From Prevotella sp. (lineage in GTDB: Bacteria; Bacteroidota; Bacteroidia; Bacteroidales; Bacteroidaceae), in NCBI GenBank assembly GCA_017455495.1, contig JAFTAR010000181.1, forward strand, positions 1 to 46,195: a stretch of 46,195 nt of DNA, in the 5' to 3' direction. The translations under genes and the position numbers were made by a program. The notes below the pieces were generated by a model. The model saw nothing but the letters and a program-made list of their open reading frames with translations, ran no database searches and had not been told where the DNA came from. Within the stretch, counting starts at the first letter, position 1. The number at the start of each line of letters is the position of its first letter. Positions 1 through 46,195 of this stretch are shown in pieces.

Positions 1-10
1 CCTGTTTTCC
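1..10. repeat. Putative left terminal inverted repeat of the IS
   Basis: CCTGTTTTCC, the exact reverse complement of 1770-1779. The match does not continue beyond 10 bp. Confidence 0.55.
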
Positions 11-69
11 TCTTGTGAGGAACCCAACACCCCCAAAGTAAAAACAATTGACACCTCAAAAAAAGTGCG

Positions 70-1674
70 TCACTTTTCCGCCGCTTTTCTTGACACAATG
101 TCATAAAGTTCCTGCTGTTCGCTGTCCATTTGCAAAATCAGAGATTTTTGACGATGTGTTCTGGGGGTCTGATAGTTCAGCTGGTACATGGTTTTGGTGA
201 GGTGACCTGCCTGGTAGATGGTAATCTCGGACTTAGCCTCCTTGAGCAGACGCTCCAGCTCAAGCATGATGGTGTAGGCCGTAAAGCAGATGCAGATGTG
301 TGCCTCTATTCTGTTATGCAGTCTGTGGAAGATGGGCCTTGCCCGCAGGTCTCCTTTGTTCATTCTGAAGGCTCGCTCGATGAACCAGAGATTGGAGTAG
401 TTTCCAAGAACATCCTTCTCTGGCAGAGTGGTGTTCGTGATGTGCCCCTTCACACCATCCCAGACGGCATCGGCCTCGTACTTGTCCCTGTCGATGGTGA
501 TTGTCACGTCACCATCCATCTTTAGGTACTTGTTGTACCCCCGCTTGTTTATGTTCGCCTTGGTGAGCTTGCCGGTGTTGAATCGTTTCTCAAGCCGTTC
601 CATCCCTTTCTTGCGGGCGTGGGCATCCTTCTTTGCACGCTTTTCTGACTTTGAAACTATCAGACGGATCCCATCGTCTTTGTCAATGACCTTGACATCA
701 CCATACTGCAGGTTCATGTCGATGATAGATTGCTTCACAGCATCAGACTCGTTCTTCACACGAGCACCTATTATATATTCGTAGCCGTTCTTCTGGAGTT
801 CATCAATGTTCGCTTTCGACAGCAGCCCCGCATCAGCCACCACGATGGGATGGTCGAAGCCGTGTTTCTTGGCCAGTGTCTCGATGACGGGAATCAGTGT
901 CTTGCCTTCATGAATGTTACCTTCGTATATCTCATAGCCGATGGGGTTGCCACCCGGTGCGACCAGCAGGCCGAGGAATATCTGAGGGCAGGCGTGCTTC
1001 CCGTCCTTGGAGAACCCTGTCTTGCGCAGATCGTCCTCCTGCGCCGCCTCGAAGTAGAGTGTGGTCATGTCGTAGAACACCACGCTGACAGCACCGCCGC
1101 ATTTCTTCTTCGTCCATTCATAGGAGATACGCTCTACCTTGGCCTTCATGTCCTCACCCTCCGGCCTTATCGGCTTGCCCTCATCATCCTTCTTACAGTC
1201 TTTGTCCTTGCGGTAGCACAGGTTGTCAAGGAACTTGTAGATGGCCTCCACGTCGTATTCCTTGTTAAGGTAGCGGCGCAGATACTCCACTGTGCGAAGC
1301 TTGCTGCCAGGATTGAACAGACGGCATATCACTAAATGGCGAAACATGTCGTTGCCCAGTGCCCCATAGCCTATCCTGTCGTAGAGACTGCCGTAAATGA
1401 GCTCCGGGCCTATCACCTGGATATGGGCATTGGATATGCCCGAGAGGAATTTCTCCAAGCCTTCCTCGAAGGGATCGTGGTAGTCCATGGGCAGCAGAGG
1501 GCCGCGCAAGGAGTCGATATACTCCCAACCCTTGCGTTCCAGCTCCCGCAGTTCTCCATCGTCGGAGCTTGTACCCATAATCTTGATGACCTTGTTGGCA
1601 CGGCAATGCTTACCCTTCTGCTTTATGATGACGCTGAAGGAGCCTGACTTGTTGGGTTTCCGATGCACAAACAT
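70..1674 (-). CDS. IS1634-family transposase
   Basis: A 534-residue DDE-type transposase that would excise and reinsert the flanking element. The N-terminus (MFVHRKPNKSGSFSV) has the basic start typical of IS1634/IS4 transposases. The central part carries VFYDMTTLYFE and the IVVADAGLLSKANI segment, which should include catalytic acidic residues. The C-terminal part has FRMNKGDLRARPIFHR, where the last catalytic Glu region is expected. I chose the ATG at 1674 over one 14 codons upstream because the promoter-like box TATCTTTG lies between them. The reading frame is intact and family-length, so the element may be active. It is the only transposase in the window and is convergent with nothing. 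Its back end faces the trp operon. Confidence 0.9.
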   Translation of the reverse strand: MFVHRKPNKSGSFSVIIKQKGKHCRANKVIKIMGTSSDDGELRELERKGWEYIDSLRGPLLPMDYHDPFEEGLEKFLSGISNAHIQVIGPELIYGSLYDRIGYGALGNDMFRHLVICRLFNPGSKLRTVEYLRRYLNKEYDVEAIYKFLDNLCYRKDKDCKKDDEGKPIRPEGEDMKAKVERISYEWTKKKCGGAVSVVFYDMTTLYFEAAQEDDLRKTGFSKDGKHACPQIFLGLLVAPGGNPIGYEIYEGNIHEGKTLIPVIETLAKKHGFDHPIVVADAGLLSKANIDELQKNGYEYIIGARVKNESDAVKQSIIDMNLQYGDVKVIDKDDGIRLIVSKSEKRAKKDAHARKKGMERLEKRFNTGKLTKANINKRGYNKYLKMDGDVTITIDRDKYEADAVWDGVKGHITNTTLPEKDVLGNYSNLWFIERAFRMNKGDLRARPIFHRLHNRIEAHICICFTAYTIMLELERLLKEAKSEITIYQAGHLTKTMYQLNYQTPRTHRQKSLILQMDSEQQELYDIVSRKAAEK

Positions 1675-1678
1675 GATG

Positions 1679-1709
1679 CAAAGATACTGCGAGGAACCCA
1701 AAACACCAA
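1679..1709 (-). promoter_or_regulatory. Transposase promoter, TTG-N20-TATCTTTG
   Basis: On the minus strand TTG (1709-1707) is followed after 20 bp by TATCTTTG (1686-1679), a Bacteroidetes -33/-7 pair. The ATG at 1674 is only four bases beyond the -7 box, so the transcript would be almost leaderless. Confidence 0.55.
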
Positions 1710-1769
1710 CGAACAAAGTGTCATTTTATTGATTTTTAAGAAGTTCCAATTGTTAAAGGCGTTTAACGT

Positions 1770-1779
1770 GGAAAACAGG
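1770..1779. repeat. Putative right terminal inverted repeat of the IS
   Basis: GGAAAACAGG, the exact reverse complement of 1-10. It is followed by only 10 bp before the trpE ATG at 1790. Confidence 0.55.
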
Positions 1780-1789
1780 AAAGAGAAAG

Positions 1790-3337
1790 ATGAAAGAGAA
1801 TTTGTTTAAATATAGGACAACGAGCCATACCATTCTGGCCGACCTCTACACCCCCGTTGGTGTATATATGCGGCTGCGCGACCTCTACCCGCAGAGTGCG
1901 CTGATGGAAAGCAGCGACTACCACGAGCAGAGCAACTCGCGCTCCTTTATAGGCATCAACCCCATAGCCTCGGTAGCCATCAGCCACGGCATTGTGTCCA
2001 TCGGTTTCCCCGATGGAACAACGATGCAGCGCCCTATCAGCGAAGGATTCGGTTCTGCCGAAGCCATCCACGCCCTAATTGACCGCATCCACGTGGAAGG
2101 CGACGATGCCAGCGTCTGCGCCCTGTTCGGCTACACCTCGTTCAATGCTGTGCGCTACTTCGAGGACATCGCCGTGAAGGACGAGACTCTGGAGAAAAAC
2201 GACGCCCCCGACCTTCTCTACATATTATATAAGGCAGTGATAGTGTTCGACCACCACAACGACCTGCTGAAGATTGTGGAGATTACAGACCCTGCCTCTG
2301 GGGTGGGGACTCTGACCCCGGAAATCCTCAAGGCTATGAACCGTGCCTCGGTGAAGGCCTACGACTTCCGCCCTGTTGGCGAGGTGACAAGCACGCTGAC
2401 GGATGACGAGCACAGGGAGAACATACGCAAGGGCATACGCCACTGCCTTCGCGGCGACGTGTTCCAGATAGTACTCTCGCGCCGCTTCATACAGCGCTAC
2501 GAGGGCGACGACTTCAAGCTCTACCGCACCCTGCGCAGCATAAACCCCAGCCCCTACCTCTTCTACTTCGACTTCGGCGGCTTCCGCATATTCGGCTCAA
2601 GCCCCGAGACCCACTGCCGCATTGAGCGGTGCCCCGCCGGAAAGACATCGGGCACGGCGGCAAGCACGTTCCGCGCCTACATCGACCCCATAGCCGGCAC
2701 TACGAAGCGCACCGGCGATGCCGAGGCCGACCGCATAGGAGCCGAATACCTGCGCAACGACCCAAAGGAGAACGCTGAGCACGTGATGCTGGTGGACCTG
2801 GCACGCAACGACCTGAGCCGCAACTGCCACAATGTGAAGGTAGACTTCTACAAGGACCTGCAGTATTACTCGCATGTGATACACCTGGTGAGCCGGGTAA
2901 GCGGCGAGCTTGACGGGCCAAGTGAAAGCCTTGGCCGCGATGGCAAGCCATCACCGGGTGCCGACCCCGTCAAGGCGTTCATTGACACGTTCCCCGCCGG
3001 AACGCTGAGCGGTGCACCAAAGGTGCGCGCCATGCAGCTCATTTCGGAATACGAACCGCACAACCGGGGTGCCTACGGCGGCTGCATCGGCATAATAGGC
3101 CTTGACGGCTCGCTCAACCAGGCCATCACCATACGCACCTTCGTAAGCCGCAACGGTGAGCTGTGGTTCCAGGCCGGCGGCGGCATAGTGGCGAAGAGTG
3201 ACGTGGAGTACGAATTACAAGAAGTAAACAACAAGCTGGGAGCTTTAAAGAAGGCCATCGAGGCAGCAGCCTCACCCGCAGCCGCCCTACGGGGGGAAAA
3301 CAAGTTAAACGACAACAACAATAAAAACAATGAATAA
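1790..3337 (+). CDS. trpE: Anthranilate synthase component I
   Basis: With TrpG this 515-residue protein converts chorismate and glutamine to anthranilate, the first committed step of tryptophan synthesis in the cytoplasm. The N-terminal domain contains LMESSD at residues 38-43, matching the LLES tryptophan-binding motif of feedback-inhibited TrpE proteins. The chorismate-binding domain (about 200-490) contains FGSSPE, IAGTTKRTGDAEADR, LVDLARNDLSR and FPAGTLSGAPK, all expected signatures. It is the first gene of trpEGDCA, and its last 8 bp overlap trpG. No TAnnTTTG promoter is visible in the 120 bp upstream, which belong to an IS end. Transcription may therefore rely on read-through or a non-canonical promoter. 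Confidence 0.97.
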   Translation: MKENLFKYRTTSHTILADLYTPVGVYMRLRDLYPQSALMESSDYHEQSNSRSFIGINPIASVAISHGIVSIGFPDGTTMQRPISEGFGSAEAIHALIDRIHVEGDDASVCALFGYTSFNAVRYFEDIAVKDETLEKNDAPDLLYILYKAVIVFDHHNDLLKIVEITDPASGVGTLTPEILKAMNRASVKAYDFRPVGEVTSTLTDDEHRENIRKGIRHCLRGDVFQIVLSRRFIQRYEGDDFKLYRTLRSINPSPYLFYFDFGGFRIFGSSPETHCRIERCPAGKTSGTAASTFRAYIDPIAGTTKRTGDAEADRIGAEYLRNDPKENAEHVMLVDLARNDLSRNCHNVKVDFYKDLQYYSHVIHLVSRVSGELDGPSESLGRDGKPSPGADPVKAFIDTFPAGTLSGAPKVRAMQLISEYEPHNRGAYGGCIGIIGLDGSLNQAITIRTFVSRNGELWFQAGGGIVAKSDVEYELQEVNNKLGALKKAIEAAASPAAALRGENKLNDNNNKNNE

Positions 3338-3959
3338 TAATCAGCAAAACTATACGCTCCCCTCTCCGACGGGAGAGGGGTTGGGGGTGAGGCTCGTTAT
3401 CATTGACAACTACGACTCGTTTACCTACAACCTGAGTCATTTAGTGAAGGAGCTTGGTGCCGAGGTCACGGTGCTGCGCAATGACAAGTTCCAGCTGGAA
3501 GAGCTTGAGCCATTCGACAGGATCATCCTTTCCCCCGGCCCCGGCATCCCCTCGGAGGCAGGCCTTCTCTTAGACGTAATACGCACCTACGCCGGCAAGA
3601 AGCCCATCCTTGGCGTATGCCTGGGCCACCAGGCCATCGGCGAGGCCTTTGGCGGGCGGCTTGAGAACCTTAGCGACGTGTTTCACGGCGTGGCAACGCC
3701 CTGCCACATAGTAGCCGACGACCCTGTGTTCAGCGGTCTGCCCGCTGAAATCACCGTTGGCCGCTACCACTCGTGGGTGGTCTCTAAAGAAGAATTCCCC
3801 CACTGCCTTGAAGTTACCGCAGAGAGCGACGAGGGCCAGATCATGGCGCTCCGCCACAAAACAATGAATATCCATGGTATACAATTCCATCCCGAGAGCG
3901 TGCTGACCCCCGACGGAAGGCAAATGCTGCAAAACTGGATAACAGGACCCCTAACTTAG
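3330..3959 (+). CDS. trpG: Anthranilate synthase component II (glutamine amidotransferase)
   Basis: A class I glutamine amidotransferase of 209 residues that supplies ammonia to TrpE. The nucleophile Cys lies in GVCLGHQAIGEAFGG, the oxyanion loop is SPGPGIPSEAG, and the His-x-Glu pair is in GIQFHPESV. The usual family start corresponds to VIIDNYDSFTYNL. Here about 22 extra residues precede it, including SPTGEGLGVRL, encoded by a GC-rich palindromic repeat at 3358-3393. The ATG at 3330 overlaps the end of trpE by 8 bp and is the only plausible ATG start. GTT or ATT codons near 3400 could be discussed as alternatives, but none is a strong start. The extra N-terminal tail is probably a repeat that became coding. 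Confidence 0.95.
   Translation: MNNNQQNYTLPSPTGEGLGVRLVIIDNYDSFTYNLSHLVKELGAEVTVLRNDKFQLEELEPFDRIILSPGPGIPSEAGLLLDVIRTYAGKKPILGVCLGHQAIGEAFGGRLENLSDVFHGVATPCHIVADDPVFSGLPAEITVGRYHSWVVSKEEFPHCLEVTAESDEGQIMALRHKTMNIHGIQFHPESVLTPDGRQMLQNWITGPLT
3358..3393. repeat. Palindromic dispersed repeat inside the 5' end of trpG
   Basis: CCCCTCTCC-GAC-GGGAGAGGGG followed by TTGGGGGTGAGG. The two arms are inverted repeats, and the block resembles the GC-rich intergenic repeats common in Bacteroidales. It is translated in frame as SPTGEGLGVR, ahead of the conserved start of TrpG. Confidence 0.75.
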
Positions 3960-3971
3960 AATGCACAGACT

Positions 3972-5018
3972 ATGGCACAACAGACAATGAAAGACATCCT
4001 TAACCGGATGCTGAACCACGAGGAACTCACTCGTGAGGAGATGAAAACCATCCTTATTGGCATAACCCAGAGCGAATACCCAACGGAACAGATCACCGCC
4101 CTGCTCACCGCCCTGCAGATGCGCGGCGTCACCGTTGAGGAACTGCTGGGATTCCGCGACGGCATCTTAGAGACGGGAGTTCCCGCCATCCTGAATGCCG
4201 ACCGCTATATAGATGTGGTAGGCACCGGCGGCGACCGCAAGAACACCTTCAACATCTCAACGACCGCGTGCTTCGTTATTGCCGGTGCTGGCTATAAGGT
4301 GGCCAAGCACGGCAACTATGCCGCCACCTCCGTCAGCGGAGCCTCAAACGTGATACAGCACCACGGCATAAAGTTCACCGATGACATTGACAAGCTGAAC
4401 CGCTCGCTCAACGAAGCCGGCATAGTCTACCTCCATGCACAGCTCTTCGCCCGTGCCATGAAGTTCGTAGGCCCTATACGCAAGGCGCTGCAGTTTCCCA
4501 CCATCTTCAACCTGCTCGGCCCGCTGGTAAACCCCAGCCAGCCACAATGCCAGCTCTTAGGCGTGGCCAACCTTGACCAGATGCGCCTCTACCATCAGGT
4601 CTACCAGAAGATTGGCATAGACTACGGCATAGTGAACAGCATTGACGGCTACGACGAGATCTCGCTGACGGGCGACTTCAAGGTCACCGCAGGCTTCCAA
4701 GCCACCGTGCCCGACGGTTCTCCGTCGGGTTACGAGCGAATCTTCTCGCCTGCCGACTTAGGCTTCAGCATAGCCAAGCCCGAAGAGCTGGTTGGCGGAG
4801 CCACCGAGGAAGAGGCCGCCCGCATCTTCGACTCCGTACTTGAGAACCGCGCCCTGCCTGCCCAGAAGAACATAGTGCTGGCCAATGCTGCCTTTGGCAT
4901 ACAGGTGCTGGAAAAGGGCCTGAAGGACATTGACGAGTGCATAGCCATTGCCCGCGAGAGCATTGACAGCGGCGCTGCCCTCCGCACTTTCAAGAAATTC
5001 GCAGAGCTGAACTGTTAG
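3972..5018 (+). CDS. trpD: Anthranilate phosphoribosyltransferase
   Basis: This enzyme transfers the phosphoribosyl group of PRPP to anthranilate, the second tryptophan-pathway step. The 348-residue length is normal. GTGGDRKNTFNIST is the PRPP-binding glycine-rich loop. KHGNYAATSVSGASN corresponds to the KHGNR-SS anthranilate/PRPP motif, with Tyr in place of the usual Arg. GPLVNPSQP follows in the C-terminal domain. It starts 12 bp after trpG and ends 33 bp before trpC, consistent with one transcript. It is a stand-alone TrpD, not fused to TrpG as in some proteobacteria. A long open frame on the opposite strand is treated as a shadow. Confidence 0.96.
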   Translation: MAQQTMKDILNRMLNHEELTREEMKTILIGITQSEYPTEQITALLTALQMRGVTVEELLGFRDGILETGVPAILNADRYIDVVGTGGDRKNTFNISTTACFVIAGAGYKVAKHGNYAATSVSGASNVIQHHGIKFTDDIDKLNRSLNEAGIVYLHAQLFARAMKFVGPIRKALQFPTIFNLLGPLVNPSQPQCQLLGVANLDQMRLYHQVYQKIGIDYGIVNSIDGYDEISLTGDFKVTAGFQATVPDGSPSGYERIFSPADLGFSIAKPEELVGGATEEEAARIFDSVLENRALPAQKNIVLANAAFGIQVLEKGLKDIDECIAIARESIDSGAALRTFKKFAELNC

Positions 5019-5051
5019 TCGGAATAACGACGTTTCGAAATATCGGAAAAC

Positions 5052-5819
5052 ATGAACGACATCCTGCAACAAATAGTTGCCACCAAGCGCGAGGAGCTGG
5101 CCGCGATGCGCCGGCCTAAGCCCTCGCTGCGCCAGGCACTTACAGACTCGCCGACAGGCATCATTGCCGAGTTCAAGCGCCGCTCGCCCTCGAAGGGCTG
5201 GATAAAGGAGGAAGGACGTGCCGACATTATTCCGCAGTCCTACCAGCAGAACGGAGCCGCAGCACTTAGCATACTGACCGACAAGCACTACTTTGGCGGG
5301 CACGACGACTTCGTTCGCCAGGCCCGCAGGAGCGGTGTCACCATACCCATCCTCTACAAGAACTTCGTTATTGACGAGATGCAACTCTACGAGGCTGTGC
5401 TGTGTGGTGCCTCTGCCGTGCTGCTGATAGCTGCCTGCCTCAGCAAGCAGGAGTGCAAAACACTCCTGAGCACTGCTCACGGGCTGGGGCTTGAGGTGCT
5501 TCTTGAGATGCACTCCGAACGGGAACTTGAATATGCCCGACTGGGTCCCGACCTCTGTGGCATCAACAACCGCAACCTCGGTTCCTTTGTCACCGATGTA
5601 GCTACCTCCTTCCGCCTGGCTGAGAAGCTGCGCTATGCCGTGGGAGAAGGCGCTGACGCTCCCGTTCTGGTAAGCGAGAGCGGCATAAGCAGTCCCGCCA
5701 CAGTGCGTGAACTCCGCGAGGCCGGCTTCCGGGGCTTCCTTATTGGCGAGACATTCATGAAAGAAGCCGACCCGGGACTGGCCCTGAACAACTTCATTGC
5801 AGAACTGGAAAAAATATAG
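5052..5819 (+). CDS. trpC: Indole-3-glycerol-phosphate synthase
   Basis: This (beta/alpha)8-barrel enzyme of 255 residues closes the indole ring by converting CdRP to indole-3-glycerol phosphate. Visible signatures are IIAEFKRRSPSKGWI near residue 38 (catalytic Glu/Lys and phosphate contacts), LTDKHYFGG, LYKNFVID, LLEMHSE, GINNRNL and VSESGI. The length fits a monofunctional TrpC. No TrpF domain is fused to it, and no separate trpF lies between it and trpA, only 4 bp away. In related genomes trpF usually sits in exactly this position, so its absence is notable. Confidence 0.96.
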   Translation: MNDILQQIVATKREELAAMRRPKPSLRQALTDSPTGIIAEFKRRSPSKGWIKEEGRADIIPQSYQQNGAAALSILTDKHYFGGHDDFVRQARRSGVTIPILYKNFVIDEMQLYEAVLCGASAVLLIAACLSKQECKTLLSTAHGLGLEVLLEMHSERELEYARLGPDLCGINNRNLGSFVTDVATSFRLAEKLRYAVGEGADAPVLVSESGISSPATVRELREAGFRGFLIGETFMKEADPGLALNNFIAELEKI

Positions 5820-5823
5820 TATT

Positions 5824-6606
5824 ATGAACAAGATAAACAAGCTGTTTGCTGAGAGGCCTGCAGACAAGAAGCTGCTGAGCCTGTATTTCTGTGCCGGATG
5901 CCCCACCCTCGACGGCACTGCCGACGTGATTCTCGCCATGCAGAGCCGCGGCATTGACATGATAGAAGTGGGCATACCCTTCAGCGACCCCCTGGCCGAC
6001 GGTCCTGTCATACAGACGGCAGCCACGCAGGCACTGAGGAACGGCATTAGTGTGCAGAAGATTTTTGACCAGCTGAAAGCCGTCAAGGACAAGGTGACCA
6101 TCCCCCTTGTACTGATGGGCTACCTAAACCCCATTCTCCACTACGGCATAGAGGCATTCTGCCAGAGCTGCGCTGAGGCCGGCGTGAGTGGAATGATAAT
6201 CCCCGACCTGCCCTTCAGCGACTATCTTGACACGGTGAAGCCCGTGGCCGACCGATACGACCTCAGGGTTATAATGCTAATCACGCCGGAAACCAGCGAG
6301 GAGCGCATCCGCTTCATTGACGACAATACCGACGGCTTCATCTACATGGTAAGCTCGGCCGCCATAACGGGCGCCCAGAAGAGCTTCGACGAACAGAAGC
6401 AGGAGTATTTCCGCCGCATCAACGCCATGAACCTGCGCAATCCCCGCATGATAGGCTTCGGCATAAGCAATGCCCAGACGCTCAAGGCTGCCCAGGACAA
6501 TGCGGCAGGTGCCATCATCGGCTCAAAGTTTGTTACGCTGCTCAACGAAAGCGAGGGCGACGCTAACGCCGCCCTCGACATGTTGTTCGAAGCACTTAGG
6601 AGTTGA
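5824..6606 (+). CDS. trpA: Tryptophan synthase alpha chain
   Basis: The alpha subunit cleaves indole-3-glycerol phosphate to indole and passes indole to the TrpB subunit. The barrel motif IEVGIPFSDPLADGP holds the two catalytic acids (Glu and Asp). MGYLNPILHYG, GMIIPDLPFSD, GFIYMVSSAAITG and IGFGISNAQ complete the signature set. I used the ATG at 5824 (MNKINKLFAERP, 260 residues). An ATG 9 codons upstream lies within trpC and would add a non-conserved tail. It is the last gene of the operon and is followed by a hairpin shared with the convergent cysK. The partner trpB is not in the window and may lie beyond the IS. Confidence 0.96.
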   Translation: MNKINKLFAERPADKKLLSLYFCAGCPTLDGTADVILAMQSRGIDMIEVGIPFSDPLADGPVIQTAATQALRNGISVQKIFDQLKAVKDKVTIPLVLMGYLNPILHYGIEAFCQSCAEAGVSGMIIPDLPFSDYLDTVKPVADRYDLRVIMLITPETSEERIRFIDDNTDGFIYMVSSAAITGAQKSFDEQKQEYFRRINAMNLRNPRMIGFGISNAQTLKAAQDNAAGAIIGSKFVTLLNESEGDANAALDMLFEALRS

Positions 6607-6619
6607 CTTCTAAACTTTT

Positions 6620-6662
6620 CGCTTTTAAGGACTGTCTCTAAAGGGGATAGTCCTCAAAAGCG
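6620..6662. terminator. Convergent trpA/cysK terminator hairpin
   Basis: CGCTTTTAAGGACT (6620-6633) pairs with AGTCCTCAAAAGCG (6649-6662), 14-bp arms with one mismatch and a 15-nt loop. The A- and T-rich flanks would give U-rich tails in both directions. The right arm lies inside the last codons of cysK. Confidence 0.65.
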
Positions 6663-7585
6663 TAGAGCACGGTGCTGAGGTAGCGCTCGCCCGTGTCGGG
6701 CAGCAGCACCACGATTCTCTTGCCCTTGTTCTCCGGGCGCTTTGCCACCTGAATGGCAGCATAGAGGGCGGCTCCTGCGCTGATGCCTACCAGGAGACCT
6801 TCCTGCTGGGCTATCTCACGGCCCGTGCGGATGGCATCGTCGTTTTCCACATCAAACACCTCGTCGATGACATCGGAATTATAGGTCTTGGGAACAAAGC
6901 CTGCGCCTATGCCCTGAATCTTGTGCGGGCCGCTCTGTCCGCCGTTCAGCACCGGGCTTGACTTTGGCTCCACGGCAATCACCTTCACATTGGGATTCTG
7001 CTCCTTCAGGTATTTTCCTGCACCGCTGATGGTGCCGCCTGTGCCCACGCCTCCAATGAAGATGTCTACAGCGCCATCGGTGTCGCGCCAAATCTCAGGT
7101 CCCGTGGTGGCATAGTGCTTGGCTGGATTGGCGGCATTCTCGAACTGCTGCAGGATGATGCTGCCGGGAATGGAGTCGCGAAGCTCCTCGGCAGCGCGGA
7201 TGGCACCTGGCATGCCGTCTTTGCCAGAGGTGAGGCGCACCTCCGCACCATAGGCCTTCACCAGGTTGCGGCGCTCCACGCTCATGGTCTCGGGCATGGT
7301 AAGGATTAGATGGTAGCCCTTCACGGCACTTACCAGGGCCAGTCCTACACCAGTGTTTCCGCTGGTGGGTTCAATAATGGTTGCACCGGGCTTCAGTATG
7401 CCTTTCTGCTCGGCATCCTCAATCATTGCCAGCGCTATGCGGTCTTTCACACTGCCTCCGGGGTTGAAATATTCCACCTTGGCTATTACCGGGGTCTCAA
7501 GACCCTTTGCCTCTGAATATTTGTTGAGCTCTAAGAGTGGGGTGTTGCCGACGAGCTCGGTCAGCTGCTTTGCAATCTTACTCAT
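6638..7585 (-). CDS. cysK: Cysteine synthase A (O-acetylserine sulfhydrylase)
   Basis: A PLP enzyme that makes cysteine from O-acetylserine and sulfide. The 315-residue form from the ATG at 7585 is normal for CysK. Visible motifs are GNTPLLEL at the N-terminus, [11 protein letters not shown] with the PLP lysine, [11 protein letters not shown] for the substrate loop, [12 protein letters not shown] for the PLP phosphate cup, and GISAGAAL near the C-terminus. An upstream ATG would add 29 residues but lies across the promoter, so it is rejected. AAGGATT precedes the chosen start. It is convergent with trpA and is probably a single-gene transcript. Confidence 0.96.
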
Positions 7586-7643
7586 AATCCTTACCTTTTT
7601 ATTTAAATTAAACGTTACTTTTTTCTGCTTCTTTATTGCAGTG

Positions 7644-7674
7644 CAAAGGTACGGCGATTCCTGCACCCCCACAA
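7644..7674 (-). promoter_or_regulatory. cysK promoter, TTG-N20-TACCTTTG
   Basis: On the minus strand TTG (7674-7672) and TACCTTTG (7651-7644) are 20 bp apart, about 60 bp upstream of the cysK ATG. Confidence 0.7.
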
Positions 7675-7723
7675 TACCCTCAATGAGGCATTCTGCATAC
7701 CATGAGTTTGGTATGCCTCGCGG

Positions 7724-8032
7724 CTATCTCTTGTCGGGAATGCCATAGTCGGCCCACCGCTCCTGGGGATAGAAGCCCTTGAGGGTCTTCTTCTTGTCGG
7801 CATAAGCTTCCTTGACACGGGTCCACACGTCGTTCATGTGCTTCACCTTTGGCGACAGCTCGTCACGCAGGCGGTCCACCTCGGCGTTGGCAGCCTCCAG
7901 CTCCTTCAGGTTCTGCTCCATCTCGGCCACTTCGTTGTTGGTCACTCCGCTGCCGTTTCCGTTGAGGTGCTTGTGCAAACCCTCAAGGAGATTACGGCTC
8001 TTCTCAATCTGTAGTTCTACTGTCTTTGACAT
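7724..8032 (-). CDS. Small coiled-coil hypothetical protein
   Basis: A charged 102-residue protein without a signal peptide or membrane segment, so probably cytoplasmic. Residues about 35-75 (EVAEMEQNLKELEAANAEVD and following) have heptad-like Leu/Ala spacing that suggests a coiled coil. The C-terminus YPQERWADYGIPDKR is distinctive and aromatic. I do not recognise a named family. It is upstream of cysK on the same strand but each gene has its own promoter, so joint function is not implied. It is supported as a real gene by its canonical promoter and by amino-acid composition unlike a shadow frame. Confidence 0.75.
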   Translation of the reverse strand: MSKTVELQIEKSRNLLEGLHKHLNGNGSGVTNNEVAEMEQNLKELEAANAEVDRLRDELSPKVKHMNDVWTRVKEAYADKKKTLKGFYPQERWADYGIPDKR

Positions 8033-8078
8033 AGCTTTGTTGTTATTTGTGGTTAGTTTTTAGGGTTGAACTTCTATG

Positions 8079-8108
8079 CAAAGTTAGTAAAAAAGTCTGG
8101 TTTGGCAA
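8079..8108 (-). promoter_or_regulatory. Promoter of the 102-residue protein, TTG-N19-TAACTTTG
   Basis: Minus-strand TAACTTTG at 8086-8079, with TTG at 8108-8106, 47 bp before the ATG. Confidence 0.6.
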
Positions 8109-8194
8109 TCTATCTGAAGGCTATCTTTTCGTCTTTTTTAACCTGTAGGCCGGTGCATGGTTAACACTTTTTGGCATACTAACAGAGTGCACAC

Positions 8195-8458
8195 GCTACT
8201 GGTGCTACTGGTGCTACCGGTCTTTCCAATATGCTGTATGCCAAGCTGTTGCCGGTAGCACCATGCTTCCATTGCCACTACTAAAGGCACTACCGGCGAG
8301 AGGAAGTCTCCGCATCATCATGGGGAGCCACCGCAACATCATGGGGAGCCTCCGCATCACCGTGGGGAGCCTCCGCATCACCGTGGGGAGCCTCCGCATC
8401 ACCTGTATCACTCACTTGGTAGCACCAGTAGCGCCAGTAGCACCAGTAGCATCAGTAT
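8195..8458. repeat. Large inverted repeat of 9-bp units enclosing a 21-bp tandem array
   Basis: About 8195-8221 is built of GGTGCTACT-like 9-mers. About 8418-8456 carries the complementary AGTAGCACC-like 9-mers, so the two blocks can pair. Between them, 8308-8403 is a direct tandem array of 21-bp units (CTCCGCATCACCGTGGGGAGC and variants), about 4.6 copies. Both strands are open here, but only because the unit length is a multiple of three. The rest of the gene-free stretch 8033-8571 contains the two flanking promoters and nothing else I can identify. Confidence 0.8.
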
Positions 8459-8543
8459 TTCCTATAATAGTGCAATACTATAAAAAAACAACTTCCACCT
8501 AAAAAAACTTTAAGAAAAGTTTCCGTTTTCCAAAAAAAAGGCT

Positions 8544-8551
8544 TACCTTTG
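8544..8551 (+). promoter_or_regulatory. GH28 gene -7 box TACCTTTG
   Basis: TACCTTTG lies 20 bp before the GH28 start. The -33 position reads TTTC instead of TTTG, so the box is weaker than its neighbours. AAGGAA lies just before the ATG. Confidence 0.5.
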
Positions 8552-8571
8552 CCCCACTTAACAAGGAAACC

Positions 8572-10008
8572 ATGAAGAAGAGCACGTTTTTTGTGGCTTT
8601 TTGCCTTTTGCTTGCCGTTTGTGGGGCAAGTGCTCAAACTGTATATAATGTTATGGACTTCGGTGCCCGCGGCGATGGCATCACGGACGATGCCCAGGCC
8701 CTGCAGCAGGCCATAGACCGCTGCACCGAGGAGGGCGGCGGCCGCGTGCTGCTGCCCCGCATGCGCACTTTCCTCTGCGGCCCCGTTGAGCTGAAGAGCA
8801 ATGTGGAGCTTCACATAGAGAGCACCGCCACGCTGCTGTGCAACCCCGATGAGAGCATTTACCAGCAGAGCGCCTTTGGCGAGAACCGCGGCGAGGGCAT
8901 GATGTGGCTCTGGGCCAGGAACGCCCGCAACCTGAGCATTACCGGCCGAGGCACCATCCACGGCAACGGCATACGCTTCATGGGCCAGGAACTCTCTGAC
9001 AGCTACGAGCTGAAGCCGCTGGCCGACCCTACGTTTGACCCGCGCCCCCACGTGCTGACACTGATAGCCTGCGACAACCTGCTCATCCGCGATGTCACCA
9101 TACGCGAAGGAGCCTACTGGACGGTGCACCTCGTGGGCTGCAACGTGGCCCTCATTGACGGCATCAACCTGCTAAACGACCTGAAAATACGCAACGGCGA
9201 CGGCATTGACCTCGACCACTCGAAGAACGTGCGCATATCGAACTGCCACATCACCAGCGGCGACGACTGCATCTGCCTGAAGAACCGCCGTGAGTTTGCC
9301 GAATATGGTGCCTGCCACGACATAGTGGTGACCAACTGCACACTGGCCTCGCGCTCGTGTGCCATCAAGATAGGGTCGGAGAACATGGACAACATATATA
9401 ATGTGTTGGTCACTAACTGCATCATCACCCAGTCGAACCGCGGCATAGGCATACAGAACCGCGACGAGGGCACCGTTACCGACGTCACCTTCTCGAACAT
9501 CATGATGGACCTTCAGCTGTGGAGCGACGTGTGGTGGGGCAAGGCCGAGCCTATCTACGTTACCAGCTACCCCCGTGCCGACGGCAACCACAAGGATGCC
9601 AACTGGCGCTTCCCGCATGGTGAGACTCAGGGCCGCTGCGGGGCCGTGAGCCGCATCACCTTCCAGAACATTCAGGCCACCAGCGAGAACGGCTGCTTCA
9701 TTGGCGGCGACACTCCCGACAAGGTGAGCGACATAACGCTGCAGAACGTAACGCTGAACCTGCGCCGCACCACCACCTACGCCAATGGCCTCTACGACCG
9801 CCGTCCCTGCCGCGACGAGGGCTTTGTCACGGCCGGAGTGTTCGGTGTGTATATAGAGCAGGCCCAGAACGTAGGCATTGAGCAGCTCACCGTGAACAAC
9901 TACCTCTCGGCCTACGAGGGCAAGGTCCACTACCCCACTAACACCAGCAATCCCGTGCACCGCTTCCGAAACTTCATCAACCGCGCGGGGGCAGCTTTAG
10001 CCCCCTAA
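8572..10008 (+). CDS. GH28-family secreted glycosidase (polygalacturonase-like)
   Basis: Residues 1-22 form a signal peptide ending ASAQ. The rest is a right-handed beta-helix opening with VMDFGARGDGITDDAQALQQ, typical of pectate-lyase-fold GH28 proteins. NGDGID (208-213) and SGDDCICLK (229-237) retain the three catalytic aspartates of GH28. The usual GHG histidine motif is replaced by SRSCAIKIG, and the RIK motif by GIQ. This points to a divergent subfamily, possibly acting on substituted or rhamnogalacturonan-type substrates. It lies directly before SusC/SusD and likely trims pectic oligosaccharides in the periplasm. The last residues RAGAALAP are encoded by a palindromic repeat, so the native C-terminus may have been altered. 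GH28 membership is fairly firm; the substrate is inferred. Confidence 0.85.
   Translation: MKKSTFFVAFCLLLAVCGASAQTVYNVMDFGARGDGITDDAQALQQAIDRCTEEGGGRVLLPRMRTFLCGPVELKSNVELHIESTATLLCNPDESIYQQSAFGENRGEGMMWLWARNARNLSITGRGTIHGNGIRFMGQELSDSYELKPLADPTFDPRPHVLTLIACDNLLIRDVTIREGAYWTVHLVGCNVALIDGINLLNDLKIRNGDGIDLDHSKNVRISNCHITSGDDCICLKNRREFAEYGACHDIVVTNCTLASRSCAIKIGSENMDNIYNVLVTNCIITQSNRGIGIQNRDEGTVTDVTFSNIMMDLQLWSDVWWGKAEPIYVTSYPRADGNHKDANWRFPHGETQGRCGAVSRITFQNIQATSENGCFIGGDTPDKVSDITLQNVTLNLRRTTTYANGLYDRRPCRDEGFVTAGVFGVYIEQAQNVGIEQLTVNNYLSAYEGKVHYPTNTSNPVHRFRNFINRAGAALAP
9987..10005. repeat. Palindromic repeat forming the 3' end of the GH28 gene
   Basis: GGGGGC (9987-9992) and GCCCCC (10000-10005) flank AGCTTTA. 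The related palindrome at 10125-10141 shares the CCCCCTAA core. Confidence 0.65.
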
Positions 10009-10124
10009 GATTTAATAATGAAGAAGTAGAAAATAACATTAACAAAGTAATTAATAGTATTAAAGAAAGAATCAATCAGATTATTAACCAGATGGAGGAA
10101 AGAACACGTGTTCAGACCCCCAAC

Positions 10125-10141
10125 CCCCTAATTTAGGGGGC
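10125..10141. repeat. Palindrome in the GH28-susC gap
   Basis: CCCCCTAATTTAGGGGG lies 18 bp before the susC-like start codon. It may act as a partial terminator or mRNA 5' structure between GH28 and the transporter genes. The remaining gap (10009-10124) is AT-rich, with no gene seen. Confidence 0.6.
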
Positions 10142-10158
10142 TTAAAAAACATTTTTTT

Positions 10159-13100
10159 ATGCAAAACGTACAAAAAGCAATGAGCCGCGCACTCACGCTT
10201 GCCTTGCTCCTCATGGTAGCCACCGTGAGCTGGGCACAGCAGCAGATAGGCGGCACAGTGAAAGACGCCCAGGGCGAAGCCCTCATCGGCGTTAGCGTGA
10301 AGCAGGCCGGCACCAGCAACGGTGTCACTACCAATGCCAACGGCCAGTTCTACATCAACGTGCCCCAGGGAGCAAACCTGGAGTTCACCTACATTGGCTA
10401 CAACACCCAGACAGTGCGCGCCAGCAACGGCATGCAGGTGGTGATGCAGGAAGACAACCAGCTGCTTGAGGAAGTGGTGGTGGTGGGCTACGGCACCATG
10501 CGCCGCAAGGACGTCACCTCGTCAATAACCACTATCAAGTCTGACGACCTGAACAAGGGTGTGTTCACAGACCCCGCTTCCATGCTGCAGGGCAAGGTGG
10601 CCGGTCTTACCATTACCACCAGTGGCGACCCCACCGGCACGCCAAGCATCACTCTGCGTGGTGCATCGTCGCTGCGCAGCGGAGCCATGGAGCCCTACTA
10701 CGTCATTGACGGTATTCCCGGCGTAGACATCTCAATGGTGGCTCCCGACGACATTGAGAGCATTGACGTGCTGCGCGACGCCTCTGCCACTGCCATCTAC
10801 GGCTCTAAGGCTGCCAACGGCGTGATCATCATCACCACCAAGAGCGGACAGGAAGGCCGCACCAACGTGACCTACAACGGCTACGTGGCTTTCGACCGCG
10901 TCATGAAGACTCTTGACATGGCATCGGCCAGCGACCTGCGCAACAGCGGTATCGACATCTCCGCACAGGATGGCGGCGGCGACACCGACTGGCAGGACGA
11001 AGTGCTGCGCACCGGCATAAGCCACAACCACAACGTGAGCATCAGTGGCGGCAACCAGCACACAAAGTACATGGGAAGCATCAACTACATGCAGCGTAAC
11101 GGAACCGTGCGCGGAACAAGCATGAACCGCGTCAACGCCCGTACATTGCTCACGACAAGCATCCTTAAGGACCGCCTCACACTCAGCTTAGGAGTCAATG
11201 CCATGCAGGGGCGCTTCAACGGCGTGCCCATGAGCCAGTCGTCGGGCAGCAATGCCGGCAAGAGTGTCCTTGATGCCATGTACTACTACTCGCCAACCAA
11301 CCCCGTACGCAATGCCGACGGCTCCTGGTACGAAAGCTATATCGGCTCGGCCAACTACAACCCCCTGTCAATGGTTTACGAGGACAGCAACCGCAACGAG
11401 TGGCGCCGCATACAGTACATCACCAAGGCTACCCTGAAGATTGTTGACGGCTTTACTTGGAATGCCAACTACAGCTATGACAGCGGACAGAACACCTACA
11501 GCTGGTATCAGACACACCAGACTCAGATGGACAAGGGCAAGGACGGACAGGGTCACCGCGACACCTACTTGCGCCACAACCAGACCTTCGAAACCTACGG
11601 AAACTTTGAGCACACCTTCGCTCAGCTGCACAAGATTGGACTCATGGCCGGTTACACCTGGGAGGAGCGCTACAGCGGCGACGGATTTGGAGTTACCACA
11701 TACAACTACTTCAATGACGCCACCTCATTCTACAACCTGCGCAACGGCAACAGCATTGACGGCATTCAGGCTGTCAGCGGAGCCACACCAGAGACAGTGC
11801 GCAACATCTCTTTCTACGGTCGTGTGAACTATTCGTTCGCCAGCCGCTACATGCTGCAGGCAACAATCCGCCGCGACGGTTCATCGGTGTTCGGCAAAGA
11901 CCACCGCTGGGGCACATTCCCCTCTGTCTCGGCTGCATGGAACATTGCAGAGGAGAACTTCATGAAGAACCAGAACCTCTTCGACCAGTTGAAGCTTCGC
12001 GTAGGCTATGGTGTAAGTGGTAACGCCATGGGCTTCGGTGCCTACGATGCCATCACGCGCTATGCCGTAAACGGCTCTGTCTTTGACTACATCATGGCCG
12101 ACGGCACCACAAAACAAATGTACGGCATAGGAGCCACAAACAACGGAAACCCCGACCTGAAGTGGGAGTCGACAGCCATGCTTAACATTGGCCTGGACTT
12201 CGCCTTCCTCGGAAGCCGCATCAACGGTAGCATTGAGTTCTATAACAAGAAGACCAGCGACCTGATTCACGGCTATGCTGTTTCAACCAACATCTATCCC
12301 CTGAACTGGATTCGCGCCAACGTGGGCGACATCACCAACCGAGGCATAGAGTTCACGCTGAACGTAGTGCCCGTGAAGACAAGAGACTTCACATGGCAGT
12401 CTACACTGAACCTCTCACATAACATGAACCGTGTAGACAAACTGTCGAACGCACAGTTTGCCGTAGACTTTATTGAGCCTGGTGAAGGCGAGCCCAACAT
12501 AGGCGGCATCTCTTCTAACGGCAATGTTCAGCGCATCATGGAAGGCGAGGCTCTTGGCACATTCTGGAGCTATCAGCACGCAGGATACGACAACAACGGC
12601 AACTCTGTGTTCTTTGTCCATGACCTTGATGCACACAAGGATGCCGACGGCAACGTTCAGGCTGACACCTACCAGGACGCAAACGGAAACTGGGTAACAT
12701 CATCACCGCTCTACGGCGACAAGACAAAGATAGGCAGCGCACAGCCAAAGCTGGTTTACGGCTGGAACAATACCCTAAACTACAAGAACTGGAACCTCAC
12801 CGCATTTTTCCAGGGTACTATCGGCAACAAGATAATGAACGCCACCCGCGCTCACTTCATGTTCCAGGGTCACCTGGCAGGAGGCAAGAACGTGCTTCAG
12901 GATGCTATCAACGACCCTCAGTGGCGTGCTGATGCCAACGCTCACATTCCAAGTGACAAGTACCTTGAGAACGGCAGCTACCTGCGCTTAGCATCTCTCT
13001 CGCTGGCCTACACCTTCAAGAACCTTGGCGGTTGGGCTGAGAGCCTTCAGGTTTACGGAACGGCCAACAACCTCTTCACCGTCACCGGCTACAAGGGCAT

Positions 13101-13701
13101 TGACCCGGAGGTTAGCCTTGGCGGCATTGCTCCCGGCATTGACATGCGTGAAGTTTTCTATCCCCACAACCGCACATTCATGGTCGGCGTGAAGGTTAAC
13201 TTTGCCGCCGGTGCTGAGCACCGCGCTGCTGCAGCTCCCGCTCAGACCGTCTATGTAACCGACAACAGCGAGATTGACCGCCTCAACGGAGAGGTGAACC
13301 GCCTCCGCCAGGAGCTTAACGCCTGCAACGCCCGCCAGCCCGAGACACGCGTAGTGACTCAGACTCAGGCTGTGACCTTCCCCTACCTCGTGAACTTCAC
13401 CATCGGACAGACCGATGTTGTAAACCGCGAGAAGGTGAACCTTGAGGCCGTGGCTACCATGATGAAGCAGACGCCTAACGTGAAGTACAGCGTTATGGGA
13501 TATGCCGACCAACAGACCGGCAGTGCCGACCGCAACGCCCAGCTGGCCCGCGAGCGTTCACAGAACGTATACGACATACTCGTCAACCAGTACGGTGTGC
13601 CTGCCTCACAGCTCGTTCGCGACAGCCGTGGCGGTGTAGACGTGATGTACCTCAACGACCCGCAGCTCTCACGCTCGGTCATCATCTCAGAAGTAAGATA
13701 G
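10159..13701 (+). CDS. SusC/RagA TonB-dependent transporter with C-terminal OmpA-like domain
   Basis: A signal peptide (1-26) is followed by a carboxypeptidase-regulatory-like domain (about 29-103), a TonB-box/plug start EEVVVVGYGT (104-113), a plug, and a 22-strand-type barrel. The barrel ends at residue 1015 in the usual way (NRTFMVGVKVNF). A normal SusC stops there. This protein continues with an Ala/Pro linker, a short coiled coil (IDRLNGEVNRLRQEL) and an OmpA-like peptidoglycan-binding domain to residue 1180. GYADQQTGSADRN and LARERSQNVYDIL provide the Asp (1117) and Arg (1133) expected to bind diaminopimelate. It should import oligosaccharides with the SusD encoded 31 bp downstream. The tail suggests anchoring to the cell wall. 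The fusion is continuous in the sequence, but an assembly chimera cannot be excluded. Confidence 0.93.
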   Translation: MQNVQKAMSRALTLALLLMVATVSWAQQQIGGTVKDAQGEALIGVSVKQAGTSNGVTTNANGQFYINVPQGANLEFTYIGYNTQTVRASNGMQVVMQEDNQLLEEVVVVGYGTMRRKDVTSSITTIKSDDLNKGVFTDPASMLQGKVAGLTITTSGDPTGTPSITLRGASSLRSGAMEPYYVIDGIPGVDISMVAPDDIESIDVLRDASATAIYGSKAANGVIIITTKSGQEGRTNVTYNGYVAFDRVMKTLDMASASDLRNSGIDISAQDGGGDTDWQDEVLRTGISHNHNVSISGGNQHTKYMGSINYMQRNGTVRGTSMNRVNARTLLTTSILKDRLTLSLGVNAMQGRFNGVPMSQSSGSNAGKSVLDAMYYYSPTNPVRNADGSWYESYIGSANYNPLSMVYEDSNRNEWRRIQYITKATLKIVDGFTWNANYSYDSGQNTYSWYQTHQTQMDKGKDGQGHRDTYLRHNQTFETYGNFEHTFAQLHKIGLMAGYTWEERYSGDGFGVTTYNYFNDATSFYNLRNGNSIDGIQAVSGATPETVRNISFYGRVNYSFASRYMLQATIRRDGSSVFGKDHRWGTFPSVSAAWNIAEENFMKNQNLFDQLKLRVGYGVSGNAMGFGAYDAITRYAVNGSVFDYIMADGTTKQMYGIGATNNGNPDLKWESTAMLNIGLDFAFLGSRINGSIEFYNKKTSDLIHGYAVSTNIYPLNWIRANVGDITNRGIEFTLNVVPVKTRDFTWQSTLNLSHNMNRVDKLSNAQFAVDFIEPGEGEPNIGGISSNGNVQRIMEGEALGTFWSYQHAGYDNNGNSVFFVHDLDAHKDADGNVQADTYQDANGNWVTSSPLYGDKTKIGSAQPKLVYGWNNTLNYKNWNLTAFFQGTIGNKIMNATRAHFMFQGHLAGGKNVLQDAINDPQWRADANAHIPSDKYLENGSYLRLASLSLAYTFKNLGGWAESLQVYGTANNLFTVTGYKGIDPEVSLGGIAPGIDMREVFYPHNRTFMVGVKVNFAAGAEHRAAAAPAQTVYVTDNSEIDRLNGEVNRLRQELNACNARQPETRVVTQTQAVTFPYLVNFTIGQTDVVNREKVNLEAVATMMKQTPNVKYSVMGYADQQTGSADRNAQLARERSQNVYDILVNQYGVPASQLVRDSRGGVDVMYLNDPQLSRSVIISEVR

Positions 13702-13732
13702 ATTGAACATTGAATATAGAACATTGAACATT

Positions 13733-15439
13733 ATGAAAAAGAATAATATCAGCATTTTCCTCGCTGCTGGACTGGTTTGCTGCGCTGCCAGCACAGCACT
13801 CACCAGCTGCACGGATTTGGATGTCGAGCCAAGGGGAGAGTACACCGAGTACCCATCCTCAGAGGAAGCCGTGGAAGCAAAGATGGCCGATGTCTATTTC
13901 CATTTACGTGGCACTCTTGGTCGCCGCTATATGGAGGCCCAGGCCCTGTCAAGCGATGAATGGGTAGGAATCAGCTTCGACGGAGACTATGCCGACGGTG
14001 GTATCTACGCACAGTGCGCCCTACACAACTTCAACGCATCAAGTGCATGCACAGGATGGTACGAGGATGTGACTTCGGGCATTACAAAAGCAAACAAGGT
14101 AATAGTAGACATGGGCGGTGAAGAGAACGATGCTACCGCGCAGGCACGTGCCATGAGGGCATTCTACAGTTTCATCCTTATGGACAGCTATGGCGACTCG
14201 CCCATTCTGAACCGTCTTTTTGACGAGACAGAACAGATTGACCGCTCGCCCCGCGCCGACGTGGCCCGCTGGATAGAGAGTGAGCTGAAGGCCATCATTG
14301 ACTTGCTGCCAACCAATGTTGATGCCAGCACATACGGCAAGCCAACACGCTACATGGCAGAGGCTCTGCTCGCAAAGCTCTACATCAACTGGCCTGTATA
14401 CACTGCCGCCAGCGTTACTGCCTACGATGCCGCTGCCTACAGCAACGAGCACCTGCAGGACGTAGTGACTCTTGTTGACGACATCATTGCATGCGGCAAG
14501 TTCGACCTTGCTGAGGGTGCTAACGGCTACCGCTCAAAGTTCTGGCCTGACAACGGCTCACAGATTAAGGACTTTATCTACGCTATGCCATACGACGCCA
14601 TCACCGCACAGGGATTCCAGTACTGCCGTCCGCGCATCTGGCGTCAGGGACGTAACGACGGCAATGGCGGTCCTGGCTACTTCGGAAGCGACATTGGCCA
14701 GTCTACCGGCGGAAACTTCAGCATTTCGCCCGAGTTTGCCGACGTGCTTCTGGCTCTTAGCAGTGACGACCGTCAGGAGAATATCCTCGCCGGTAAGATC
14801 TATATGTACGACCCCAACACGTATGCACGCACCAGCACTCCATACACCTATAAGGGTGAGGAGGTTGTACTTGACCGCACCATTCGCCTGAAGTACACTG
14901 ACAAACAAAACAACACACACTACGTGGAGTGGGGTTCGCCCGTCACCGACTATCCCGCCGACTGCGCCATTCTGAACACAGGCAAGGACGTGAAGGGCTG
15001 GAGCCAGGGCTACAAGTCAGTGAAGTACTTCGTCATCCGCGAGGACTTCATCAACGGCCGTAACCAGAGCAACGACCTGCCCATCTTCCGTCTGGCCGAC
15101 ATGCTGCTGCTCAAGGCAGAGGCCATCGTTCGCGGTGCACAGCCCACCAACAACCAGACTGCCCAGAGCCTCTTCAACCAGATTCGCTCATACGTCAACG
15201 CTCCCACCATCAGCGGCACTCCGTCGCTGGAGGACATCTATCAGGAGCGCGGCCGCGAGCTGTTCGACGAGAACTGGCGTCGCAACGACATGATTCGCTA
15301 CGGACACTTCGAGGATGAATACGGATTCCACCGCCGCGGATTCCCCACAGCACGCTTCGACAAGGAGTGCCGCGTGTTCCCAATCCCGCAGGATGTGCTC
15401 AACAAGAACACCAACTGGAAACAGAACGCCGGCTACTAA
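13733..15439 (+). CDS. SusD/RagB-type substrate-binding lipoprotein
   Basis: This outer-membrane lipoprotein (568 residues) is the lid partner of the preceding SusC. The signal peptide ends in a lipobox with Cys at residue 26 (TALTSC). The body has the TPR-rich SusD pattern, including a RAMRAFYSFILMDSYGD-like helix and the conserved C-terminal segment with RGRELFDENWRRNDMIRYG. The ATG at 13733 gives the signal peptide directly. A start 10 codons upstream would add a non-signal tail. Direct GAACATTGA-like repeats fill the short gap after susC. A strong terminator follows, so GH28-susC-susD form one locus without a local regulator gene. Confidence 0.95.
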   Translation: MKKNNISIFLAAGLVCCAASTALTSCTDLDVEPRGEYTEYPSSEEAVEAKMADVYFHLRGTLGRRYMEAQALSSDEWVGISFDGDYADGGIYAQCALHNFNASSACTGWYEDVTSGITKANKVIVDMGGEENDATAQARAMRAFYSFILMDSYGDSPILNRLFDETEQIDRSPRADVARWIESELKAIIDLLPTNVDASTYGKPTRYMAEALLAKLYINWPVYTAASVTAYDAAAYSNEHLQDVVTLVDDIIACGKFDLAEGANGYRSKFWPDNGSQIKDFIYAMPYDAITAQGFQYCRPRIWRQGRNDGNGGPGYFGSDIGQSTGGNFSISPEFADVLLALSSDDRQENILAGKIYMYDPNTYARTSTPYTYKGEEVVLDRTIRLKYTDKQNNTHYVEWGSPVTDYPADCAILNTGKDVKGWSQGYKSVKYFVIREDFINGRNQSNDLPIFRLADMLLLKAEAIVRGAQPTNNQTAQSLFNQIRSYVNAPTISGTPSLEDIYQERGRELFDENWRRNDMIRYGHFEDEYGFHRRGFPTARFDKECRVFPIPQDVLNKNTNWKQNAGY

Positions 15440-15465
15440 TCGCCTCGTATTAAAAAACATTAAAA

Positions 15466-15509
15466 GCCCCGCAGTTTTCCGAGTGAAGACTGCGGGGTTT
15501 CGCTTTTTT
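15466..15509 (+). terminator. Rho-independent terminator after susD
   Basis: CCCCGCAGT (15467-15475) pairs perfectly with ACTGCGGGG (15489-15497), followed by TTTCGCTTTTTT. Confidence 0.9.
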
Positions 15510-15513
15510 GTTC

Positions 15514-15521
15514 TACCTTTG
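15514..15521 (+). promoter_or_regulatory. ATPase-1 gene -7 box TACCTTTG
   Basis: TACCTTTG lies just after the susD terminator and just before the 14-bp repeat block. No convincing -33 TTTG is found at 19-21 bp. Confidence 0.55.
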
Positions 15522-15525
15522 CATT

Positions 15526-15590
15526 GCGAAAAGTTCGTTACGAAATTTTCGCAACGAAATTTTCGCAACGGAAAGTTCGTAATAGAATTA
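15526..15590. promoter_or_regulatory. 14-bp direct repeats with TTTCG/CGAAA half-sites (candidate operator)
   Basis: From about 15534 the sequence repeats every 14 bp: TTCGTTACGAAATT, then TTCGCAACGAAATT, then TTCGCAACGGAAAG, then a decayed TTCGTAATAGAATT. Each unit has TTCG and CGAA as inverted half-sites. The block sits between the -7 box and the start codon of ATPase 1, where a bound protein would block transcription. A regulatory role is inferred. Confidence 0.55.
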
Positions 15591-15597
15591 GTTACTT

Positions 15598-16746
15598 ATG
15601 GCAAAAGAGAAGACAAAAAAGCTGGGAAACCCCTTTGTATTCAAAGGTTATGAAGGACCAGAGTATTTCTGCGACAGAACGGAAGAGACGGAAATGCTTG
15701 TTTCAAGCCTGCAAAGTGGCATGAACATAACACTCATTTCTCCACGGAAAATAGGAAAAACGGGACTAATAAAGCACGTTTTTCACCAGATTTCGCAGAA
15801 GAACAAGGATGCGGTATGCCTCTATGTTGACATTTACTCCACACAGAGCAAGCATGAGTTTGTGTCGCTTTTCTGCCAGTCGTTTGTAGAAGAAGTGATA
15901 GAGCGCGAGAAATCGCTGTTCACTAAGGCATTAGACAGATTCCGCGGATGGCGACCCACTGTTACCGTCGACCCCATGACAGGAGCCTTGCAGGTTTCTG
16001 TAAGCATTGAGCAACAGCACACCGACAACACCCTCAAAAGCATTTTCGATTATATTGAGCACCTCAATAAGGATGTTTATATTGCCATAGACGAGTTCCA
16101 GCAGGTGGCCGACTATGCAGAGAAGGGTACTGAAGCCTTGCTGCGCAGCTATATTCAGTTCAGCCATGCCCGCTTCATCTTCGCAGGCAGTAAGCAGCAC
16201 CTTATGAGCGAGATGTTCCTCTCACCGAAGCGACCTTTCTACAACAGCACACAGATAGTCAACCTGAACCCGCTTCACGAGAAAGTGTATTTTAGCTTCG
16301 CACGGAGTTTCTTCGAAAAACGGAAGGGAGGACTCAGTGAGGAAGCTTTCCATTCCCTGTACAACCTTTTTGACGGTGTGACCTGGAACATACAGATGGT
16401 GCTTCACCGGCTTTACGACACCTACACAACTGTGGAGAACGAACAGCAAGTACTTATAGCAACAGATACGGTTATAAAACTGATGTCGGTCAACTTTGAA
16501 GCCATGCAGCCGCTGCTCACACCGGCTCAGACAGACCTGCTCAAGGCTATTGCCAAATCAGAGCCTGTGGCACAGCCCCTCAATGGCGATTTTATCAAAC
16601 GCTACGACCTGCCCTCGCCCAGCACCATCAAGTCGGCCTTGGAAACGCTGCAAAACAAGGAGCTGGTCTATCGCACCGACAAGGGCTATATCATCTACGA
16701 CCGCTTCTTCTCCCTATGGCTGAAGCGCACCTTTGGCCCCTACTGA
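15598..16746 (+). CDS. AAA ATPase 1 (ATPase_2-like, with C-terminal winged helix)
   Basis: A cytoplasmic 382-residue P-loop protein. Walker A is ISPRKIGKTGLI (around residue 50) and Walker B is VYIAIDEFQQV (around 160). FAGSKQHLMSEMF is the sensor region, shared with the next ATPase. The last 90 residues, including LPSPSTIKSALETLQNKELV, look like a winged helix. Such proteins are common in Bacteroidales and lack a settled function. Regulatory, NTPase-toxin and mobile-element-related roles have all been considered for relatives. It is a clear paralogue of the gene that follows. The 14-bp repeats upstream suggest autoregulation, which is inference. It is not obviously linked to the SusC/D locus because a terminator separates them. 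Confidence 0.85.
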   Translation: MAKEKTKKLGNPFVFKGYEGPEYFCDRTEETEMLVSSLQSGMNITLISPRKIGKTGLIKHVFHQISQKNKDAVCLYVDIYSTQSKHEFVSLFCQSFVEEVIEREKSLFTKALDRFRGWRPTVTVDPMTGALQVSVSIEQQHTDNTLKSIFDYIEHLNKDVYIAIDEFQQVADYAEKGTEALLRSYIQFSHARFIFAGSKQHLMSEMFLSPKRPFYNSTQIVNLNPLHEKVYFSFARSFFEKRKGGLSEEAFHSLYNLFDGVTWNIQMVLHRLYDTYTTVENEQQVLIATDTVIKLMSVNFEAMQPLLTPAQTDLLKAIAKSEPVAQPLNGDFIKRYDLPSPSTIKSALETLQNKELVYRTDKGYIIYDRFFSLWLKRTFGPY

Positions 16747-16798
16747 CAGGGCGGCTCTTTGCCGGTCAGCTCAACCACTATTACCAAATAATTCTTAA

Positions 16799-16833
16799 AT
16801 TTCACAAGTTTGTGAATCACAAACTTGTGAAAT
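16799..16833. promoter_or_regulatory. Perfect 16-bp inverted repeat overlapping the ATPase-2 promoter
   Basis: ATTTCACAAGTTTGTG (16799-16814) and its exact reverse complement (16818-16833) flank AAT. Each arm itself contains the near-palindrome CACAA-NN-TTGTG. The right arm covers the TTG of the -33 element (16825-16827). An operator for a dimeric or tetrameric repressor is the simplest reading. It could also be an RNA hairpin if transcription starts upstream. Confidence 0.75.
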
Positions 16834-16855
16834 AGCTTTCTTTTTGCTATCTTTG
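16825..16855 (+). promoter_or_regulatory. ATPase-2 promoter, TTG-N20-TATCTTTG
   Basis: TTG at 16825-16827 and TATCTTTG at 16848-16855 are 20 bp apart, 19 bp before the ATG. Confidence 0.7.
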
Positions 16856-16874
16856 CGCTTAAATTCAGTAAGTT

Positions 16875-18005
16875 ATGGATAAGAGCTTTGTTTATGGAGT
16901 AGCCGTCACTGACTACAACTTCACGGGTCGCGAGGAAGAGACACGGCGACTGAAGCAGAACTTCAAAAATGGCATTAACTCCATATTGATTTCCCCCCGC
17001 CGCTGGGGCAAGACTTCATTGGTGAACCACGTATGCCAGCAGATGGATGATGACAATATTATCATAGTGCGCTTAGACATCTTCGGCTGCAAGAGCGATT
17101 ATGATTTCTACAACGCCCTGGCATCGGCCGTGCTGAAACAGACGGCCACGAAGAATCAATTATGGATGGAGGAGGCCAAAGACTTCCTGGCTCGCCTTAC
17201 CCCAAGAGTCAACATTCCACTTGACCCTACATCAGACATCAGTCTGTCACTCGGTATAACTCCAGAGACACACAGGCCTGAGGACGTTCTCAATATGGTT
17301 GAGACGATTGCCCAGCGCAAGAACCGCCATATTGTTGTCTGTATTGACGAATTTCAGCAGGTGGGTGAATTCGAGAACACAAAGTCAGTCCAAGCCACCC
17401 TGCGTTCCGTATGGCAGCACCATCACTTGACGTCATACTGCCTGTTTGGCAGCAAACAGCACATGATGAGCAATATATTTCTGAATCGCAGCATGCCTTT
17501 CTACCAGTTTGGCGACCTGATGTGGCTTGAAAAGATTCCCACTTCCGACTGGACAGACTATGTCATTAGTCATTTCGAGCGTGCCGGCAGACATATCTCG
17601 GAGCAGATGGTGTCACGCATTTGCGAGACGGTTGAGCTTTACCCGTCATATGTGCAGCACCTGGCATCAATAATTCTAAACCGCACACCCGAGGGAGATA
17701 CCGCCACGGAGGAGCTACTGCCGCCATCCGTCAAGGAACTGATAAGCACGAACGAAGCACTCTATATGCAACAGATAGAACCCCTGTCTGGTTATCAGAT
17801 GAACCTGTTGCGTGCCATAGTCTCTGGCATACACTCTGGCTACAATGAAAAGAAAGTCCGGATGCAGTACGACCTGGGCAGTCCCTCTAACCTTGTACGT
17901 CTACGCGATGCTCTTATTGAGCGCGACATCATCTATTCTGAGATGCGCCAGCTCTATATCACTGACCCCGTGTTCTCGCTTTGGTTCAGACAACGTTTCC
18001 TATGA
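16875..18005 (+). CDS. AAA ATPase 2 (paralogue of ATPase 1), overlapping GH92
   Basis: A 376-residue protein with Walker A ISPRRWGKTSLVN, Walker B IVVCIDEFQQV and the FGSKQHMMSNIFLNRSMPFY segment that matches ATPase 1. The C-terminal part (LGSPSNLVRLRDALIERDII) again looks like a winged helix, and the last residues DPVFSLWFRQRF match the RFFSLWLKRTF end of ATPase 1. It has its own palindrome-covered promoter. Its TGA stop overlaps the ATG of the following GH92 gene (ATGA at 18002-18005), so translation may be coupled. That makes the GH92 gene part of its transcript. The cellular role is unknown; a sensor or regulator of the downstream glycosidase is only a hypothesis. Confidence 0.85.
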   Translation: MDKSFVYGVAVTDYNFTGREEETRRLKQNFKNGINSILISPRRWGKTSLVNHVCQQMDDDNIIIVRLDIFGCKSDYDFYNALASAVLKQTATKNQLWMEEAKDFLARLTPRVNIPLDPTSDISLSLGITPETHRPEDVLNMVETIAQRKNRHIVVCIDEFQQVGEFENTKSVQATLRSVWQHHHLTSYCLFGSKQHMMSNIFLNRSMPFYQFGDLMWLEKIPTSDWTDYVISHFERAGRHISEQMVSRICETVELYPSYVQHLASIILNRTPEGDTATEELLPPSVKELISTNEALYMQQIEPLSGYQMNLLRAIVSGIHSGYNEKKVRMQYDLGSPSNLVRLRDALIERDIIYSEMRQLYITDPVFSLWFRQRFL

Positions 18006-20698
18006 AACACTTCCTTTTTACCCTTGCCTTGTCTTTGTACACCTTGATGGCGGCGGCTCAGGTGTGGCAGTATGTAGACCCGCGCATAGGCAGCGTGGGC
18101 GTGGGCCGCACCTTCCCCGGCCCTTGCATGCCCTTCGGCATGGTGAAGCCAGGGCCCGACTGCGGCGTGCTGCCCAATGCCGGCTGGGCACCAATGCCGG
18201 AAGCCGTCAGCGGATTCTCGCAGACACATGTCAGCGGCACCGGCGGCGGCCAGAAATACGGCAACATACTCATCCAGCCATTTATTGGCAACGGCAGTAC
18301 ACGGACGAACACGGATGTGATGCAGAGAAGGGTGGAAGAGACCATCAGCCTGGGCTACTACTCAACGACCTACGAGAACGGCATACGCACCGAGATAACC
18401 ACCAGCGAGCGCTGCGCTTTCTACCGCTTCCATTTTCCTCGCAATGCCCGGCTGCTTGTCGACGTGACCCATTTCCTGGGCAAGGACACCGTTCCCAACC
18501 TGCGTGAGCGGCAGCAGTTTGTAGGTGCCGACATGGAAGTGGCCGGTCCATGCGAAGTGAGCGGCTTCTCGCGTATACGCGGCGGTTGGAACAACGGCGA
18601 TGCCTACACCGTCTATTTCTGCCTGACTACCGACCAGCCTTTTACCCTTGCCGGCGGGAACGTGCTGGCTTTCACCGATACTGTGGTGCAGGTGAAAGTG
18701 GGCATAAGCTATGTCAGCACTATGCAGGCGCGCCGCAACATTGACAGCCACGGCTTCAACGAGCAGCTCGCCATTCTGCGCAACGCCTGGGAGCAGCAGC
18801 TAAGCAAGGTGCAGGTGGAAGGCACCGACCGGCAGAAGCGCATTTTTTATACTGCCCTCTACCACACCATGCTCATGCCCGTCTGCAAGACCGGCGAGAA
18901 CCCCAAGTGGACCGACAGCCCCTACTACGATGACTACTACGCCATCTGGGACACCTACCGCACCTCCTCGCCCCTGCTCACCCTGCTCTGGCCGGAGCGT
19001 CAAGTGGAAATTGTCAACTCATTATTAAATATATACGTGCGCGAGGGCTACATGCCCGATGCCCGCAGCGGCGACTGCAACGGACGCACCCAGGGCGGCT
19101 CAAATGCCGATGTCGTCATTGCCGATGCCTTCGTGAAGGGCCTTGGCCGCAGTGGCAGTTCCGTATGCTGCGACTCTGTCGCAGCCCCCTCCATAAACTA
19201 CTCCCTGGCCCTTGAAGCCATGCTAAAGGACGGCGAGGCCGACCCCGGAGCCGACCACGAAAAGCACGGGCGCGGCGGCCTCAACGAATACAAGCGGCTG
19301 GGCTACGTGCCCTACGGCATTCCCCGTGCCGGCACCCGCACCGTGGAGTATGCCTACAACGACTACTGCATAGCGCAGGTGGCCCGGGGTTTAGGCCATC
19401 AAGACATCTACGAGGAGTACATTGAGCGCTCACGCAACTGGCACAACCTGTGGCGCAGCGACTACGAGTGGGACGACGTCAGGGGCTACATCATGCCGCG
19501 CGACGACCAAGGGCAGTGGCTTGACAGCGTGCCCTGGGGCCGCTCCCGCGTGTTCCACCCCGCCATTCCCTATACCCCAGTGACAAAGGTGGCACCGTGG
19601 TATCTGCCTTGGTGGGACACATTCTTCTACGAGGCCCTCTCTGCAGAGTATTCGCTCAGCATTCCCCACGATGTGCCAGGCCTGATAGAGGCCTGCGGCG
19701 GTCCCGATGCCTTCCGCCGCCGCCTGGACATGTTCTTCGAGCGTGACCGCTATAACGTGGGCAACGAGCCGTCGTTCCTCACTCCCTGCCTCTACCACTG
19801 GATAGGGCGGCCCGACCTCAGCACCCGGCGCATCCACCAGATTGTCCGTGACAACTACAGCGACCAGCCCGACGGCCTTCCCGGCAATGACGATGGCGGC
19901 GCCATGTCCTCATGGCTTGCCTTCCATGCGCTCGGCCTCTACCCCAACGCCGGCCAGGACTACTACCTGCTCAACACGCCGCTGCTGCCAGAGTACACCT
20001 TTTCCCTCAGCAACGGCAGGACGCTGCATGCCACGAGGCAGACAGGCAACCGGTTTGCTGTGTTCTTCAACGGCCGCGAACTCCCCGATGCCCGCATCAC
20101 CCACCAGGAGCTGATGCAGGGAGGCGAGCTGGTATTCATCGGAATTACAGAACAAGTCCCCCCAGTCCCCCCGAGTGGTGGGGCAAGCCCGACGGTAGAA
20201 GTAACCGACACAGCCTCCCGCTTGGGGGGAGGTTGGAGGGGGCCTGCCGACCTCTTAGGGGGAGGTTTGGAGTGTGCCATTTCCTTCACCCTCAACCGCC
20301 AGTTCCGCACGTGGCCGCTTTCTTTCCGTTGGAATGGCGACACACTCGTAGTTACCTGCAAGGAAGCCACCTACAATATAGGCCGCTCGGTTGTGGAGAA
20401 TGCCGCTTCCTTCTGCTGGGACATTCCTGCCGACGGTGCTGTCTATGATACGAGCGGCACCTTCGCCTTTGTCTCACACCAGGCTGTGCGCCAGCTCTTG
20501 GACAACGGGGCGTTCACCTACGACGGCATCACCTGGCGCAGAACAGGCACCGGCAACAACGGACAGATACACCTCAAGGCTGATGTTGACCATACGGAGA
20601 TGACCATTGAGCATAATGCCGCGCTGGATCTTTATCTCGTCACAGAGATGAGCCACAACCCCTTAGGCATAGACTGGCGCATCAGCAAACAGCAATGA
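18002..20698 (+). CDS. GH92 alpha-mannosidase-like protein with C-terminal extension
   Basis: Signal peptide MKHFLFTLALSLYTLMAAAQ, then a GH92 enzyme starting YVDPRIGSVGVGRTFPGPCMP. Typical family segments are WDTYRTSSPLLTLLWPE, RTVEYAYNDYCIAQVARG, NEPSFLTPCLYHW (general-acid Glu region) and GNDDGGAMSSWLAFHALGLY. GH92 members are calcium-dependent exo-mannosidases of the periplasm or surface. The GH92 fold should end near residue 716 (GGELVFIGI). A Gly/Pro-rich stretch encoded by dispersed repeats (about 718-758) then joins a further domain of about 140 residues (FRTWPLSFRWNGDTLVV to IDWRISKQQ) that I cannot name. The total of 898 residues is well above the usual 730-770. The start codon overlaps the ATPase-2 stop. 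Confidence 0.92.
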   Translation: MKHFLFTLALSLYTLMAAAQVWQYVDPRIGSVGVGRTFPGPCMPFGMVKPGPDCGVLPNAGWAPMPEAVSGFSQTHVSGTGGGQKYGNILIQPFIGNGSTRTNTDVMQRRVEETISLGYYSTTYENGIRTEITTSERCAFYRFHFPRNARLLVDVTHFLGKDTVPNLRERQQFVGADMEVAGPCEVSGFSRIRGGWNNGDAYTVYFCLTTDQPFTLAGGNVLAFTDTVVQVKVGISYVSTMQARRNIDSHGFNEQLAILRNAWEQQLSKVQVEGTDRQKRIFYTALYHTMLMPVCKTGENPKWTDSPYYDDYYAIWDTYRTSSPLLTLLWPERQVEIVNSLLNIYVREGYMPDARSGDCNGRTQGGSNADVVIADAFVKGLGRSGSSVCCDSVAAPSINYSLALEAMLKDGEADPGADHEKHGRGGLNEYKRLGYVPYGIPRAGTRTVEYAYNDYCIAQVARGLGHQDIYEEYIERSRNWHNLWRSDYEWDDVRGYIMPRDDQGQWLDSVPWGRSRVFHPAIPYTPVTKVAPWYLPWWDTFFYEALSAEYSLSIPHDVPGLIEACGGPDAFRRRLDMFFERDRYNVGNEPSFLTPCLYHWIGRPDLSTRRIHQIVRDNYSDQPDGLPGNDDGGAMSSWLAFHALGLYPNAGQDYYLLNTPLLPEYTFSLSNGRTLHATRQTGNRFAVFFNGRELPDARITHQELMQGGELVFIGITEQVPPVPPSGGASPTVEVTDTASRLGGGWRGPADLLGGGLECAISFTLNRQFRTWPLSFRWNGDTLVVTCKEATYNIGRSVVENAASFCWDIPADGAVYDTSGTFAFVSHQAVRQLLDNGAFTYDGITWRRTGTGNNGQIHLKADVDHTEMTIEHNAALDLYLVTEMSHNPLGIDWRISKQQ
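20155..20275. repeat. GC-rich dispersed repeats inside the GH92 coding region
   Basis: Two CCCCCC-n-GGTGGGG-like and CTCCCGCTTGGGGGGAGG-like palindromes followed by AGGGGGAGGTTTGGAG. They read through in frame (PPVPPSGGASP, LGGGWRGP, LLGGGLE) exactly at the boundary between the GH92 fold and the C-terminal extension. No stop codon or frameshift results. Confidence 0.8.
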
Positions 20699-20721
20699 CA
20701 AGGAAGAAAGCCGTGAAAAAA

Positions 20722-20753
20722 TTTGGTAAAGAAGATTAAAAACTATAACTTTG
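20722..20753 (+). promoter_or_regulatory. Promoter of the phosphatase-GH92 gene, TTTG-N20-TAACTTTG
   Basis: TTTG at 20722-20725 and TAACTTTG at 20746-20753. The first ATG (20760) is only six bases beyond the -7 box, so the mRNA would start at or next to the initiation codon. Confidence 0.75.
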
Positions 20754-20759
20754 CGGACT

Positions 20760-23700
20760 ATGGGAAAGATGACAACATACAAGACTCTGAGGCGGACGGC
20801 TATATCGCTGTTCCTTTGCCTCTTTGCCCTCCTGCCTGTACATGCGCAGTATGAGAGGCTTGGCGGCGTTTACTATGCCTACCCCGCAGACCATACGCAG
20901 ATGGCCGAGGCACCAGAAGGCTACGAGCCGTTCTATATATCGCACTACGGCCGCCACGGCTCGCGCTGGCTTCCCAGCGACCAGCGCTATGAGTGGGTGA
21001 TGAGCCATTTTGAGGATGCCTCAAACCTTACTAAGCTCGGCAAGAGCGTGCGCAAGCGGCTGGCAAAGATATGGCGGAATGCACGGGGCAACGGCGGCAG
21101 GCTCACACCCCTTGGAGGCCGCCAGCACGAGGCCATCGCTACGCGCATGTACCATAACTTTCCGCAGCTCTTCACCACAGAAGCCCGCCTGACGGCCCAC
21201 TCCAGCACCGTGGACCGCTGCCGCCAGAACATGCTCCACTTCGTGTCACGCCTGCAAGCCCTGAATCCACAGCTTTGCATCACGCCTGTTACAAGCGAAG
21301 AGGACATGGCGTGGATAGCCTACACTTCGCCTGAAGAGAAAGCCCTTGAGAACCGCACAAGGATTCCCCTTGGAATAGACCCGCACAGGCTGACAAGAGC
21401 CCTCTTCATTGACGACTCAAAGGTGGAACAGCCCGACAAGCTGCTCTCCGAGCTGCACACCATTGCGTCGGACATGCAGGACGTAGAGCTGCGTGTGTCG
21501 CTCTATGACATCTTCACCGAGGAGGAGCTGCATGCCGTCTATGCCGCCAACAACGAGCGGATGACCATCTGCAACGGCGACGTTCCCTCAAACGATGGCA
21601 TTCCGGCCCGCTCGGCCGTCTCCCTATGGCGCCGCATAGAGGCCAAGGCCGAGGCCGCCATTGCCAGCAGAGGCTTGGGTGCCGACCTGCGATTCGGCCA
21701 CGACACCAACCTCTACCGCCTGCTCACCCTCATGCAGGTAAACACCAACGGCATGGGCATGGACGAGATACTGCCCATGGCAGCCAACCTCCAGATGATA
21801 TTCTACCGGAATGAGGCCGGCGACGTGAAGGTGCAGCTGCTACACAACGAGAAAAGCATTGGCTTCTACTCCTGGCAGCAGCTCAAGGAGCAGGTGAACA
21901 GCCGCATACACTATTTGGAACACATCAGGCAGCTCTCTGCCCTGAACACCATGGTAGGCACAGCTCCCGCCAACACCCGCACCGCCGGACTCTTCGGCAA
22001 GGGCAGCGAGGAGCATGGCCAGACGCTGCCCGCCGTCCTGGTGCCCAACGGCCAGACCTTCTGGACGCCGCAGACGCAGACCACCGAGCGCAAATGCATA
22101 GCCCCCTACTACTATCAGGACAGCCTTTTCTACGGCATCCGCGCCAGCCACTGGCTGGTGGGCGGCTGCACACAGGACTACGGCTCGTTCACCGTAGGGG
22201 CCTTCAAGGGCGGCAATGGCGAGGGGAGCCTGGCCACGCCCTTCAGCCATGGCGACGAGACCTCCCACCCCAATTATTACGCCCTGAGCCTGCCACGCGA
22301 GCAGATGATGATTGAGCTTACTGCCCTGAGCCATGCGGCCATCATGCATGTCACTCCCCTTTACGACGGGCTGGCCGACATAGTCCTCACCGTCAACAGC
22401 GACGAGCAGCAGGCCACCATCAGCATGCAGGACGGCCGGGTCTACGCCTCAAACCCCGTCCACCGCATCTATCAGGGCTGGGGCGAGCCGGCCGGCTTCA
22501 GCGGCCACTTCGTGCTGCAATTCTCCGACAGTCTCGTGGCAAGCCGTCAGGAGGGCCAGACCCTTCGCCTCACTTTCAAGGCCGTTAGCCGCTGCCCCAT
22601 AGTGCTCCGCATGGCCACATCGTTCACCAGCCGCGAAGGTGCCGAGCGCAACCTGGAGGCTGAGGCCCGCTGCACCTTCAACCAGATGCAGCAGCAGTGT
22701 GCCGACATCTGGGTGAAGCGCCTGCATACCATTGACGTAAGCGACCCTGACACCGCCCTTGTAAACCAGTTCTATGGTGCACTCTACCGCGCCTCCTTCC
22801 TGCCCCGCGAGATGAGCGACGCCGACGGCTGCTATCCCCGCTTTGCCGGCAATGCCAATTGCGAATCGCCAAGTCGTAAAAGCTACGGCGACTTCTCCAT
22901 GTGGGACACCTACCGCGCCCTCCACCCCTTGCTCTGCATCATTGCCCCAGAAGAGAACGGCAACATGATGCAGTCGCTTGTGAACATGGCCACCGAAGGC
23001 GGCTGGCTGCCCATCTTCCCCTGCTGGAACAGCTATACCGCAGCCATGATTGGCGACCATTGCTCCTCAGTTTTGGCCGACGCCTACGTGAAGGGCATCA
23101 GGGGCTTCGATGCCAGGGCGGCATACAGCGCCATGAGGCAAAACGCCTTCAGCACTCCCTCGCCACAGGACTATCTTGACGGCAAGGGGCGCCGCGCCCT
23201 CACCTCCTACTTGCAGTATGGCTACATACCGCTGGAGGACTCTGTCAAGGAGGCCTTCCACCAGCAGGAACAGACCAGCCGCACGCTGGAGTATGCCTAC
23301 GATGACTTCTGCGTGGCCCAGATGGCGCATGGACTACAGACTACAGACTCTGAACGGGACTTTCATGAGCTGATGCAGCGGGCAGAGAACTGGCGCAACG
23401 TCATCAACCCCACGACAGGCTATGCCGACGGGCGCCATGCCGACGGCTCGTGGGAGGGCAACGGGGACCTGGTGCACCGCAAACCCTACATCACCGAGGG
23501 CGCCACCTGCCACTACACCTGGTATGTGCCTCACAACAGTCCCGGCCTCATTGAACTGATGGGCGGCAGGGAGGCCTTCGTGCAGAAGCTTGACTCCATG
23601 TTCACCGAGGGCCGCTACTGGCACGGCAACGAACCATGCCACCAGGTGGCATGGCTCTACAGCCTGGCCGGGCGCCCCGACCTCACCCGTCAGCGCACGG

Positions 23701-24020
23701 CCCATATCCTCCAGACGGAGTATAACGACTCGCCCGGCGGCCTCAGCGGCAATGACGATGCCGGCCAGATGTCGGCCTGGCAGCTCTTTGCCTCCATGGG
23801 CTTCTATCCCGTCTGCCCCGGCACGCCGCAGTACGTGCTTGGCGGAGCCTGGTTCCAGGAGGTTACGATAAACAGCCCTGCTGGCAGATCCCTCACCATC
23901 AGGCGCTCGCCCGACGGCCTCTACAGCCTTAACGGCCAGGCCCTTGACCAGCTCGTCATCACTCACGACCATCTGCTCAGAGGCGGAACGCTGCTCCTTC
24001 CTGGTTCCTCATCGGATTGA
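20760..24020 (+). CDS. Histidine (phytase-like) phosphatase fused to GH92 mannosidase
   Basis: A secreted protein of 1086 residues with signal peptide to about residue 30 (LLPVHAQ). Residues about 32-385 form a branch-2 histidine phosphatase: YGRHGSRW (catalytic Arg65-His66-Gly) and FGHDTNLY (His314-Asp315, the proton-donor HD pair). Residues about 400-1086 form a complete GH92 module with HGQTLPAVLVPNGQTFWTPQ, WDTYRALHPLL, GGWLPIFPCWNSY, RTLEYAYDDFC, NEPCHQVAWLY and GNDDAGQMSAWQLFASMGFYP. Both catalytic centres look intact. The pairing suggests removal of phosphate and mannose from one substrate, such as phosphomannan or phosphorylated N-glycans. That substrate is inferred. The ATG at 20760 is nearly leaderless; the ATG at 20769 is an alternative that would leave about 9 nt of leader. 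It has its own promoter. Confidence 0.92.
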   Translation: MGKMTTYKTLRRTAISLFLCLFALLPVHAQYERLGGVYYAYPADHTQMAEAPEGYEPFYISHYGRHGSRWLPSDQRYEWVMSHFEDASNLTKLGKSVRKRLAKIWRNARGNGGRLTPLGGRQHEAIATRMYHNFPQLFTTEARLTAHSSTVDRCRQNMLHFVSRLQALNPQLCITPVTSEEDMAWIAYTSPEEKALENRTRIPLGIDPHRLTRALFIDDSKVEQPDKLLSELHTIASDMQDVELRVSLYDIFTEEELHAVYAANNERMTICNGDVPSNDGIPARSAVSLWRRIEAKAEAAIASRGLGADLRFGHDTNLYRLLTLMQVNTNGMGMDEILPMAANLQMIFYRNEAGDVKVQLLHNEKSIGFYSWQQLKEQVNSRIHYLEHIRQLSALNTMVGTAPANTRTAGLFGKGSEEHGQTLPAVLVPNGQTFWTPQTQTTERKCIAPYYYQDSLFYGIRASHWLVGGCTQDYGSFTVGAFKGGNGEGSLATPFSHGDETSHPNYYALSLPREQMMIELTALSHAAIMHVTPLYDGLADIVLTVNSDEQQATISMQDGRVYASNPVHRIYQGWGEPAGFSGHFVLQFSDSLVASRQEGQTLRLTFKAVSRCPIVLRMATSFTSREGAERNLEAEARCTFNQMQQQCADIWVKRLHTIDVSDPDTALVNQFYGALYRASFLPREMSDADGCYPRFAGNANCESPSRKSYGDFSMWDTYRALHPLLCIIAPEENGNMMQSLVNMATEGGWLPIFPCWNSYTAAMIGDHCSSVLADAYVKGIRGFDARAAYSAMRQNAFSTPSPQDYLDGKGRRALTSYLQYGYIPLEDSVKEAFHQQEQTSRTLEYAYDDFCVAQMAHGLQTTDSERDFHELMQRAENWRNVINPTTGYADGRHADGSWEGNGDLVHRKPYITEGATCHYTWYVPHNSPGLIELMGGREAFVQKLDSMFTEGRYWHGNEPCHQVAWLYSLAGRPDLTRQRTAHILQTEYNDSPGGLSGNDDAGQMSAWQLFASMGFYPVCPGTPQYVLGGAWFQEVTINSPAGRSLTIRRSPDGLYSLNGQALDQLVITHDHLLRGGTLLLPGSSSD

Positions 24021-24077
24021 TGGTGAAAATTAAGCAAAAATGGGCATCGGAGATAAGAAATTGAGGTGTTTATTTGG

Positions 24078-24123
24078 CTGCATTCGAAATTTGCTGTAAC
24101 TTTGCAGCAAAATTCGAATGCAG
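24078..24123. promoter_or_regulatory. 19-bp inverted repeat centred on the -7 box of ATPase 3
   Basis: CTGCATTCGAAATTTGCTG (24078-24096) and CAGCAAAATTCGAATGCAG (24105-24123) are inverted with one mismatch. The 8-nt loop is TAACTTTG itself, the -7 box. A protein bound here would cover the promoter core. TTTG at 24073-24076 is 20 bp upstream of the box, a canonical pair. Confidence 0.75.
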
Positions 24124-24132
24124 GGCTGTTTT

Positions 24133-24819
24133 ATGGAAGAATGTGTAAAGAGAGAACAATACCTCAATCGCCTGATAGTCAGGAGGGATAACGGTATGAT
24201 TAAAACGGTGACTGGGCCGCGGCGTGCAGGTAAGTCTTTCCTGCTGAATCCTATCTACAAGGATTACCTGTTGGAGCATGGCATCCCAGAAGACCATATC
24301 ATCAGTATCTCATTTGACGTAGAGGATGAGGACACTCCAGAGGAGTTGCTCGAGCGCGAGAAGCTGAAGGAGTTTCTCTACTCCCGTATTGTATCGAAAA
24401 CGGAGCCTTATTATGTATTCCTTGATGAGATTCAGGAAGTTCAGGATTTCGAACGTATCGTAAACGGACTGAACAAACGGCCTAATGTCGATGTGTACAT
24501 AACCGGCAGCAATTCGAAATTTCTCTCCAACGACATCAACACCATCTTCCGTGGGCGCAGCGATGAGGTGAGCATCATGCCATTCACCTTCAGGGAGTTT
24601 TGCCAGGATCGTACGGAATCGGTCAGCGAGTTGTGGAAAGAATATTACACCTACGGAGGACTACCTGCACTCCGCAGGATGCCGACTCCCGAACAGAAGA
24701 CCACCTATCTGCAACGGCTTTGGAAGAAAACGTACCTTGACGATGTGGTGGAAAGGCGGCATCTACTACACAGGCTTGTTCCAGTTCCTGACCAGCGACA
24801 AGATAATAGAATGACATGA
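24133..24819 (+). pseudogene. Truncated ATPase 3 (AAA_14/DUF4143 type)
   Basis: The 228-residue product starts MEECVKREQYLNRLIVRRDN and has Walker A TGPRRAGKSFLL, Walker B YYVFLDEIQEV and ITGSNSKFLS, all typical of AAA_14 ATPases with a DUF4143 C-terminal half. Relatives are about 400-430 residues. Here the conserved region stops at TYLDDVVERRH and a frameshifted tail of about 17 residues follows. In another frame GIYYTGLFQFLTSDKIIE with a stop begins at the same place and resembles the extreme C-terminus of such proteins. This suggests an internal deletion of roughly 190 codons. An ATG at 24118 lies in the palindrome and is less likely. The region 24820-24960 has a 40-codon open stretch without a start and a duplicated GAGGCACGCAGGTA, with no gene recognised. 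Confidence 0.75.
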
Positions 24820-24975
24820 TTTGAAAATCCGAAAGCAGCGTCTTCCCACGGTGTTCCCATACTGTTGCAAGAGGCTGCCAAGAGCTACGGCGTCGGGGTG
24901 ATTCAGCATTTTGTTGGAGGCACGCAGGTAGAGGCACGCAGGTAGTGCTTTAACCATAAAAAATCCTGGCTTTTC

Positions 24976-25006
24976 TTTGTCGGGAAACAAAAAAAACGTA
25001 ACTTTG
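24976..25006 (+). promoter_or_regulatory. 5'-nucleotidase promoter, TTTG-N19-TAACTTTG
   Basis: TTTG at 24976-24979 and TAACTTTG at 24999-25006, about 50 bp before the ATG. Confidence 0.75.
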
Positions 25007-25055
25007 CAGCAGCCATTACAACAAGCATTCAAATGTTAACGTTTTTTTCCCTACT

Positions 25056-26633
25056 ATGAAGAAACTGCTACTTAACTTAGTGCTGCTTGCGCCGCTCTTC
25101 GGCAGCAGCCATGCCGTCTCTGCCACAATTGGCACTGACGATGAGAAAAGCATAGTGATACTCTATGAGAACGATGTCCATTGTGCCATTGACGGCTACA
25201 AGCGTCTGGCCGGCCTGCGCGATGCCATTGTCCAGAGCGACACCGCGTGGGTTGCCATAGTGAGCAATGGCGACTATCTGCAAGGGGCCACGGCCGGTGC
25301 CTTGTCTCACGGACAGTATATTATAGACGTGATGCGCACCGTGGGCTATGATGCCATAACCTTGGGCAACCACGAGTTCGACTACGGCGTGCCGCGCATG
25401 AAGGAGCTGCTGGCACAGATGAATGCTCCTGTGCTCTGCTGTAACCTCTTCGACCCGCTTTCCATTGGAGGCCGCTGGGGCGCTCCTCACTATGGCTCCT
25501 ACGTAATACGCAGCTACGGCAACAGGAAGATAGCCTTCATTGGTGTCACCACGCCAGAATCAATGGTGGCAGAGAGCTACTCGTTCTTTGACAGCAACGG
25601 CCAGCTGCTCTACGACCTAAGGAACAACGACCTCGCCCTTCTGGTGCAGACTGCTGTGGACCGCGCCCGCAGCGCCGGTGCCGACTATGTGGTGGTGCTG
25701 TCACATCTGGGCGAGGAGCAGCCGGTGATAGGCCTCTCGTCTCATCAGCTCATCGCCGCCACGAGCGGCATTGACGTGCTCCTTGACGGCCACTCCCACT
25801 CAGTGATAGAGCACGTGGAGGTGGCCAACATGGAAGGCCGCATGGTGCCAGTTTCCCAGACAGGCACACAGTTCCAGAATGTAGGCAAGCTCGTGATTTC
25901 TACCGACGGACACATAAACACCTCGCTCATCCCCGTTAATGAGATAACGTATGAGAACCAGCGCGTCAGTGCCGCTATTGACAGCGTTCGCAGAGAGGTG
26001 GAGCGCGTTACGGCCCGCCAGGTGAGCCGCAGCGACTTCCTGCTCACCATCAACGATGCCGCCGGCGAGCGCCTCGTGCGACTGGGTGAGACAAACCTTG
26101 CCGACTTGGTGACCGATGCCTTCCGCCACTCCATGCAGGCCGAGATAGGACTGTGCAACGGCGGCGGCATACGCACAAACATACCCGCAGGCACCATCAC
26201 CTACGGCAATGTGGTCGACGTGCTGCCCTTTGACAACCACATGGCCAAGATTGAAGCTACGGGAAAGGAGATTACCACCATGCTTGAATGGTGTACCGCT
26301 ACCCTGCCAACGGAGGAGGGACAGTTTCCGCAAGTGTCGGGTCTGCGCTTCACCATCCACCTGCAGAGCCACACCATTACCGACGTAACCGTTCTCGACC
26401 AGGCTACCAATACCTGGAAGCCAATTGACCCAGAGCACCGATACACCGTGGCCACTTCCGACTATTACTTAGGCGGCGGCTTCTACGACACGCTGAAGGG
26501 GTGCACACAGCTCACGCTAAGTTCCAAGCTCACACGCGATGCCCTGGCAGAATACTTGGAGAACACGCTCGGAGGCTCGGTTCCTGACATCTACCAACAG
26601 TCACAGAGCCGCATCACAATAGTCAACGACTGA
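25056..26633 (+). CDS. Secreted 5'-nucleotidase/metallophosphatase (UshA-like)
   Basis: A 525-residue exported enzyme expected to dephosphorylate nucleotides or related phosphate esters in the periplasm. After a signal peptide (MKKLLLNLVLLAPLFGSSHA) the metallophosphatase domain contains YENDVHC (normally NDxHG), SNGDYLQG, TLGNHEFDYG and LDGHSHS, the dimetal ligands. The C-terminal substrate-binding domain contains NGGGIRTNIPAGTITYGNVVDVLPF, shared in shortened form by the family. Asn-Asp-Val-His-Cys departs from the usual glycine but the metal ligands remain. It sits after a phosphatase-bearing GH92 gene. Its own strong promoter means it need not be co-regulated, but shared phosphate scavenging is a reasonable guess. 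Confidence 0.92.
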   Translation: MKKLLLNLVLLAPLFGSSHAVSATIGTDDEKSIVILYENDVHCAIDGYKRLAGLRDAIVQSDTAWVAIVSNGDYLQGATAGALSHGQYIIDVMRTVGYDAITLGNHEFDYGVPRMKELLAQMNAPVLCCNLFDPLSIGGRWGAPHYGSYVIRSYGNRKIAFIGVTTPESMVAESYSFFDSNGQLLYDLRNNDLALLVQTAVDRARSAGADYVVVLSHLGEEQPVIGLSSHQLIAATSGIDVLLDGHSHSVIEHVEVANMEGRMVPVSQTGTQFQNVGKLVISTDGHINTSLIPVNEITYENQRVSAAIDSVRREVERVTARQVSRSDFLLTINDAAGERLVRLGETNLADLVTDAFRHSMQAEIGLCNGGGIRTNIPAGTITYGNVVDVLPFDNHMAKIEATGKEITTMLEWCTATLPTEEGQFPQVSGLRFTIHLQSHTITDVTVLDQATNTWKPIDPEHRYTVATSDYYLGGGFYDTLKGCTQLTLSSKLTRDALAEYLENTLGGSVPDIYQQSQSRITIVND

Positions 26634-26660
26634 TTAACAACACGTTTTTCTCCTTTTCCT

Positions 26661-26691
26661 TTTGCCAGTTCAAATAATAGTCGTAACTTTG
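26661..26691 (+). promoter_or_regulatory. Rpn-family gene promoter, TTTG-N19-TAACTTTG
   Basis: TTTG at 26661-26664 and TAACTTTG at 26684-26691, 31 bp before the ATG. Confidence 0.75.
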
Positions 26692-26722
26692 CAGCAGACT
26701 TGCCACAAAAGACATACCCATC

Positions 26723-27745
26723 ATGATAGTAGCCAACCCCATTTACGATGTAGTGTTCAAGTACCTCATGGAGGACGAACGCATTGCCCGCACCATCATC
26801 TCCGCCCTTCTGAAGAAGGATGTGCTGGAGGTTCACATGCGCCGCAACGAGTATTCCAACAAGAGCCGCGACACACTCTCTATATTCCGCATAGACTTCG
26901 GTGCCACCATACTTGACGATAAAGGGGAGCGCCAGACCATCCTCATAGAGATACAGAAGACCCAGGTGGACTCCGAGCTGCTGCGCTTCCGGCAGTACCT
27001 CGGCGCACAGTACGACAACAAGGAGAACATGGAGGGTGAGGGGCGCAGCTCACACGCCCTGCCCATGGTTGCCGTCTACCTGTTGGGCCACACTGTGGGC
27101 AGTATAGATGCTCCTGTGGTGTATGTAGACCACCAGGTGTACGACTACGACCGTAACGTGGTGGAAGACGGCATCAAGGACCCCTTCGTGGAGAGTCTTA
27201 CGCACGACAGCATCATTGTGCAGATTCCCCGCCTGCACGGCAAGATAAACAACCGCCTGGACAAGGTGCTGAGCATCTTTGACCAGACACATGTGGTATC
27301 AGATAAGAACCAGCAGACAGTAGACATTGACCCCTCGGTCTACGGCGACGACAACGAGATGGAGCCTATCCTGCGCAAGCTCATGGAGGTGTCGTGCGAC
27401 AAGAACGTGCGCCGTGAGATGGACGTGGAGGACGAGTTCTTCTCTGTGCTGAAGAATCGCGAAGAGGAAATCATGGCGAAAGACCGGCAGCTCGCAAAGT
27501 CAATAGTAGCCATCAAGGAGGCAGAGGAACGTCAGGCACAGGCAGAGGAACAGCGTGCACAGGCAGAGGAGCGTCAGGCACAGGCAGAGGAGCGTCAGGC
27601 ACAGGCCGAGGAACGGGCAGAGCAGATGATGCGAAACACGGTGGTTGCCCTCCTAAAGAAACAGGTGAGTGCTGAGGACATTGCCGCCCTGCTTGGAGTT
27701 GATGTCATGACCGTGAAACAAATAGAGACCGAGGAACTTCACTAA
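26723..27745 (+). CDS. Rpn/PD-(D/E)XK nuclease family protein with heptad repeats
   Basis: A 340-residue protein of the recombination-promoting nuclease/transposase-derived family. The N-terminus ANPIYDVVFKYLMEDERIA and the core RIDFGATILDDKGER-TILIEIQKTQ contain the Asp and Glu-x-Gln of the PD-(D/E)XK active site, so nuclease activity is plausible. These proteins cut DNA and are linked to horizontal recombination or phage defence. Residues about 268-300 are a tandem coiled coil of the 7-residue unit EERQAQA encoded by 21-bp repeats. The C-terminus (VSAEDIAALLGVDVMTVKQIE) looks like a small helix-turn-helix. It is a single-gene unit with a bidirectional hairpin behind it. No terminal inverted repeats suggest it is mobile now. 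Confidence 0.88.
   Translation: MIVANPIYDVVFKYLMEDERIARTIISALLKKDVLEVHMRRNEYSNKSRDTLSIFRIDFGATILDDKGERQTILIEIQKTQVDSELLRFRQYLGAQYDNKENMEGEGRSSHALPMVAVYLLGHTVGSIDAPVVYVDHQVYDYDRNVVEDGIKDPFVESLTHDSIIVQIPRLHGKINNRLDKVLSIFDQTHVVSDKNQQTVDIDPSVYGDDNEMEPILRKLMEVSCDKNVRREMDVEDEFFSVLKNREEEIMAKDRQLAKSIVAIKEAEERQAQAEEQRAQAEERQAQAEERQAQAEERAEQMMRNTVVALLKKQVSAEDIAALLGVDVMTVKQIETEELH
27524..27619 (+). repeat. 21-bp in-frame tandem repeat in the Rpn-family gene
   Basis: Units begin at 27524, 27545, 27566 and 27587, with a partial fifth at 27608 (GAGGAACGTCAGGCACAGGC type). Each encodes one coiled-coil heptad, and unit gain or loss would keep the frame. Confidence 0.9.
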
Positions 27746-27783
27746 CAATAGCGGCGATGGTACAAAGTCCACCGCCGCTATTG
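27746..27783. terminator. Hairpin between the Rpn gene and the MKKTYI peptide gene
   Basis: CAATAGCGGCGATGG pairs with CCACCGCCGCTATTG (15 bp, one mismatch, loop TACAAAGT). It lies between two convergent genes and resembles the hairpin at 31724-31770. There is no U-run, so termination is likely but not certain. Confidence 0.65.
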
Positions 27784-27808
27784 CTATTATAATGTTGTTG
27801 AGGTGATG

Positions 27809-27991
27809 TTAAAACTCATTCTCATCAAGCAGCCAGTCGTCCTCGTCATCCTCCCAAAGCTTGTTGCGGAAGCGGGAGCAGGCATCAGCGCCATTCTTTG
27901 TACCCGAGCCGAAACCAGCGGAGGCTTCCATTATAGGCTGTGTCCGAACGTTCATTATCGTCAGTTGCGGATTGATATATGTCTTCTTCAT
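27809..27991 (-). CDS. MKKTYI small acidic peptide, copy 1
   Basis: A 60-residue product beginning MKKTYINPQLTIMNVRTQ and ending in LWEDDEDDWLLDENEF. It has a basic start, an uncharged middle and a strongly acidic, Trp-containing tail. It lacks a typical signal peptide. The second copy at 31789-31974 aligns along its full length, with the most constant parts being MKKTYI and SR-RN-LWEDDEDDWLLD. Small proteins of this MKKTYI type are frequent in Prevotella, and I know of no assigned function. It follows, on the same strand, a large secreted protein (gap 117 bp) and is probably on the same transcript. A small secreted or signalling peptide, or a precursor, are possible; none is shown. Confidence 0.8.
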   Translation of the reverse strand: MKKTYINPQLTIMNVRTQPIMEASAGFGSGTKNGADACSRFRNKLWEDDEDDWLLDENEF

Positions 27992-28027
27992 AATCGTTGT
28001 TCCTTTCTTTAATATTTATTTATGACT

Positions 28028-28097
28028 AATTCGTGGACATATATGGTCGTTCATGTTTCTTATATCTAACAAAAATATCCATGAATGACCACGAATT
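28028..28097. repeat. Inverted repeat with ATTCGTG/CATGAAT motifs between module genes
   Basis: AATTCGTGG (28028-28036) and GGTCGTTCATG nearby are the complement of CATGAATGACCACGAATT (28080-28097). The same ATTCGTG element occurs at 31990-32025 and in 37320-37375, suggesting a dispersed AT-rich repeat. Confidence 0.6.
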
Positions 28098-28108
28098 TTC
28101 ATGAATTA

Positions 28109-31100
28109 TTATTTCACCAATACTTTTTTGCCATTGACAATGTAGAGGCCACGTGCGGGCTGAGCTACGCGCTGTCCACTCAGGTTGAAGAAGATGTTGC
28201 CATTAGTCATCTCTCCATTATTCTGCGTAGCGCTGATGCGAGTGGTGGTGTCCTCACCGAAGCTGATAGCCAGGCTACGTGAACCGGCTGCCGTCGGGTC
28301 GCTCTCGCAGTGGAGGTATGCCTTCGTGGTAGCCACGGTACCGCTGCCAATCTGATAGAACTTGCCATCGCTATAGAGGATGTAGTCGTAGGTTGATCCG
28401 TCGAACTCTGTTGTGCCATCGCCAGCCACGAGCATATTCTTTGCTGGAGCTTCTGTAGATTCAGCCACAGGCACGGTGTACTCAGTACCGGCAGTACCGA
28501 TAAGCATCAGCGGGGTACCTGCGGGAACAGCACCGACCTCTGTCAGAGTCACCTTACCGGCAGAAGCATCGGTGGCAACGTATGCCTTCAGACCGTCAAC
28601 ATCGCTGAAGTCAAGGGCCTTCGGAGTTACGTATGTGGACTTGTCATGGGCAGGGGTGAAGGCAACAGCCTGAACTGCCTTTGTCAATGTGATATAGTAA
28701 ATATGCAGACCTTTCGTAGGTGTTACGGTGATATCGCCAGTAGTGTTCACAGTCCACTTGCAAACTTGATATGCTTTAGCAGTAGCTTCACCTTGTGTCT
28801 GAGTGCAGTTGTTCAGCGTCACTCCACGGGCTTCTGAAGCCTTGTGAGATTCTACACCAATCTCAATTGTTGAGCCAGCAGGAACATTCGGAATAGTAAT
28901 CTTTGAGCCACTACCATAGAGCCAGATGTACGAGCCACCTTGGTAAGTGCCTAAAGTGGTAGAAGTGAAATCAAAGAGCACTGCCATTCCGTATGCACTT
29001 GCCGTAAATTTCAGCCCCTTGGCCTCTTCAATTGCAGTGCCATCATACTGGAGTTCAGCACTTGAAAGGGCGTTCTTGTATGCACGACCACCGTCCTCTC
29101 CAAAGTCATTGCCGCCAGTTGCTGTCTCAGTTTGATTCCAGTTTGTATCATCTGCCAGCACACCAGCCTTAGTGGCAGCGCTCCAATTGGTGAAATCCCA
29201 TGTGATGATTGAGGTAGTTGTGGCTGTCTTTGTGATGTTGTAAGACTCACATACCACGGCACTGTTCAGGTCATCACCATTAGATGCGTAGGCATACAGA
29301 TATTTCGTGCCAGCCTCGTTGGGAACGGTAACGGAAGCGCCTTCCGTCCAGCCAGCAGACTCTGTTGTCAACGTTGTCTCTGTGTCACTCCACTGGTAAT
29401 AAACTATTAGGGCATCGCTGCTGATAGCAATCGTTGAGCCTCCATCAACTGTAGTTGTTGCAGGGAAGGTGGGAACCTCTGGGGCAACCTTAGGAACGTA
29501 AGGATAAGTGGCGGCAATTGAGGGATAGTAGCGTCCACCATTCATTGTGATTGTAACGGTAGACTCACTACCAGTATAGGTAAAAGTTGCAGTCTTATCG
29601 TCAATAATCATACCATCTTCACCAACTAACATGTTTTCAGATGTCATTACACCTGATTCTGAACAAGTGATGGTAATGGTCATACCCTTTACGGCAGGAA
29701 TAGTAAACTTGGTGCCAGCGTTTATCTGACAGTCAGTCCTATCAGAGCGTGAGCTATTGTCAATCTTACCGCTTGTTGCATCAACAATCATAGGAATCGC
29801 AATTGTCTCTTCATTTATTTTCTGGGGCTTTGTGTAGTAGCCTACCTGGCCACTGCCCTGCCAGGAATTGAACAGAATCTGGCTGTGTGCCAAGCTCCAT
29901 GTCACAGTAATATCGGCAGTCAAATCAGCAAGAGTTTCTGTAGTGGCAGTCCAAGTTGGGGTCAAAGTGATGTCGCTCGTCAGGGTGATTTCATCGCCAG
30001 TGCTATAAGTATTTGTACCATCGGTCCAGCCACTCAATATATAGCCCTCACGATAGAGCTGACGATGGGCGTATGAAGGAATAGTATATTTACCAGCAGC
30101 ATCCGCATACTTCTCATCAATGTTATATTTAGCTTCATAATTGTTTAATACTTTGTTTGTAGTTCCTGCATATTCACCGAGGTCATAGGAAACAACATAT
30201 AGTTTCTGGAAGTTTGCCGTATAAGTTTCACCATCTGTAAGGTCGGCGTATGGAATAGTAGCCGTAGCGTTTGTGCTAGTCCAAGTAGCATCGCTTGACT
30301 TTGTCCAATTGCTGAAAACATAGCCTTCTGCAATGACTGTTGCAGTCAACGTGGTGCTGCTGCCTTCTGAAACTGTTGTTGCGCTAGCCTCTGCCGTACC
30401 CGCAACGTCGTTTCCACTTGCTACGCTAATGGTCTTCGTAGCTGCATCAATAAATACAGCGGTATATTCTGCTGCTTCAGATACAACAAATGAATACGGG
30501 TTGACAGTGCTTACGTTAGAACCCTCCAATTCCCAATGATCGAAAGCCTTTCCTGCAGCAGGAATTGCAGTCAGCGTAGCAGTGCCACCTATCAGATAAT
30601 CGCCGGCACCGTCAATGGTACTTTCGCCGCCATTGCTCGTTGCCGTAGTGATGGCCACCTTGCTGGTCTCACCATAGGTTACACCAACATAAACCATAAA
30701 CGTCTGTCCGCTATTCTGCTTGATACGATAGGTTCCTGCGGGTACGTTGCAAATCTTGAATATCTTTACGTTTTGATTGTCTGCATCAGCAGTACCAGAA
30801 TATGTCGTAATGATGACATCGTCCCATGTTGACAATTCTTTTTTGCCACCATTGCTCGACAAGTCAAAACTTAGGGAAGTCTCAGGGTTATTTGCAAGGC
30901 TTTGCACAATTGTGACGGAGGCTGTTTCTGTAAGCGTGAAATCAGTGTATGTAGCACCCTCGGTCTTCAGTCCTTTAGAAATGCTGTTCCCGTTAAACTT
31001 ACAAGTTGTTCCTTGATAAGTATACTTATCTGGATTGCAAGTAAATGTAATATTTCCAACCACCTGGCTACTGGCTATAGACTTATTTGTGCTACCATTC

Positions 31101-31198
31101 AATAGCAAATAGTTAGCATCAGGATAAGATGCTGCCCACAAACTACCCCCCCCAAGGAGTACAAAAAGGGCAAATAAGGTAAAAATTTTCTTTTTCAT
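28109..31198 (-). CDS. Large secreted repeat-domain protein, copy 1 (InlB-like repeats)
   Basis: The ATG at 31198 gives a 1029-residue protein with signal peptide MKKKIFTLFALFVLLGGGSLWA. An earlier frame start lacks a signal and crosses the promoter. Residues about 190-290 are InlB/Bacteroides-type repeats (LTAIPAAGKAFDHWELEG, GYVFSNWTKSSD). About 320-400 is a Listeria-Bacteroides repeat (REGYILSGWTDGTNTYSTGD). The middle has several beta-sandwich-like segments with no assigned family. The last 170 residues form a domain shared with the protein at 32037-34403, ending NLSGQRVAQPARGLYIVNGK, close to tails of secreted Bacteroidetes proteins. It is likely cell-surface or extracellular. No catalytic motif was seen, so adhesin or glycan-binding function is inferred. 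Confidence 0.85.
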   Translation of the reverse strand: MKKKIFTLFALFVLLGGGSLWAASYPDANYLLLNGSTNKSIASSQVVGNITFTCNPDKYTYQGTTCKFNGNSISKGLKTEGATYTDFTLTETASVTIVQSLANNPETSLSFDLSSNGGKKELSTWDDVIITTYSGTADADNQNVKIFKICNVPAGTYRIKQNSGQTFMVYVGVTYGETSKVAITTATSNGGESTIDGAGDYLIGGTATLTAIPAAGKAFDHWELEGSNVSTVNPYSFVVSEAAEYTAVFIDAATKTISVASGNDVAGTAEASATTVSEGSSTTLTATVIAEGYVFSNWTKSSDATWTSTNATATIPYADLTDGETYTANFQKLYVVSYDLGEYAGTTNKVLNNYEAKYNIDEKYADAAGKYTIPSYAHRQLYREGYILSGWTDGTNTYSTGDEITLTSDITLTPTWTATTETLADLTADITVTWSLAHSQILFNSWQGSGQVGYYTKPQKINEETIAIPMIVDATSGKIDNSSRSDRTDCQINAGTKFTIPAVKGMTITITCSESGVMTSENMLVGEDGMIIDDKTATFTYTGSESTVTITMNGGRYYPSIAATYPYVPKVAPEVPTFPATTTVDGGSTIAISSDALIVYYQWSDTETTLTTESAGWTEGASVTVPNEAGTKYLYAYASNGDDLNSAVVCESYNITKTATTTSIITWDFTNWSAATKAGVLADDTNWNQTETATGGNDFGEDGGRAYKNALSSAELQYDGTAIEEAKGLKFTASAYGMAVLFDFTSTTLGTYQGGSYIWLYGSGSKITIPNVPAGSTIEIGVESHKASEARGVTLNNCTQTQGEATAKAYQVCKWTVNTTGDITVTPTKGLHIYYITLTKAVQAVAFTPAHDKSTYVTPKALDFSDVDGLKAYVATDASAGKVTLTEVGAVPAGTPLMLIGTAGTEYTVPVAESTEAPAKNMLVAGDGTTEFDGSTYDYILYSDGKFYQIGSGTVATTKAYLHCESDPTAAGSRSLAISFGEDTTTRISATQNNGEMTNGNIFFNLSGQRVAQPARGLYIVNGKKVLVK
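28141..28261. repeat. Nearly identical 121-bp 3' segment, copy A
   Basis: Differs from 32069-32189 at only three positions. It encodes the shared C-terminal tail of the two large secreted proteins, while the upstream parts of both genes differ much more. Confidence 0.85.
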
Positions 31199-31240
31199 TT
31201 GATGATAATTAGTTAGTAAAATAAGGTAATAAACTGGGGA

Positions 31241-31271
31241 CAAAGGTAGCGATAAAAAAGGAAACAGCCAA
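31241..31271 (-). promoter_or_regulatory. Promoter of secreted protein copy 1, TTG-N20-TACCTTTG
   Basis: On the minus strand, TTG at 31271-31269 and TACCTTTG at 31248-31241, 42 bp before the ATG. Confidence 0.7.
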
Positions 31272-31354
31272 GAGAATCCTTCTTTTTCTTTCTCACGGAG
31301 GTCAAAAAAAAGGGGAAAAGGTGAAAGCGCACAAAAAAACAATATTTTTTCAAT

Positions 31355-31725
31355 AACAGGTTGTAGGTTGGCAGAGGTTGTCAGAACCGACAGCACCCGA
31401 AGTATATAAAGACAACCCAGACAACAAAGGACAACTTTTACCTGCGGTATGCAGCTTGATGCAAATAAGGTTGTCCTAAGTTGTTCTTGTTGTCGTTAAT
31501 AAAAAAAGTAGTTGTCCTAAGTTGTATATGTTGTCTTTACCTATAAAAAGCAGTGCCTTTTGAATGAATTCTCGAGAGAATTTGAGCAAAAAGCAGCGCG
31601 CTCCAGTTAAAACTATCCTCTCTGGCAACATCTAACAACCCCTGAAAACTGACAACCTCTGACAACCTCCAGCAGGTTGCAAAACCTTTGTGGCAGGGCA
31701 TTTTGACAACCTGACAACCTATTAT
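31355..31725. repeat. Cluster of GACAACC/GGTTGTC repeats in a gene-free stretch
   Basis: The 590-bp gap 31199-31788 has no plausible gene. It contains many copies of GACAACC or its complement: 31376 (AGGTTGTCAG), 31409-31435 (GACAACCCAGACAAC), 31466-31536 (two TTGTCCTAAGTTGT copies), 31645-31672 (GACAACCTCTGACAACC) and 31705-31721 (GACAACCTGACAACC). They lie on both strands with irregular spacing. Confidence 0.6.
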
Positions 31726-31770
31726 AGCAATAACAGCGGTGGTACTACTGTCCACCGCTGCTATTGCTAT
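31724..31770. terminator. Hairpin behind MKKTYI peptide copy 2
   Basis: ATAGCAATAACAGCGGTGG pairs with CCACCGCTGCTATTGCTAT (19 bp, one mismatch, 9-nt loop). The core resembles 27746-27783, and its position relative to the peptide gene is the same. Confidence 0.7.
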
Positions 31771-31788
31771 AGTTGTATTGAGTTATTG

Positions 31789-31974
31789 TTAGAACTCGTC
31801 CTCGTCGTCAAGCAACCAGTCGTCCTCGTCATCCTCCCAGAGAGAGTTACGATAGCGGGAAACTGCTTCGTCGCCCTTGAGGGGGCCACCAAAACCTATG
31901 GTTGAGGAGGCAATCATCTGCTGTGTGTTCACCCTTACCATCATGGTTACGGGGCTGATATATGTCTTTTTCAT
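31789..31974 (-). CDS. MKKTYI small acidic peptide, copy 2
   Basis: This 61-residue protein begins MKKTYISPVTMMVRVNTQ and ends LWEDDEDDWLLDDEDEF. It is a clear paralogue of the peptide at 27809-27991: both have MKKTYI, a Gln-Met near residue 20, an SR-RN pair and the acidic Trp tail. It also holds the same place, 62 bp after a large secreted protein and ahead of a similar hairpin. Nucleotides are closest in the last 40 bp of coding sequence, which suggests constraint on the acidic tail. No enzymatic or toxin-type motif is visible, and no transport or modification gene lies adjacent. The function is unknown. Confidence 0.8.
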   Translation of the reverse strand: MKKTYISPVTMMVRVNTQQMIASSTIGFGGPLKGDEAVSRYRNSLWEDDEDDWLLDDEDEF

Positions 31975-32036
31975 AGTCGTATATATCTCTAATTAATTCG
32001 TGTTAATTAATGGAAATTCGTGTCTTCCAAAGACTG

Positions 32037-34403
32037 TTACTTCACCATAACCTTCTTGCCGTTCACGATGTAGAGGCCACGTGCGGGCTGTGCTACGCGC
32101 TGTCCGCTCAGGTTGAAGAAGATGTTGCCATTAGTCATCTCTCCATTATTCTGCGTAGCGCTGATGCCAGTGGTGGTGTCCTCACCGAATATCATAGCCA
32201 AGCTGCGAGCGCCAGAAGCAGGAGCTTCATCAAGGTGCAGATATGCTTTGTCAACTGCCACTTTACCCTCGCTAATCTGATGGAACAGGCCATCAGCTCC
32301 AAGAATGTAATCGTATGAATCGCCTGAGAATTCTGTTGTGCCGTCTCCTGCAACAAGCAGGTTTGTTTCAGGTGCAGTGGCAGAAGCAACAACGGGAACT
32401 GTATACTCAGTACCGCGATTACCTACGAGCACAAGAGGTGTGCCAGCAGGAACAGCGGCAGTAACTTCCTCCATCGTCACTCCAGTAGAAGTTGCACCTG
32501 TGGCAACGTATGCCTTCAGACCGTCAACGCTGGTAAAGTCAAGAGCCTTTGTGGTAACATAGGTGGTCTTGGCGTAGGATGGTGTGATTGTAACAGGAGT
32601 AGTAAAGCTGACTTTACGAATACGAAGCATTTTGGCATCACTTGATGAGACTTCTGCACCTGTAATTTCTACGCTTCCAGCATTAACACTAAATGATTCT
32701 GTCTGATAGCTGTTGTTAGCGGTTGAACTCTTTGAGCCTTTAGAACCATTAACAACTACAGTACGAGCTGCATTATTACCTGTATTAGCATACTCTATGG
32801 TCACAATGCCAGCAACAGTAGTATTGAACTGGATTTTGTTACCCTGCAGGAACTTTGAGCTGTTTGCATTACGCCAAACATACTGGCAGTTTATGAGAAG
32901 TGCCTGAGCGTCAAATGTTGAAGGCACTGTCAGAGTGTAGCCATAAGCAGGGATATTTGCCATAACAACATCTTCGTTAAGAATAGGTTCTTTAAGAAGA
33001 ATCTCACCACTAGTAATAGTGCTCCAATCCCAAACGGCATCTCCTGTCACATCGGTTTGGGCAAGGAGAGTTACCTTGTTAAATGTAGCTGTTGCCACTT
33101 CACTGTCAATGCATCCGTCCTTGGTAGCCTTAGCTTGAACTGTCGTGGTCTCGGTGATGGTAAAGGCAGCTATGTAGTTGGTCCATGTTTCACCATTGTC
33201 AGTAGAATACTGAATGGCAGCTTCCTCTGTCTCACATGCCAGCGTCACATCCTGAGAACCGTCAAAATAAGCTCCGTTAGGATTAATTGTCGGGGTTGCC
33301 ACCTGCTCCTTAACATCAATGGTCTGTACTGCTGATGTAGCATTAGTACCAATGCCATTAGAAGCAACAGCATAGAAAGTATAAGTACCAGCAGTGGCTG
33401 TTGAAGGCGAGAATGTCTCACCAGTGCCAACCTCTGCGTCTGTACCGTCATACCATGTAATAATAGGAGTGGGGTTACCCGTAGCAGTTGCAGTCAGCGT
33501 GACCTCCGTTCCAACAGCAACAGCTCCTGTGGGTGCACCTGAAACAGAGACTGTAGGAGCCTCAGCAGCAGAAATTGAAATTTCAACGACATCGGAAGTA
33601 ACAGAGCCATTGTCATCAGTAATCACAACATAATAGAAGCCTGCCTCAGTAGGAGTATAAGAAGCAGCAGTTGCACCACTTATTTCATGATCGGCATCTA
33701 CCACCGCTACATTTTCTGTATTCTTATACCACTGATACGTAATAGTTCCCGTACCAGAAGCTTCTACAGTAAGAGGATTTATCGCAGCTCCTGTTACATA
33801 GCTTGCGCCAACTGGCTGAGTGGTGATTGTGGGAGCTGCAGGAGCAGGGCGGACGATAGCGAAGTCTTTAAAATAGGTACTATTGCCAGTTGCTCTCCAA
33901 ATATAAAAAGTAGTTTCTCCACACAATCCATCACCTGTAGCAACAGTGTAATTAACATTAACATATTCCTTTGACGATGACACACCTACAAGAGAGCATG
34001 TTGGTGCACTATTAGGACGAGATGCAGATGTAGTAACCCAAATTCCACGGCCATTACTTTCACCAGAGCCATTTGTTAATGCATTTACCGAAATGATGTC
34101 ACCAGCAACCAAAGCTTGTTCGAGGACGACTTTAAATCCTTGTTTGCTACCAACTGAAGCGAAAGCATATGCATTACTCTGTTTAGAAATAAAGGTCTTA
34201 CTACTATTCTCACCATTAGATGCATAAAAAGCACCTCCACTAATAGAAGCATAAGTTGAAGTAATTTCCGTATCACCTCCACTGAAATTTTGATTACTTG
34301 ACAGAGTCTGCAATGGAGAAGCTGAAAAGATTGCTATATCTTCTGCCCACGCCCCTCCGCACACACACAGTAGTAGCGTCAATAAAGTAAATAATTTTTT
34401 CAT
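32037..34403 (-). CDS. Large secreted multi-domain protein, copy 2 (Ig-like and chitobiase-C-like)
   Basis: A 788-residue protein with signal peptide MKKLFTLLTLLLCVCGGAWA. After an unassigned N-terminal part come two Ig-like modules (PTITTQPVGASYVTGA and PTVSVSGAPTGAVAVG, roughly residues 190-365). A chitobiase/hexosaminidase C-terminal-type beta-sandwich follows (NGAYFDGSQDVTLACETE, AIQYSTDNGETW, about 370-445). The last 170 residues match the secreted protein at 28109-31198, ending NLSGQRVAQPARGLYIVNGK. The domain set suggests surface attachment or binding to polysaccharide. No active-site motif is seen. The MKKTYI peptide gene follows on the same strand. It has its own promoter. Confidence 0.85.
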   Translation of the reverse strand: MKKLFTLLTLLLCVCGGAWAEDIAIFSASPLQTLSSNQNFSGGDTEITSTYASISGGAFYASNGENSSKTFISKQSNAYAFASVGSKQGFKVVLEQALVAGDIISVNALTNGSGESNGRGIWVTTSASRPNSAPTCSLVGVSSSKEYVNVNYTVATGDGLCGETTFYIWRATGNSTYFKDFAIVRPAPAAPTITTQPVGASYVTGAAINPLTVEASGTGTITYQWYKNTENVAVVDADHEISGATAASYTPTEAGFYYVVITDDNGSVTSDVVEISISAAEAPTVSVSGAPTGAVAVGTEVTLTATATGNPTPIITWYDGTDAEVGTGETFSPSTATAGTYTFYAVASNGIGTNATSAVQTIDVKEQVATPTINPNGAYFDGSQDVTLACETEEAAIQYSTDNGETWTNYIAAFTITETTTVQAKATKDGCIDSEVATATFNKVTLLAQTDVTGDAVWDWSTITSGEILLKEPILNEDVVMANIPAYGYTLTVPSTFDAQALLINCQYVWRNANSSKFLQGNKIQFNTTVAGIVTIEYANTGNNAARTVVVNGSKGSKSSTANNSYQTESFSVNAGSVEITGAEVSSSDAKMLRIRKVSFTTPVTITPSYAKTTYVTTKALDFTSVDGLKAYVATGATSTGVTMEEVTAAVPAGTPLVLVGNRGTEYTVPVVASATAPETNLLVAGDGTTEFSGDSYDYILGADGLFHQISEGKVAVDKAYLHLDEAPASGARSLAMIFGEDTTTGISATQNNGEMTNGNIFFNLSGQRVAQPARGLYIVNGKKVMVK
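32069..32189. repeat. Nearly identical 121-bp 3' segment, copy B
   Basis: Counterpart of 28141-28261, three differences in 121 bp, in the same orientation 3928 bp away. Confidence 0.85.
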
Positions 34404-34446
34404 GTTGTTAGTTTTTTGGTTAATAATTGTTAGCTATACTAAAATG

Positions 34447-34477
34447 CAAAATTAAGAATAAAAACGGAACCTACCAA
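34447..34477 (-). promoter_or_regulatory. Promoter of secreted protein copy 2, TTG-N20-TAATTTTG
   Basis: Minus-strand TTG at 34477-34475 and TAATTTTG at 34454-34447, 43 bp before the ATG. Confidence 0.6.
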
Positions 34478-34573
34478 GAAAAAATGCAACTTTCTTTTAC
34501 ACTAAAGCAAAAAAACTGCTTCACCAATTGGGACAAATGCCTTTTCACTAATTGAGATAAATAGCACCCACAA

Positions 34574-34722
34574 ATTATCCCAAATCGGTCATTAGAAGTT
34601 ATAAGGAAACAAATTACCATAATTACCATAATTTTATCCACAAATTTGAATAATTACAATAATTAGTGGGACAGATTATGCGCATTATGACAATTCGTTT
34701 CTAAAGACCAATTTGGGATTAT
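34574..34722. repeat. MITE-like element bounded by 24-bp inverted repeats
   Basis: 34574-34597 (starting ATTATCCCAAATCGGTC) and 34699-34722 (ending CCAATTTGGGATTAT) are inverted repeats with three mismatches in 24 bp. The 101 bp between them is AT-rich and non-coding, with repeated ATTACCATAATT. It lies next to a gene fragment, which fits a small transposable element or a remnant of one. No target duplication was identified. Confidence 0.55.
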
Positions 34723-34731
34723 GATAAATAT

Positions 34732-34959
34732 TTACATGTCTTCCAAAGAGAGGGAGCGAAGCGAAAGTGCATAATCGCCAAAGGCTGCGGGGGTACCACC
34801 GGTAATCATATATAGGCACAACAAGTCATCGTTCTTATAGCCATGGCAGTGGTCGCTGAATATTTGCTTTATCACACTGACAGAGAAAGGCTTCAACGAC
34901 AGTTTCGAGGTAGAACGGCCATAGAGCGGTTCGTTCTTGTCCCCGAAGATACGCTTCAT
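34732..34959 (-). pseudogene. Fragment of a fourth ATPase (ATPase_2 type)
   Basis: The 75-residue frame MKRIFGDKNEPLYGRSTSKL-SLKPFSVSVIKQIF ... DDLLCLYMITGGTP matches the middle part of ATPase_2/DUF234-type ATPases (sensor and lid region) as I remember the family. The frame stays open upstream to about 35001 and reads SWQKNIQSL before the Met, also family-like. Walker A and B are missing and the sequence after GGTP is unrelated. It is therefore a remnant, not a functional gene. The MITE-like repeat lies just downstream and the PL9 gene truncates or replaces its upstream part. The initiating Met is internal. Confidence 0.7.
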
Positions 34960-35001
34960 TAGCGATTGTATGTTCTTTTGCCAGGACGCAAAAAAACCGC
35001 T

Positions 35002-37245
35002 TCACTGTCTCTGGACCTTCACCGCCACGGTATTGCCACCGCGGAGACGGGCCTGCACGGCATAGATGCCGGCGGGCAGGGAGGAGAGGCTGCAGAACTG
35101 CGAGAGAGCAGAGAAAGCCACTTGCTGTCCGGCGGCGTTGTAGACGCTGATGGCCTGCACGTCGCCATAGACGATGATGCCCTGGGCGGTGAGGCTGAAG
35201 GCGGGCTGCTCGCGGAGCAGACTGATGCCCTCAGTGGAGCCGCCGACAGGCTGGCAACCGGTTATGGTTAGGTCGGTGAGGTAGACATCGTTGGAGCCAG
35301 TGCTGGAGATGCGCACTACGACAGGCTCTGCCGTCACGGGCAGACCATAGCAGGTGAAGTCAAGGGTGTGTATGCGCTGGTCGAAGTCGTAGGACTCGCC
35401 GTCGGTCCAGCTGCTGTCAGAGGGCCGCCGCCACTGCACCTTCACGCTGCTGTTCTTGCCGCCGCCATAGAGCATGGAGCGCAGCACCATGAGGCTGGGC
35501 AGTGTGAACTCTATATAGCCTGTTGACTTTGCCAGCATCAGGGCTCCGCGCGTGCCGCCGCCATAGAGACTGCCTATCTTCGTGGGGTATGTGCCGCTCT
35601 TGCCGTAGTAGTCGGGCAAGAGCTTGTTGCCGGAGGCCTGACTGGTGACATACTGTGCCGTGCTGTCAGACAGCGTGGCGCTCTGGAACAGCTCGTCGTC
35701 AACAAGCGGCAGCGGCCGGTACCACTGGCCGTCAACCTCCATAGCCTCGTCGGTGGCGAAGAGAGTGCCGTCGTTTACGGGTAGCGTCTGCAGGTTGTAG
35801 GCAGGGCGCTCCCATCCGGCTTCGTAGGCGCCGTAGTCGGGTGCTGCACCATAGAAAGGCAGGGTTATGGTGGTGGAATAGTCGTCGAGCCACTGTCCGG
35901 CAAGGCGGTAGGAGTCCTGGAACACATCGCTGCAGTACAGGTCCTGTATAGGCGTGCCGCGGTCTTCAAAGATGCAGCCAGCCTTGGGACGTGCGAAGTG
36001 GAGGGGCAGCTCGCCATTTGGCTGGCGGGCGCTGAGGGCGGTCTCAAGGCTGATGTCCTCGAACTGGTCGTCGTAGTCGGGCCAGTCCTTGGCGCTGATA
36101 CGCTTGTATTCCTGCCCGGTGGCGGGGTTGGTGCCCTTGCCCATGTTGTACTGCGGAGAGACGCCAAGCAGGTCCTGCCAGCTGGTGAACTCCGAGTCGG
36201 GCCACATGTCGCCGAAGCGGTGGTTGGCCTCGCCCGGACGGAAGCCGAGGCAGTTGCGCAGGTGGAACACGGTGTTGCCGAGCATGTCCACATCGCAGTT
36301 GAAGCGGAAATTCACCTGCTTGTTGGCAAAGGCCGTGCAGTTTATTATCCAGTTGCCCTCGTTATGGTTGTTCTGGTCGAAGCCGTGATAGAGGTTATAG
36401 GCCGCTACGCAGTTGGTGAATATATGTGCTCCGTAGCTGCCTCCGCCCTGCTTGTTGCCGCCCTGCTTGAAGCCGTTGCCGTTCACTCCTACGCTGCCGT
36501 CCTCAAGGTATCCGTTCCAGATGGCCCAGCAGTTGTCAATGAGACAGGGATAGGCGGCATAGTAAAGGTCCCAGCCGTCGTCGCTGTTGCCCCAGCAGCG
36601 GTCGCCGTGCCACTCGTTGCCCGGCCCAGGGTAGAGCTTGTTGGCGAAGCCGTCGGCATTGCCGCCATGCGACTGCACGTCATAATTATAATATGAGTCG
36701 CAGTTGATGATCTGGTTGTAGCGGCAATATAGGAATTTGCGGTTTCTTATGTTGTTGCCGTTGCCGTCCTTGTCGAATCCGAGCTGCAGACCCGTGTCAC
36801 CGTTGCGGTAGAAGTTACAGCGCTCTATGACGCAGTAGGAGGCTTCGAGCTTCATGCCATTGTCGGCAGCGTGGGTGAAGTCTATGTCGCGCCAGTACCA
36901 GTAGTCGGCACAGGGATTCATCAGCACGCCGCGGAACTGTCCGGCAGCGTCGTCGCCGGTATGGGGCTGGTTCTTGAAGTCGAGCACGGCGCGCCCCTCA
37001 CCGTAGCCGAAGACGCAGATGCGGTGAGTGCGGGTGCCGCTGTGGCGCACGTTGATGATGTCGCTGATGTTATCGTAGACACCGGCCTGCACCCAGAGGG
37101 TGTCGCCTGCCAGCAGACTTTCAATGGCAGCCTTCGGGTCGTCGCCAGGGTGGATGTAGAGCTGGCGAGCGGGCGCTCCTACGGGGCTAAAGAATAAAGA
37201 ACAAAGAACAAAGAATAAACCTATCGATGGTGCTCGCATAATCAT
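35002..37245 (-). CDS. Secreted PL9 pectate lyase
   Basis: A 747-residue extracellular enzyme that should cleave polygalacturonan by beta-elimination. A signal-like start (GLFFVLCSLFFSP) is followed by a right-handed beta-helix. NADGFANK (196-203) contains the probable catalytic Lys203, and NSDDGWD (about 220-226) the calcium-binding aspartates, both PL9 signatures. HAADNGMKLEASY and NNHNEGNWIINCTAF are coils of the helix. A C-terminal region (about 560-690) is beta-rich, and the last 60 residues (ISVYNAAGQQV ... LPAGIYAVQARL) resemble the type IX sorting domain. The signal core is encoded by a TTCTTTG tandem repeat. An alternative start lies two codons later. It follows the CE8 gene by 178 bp and may be co-transcribed. 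Confidence 0.92.
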   Translation of the reverse strand: MIMRAPSIGLFFVLCSLFFSPVGAPARQLYIHPGDDPKAAIESLLAGDTLWVQAGVYDNISDIINVRHSGTRTHRICVFGYGEGRAVLDFKNQPHTGDDAAGQFRGVLMNPCADYWYWRDIDFTHAADNGMKLEASYCVIERCNFYRNGDTGLQLGFDKDGNGNNIRNRKFLYCRYNQIINCDSYYNYDVQSHGGNADGFANKLYPGPGNEWHGDRCWGNSDDGWDLYYAAYPCLIDNCWAIWNGYLEDGSVGVNGNGFKQGGNKQGGGSYGAHIFTNCVAAYNLYHGFDQNNHNEGNWIINCTAFANKQVNFRFNCDVDMLGNTVFHLRNCLGFRPGEANHRFGDMWPDSEFTSWQDLLGVSPQYNMGKGTNPATGQEYKRISAKDWPDYDDQFEDISLETALSARQPNGELPLHFARPKAGCIFEDRGTPIQDLYCSDVFQDSYRLAGQWLDDYSTTITLPFYGAAPDYGAYEAGWERPAYNLQTLPVNDGTLFATDEAMEVDGQWYRPLPLVDDELFQSATLSDSTAQYVTSQASGNKLLPDYYGKSGTYPTKIGSLYGGGTRGALMLAKSTGYIEFTLPSLMVLRSMLYGGGKNSSVKVQWRRPSDSSWTDGESYDFDQRIHTLDFTCYGLPVTAEPVVVRISSTGSNDVYLTDLTITGCQPVGGSTEGISLLREQPAFSLTAQGIIVYGDVQAISVYNAAGQQVAFSALSQFCSLSSLPAGIYAVQARLRGGNTVAVKVQRQ

Positions 37246-37265
37246 TATTTTCTTAAGTAACCACT

Positions 37266-37273
37266 CAAAATTA
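37266..37273 (-). promoter_or_regulatory. Possible -7 box TAATTTTG before the PL9 gene
   Basis: On the minus strand TAATTTTG lies about 20 bp before the ATG. No TTG occurs at the right distance. The surrounding 37246-37423 gap has ATTCGTG/CATGAATT repeats. Confidence 0.3.
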
Positions 37274-37423
37274 ATTACACATAATCATTTATGAATAATT
37301 TATGTTCAATTCACGGTAATTCATGTTAAAAACTAAACACGAATTATCACGAATTACACATGAATTTCTCATGAATTGATTAAACCATTTATGTTCATCT
37401 ACTTACTATTCATTATAAACTAT

Positions 37424-39718
37424 TCACTTCCTCACCTCCTGCCCTTGGGCGTTGAAGCGCATGCCATCCTTCTCTATGACGAGACGGCCGCCAAGCATGT
37501 ATTTACGGAGGGACGAGCCGGCGGGTAAACAGCTTACCACGGTGATGCCGGTGGTACTAACGGCGGCAGTGGGAGTGCCGAAGCCGCCCATCATGTTGGC
37601 TGCCCTCACGGTGTAGCCGTCGGTGGGAGAGCCGCTGAGAGAGAAGGTTGTCTCTGTGCCGTTCACAATGGCTACGAACTCGCCATTGCGCTCAATGAGG
37701 AAGGCCTTGGCTGTAGCGTCGGCCTGCCAGGAAAGAGTGGTGCCCTCAAGGCGGCATTCGCTGACGGCTACCTGGCGGCAGTCCTCGTCGGGTGTCCAGT
37801 CGGGATAGACATTGTGCAGCTGGAAGCGCTCTGTCTGGTCTGCCTGGAGTATTGTCTCATACTGCTGGCTGTCGGAGGCGGTGAAGGTGAGGATGTTTGT
37901 GGTGGGCGAGACGCAGTTGCCCTGCTCGTCCATAGTGTTGTACTCGTAGAACTGCATGTAGTGGCTGTCGCTGCTGCTCTGTATGCCCTTTGTGCCCACC
38001 CGCAGGGAGTAGTCAATGTCGCGCACCACGGCATAGCCGTCGGTAGCCTTGCCGCTGGTCTGGTCGTTGCCTAAGCGATGGCAGGCATCAGCGGTTAGCA
38101 CGGTGTTGAGGAATGCGGCCTTTGGCCAGCCGCGCCAGCCGCGTCCGAAGTCCCATGTCTTTGACTTGCAGTCCACATGGCAGTCCATGAAGATATACCC
38201 GTGGCCTCCGGGAGCGTTGAAGTCCTCGGCAATGGTATAGGGAGCGGCAATGTGGGTATCGCCCTTATAGTCGCCCTGTGTGGGCTGGCGGTTCACGCAT
38301 ACCAGGTCGCAGCGGTTGAAGAACACGTCACCCCGCCCGCATATATAGTCTACGGTGCCTTCGAAATGGGAGTCCTCAAAGTAGAGCTGGCCAAAGTCGG
38401 TGTTGGAATAGTAGGTGTCCTGCCGGGATACGAGGCTCATGTTCTTGCCTATGGTATGGTGGCCCTTGTCCATGAGGGCGGCAGCCTGACCGTCGTTGCC
38501 GCCATAGGCGAAGTTGTTCTGAAGGGTGAAATCCTGCAGGTAGGTGCCCGTACCGTTGATGACGATGGGCGAAGTGCGGCTCACGCTGGCCATTGTGGGC
38601 TGTATGTGCACGTTGACGCCATTGGTGCTCTGTCCGATGAGCGACACGTTGTCAGCCACTATGGTATCGCGTCCGTATGGGTCGGCTCCCGACTCAGGGT
38701 TCTTGTAAGTGCCATAGTCGTAGTCGCCGTTCTTCATGAAGATGAAATGGCGGGGGTTGCCGGCGGCAAGACCGTTGACCGCAGTGATGGCGGCGCGGAG
38801 CTCGTCAATGTTGCTCACGATGATGTAGTCGTTGACAAGGAGGCTCTCTCTGGTTACGTAGGTGGCGGTAAGGGCCGTGTTGCCCTTTATATTGAAGGTA
38901 TAGGCGGCAGCCGCTGACAGCGTCTTGCCTGTCTCCGTGCGCCAGCCGGTGAAGATGTAGCCGTCGGCAGGCTGCTGGGTGACAGTGACCTGCTGTCCGC
39001 TCTGGTAGGCGGGACCGGCGGGACTTGCCGAGACTGTGCCAGCGCCCTCAGGACTCACGCTTAGGGTGAGGGTGTAGGTGAGGGGCTGCCCCACGGTACC
39101 GTAGAGGGTGCCCTCTATTACGATGTCGCCAAGGGAGAGGCCCTTGTCGGCAGCTACGTCGAAGTTGTATATGTTTATGCAGAGGCCAAACTGCTGCTCG
39201 CTGGCCTGTGTGCCGCTGAGGTCGTAGCTGTAGGCCGACACGGCAGCAGCCCCCGAGCCTGCACCACGGTTGGGACGGACTCCGGAAGCAAGGGGAGTGG
39301 CGCTGTCATCGCAGAGCCAGGAGGCATCGAAGTTGCCCTTGTCTGTCTTCCAGCGGAAAGCCTTGAAGCTGATAGCCGTAGGAGTGAAGGCGATGCCGTC
39401 CTTAAGGGTCACGAGGAAGCGCACAGCATTAGCATCGGTGGCGCTGCTGGTCTTGGACTTCACTGGGAACATGGTCTGGGTGATACTTTCCACCTCGGAG
39501 GTCTTGGCAACAGGTGTGCCAAGGCCGGAACCTACGGCAATCTCTGTTTTCTCAAAGAACTGACTTGCTGTTTCTGGAACAAAGGCGGGCTGCTCGGTAG
39601 CAGTGCCGCTGTCAAGGATCCAACGAATGGCGGCAGCGGTGTTACCGGCCGTCTGTGCCCTGGATGCCATGATGGCCGTCATAGCCACCACGGCGAAGAG
39701 AAAGATTCTTCGCACCAT
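37424..39718 (-). CDS. Secreted CE8 pectin methylesterase
   Basis: A 764-residue exported protein that should remove methyl esters from homogalacturonan, exposing it to PL9 and GH28 enzymes. Signal peptide ends near residue 21 (ASRAQ). Residues 25-205 are unassigned beta-rich sequence. Residues 215-290 hold an InlB/Bacteroides-type repeat (ADGYIFTGWRTETGKTL). The CE8 beta-helix, about 297-620, has QAAALMDKGHH (411-421), SRQDTYYSN (Asp434), GTVDYICGRGD (Asp457) and GRGW (Arg526), the expected catalytic Asp-Asp-Arg set. The C-terminus ends in a short beta-rich tail (GGRLVIEKDGMRFNAQGQEV), Prevotella-like. It has its own promoter and reads toward the PL9 gene. Confidence 0.93.
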   Translation of the reverse strand: MVRRIFLFAVVAMTAIMASRAQTAGNTAAAIRWILDSGTATEQPAFVPETASQFFEKTEIAVGSGLGTPVAKTSEVESITQTMFPVKSKTSSATDANAVRFLVTLKDGIAFTPTAISFKAFRWKTDKGNFDASWLCDDSATPLASGVRPNRGAGSGAAAVSAYSYDLSGTQASEQQFGLCINIYNFDVAADKGLSLGDIVIEGTLYGTVGQPLTYTLTLSVSPEGAGTVSASPAGPAYQSGQQVTVTQQPADGYIFTGWRTETGKTLSAAAAYTFNIKGNTALTATYVTRESLLVNDYIIVSNIDELRAAITAVNGLAAGNPRHFIFMKNGDYDYGTYKNPESGADPYGRDTIVADNVSLIGQSTNGVNVHIQPTMASVSRTSPIVINGTGTYLQDFTLQNNFAYGGNDGQAAALMDKGHHTIGKNMSLVSRQDTYYSNTDFGQLYFEDSHFEGTVDYICGRGDVFFNRCDLVCVNRQPTQGDYKGDTHIAAPYTIAEDFNAPGGHGYIFMDCHVDCKSKTWDFGRGWRGWPKAAFLNTVLTADACHRLGNDQTSGKATDGYAVVRDIDYSLRVGTKGIQSSSDSHYMQFYEYNTMDEQGNCVSPTTNILTFTASDSQQYETILQADQTERFQLHNVYPDWTPDEDCRQVAVSECRLEGTTLSWQADATAKAFLIERNGEFVAIVNGTETTFSLSGSPTDGYTVRAANMMGGFGTPTAAVSTTGITVVSCLPAGSSLRKYMLGGRLVIEKDGMRFNAQGQEVRK

Positions 39719-39775
39719 ATTATATATTAATAATGTGTAGTTGACCTCTTAGTTAGTTATGTTCTTTGGACGTTG

Positions 39776-39807
39776 CAAAGATATAACTTTATATTTTACG
39801 CGCCAAA
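39776..39807 (-). promoter_or_regulatory. CE8 gene promoter, TTTG-N20-TATCTTTG
   Basis: Minus-strand TTTG at 39807-39804 and TATCTTTG at 39783-39776, 57 bp before the ATG. It is divergent from the vWA gene, and I found no clear -33/-7 pair for the latter. Confidence 0.75.
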
Positions 39808-39987
39808 AGATTTTGCCGTTTTTTTCTGGGCTGCAGCTGTCTACCTGCACTATGCTGCTAAGAAACGTTAAAAAACAGCGGCTTGGTGCAAGATTTCACT
39901 ACGGCGGCAGTTTTAAAGACAGAGAAACGACATTAACACAGTAAGCTGTTTAGAAAACAGAGTAACAAAATAACACATTAATTGATT

Positions 39988-41256
39988 ATGAAAGACAAGA
40001 AACTGTTTACTATCCTTGCCGGCCTGATGCTACTGTACGCCGGTGGTTTCTTAGCCTCTTGCTCAGGCGAGGGCGATGACGGGACAATGTACGAGCCAGA
40101 ATTCATGGCCGACGGTTACTCCCTGTCAGGCGACGGCAAAAGCGGCGGCGAAGGAGGCGGTGAGGGCGGCTCGGAGTCGGGCAACAACACGTCAGCGGGT
40201 GTCATCACGGCTGCAGAATGGTCGGACCTGAACTACTGGCCGTTCTGGTCGAAGCTGATGATGAGCGAGAGCTACGGGGAGAAGAGCGAGTACTGGCAGT
40301 TCTACACCAACAACCGCGTGGCTGTTGAGGTGACAGACTTGGGCGGCAGCGCCCTGGCAGGCGTCAGTGTGAAACTGCTCAGAAACGACAACACCGTATG
40401 GGAGGCTGTCACCGACAACCACGGCAAGGCAGAATGCTGGATTGGGCTGTTGCAGAAGGAAGATGCCGGCAGCTCTGCTCTGACAGTAAGCATTGACGGG
40501 CGAGTGATGTCAGGCACACCGGTGATATGCCCTTGGGACTCGCTGCAGGGTGAGCGGACAGGCACAGAGACCGTGGACGACAAGTTCATAAACCGCTATA
40601 GCATCTCGCCGTCAAAGGCTGCCGCTCAAAAGGCCGACATTGCCTTCGTTGTAGATGCCACCGGATCTATGAGCGACGAGATAAACTTCCTGAAGAGCGA
40701 CCTTGACGACATCATTAACAACGCGGCTGCCGTGAGACCCGAGCTGACATTCCGCACCGGCGCCGTGTTCTACCGCGACAATGGCGATGAATACCTGACG
40801 CGCCACTCAGACTTCACCGGCAACCTCTCCGTCACCCGTGAGTTCGTGAGTGCACAGAATGCAGCTGGCGGCGGCGACTATCCCGAGGCTGTACACTCGG
40901 CCCTGGAGGCTATGCTGCAGAATCTGTCCTGGGACACGTCGGCACGCACCCGCCTGGCATTCCTCATCCTTGACGCCCCCGCCCACCACGAGAACAGCGT
41001 GATACTGTCGCTGCAGAGGTCTGTCACCCTTTGCGCCAGAATGGGAATACGCATCATTCCCGTGGCTGCCAGCGGGGTGGACAAGAACACCGAGTTCATG
41101 CTGCGCTTCTTCGCCGTGGCTACAGGCGGCACGTATGTGTTCCTTACTGATGACAGCGGAGTGGGCAACAGCCACATTGAGGCCAGCGTGGGGCCCCACA
41201 AGGTGGAACAGCTTAACAGCCTCATCATACGCCTTATAGGACAATACACAGAGTAG
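39988..41256 (+). CDS. von Willebrand factor A-domain lipoprotein
   Basis: A 422-residue protein with lipobox Cys25 (GFLASCSGEGDD), so likely membrane-anchored. A Gly/Ser-rich linker (about 45-70) precedes a beta-sandwich (RVAVEVTDLGGSALAGVSVKLL, about 108-170). The vWA domain spans about 216-422: DATGSMSDE (223-231) provides most of the metal-binding MIDAS motif. Partners of such proteins are usually surface or secretion components, but none is encoded nearby. The ATG at 39988 was preferred because a TTG two codons upstream is the only alternative. A strong terminator follows. Its role is unknown. Confidence 0.85.
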   Translation: MKDKKLFTILAGLMLLYAGGFLASCSGEGDDGTMYEPEFMADGYSLSGDGKSGGEGGGEGGSESGNNTSAGVITAAEWSDLNYWPFWSKLMMSESYGEKSEYWQFYTNNRVAVEVTDLGGSALAGVSVKLLRNDNTVWEAVTDNHGKAECWIGLLQKEDAGSSALTVSIDGRVMSGTPVICPWDSLQGERTGTETVDDKFINRYSISPSKAAAQKADIAFVVDATGSMSDEINFLKSDLDDIINNAAAVRPELTFRTGAVFYRDNGDEYLTRHSDFTGNLSVTREFVSAQNAAGGGDYPEAVHSALEAMLQNLSWDTSARTRLAFLILDAPAHHENSVILSLQRSVTLCARMGIRIIPVAASGVDKNTEFMLRFFAVATGGTYVFLTDDSGVGNSHIEASVGPHKVEQLNSLIIRLIGQYTE

Positions 41257-41283
41257 GACTGACAGATAGTTAAAAAACTACAA

Positions 41284-41315
41284 GGAGGCGCAAAAACATC
41301 GGTTTTTGCGCCTCC
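41284..41315 (+). terminator. Rho-independent terminator after the vWA gene
   Basis: GGAGGCGCAAAAAC (41284-41297) pairs perfectly with GTTTTTGCGCCTCC (41302-41315) across a 4-nt loop. Confidence 0.85.
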
Positions 41316-41332
41316 ACCTTTCAACTTTTTAT

Positions 41333-41340
41333 TACTTTTG
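41333..41340 (+). promoter_or_regulatory. rnpB -7 box TACTTTTG
   Basis: TACTTTTG starts 15 bp before the RNase P RNA 5' end. The nearest TTTG (41305-41308) is 24 bp upstream, a longer gap than usual, and lies in the preceding terminator. Confidence 0.5.
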
Positions 41341-41347
41341 CACCACA

Positions 41348-41737
41348 AAGCACTGCCCCGGCCTGTCGCTGGCGGGCTGTAAAAAGCCTGCGGGAGGAAA
41401 GTCCGGGCAGCACAGGGCACTCCACTTCTGAAAGTAGAAGCAGTTGGTGACAGCTGGTTAAGGAAGAAGAGAACGACCGCCTCCTTTCTGGGGGTAAGGG
41501 TGAGAAGGTGTGTGTAAGAGACCACCAGCCGGCGGGCGACCGTCGGGCTGTTCCTGCTGGAGGCTGCAAGTTCATGTATACCACCGCCATGCAAGGGTTG
41601 CCCGCCCGAGTGGACTGCGCAAGCAGCCGTCTGCGGTGGAGGGTAGAACGCTGGAGGCACATGGTGACGTGTGCAGTAGATAAATGACAGGCATCGCCGC
41701 AAGGCGACACAGAACCCGGCTTACAGGGGCAGTGCTT
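41348..41737 (+). ncRNA. rnpB: RNase P RNA (bacterial class A)
   Basis: The RNA subunit that, with RnpA, matures the 5' ends of tRNAs. The 5' end AAGCACTGCCCC (41348-41359) is the exact complement of GGGGCAGTGCTT (41726-41737), closing helix P1. GAGGAAAGTCCGGGC (near 41393) is the conserved P4 5' strand. AGTAGATAAATGACAGGC and ACAGAACCCGGCTTAC near the 3' end are conserved cores, the latter the P4 3' strand. P1 is followed by a T-run that probably terminates transcription. About 390 nt matches the family. Open frames on the opposite strand here are shadows. Confidence 0.97.
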
Positions 41738-41803
41738 TTTTAGTTTAGAATTTAGAATTAAGAGTTAAGAATTGTCGGCTTCGCCGAGTAAGGAGTAAGA
41801 AGT

Positions 41804-42700
41804 ATGAGAACAATACAGAATTTCGACGAGATGCTGGAGCACCTTGGCTCCCGCGAAGAGAGACGGCGCGTTGCCGTGGTGTGTCCCAACGACGAGAGCA
41901 CGCAGCAGGCAGTGTGCCGCGCCATTGACGAGGGCATAGCCAGCGTTATTGCTGTGGGCTGCACGCCTGAGGCCGAGAAGGCTTTCTCACGCTATGGCAG
42001 CCAAGTTGAGATTGTTCCTGCCGCCGATGTCAACGATGCCGCTGCAAAGGCGGTGGCGCTGGCAAAGGAGGGCAAGGCCGACGTGGTGATGAAGGGACTG
42101 CTGAACACCGACGACCTGCTGCGCGCCATACTGAACAAGGAGACGGGCATACTGCCCAAGGGACAGGTGCTGACCCACATCACCTGTGCCGAAGTGCCGC
42201 AGTACGACAAGCTGCTGTTCTGCTCGGACGTAGCCGTGATACCCCGCCCCACGAAGGAACAGCGCGAGGCACAGCTCGTATACCTGCTGAGGCTTTGCCG
42301 CTCCATGGGAATACGCGAGCCGGGAGTGGCCCTGATAAACTGCTCGGAGAAAGTGAGCGAGAAGCACTTCCCCCACACCGTGGAATACCGCGAGCTGGCA
42401 GAGCGCGCCGCTAAGGGCGACTTCGGTCCCTGCATAGTGGACGGCCCGCTGGATTTGAAGACCTCGCTGTCGGGCAAGGCCCTGAAGAAAAAGGGCCTCA
42501 CATCGCCGCTGCGCGGCCATGCCGATGCCCTTATTTTCCCCGACATACAGTCGGGCAACGTGTTCTACAAGACCATTACTCTGTTCTGCCATGCAAAGAC
42601 AGCAGCCATGCTGGCCGGAACAGAAGTGCCGGTGGTGCTGACAAGCCGTGCCGACGAGGTGGAGTCGAAGTTCTACTCGCTGGCACTGGCGTGCATGTAG
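41804..42700 (+). CDS. Phosphate acetyl/butyryltransferase family protein (Ptb-like)
   Basis: A 298-residue cytoplasmic enzyme of the PTA/PTB family, which interconverts acyl-CoA and acyl-phosphate. The N-terminus RRVAVVCPNDESTQQAVCRA, KADVVMKGLLNTDDLLRAIL, VLTHITCAEVP, and the closing SGNVFYKTITLFCHAKTAAML are recognisable family segments. Ptb genes commonly have a butyrate kinase partner, but the next gene is a rubredoxin on the other strand. Residues do not allow me to choose between butyryl and other acyl specificity. The upstream gap has AAGAATT-type direct repeats and a small GGCTTCGCC hairpin. Confidence 0.85.
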   Translation: MRTIQNFDEMLEHLGSREERRRVAVVCPNDESTQQAVCRAIDEGIASVIAVGCTPEAEKAFSRYGSQVEIVPAADVNDAAAKAVALAKEGKADVVMKGLLNTDDLLRAILNKETGILPKGQVLTHITCAEVPQYDKLLFCSDVAVIPRPTKEQREAQLVYLLRLCRSMGIREPGVALINCSEKVSEKHFPHTVEYRELAERAAKGDFGPCIVDGPLDLKTSLSGKALKKKGLTSPLRGHADALIFPDIQSGNVFYKTITLFCHAKTAAMLAGTEVPVVLTSRADEVESKFYSLALACM

Positions 42701-42862
42701 TTACTCCTCGGGAGAGAAGTCGTCCTTTGTTACTCCGCAGACGGGGCATACCCAGTCGGCAGGAATATCCTCGAATGCAGTACCTGCGGCAATGCCGCTG
42801 TCAGGGTCGCCCACTTCGGGGTCGTAGACGTATCCGCATACGTCGCAAACATACTTTTTCAT
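42701..42862 (-). CDS. Rubredoxin
   Basis: A 53-residue electron carrier with one Fe(Cys)4 centre. [17 protein letters not shown] and [15 protein letters not shown] contain the four Cys ligands in their usual CxxCG pairs. Its stop codon abuts the stop of the convergent acyltransferase gene. The start codon at 42862 lies 6 bp after the position where the GT9 frame would naturally end. It may be part of the GT9/DUF4254 transcript. It is likely used in oxygen or peroxide detoxification in an anaerobe. Confidence 0.97.
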
Positions 42863-42867
42863 AGTAG

Positions 42868-42957
42868 CTACTTGTTTTCTTTAGTTATTAGTAATGAGGT
42901 TATCTTGTCGGCTATGTCCTGCGGCTTGATGCCATGCAGGCACGGATAGTCGCCTTT
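42868..42957 (-). pseudogene. C-terminal remnant of the GT9 frame downstream of the amber codon
   Basis: Twenty-nine in-frame codons (KGDYPCLHGIKPQDIADKI and further) read on from the GT9 gene after one TAG. They match the ordinary family C-terminus, so the two parts are probably one interrupted gene. Confidence 0.75.
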
Positions 42958-43932
42958 CTAGCATTGTTTCTGTCCAAACACGCTGCAAGGGCGGCAGTCC
43001 ATGTTGAGACCTATGGCATTGTCGGCACTCTGCCGCCAGCCCATGAAGCCTGCGTAGGGGTGTGTGGCTCCCCAGATGCTGACCACCGGCGTAGCCGTGA
43101 GCGAGGCAAGGTGCATGTTGGCCGAGTCCATGGAGAGCATCACGTCAAGGTGGCTCATCAGGATAAGCTCCTGATGCAGGGTCTCCGTGTTCTGCGGCAC
43201 ACTGGTGCAGCAGGGCCACTTCCGGCACCACTGGCTTATGGTGGCCTCCTCCTCTTCCCCGCGGCCAAAAAGGAAGATGCGGGCCTTGGGGTTCTGGCCG
43301 GCTAACAGGTCTATTACCTGCTCCATCTTGTCAAGGGGGTAAACCTTGCCCGTGTGGGCGGCAAAGGGAGCTATGCCTATCCACTGCTCCCACGACTTCT
43401 TCTGCCCAATGGCGGCCGGAAGCAGGTTCAAGTTGCCTCCCTCAGGGGGGAAGACAGAGGTGAACGACGGCTTGTCAATGGGGAAGCCCAGGCGGCGGAA
43501 CACATCAAAGTAGTTGTCGAACGATGTTGGCAGCGGCTCCTTCACCTTCTTGCGGTAGGACACCAAGTGGCGTCTCTGCTTGCGGTGCTTGTTGAGATGC
43601 TCCACCCGGAAGCGCCCGATGTTGAAGCGCAGGCGCAGATACTCGGAGCGGAGCACGCTGTGGAGGTCGGCAACATGGGTGAACTGCTTGGCCACCAACC
43701 GGCGGTAGAGGGTGTTGAGGCCCCTGAAGCCGTGGTACTCGCCCTTCACGTCGGCCTCCATGAAGCTCACGTTTGGAGCCAGGTCCTCGAACATGGGGCG
43801 GGCAAAAGGACGGCTTAGCACCGTGATGCGAACATCGGGGTACTGCATGGCAAAGGAGTAGACCACTGGAACCATCATGGCCACGTCGCCCAAGGCGGAG
43901 AAGCGGATAACAAGTATGTGCTTGTGCCTCAT
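42958..43932 (-). CDS. GT9 glycosyltransferase (heptosyltransferase-like), truncated by an amber codon
   Basis: A 324-residue GT-B enzyme likely transferring a sugar to lipid A-core or a cell-surface glycan at the inner membrane. The N-terminus ILVIRFSALGDVAMMVPVV, GIAPFAAHTGKVYPL and MDSANMHLASLTATPVVSIWG are typical GT9 elements. The frame ends CPCSVFGQKQC and a TAG at 42960-42958. Immediately after the TAG the same frame reads KGDYPCLHGIKPQDIADKI up to a stop at 42868, just before rubredoxin. GT9 proteins usually have an aromatic residue between Cys and [KR]GDYxCL. The TAG probably replaces Tyr or Trp. A FPPEGGN insert (near residue 162) is encoded by CCTCCCTCAGGGGGGA, repeat-like. It starts in overlap with DUF4254. 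Confidence 0.9.
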   Translation of the reverse strand: MRHKHILVIRFSALGDVAMMVPVVYSFAMQYPDVRITVLSRPFARPMFEDLAPNVSFMEADVKGEYHGFRGLNTLYRRLVAKQFTHVADLHSVLRSEYLRLRFNIGRFRVEHLNKHRKQRRHLVSYRKKVKEPLPTSFDNYFDVFRRLGFPIDKPSFTSVFPPEGGNLNLLPAAIGQKKSWEQWIGIAPFAAHTGKVYPLDKMEQVIDLLAGQNPKARIFLFGRGEEEEATISQWCRKWPCCTSVPQNTETLHQELILMSHLDVMLSMDSANMHLASLTATPVVSIWGATHPYAGFMGWRQSADNAIGLNMDCRPCSVFGQKQC

Positions 43933-44537
43933 CAGCTCTTCTTATAAAGGACAGGGTTGGTAGCCGGGTCGTTGTACATCTTCATCTGCCGATACACCTT
44001 CATATACTTGCGACCGGCCTCTATGTCCTCAAGGAGCTGGTCGATGGACAGGCTGAGGTCCTTCTGTTGCTCTTCAAGCACGGCGAGCTTAGCACGGCAG
44101 CGGGCGCGGTGCTCCGGCGAGGCCTCCTCGCGTTCGGTCTGCTCACGCATGTGGTAAATCTTCAGCGCCAGAATGCTCAGGCGGTCTACGGCCCAAGCGG
44201 GACTCTCCGTGTTCAGACGGGCATCGGCCAAAGGCTGGACATGGCTGTAGGTCTGGCGGAAGTAGGAGTCGATGTCCTCCACCAGGTCTGTGCGGTCCTG
44301 GTTGGAGTGGTCTATGAGCCGCTTCAGAGCCAGAGCTTCTGCCGGGTCAATATGCGGATCGCGTATCAGGTCCTCATAGTGCCACTGCACGGTGTCTATC
44401 CAGCACTTCAGGTAGAGTTTGAACTCTATGGAGTCGCGCTCATACGGGTTGCTGACGGGCGTGTTTACATCGTCCTTTAGGTGGTAGTCGCGTATGGCCT
44501 GAACAAAGATGCGGTTGGCCTGCTCTGTGAATGTCAT
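43932..44537 (-). CDS. DUF4254 family protein
   Basis: A 201-residue, mostly helical, soluble protein. It contains MTFTEQANRIFVQAIRDYH, FKLYLKCWIDTVQWHYEDLI and DNNxxR-like NQDRTDLVEDID, matching the DUF4254 family of Bacteroidetes as I know it. It is commonly encoded next to a GT9 gene. Here its TGA overlaps the GT9 ATG (TGATG), implying translational coupling. The ATG at 44537 was chosen over one nine codons upstream because the promoter overlaps the latter. It may assist the glycosyltransferase or a surface-glycan step, but a biochemical role is not known. Confidence 0.9.
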   Translation of the reverse strand: MTFTEQANRIFVQAIRDYHLKDDVNTPVSNPYERDSIEFKLYLKCWIDTVQWHYEDLIRDPHIDPAEALALKRLIDHSNQDRTDLVEDIDSYFRQTYSHVQPLADARLNTESPAWAVDRLSILALKIYHMREQTEREEASPEHRARCRAKLAVLEEQQKDLSLSIDQLLEDIEAGRKYMKVYRQMKMYNDPATNPVLYKKS

Positions 44538-44561
44538 TGTCGTAAAGATTGTTTTGAAGTG

Positions 44562-44592
44562 CAAATCTACACAATCTTTTCCAAACCGCCAA
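44562..44592 (-). promoter_or_regulatory. DUF4254-GT9 operon promoter, TTG-N20-TAGATTTG
   Basis: Minus-strand TTG at 44592-44590 and TAGATTTG at 44569-44562, 24 bp before the ATG. Confidence 0.6.
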
Positions 44593-44632
44593 CTTTTTTC
44601 CGATTTATTTTTCTTTTTATGGCTCTGACGCT

Positions 44633-46195
44633 CTAATTCTTGCTGGCTTTCTTGCGCTGGTCGTGGTCAAGGATGGCCTTGCGTATTCGCATGGACTTGG
44701 GCGTCACCTCCACCAGTTCGTCCTCCTTTATGTACTCCAGGCACTCCTCAAGGCTCATTATCACCTTGGGCACTATGCGCGCCTTTTCATCTGTGCCCGA
44801 GGCACGCACGTTGGTGAGCTGCTTGGCTTTGCAGACGTTGATGACGAGGTCGTTGTCGTGAACGTGCTCGCCCACCACCTGACCGTAGTACACCTCCTCG
44901 CCCGGGTCAATGAAGAACTTGCCGCGGTCCTGCAGCTTGTCAATGGCATAGGCGTAGGCCGTGCCGGTCTCAAGGGCTATCATTGAGCCGTTGACGCGGC
45001 GCTCTATCTCGCCCTTGTACGGCTGGTACTCCTTGAAGCGGTGGGCCATGATGGCCTCTCCCTGGCTGGCGGTGAGCACATTGGTCCTAAGTCCGATGAT
45101 GCCGCGCGAAGGTATGTCGAACTCAATATTTGTGCGCTCGCCCTGACTCTCCATGCTGGTCATCTCGCCCTTGCGGCGCGTCACCATGTCAATCATCTTC
45201 GAGGCAAACTCGTCGGGCACGTTGATGGTGAGTTCCTCTATAGGCTCGCACTTTACGCCATCCACTTCCTTGTAAATCACCTGCGGCTGACCAACCTGCA
45301 GCTCGTAGCCTTCGCGGCGCATGGTCTCAATGAGCACGCTAAGGTGCAGCACTCCGCGGCCGGAGACGACCCACTTGTCGGTGGAGTCCTCGAAGGGTTC
45401 AACGTGCAGGGCAAGGTTTTTCTCAAGTTCGCGCATCAGACGGTCGTTGATATGGCGTGAGGTGACAAACTTGCCCTCGCGCCCGAAGAACGGCGAGTCG
45501 TTGATGGTGAAGAGCATGGACATGGTGGGCTCGTCGATGGCTATTGGCGGCAGCGGCTCGGGGTTCTCCAGGTCACAGATGGTATCGCCAATCTCGAACT
45601 TCTCCAGTCCTATCACGGCGCAGATGTCGCCGCAGTCCACATGGTCTATTCGCTGGTGACCCATGCCGTCGAAGGTGTGGAGTTCTTTTATCTTCGTCTT
45701 CTCCATGGAGCCGTCGCGATGGGCAATGGTGACCTGCATGCCGTCCTTGAGGGTGCCGCGATGTACGCGTCCCACGGCTATGCGGCCTGTATAGCTTGAG
45801 TAGTCGAGCGAGGTGATGAGCATCTGGGGCGTGCCCTCAATCTGCTGAGGAGCTGGTATCACCTCAACTATCTTGTCTAATAAATAGGTAATGTTGTCAG
45901 TAGGCGTGCGCCAGTCCTCGCCCATCCAGCCGTTCTTTGCCGAGCCGTAGACAACGGGGAAGTCCAGCTGGTCCTCGGTGGCGTTGAGCGAGAACATCAG
46001 GTCGAACACCATTTCGTAGACCTCCTCCGGCCGGCAGTTTGGCTTGTCCACCTTGTTCACCACGACGATGGGCTTCAGACCTATCTGCAGAGCCTTCTGC
46101 AACACGAAGCGAGTCTGGGGCATCGGGCCCTCAAAGGCATCTACCAGCAGCAGGCAGCCGTCGGCCATGTTGAGCACGCGCTCTACCTCGCCGCC
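44633..46195 (-). CDS. typA: Ribosome-associated GTPase TypA/BipA (5' end missing)
   Basis: The frame stays open to the end of the window, so about 80 N-terminal residues with the P-loop are missing. The visible 520 residues start [28 protein letters not shown], then [13 protein letters not shown] (NKxD guanine specificity), SAKNGW, domain-[18 protein letters not shown], domain-III segments, and the TypA-specific C-terminal domain ([37 protein letters not shown]). It is a 50S subunit assembly/stress GTPase. The complete protein should be about 600 residues. It reads toward DUF4254, with 95 bp and that gene's own promoter between them. Confidence 0.96.

Follow-up and report, generated by a model that had tools for sequence, protein, structure and literature searches.

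A SusC-type transporter gene of Prevotella sp. comprises a full SusC followed in one frame by a linker, a short coil and an OmpA-like domain with an intact binding pocket, with a SusD gene lying downstream, and we consider that it probably encodes a SusCD importer whose SusC is equipped with an exchangeable C-terminal cell-wall anchor. SusCD importers are usually seen as anchored only by the barrel and the partner lipoproteins. A recurring and selectable wall anchor, if true, would mean that some bacteria determine the position of their importers and the loss of these importers in vesicles, which is relevant to how Bacteroidota fix the outer membrane to the wall. No paper on a SusC-OmpA fusion was found in the open-access literature searched.

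Architecture of the fused gene

The window, i.e., the whole stretch of DNA analysed, covers positions 1-46,195 of the forward strand (46,195 nt) of contig JAFTAR010000181.1 from assembly GCA_017455495.1. The open reading frame 10159-13701 contains zero internal stop codons, its coordinates, frame and length being verified, and is composed together with its neighbours as follows.

8572..10008, + strand: GH28 (pectinase-family) gene directly upstream of susC-ompA (Pfam)
10159..13701, + strand: susC-ompA fusion gene, 1180 aa (P0001; ORF reading, Pfam and TIGR04056)
10159..10236, + strand: probable signal peptide, residues 1-26 (judged by eye from the translation)
10246..10482, + strand: CarboxypepD_reg-like N-terminal domain (CarbopepD_reg_2), residues 30-108 (Pfam PF13715)
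10465..10494, + strand: stretch LLEEVVVVGYG, presumably TonB-box-like (alignment of fusions)
10504..10824, + strand: plug domain, residues 116-222 (Pfam PF07715)
10825..13203, + strand: beta-barrel with terminal strand ..VGVKVNF, ending at residue 1015 (end of TIGR04056; stop of tailless orthologues)
13204..13260, + strand: Ala/Pro-rich linker, residues 1016-1034 (translation)
13261..13332, + strand: short coil EIDRLNGEVNRLRQEL, residues 1035-1058 (heptad pattern)
13372..13698, + strand: OmpA-like peptidoglycan-binding domain, residues 1072-1180 (Pfam PF00691 at 1080-1171; profile matches)
13507..13509, + strand: codon of Asp1117, predicted diaminopimelate pocket (alignments; PMC7192894, available part)
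13534..13536, + strand: codon of Asn1126, predicted diaminopimelate pocket (same basis)
13555..13557, + strand: codon of Arg1133, predicted diaminopimelate pocket (same basis)
13739..15439, + strand: susD partner, 566 aa, 37 bases past the susC stop (Pfam SusD_RagB PF07980, E 3.6e-24)

Residues 29-1015 are matched by the NCBIfam SusC model TIGR04056 over positions 2-981 of 981 with a score of 765.3 bits (cut-off 368.25), the SusC/RagA signature TIGR04057 is found at 62.7 bits (cut-off 46.2), the TonB barrel match of Pfam spans residues 374-972, and the adjoining PF07980 gene agrees with membership in the SusC/RagA family. Since the TIGR04056 match reaches the last position of the model itself, the barrel ends at residue 1015, exactly where the first-pass annotation had placed its end. 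Both the model and the tailless orthologues stop at this point, whereas the fusion deviates from the usual SusC ending and continues for 165 residues past the final strand. Segment 1016-1180 does contain the linker rich in Ala/Pro, the short coil and the OmpA-like domain that had been proposed for it earlier. As the whole model is otherwise matched, the protein with its extra residues should be regarded as a SusC variant. In the stretch LLEEVVVVGYG, which we take to be TonB-box-like, V106-V108, G110, Y111 and G112 are invariant among 26 aligned fusions of SusC families.

Diaminopimelate pocket and coil

The OmpA-like domain is recognized by PF00691 with 40.1 bits (gathering cut-off 27.2, E 4.7e-10). 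Asp1117 and Arg1133, suggested in the first-pass annotation as diaminopimelate-binding, both occupy the expected positions, and Asn1126 makes the trio complete. The reference for this assignment is PorE of the type IX secretion system, a Bacteroidota outer-membrane protein with the same three contact residues, whose C-terminal OmpA domain was solved with a peptidoglycan fragment, diaminopimelate being held by Asp, Asn and Arg (PMC7192894, in its available part). The trio is kept in 60/60 fusions checked, in all 30 tails aligned and in 47/47 alignment rows, four of which are stand-alone OmpAs. The distances from Asp to Asn and Arg are +9/+16 in the tail versus +8/+15 in PorE, i.e., one residue more, and the +9/+16 pattern is found too in the closest solved chain detected by profile match (PDB 9uu2, ‘Major outer membrane protein’, E 4.5e-30). 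Taken together, the pocket residues point to peptidoglycan anchoring as the probable property of the tail.

An OmpA-like fold might also be used without attachment to peptidoglycan, coil and domain serving assembly or dimerisation of the transporter or contact with a chaperone. Pairing of chains would suit the coil, in which four heptad core positions are hydrophobic in 51/51 main-type fusions and a further core position is occupied by Asn in 28 of these 51 tails; the dimeric state of SusCD is established (PMC7618045, from the part accessible), and one family-A SusC (L093) bears an OmpA-like tail devoid of the Asp. Nevertheless, retention of Asp, Asn and Arg throughout the 60 tails, which descend from more than one OmpA lineage, is at variance with such a role, and the existence of tailless orthologues implies that assembly does not require the tail, leaving this explanation a small chance.

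Recurrence and origin of the tail

Among 398 genomes belonging to the genus, 43 possess the same type of tail, the source genome included, which is far beyond chance, and in 41 of these 43 the tailed gene is full-length; for weaker tail types the counts are lower bounds, to be read as “at least”. Thus, the absence of any relative with the same fusion, named in the first-pass annotation as an argument against it, does not hold, and its expectation that a wall-anchored TonB transporter would be unusual has to be changed, as the architecture recurs in one group and reaches a TonB-transporter family other than SusC. Clustering at 50% identity divides the 56 full-length fusions (leaving aside G408:C2, G201:C99 and G305:C123, where contig ends interrupt the tail) among seven families of transporters, one of them not SusC, the representatives of families A, B, C, E, F and G all exceeding the SusC cut-off. 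The next gene encodes SusD in 46/56 cases, the 10 fusions of family D being followed by the gene of a BACON-domain protein, with OB-fold matches in the latter partner genes being mostly near or below the Pfam cut-off. A GH28 gene precedes family-A susC in all eight tailed loci scanned (from 19 named) and also in 5/5 tailless or otherwise-tailed loci scanned. Among the named loci (the best 80 of 192 confirmed), a TonB-transporter body precedes the tail in 75, including L114 with its weak body match (32% over 123 residues), while four are stand-alone OmpAs and one is too short to judge. Stated hosts of the named members, considered for tailed records only, are ruminants throughout. Plasmid records with matches numbered 167, all below 60% identity, and those among the matches listed (5) end at residue 1015.

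The source assembly (G000) is a MAG, 71% complete and divided into 211 contigs, and every named example among the best 80 loci is likewise a MAG or an ‘uncultured’ record, so the idea of an assembly chimera or gene-calling artefact had to be considered; the tail was found in 0/20 genomes with ≤4 contigs, where about two would be expected at the overall rate. However, its presence in 43 genomes, in records with RUG, RGIG, UBA and SRR bin labels that belong to several projects, together with codon-level conservation on each side of the join, renders this possibility practically negligible, and the chimera was rejected on the genome count.

The tail shares only 31% identity with the stand-alone OmpA encoded in the source genome itself (query residues 52-156), which rules out its recent origin from that gene. 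The nearest stand-alone OmpAs, 55-57% identical, belong to other Bacteroidales (L176, L177, L179 and L180, within the best 80 of 192 loci), which refines the likeness to a stand-alone Prevotella OmpA noted initially. Between transporter families the mean identity is 33% for bodies and 64% for domains (60 random pairs of 1002), and three of 10 same-genome pairs fall under the background mean. For each of the four larger families, the AU test rejects a grouping of its tails as a single clade (p = 0.0022 for A, 3e-47 for B, 1e-4 for C and 0.0032 for D). Body trees imply two presence/absence changes in A, six in D and seven in B+C; these are quick trees without bootstrap, the B+C tree having one flagged long-branch pair and no mixture model, and they omit L012, L101 and L102 as repeats of L243, L010 and L011 as well as the <44%-identity candidates L246 and L247. 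The tail tree, built from 20 of 51 main-type and three of five family-E tails, indicates that at least one further OmpA lineage was captured separately.

Tailed and tailless orthologues are up to 85.5% identical, and a nucleotide alignment, made for one pair, shows the tailless gene ending at the last barrel codon, the join being exactly at the SusC stop. With tail dN/dS of 0.01-0.24 in 13 pairs chosen by hand, which indicates purifying selection, and with the pocket conserved, fusion with the C-terminal half of an OmpA, as suggested from the beginning, is strongly supported. The distribution suggests that the tail was put on and off several unrelated importers, that is, behaves as a swappable anchor. 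Patchy presence with gains and losses among close orthologues, and clustering of the family-D tail label barely above that of shuffled labels (27/500 as low), might be read as traces of a functionless relic or of neutral read-through into an adjoining ompA fragment, but the dN/dS values, on which the neutral relic was rejected, the preserved pocket and the repeated capture of separate OmpA lineages make it very improbable.

Putative role in wall attachment

Stand-alone OmpAs of Bacteroidales have the coil and domain in common with the fusion tail but a small, 8-strand barrel, instead of which the fusion possesses the barrel of a SusC, together with a plug and the TonB-box-like stretch. Barrels of SusC type are composed of 22 strands (PMC12611786, available part). 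PorE is no transporter but a lipoprotein that includes CpoB-, TolB- and carboxypeptidase-like parts; it was suggested as a tether between outer membrane and wall in the accessible part of PMC12204202, which also reports that the database on which it drew yielded no pal genes for Bacteroidetes. RmpM of Neisseria, an OmpA-type wall-binding protein, forms associations with TonB receptors and influences the use of iron (PMC8497027, in the accessible part), acting as a separate protein in trans, whereas the OmpA domain of the fusion, its putative anchor, is linked to a TonB transporter within one chain; by analogy, its association with the wall may be RmpM-like.

According to the proposed mechanism, the OmpA domain would be suspended from the final strand of the barrel, inside the periplasm, and hold peptidoglycan non-covalently via D1117, N1126 and R1133, the coil would pair both tails of a SusCD dimer, and with the N-terminal TonB machinery unaffected transport would go on with the barrel tethered. 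The likeliest benefit would be that importer and lipoprotein partner are kept in the wall-attached outer membrane, neither lost to vesicles nor free to drift, and that tailed importers provide extra contacts between outer membrane and wall; OmpA deprived of its wall-binding part enters vesicles more (PMC8284480, excerpted). The first-pass annotation had suggested that the tail could fix the Sus complex in place or brace it. A mechanical purpose, i.e., a real anchor that braces the barrel against the TonB pull or clusters receptors at wall gaps for faster uptake, appears unlikely, although it would agree with the complexes of RmpM with LbpA, TbpA and FrpB and the lowered iron-dependent growth on lactoferrin upon its mutation (same portion of PMC8497027), as well as the TonB-box-like stretch retained in the 26 aligned fusions. 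What speaks against bracing is that the source genome carries the tail on two different SusCs while 19/21 are without it, and that near orthologues sharing the GH28-SusC gene order lack it too; the tail is therefore dispensable for transport.

Returning to the exchangeable anchor, the tail behaves as a module that is homologous to C-termini of stand-alone OmpAs and that, chiefly in Prevotella, several families of TonB transporters have exchanged, acquired or lost. The chances appear about even for a broader proposition, namely that in ruminant Prevotella an anchor cassette, derived from at least two lineages of OmpA, fastens to the wall TonB transporters that would otherwise move freely. Recombination would carry it from one transporter to another unrelated one (SusC as well as an Oar-like family outside SusC), in part inside a single genome, importers thus becoming outer membrane-wall tethers in bacteria where no tol-pal locus is identified. 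Codon bias as a sign of abundance does not single out the tailed SusCs (ENC 37.2 and 37.7 versus a range of 32.0-46.9 among 18 of the 19 tailless SusCs of the genome, with the longest open part taken for one interrupted gene), the comparison being confined to SusCs, as a ribosomal reference set was precluded by the immediate end of the contig with S12 and the failure to find L2. With tailed orthologues and their tailless counterparts both occurring in nature, the question of importer placement and loss into vesicles is directly testable.

The SusC-OmpA fusion and its predicted peptidoglycan pocket

The fusion gene lies in a contig (C122) of a MAG that is 71% complete and encodes 1180 residues, in which Pfam recognizes CarbopepD_reg_2, Plug, TonB barrel and OmpA domains. 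The match to the SusC model TIGR04056 covers residues 29-1015 and the last position of the model falls on residue 1015, bearing out the first-pass annotation, which had placed the barrel end there and a linker, coil and OmpA tail behind it. Only 37 bases separate the stop of the fusion from the start of a SusD gene, and a GH28 gene (Pfam) adjoins on the upstream side. The features of the window are as follows:

10159-13701 (+), susC-ompA fusion; residues 1016-1180 form an Ala/Pro linker, then coil, then OmpA domain
15598-16746, 16875-18005 and 24118-24819 (+), three genes encoding AAA-type ATPases, scattered through the utilisation locus between its SusD and GH92 genes
20751-24020 (+), one 1089-aa ORF with a histidine phosphatase part (residues 313-365), then GH92N and GH92 (418-1081), possibly an enzyme fusion
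28109-31396, 32037-34403 and 35002-37245 (-), three large ORFs whose matches comprise InlB-type repeats, Ig and chitobiase C-terminal domains, and a Pel9A-like beta helix

In PorE of Porphyromonas gingivalis, Asp576, Asn584 and Arg591 hold diaminopimelate through their side chains (PMC7192894), and D1117, N1126 and R1133 are their counterparts in the tail. The pocket Asp and Arg had been proposed before; all three residues, N1126 included, are identical throughout an alignment of 30 tails as well as in all 47 rows of a second alignment (four of them stand-alone OmpAs), the trio being also found by pattern in 60/60 fusions. The pocket spacing exceeds that of PorE by one residue, as it also does in the nearest solved relative, PDB 9uu2 ("Major outer membrane protein"). 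A separate case is locus L093 (ORF 4360-7749), where a family-A SusC runs into a short linker rich in Val and Lys and then an OmpA-like part with the pocket Asp replaced (YASPEG), perhaps a non-binding version.

Distribution of tailed transporters

Among the 21 SusC places of the own genome scoring above the TIGR04056 cut-off two are tailed; the second, on contig C92, shares with the window's fusion 28% identity over the body (the transporter part) and 67% over the tail. Codon bias does not mark these two out among the SusCs of the genome. Within the genus, tails at least 52% identical to the window's were found in 43 of 398 genomes (own included), at 54 places comprising 51 full-length fusions (41 genomes) and 3 cut by contig ends; none of the 20 genomes with at most four contigs is among these 43. 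In the family-level search (251 genomes, 234 of them in other genera), tails of the window's own type (main type) in frames above 1000 aa belong, among the matches listed, to five genomes: the own one, G083, and three members of a single further genus (frames of 1235-1259 aa, recognized by their tails). The best-scoring stand-alone OmpAs listed there, of 422 and 426 aa, come from two genomes of yet another genus, and the extra-genus hits listed in the order search (393 genomes) consist of stand-alone proteins, roughly 370-520 aa long, besides a few shorter frames.

A scan across the species genomes of GTDB yielded 192 confirmed loci, the best 80 of which were kept. A TonB-transporter body precedes the tail in 75 of them (one, L114, counted on a weak body match), with an ORF above 1000 aa in 70 of these 75; the other five are four stand-alone OmpAs and L104, which is cut too short for classification. 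Record titles of the 76 loci that are not stand-alone name Prevotella, Prevotellaceae or Bacteroidales, all MAG or uncultured. An animal or organ, as read by eye, appears in 20 of the 76 titles and is ruminant in all 20, which is an association and not an enrichment; many other titles bear RUG labels, presumably denoting rumen genomes. At L181 (8654-10453) a family-B tailed transporter has a frame open for only 600 aa although away from the contig edge, and so is interrupted or mis-assembled upstream.

Bodies, tails and their donors

Clustering at 50% identity divides the bodies of 56 full-length fusions (51 main type and 5 of family E) into seven families, A-G. The fusion is confirmed and proves wider than first noted, extending over several SusC families and one other TonB-transporter family: the representative tested for each family other than D exceeds the SusC cut-off. 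Family D (10 fusions, Pfam domain OMP_b-brl_4) is not SusC, its representative reaching 60 bits versus 368. SusD is the next gene in 46 of the 56 fusions, i.e., in all outside family D. All ten family-D tailed loci (L055, L056, L058, L059, L061, L067, L069, L076, L088 and L092) have instead a gene for a BACON-domain protein 3-171 bases downstream; these proteins give weak OB-fold matches, carry a Cys that lines up with the lipobox Cys of SusD, and possibly represent a partner of other kind than SusD.

Across families, mean identity over 60 random pairs is 33% for bodies and 64% for domains. In the tail tree, families are mixed on starred branches, such as C+F+B (L080, L068, L077), B+C (L071, L075) and A+D (L084, L092), and the constraint of one clade per family is rejected for A (p 0.0022), B (3e-47), C (1e-4) and D (0.0032). 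Ten same-genome pairs of different families have a mean tail identity of 69.9% versus 64.4% permuted, 78 of 20,000 permutations being as high; three pairs lie far above background, three moderately above, one equals it and three fall below. Judged from sequence, SusC and one other TonB-transporter family here have a variant form that bears an exchangeable and presumably wall-anchoring OmpA-type tail.

In tailless orthologues the protein ends with the final barrel strand. The closest of them (L012/L243) shares 85.5% identity with tailed L078, and their DNA match runs to the last barrel codon and ends there. The tailed state requires two changes on the body tree of family A (20 rows), six on that of D (27 rows, four changes forced by starred branches) and seven on that of B+C (50 rows, six forced). 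A GH28 gene precedes the family-A SusC in 8/8 tailed loci scanned (of 19 named) and also in 5/5 loci without tail or with a different one, indicating that the tail is independent of this neighbor.

Tails of family E (L094-L098), L255-L257 and L258 cluster with Prevotella stand-alone OmpAs, separately from the main type, and the fused/alone tree with 28 stand-alones needs six changes, five forced by starred branches. The tails appear to descend from more than one OmpA donor. The L093 tail is another, short type of unsure tree position, and with the main type group stand-alone OmpAs from other genera (L176, L177, L179, L180), which is compatible with transfer in either direction. L258 (1900-7706) is a D-like TonB transporter with OmpA tail directly upstream of an ORF that, judged by eye, resembles an LptF/LptG permease. 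For 13 close pairs dN/dS is 0.01-0.24 in tails and 0.04-0.22 in bodies; the tail is a protein part under maintenance.

Proposed working of the tail

The tail would sit in the periplasm and bind the wall, and tails would pair. All 26 aligned fusions from SusC families share an invariant TonB-box-like stretch, hence energised import should persist. The main rival explanation assumes that the tail braces the barrel during transport. Against a general role of the tail stand the low share of tailed SusCs in the own genome (2/21) and the unremarkable codon bias of these two. There are precedents: the OmpA-type protein RmpM forms complexes with three TonB receptors, and cells with mutated RmpM grow less well on lactoferrin (PMC8497027), OmpA without its wall-binding part is more abundant in vesicles (PMC8284480), and for Bacteroidetes, with zero pal genes detected in the database of a recent study, PorE was proposed as tether (PMC12204202). 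We therefore favor a tail that would retain and position the importer, the extra membrane-wall contact being a by-product.

As for pairing, heptad core positions 0, 3, 7 and 10 of the coil are hydrophobic in 51/51 main-type tails, and 28 of these have Asn at core position 14, core Asn being a feature of two-stranded coils. Since SusCD complexes are reported to form dimers (PMC7618045), it is plausible that the two tails of a dimer would be paired through the coil.
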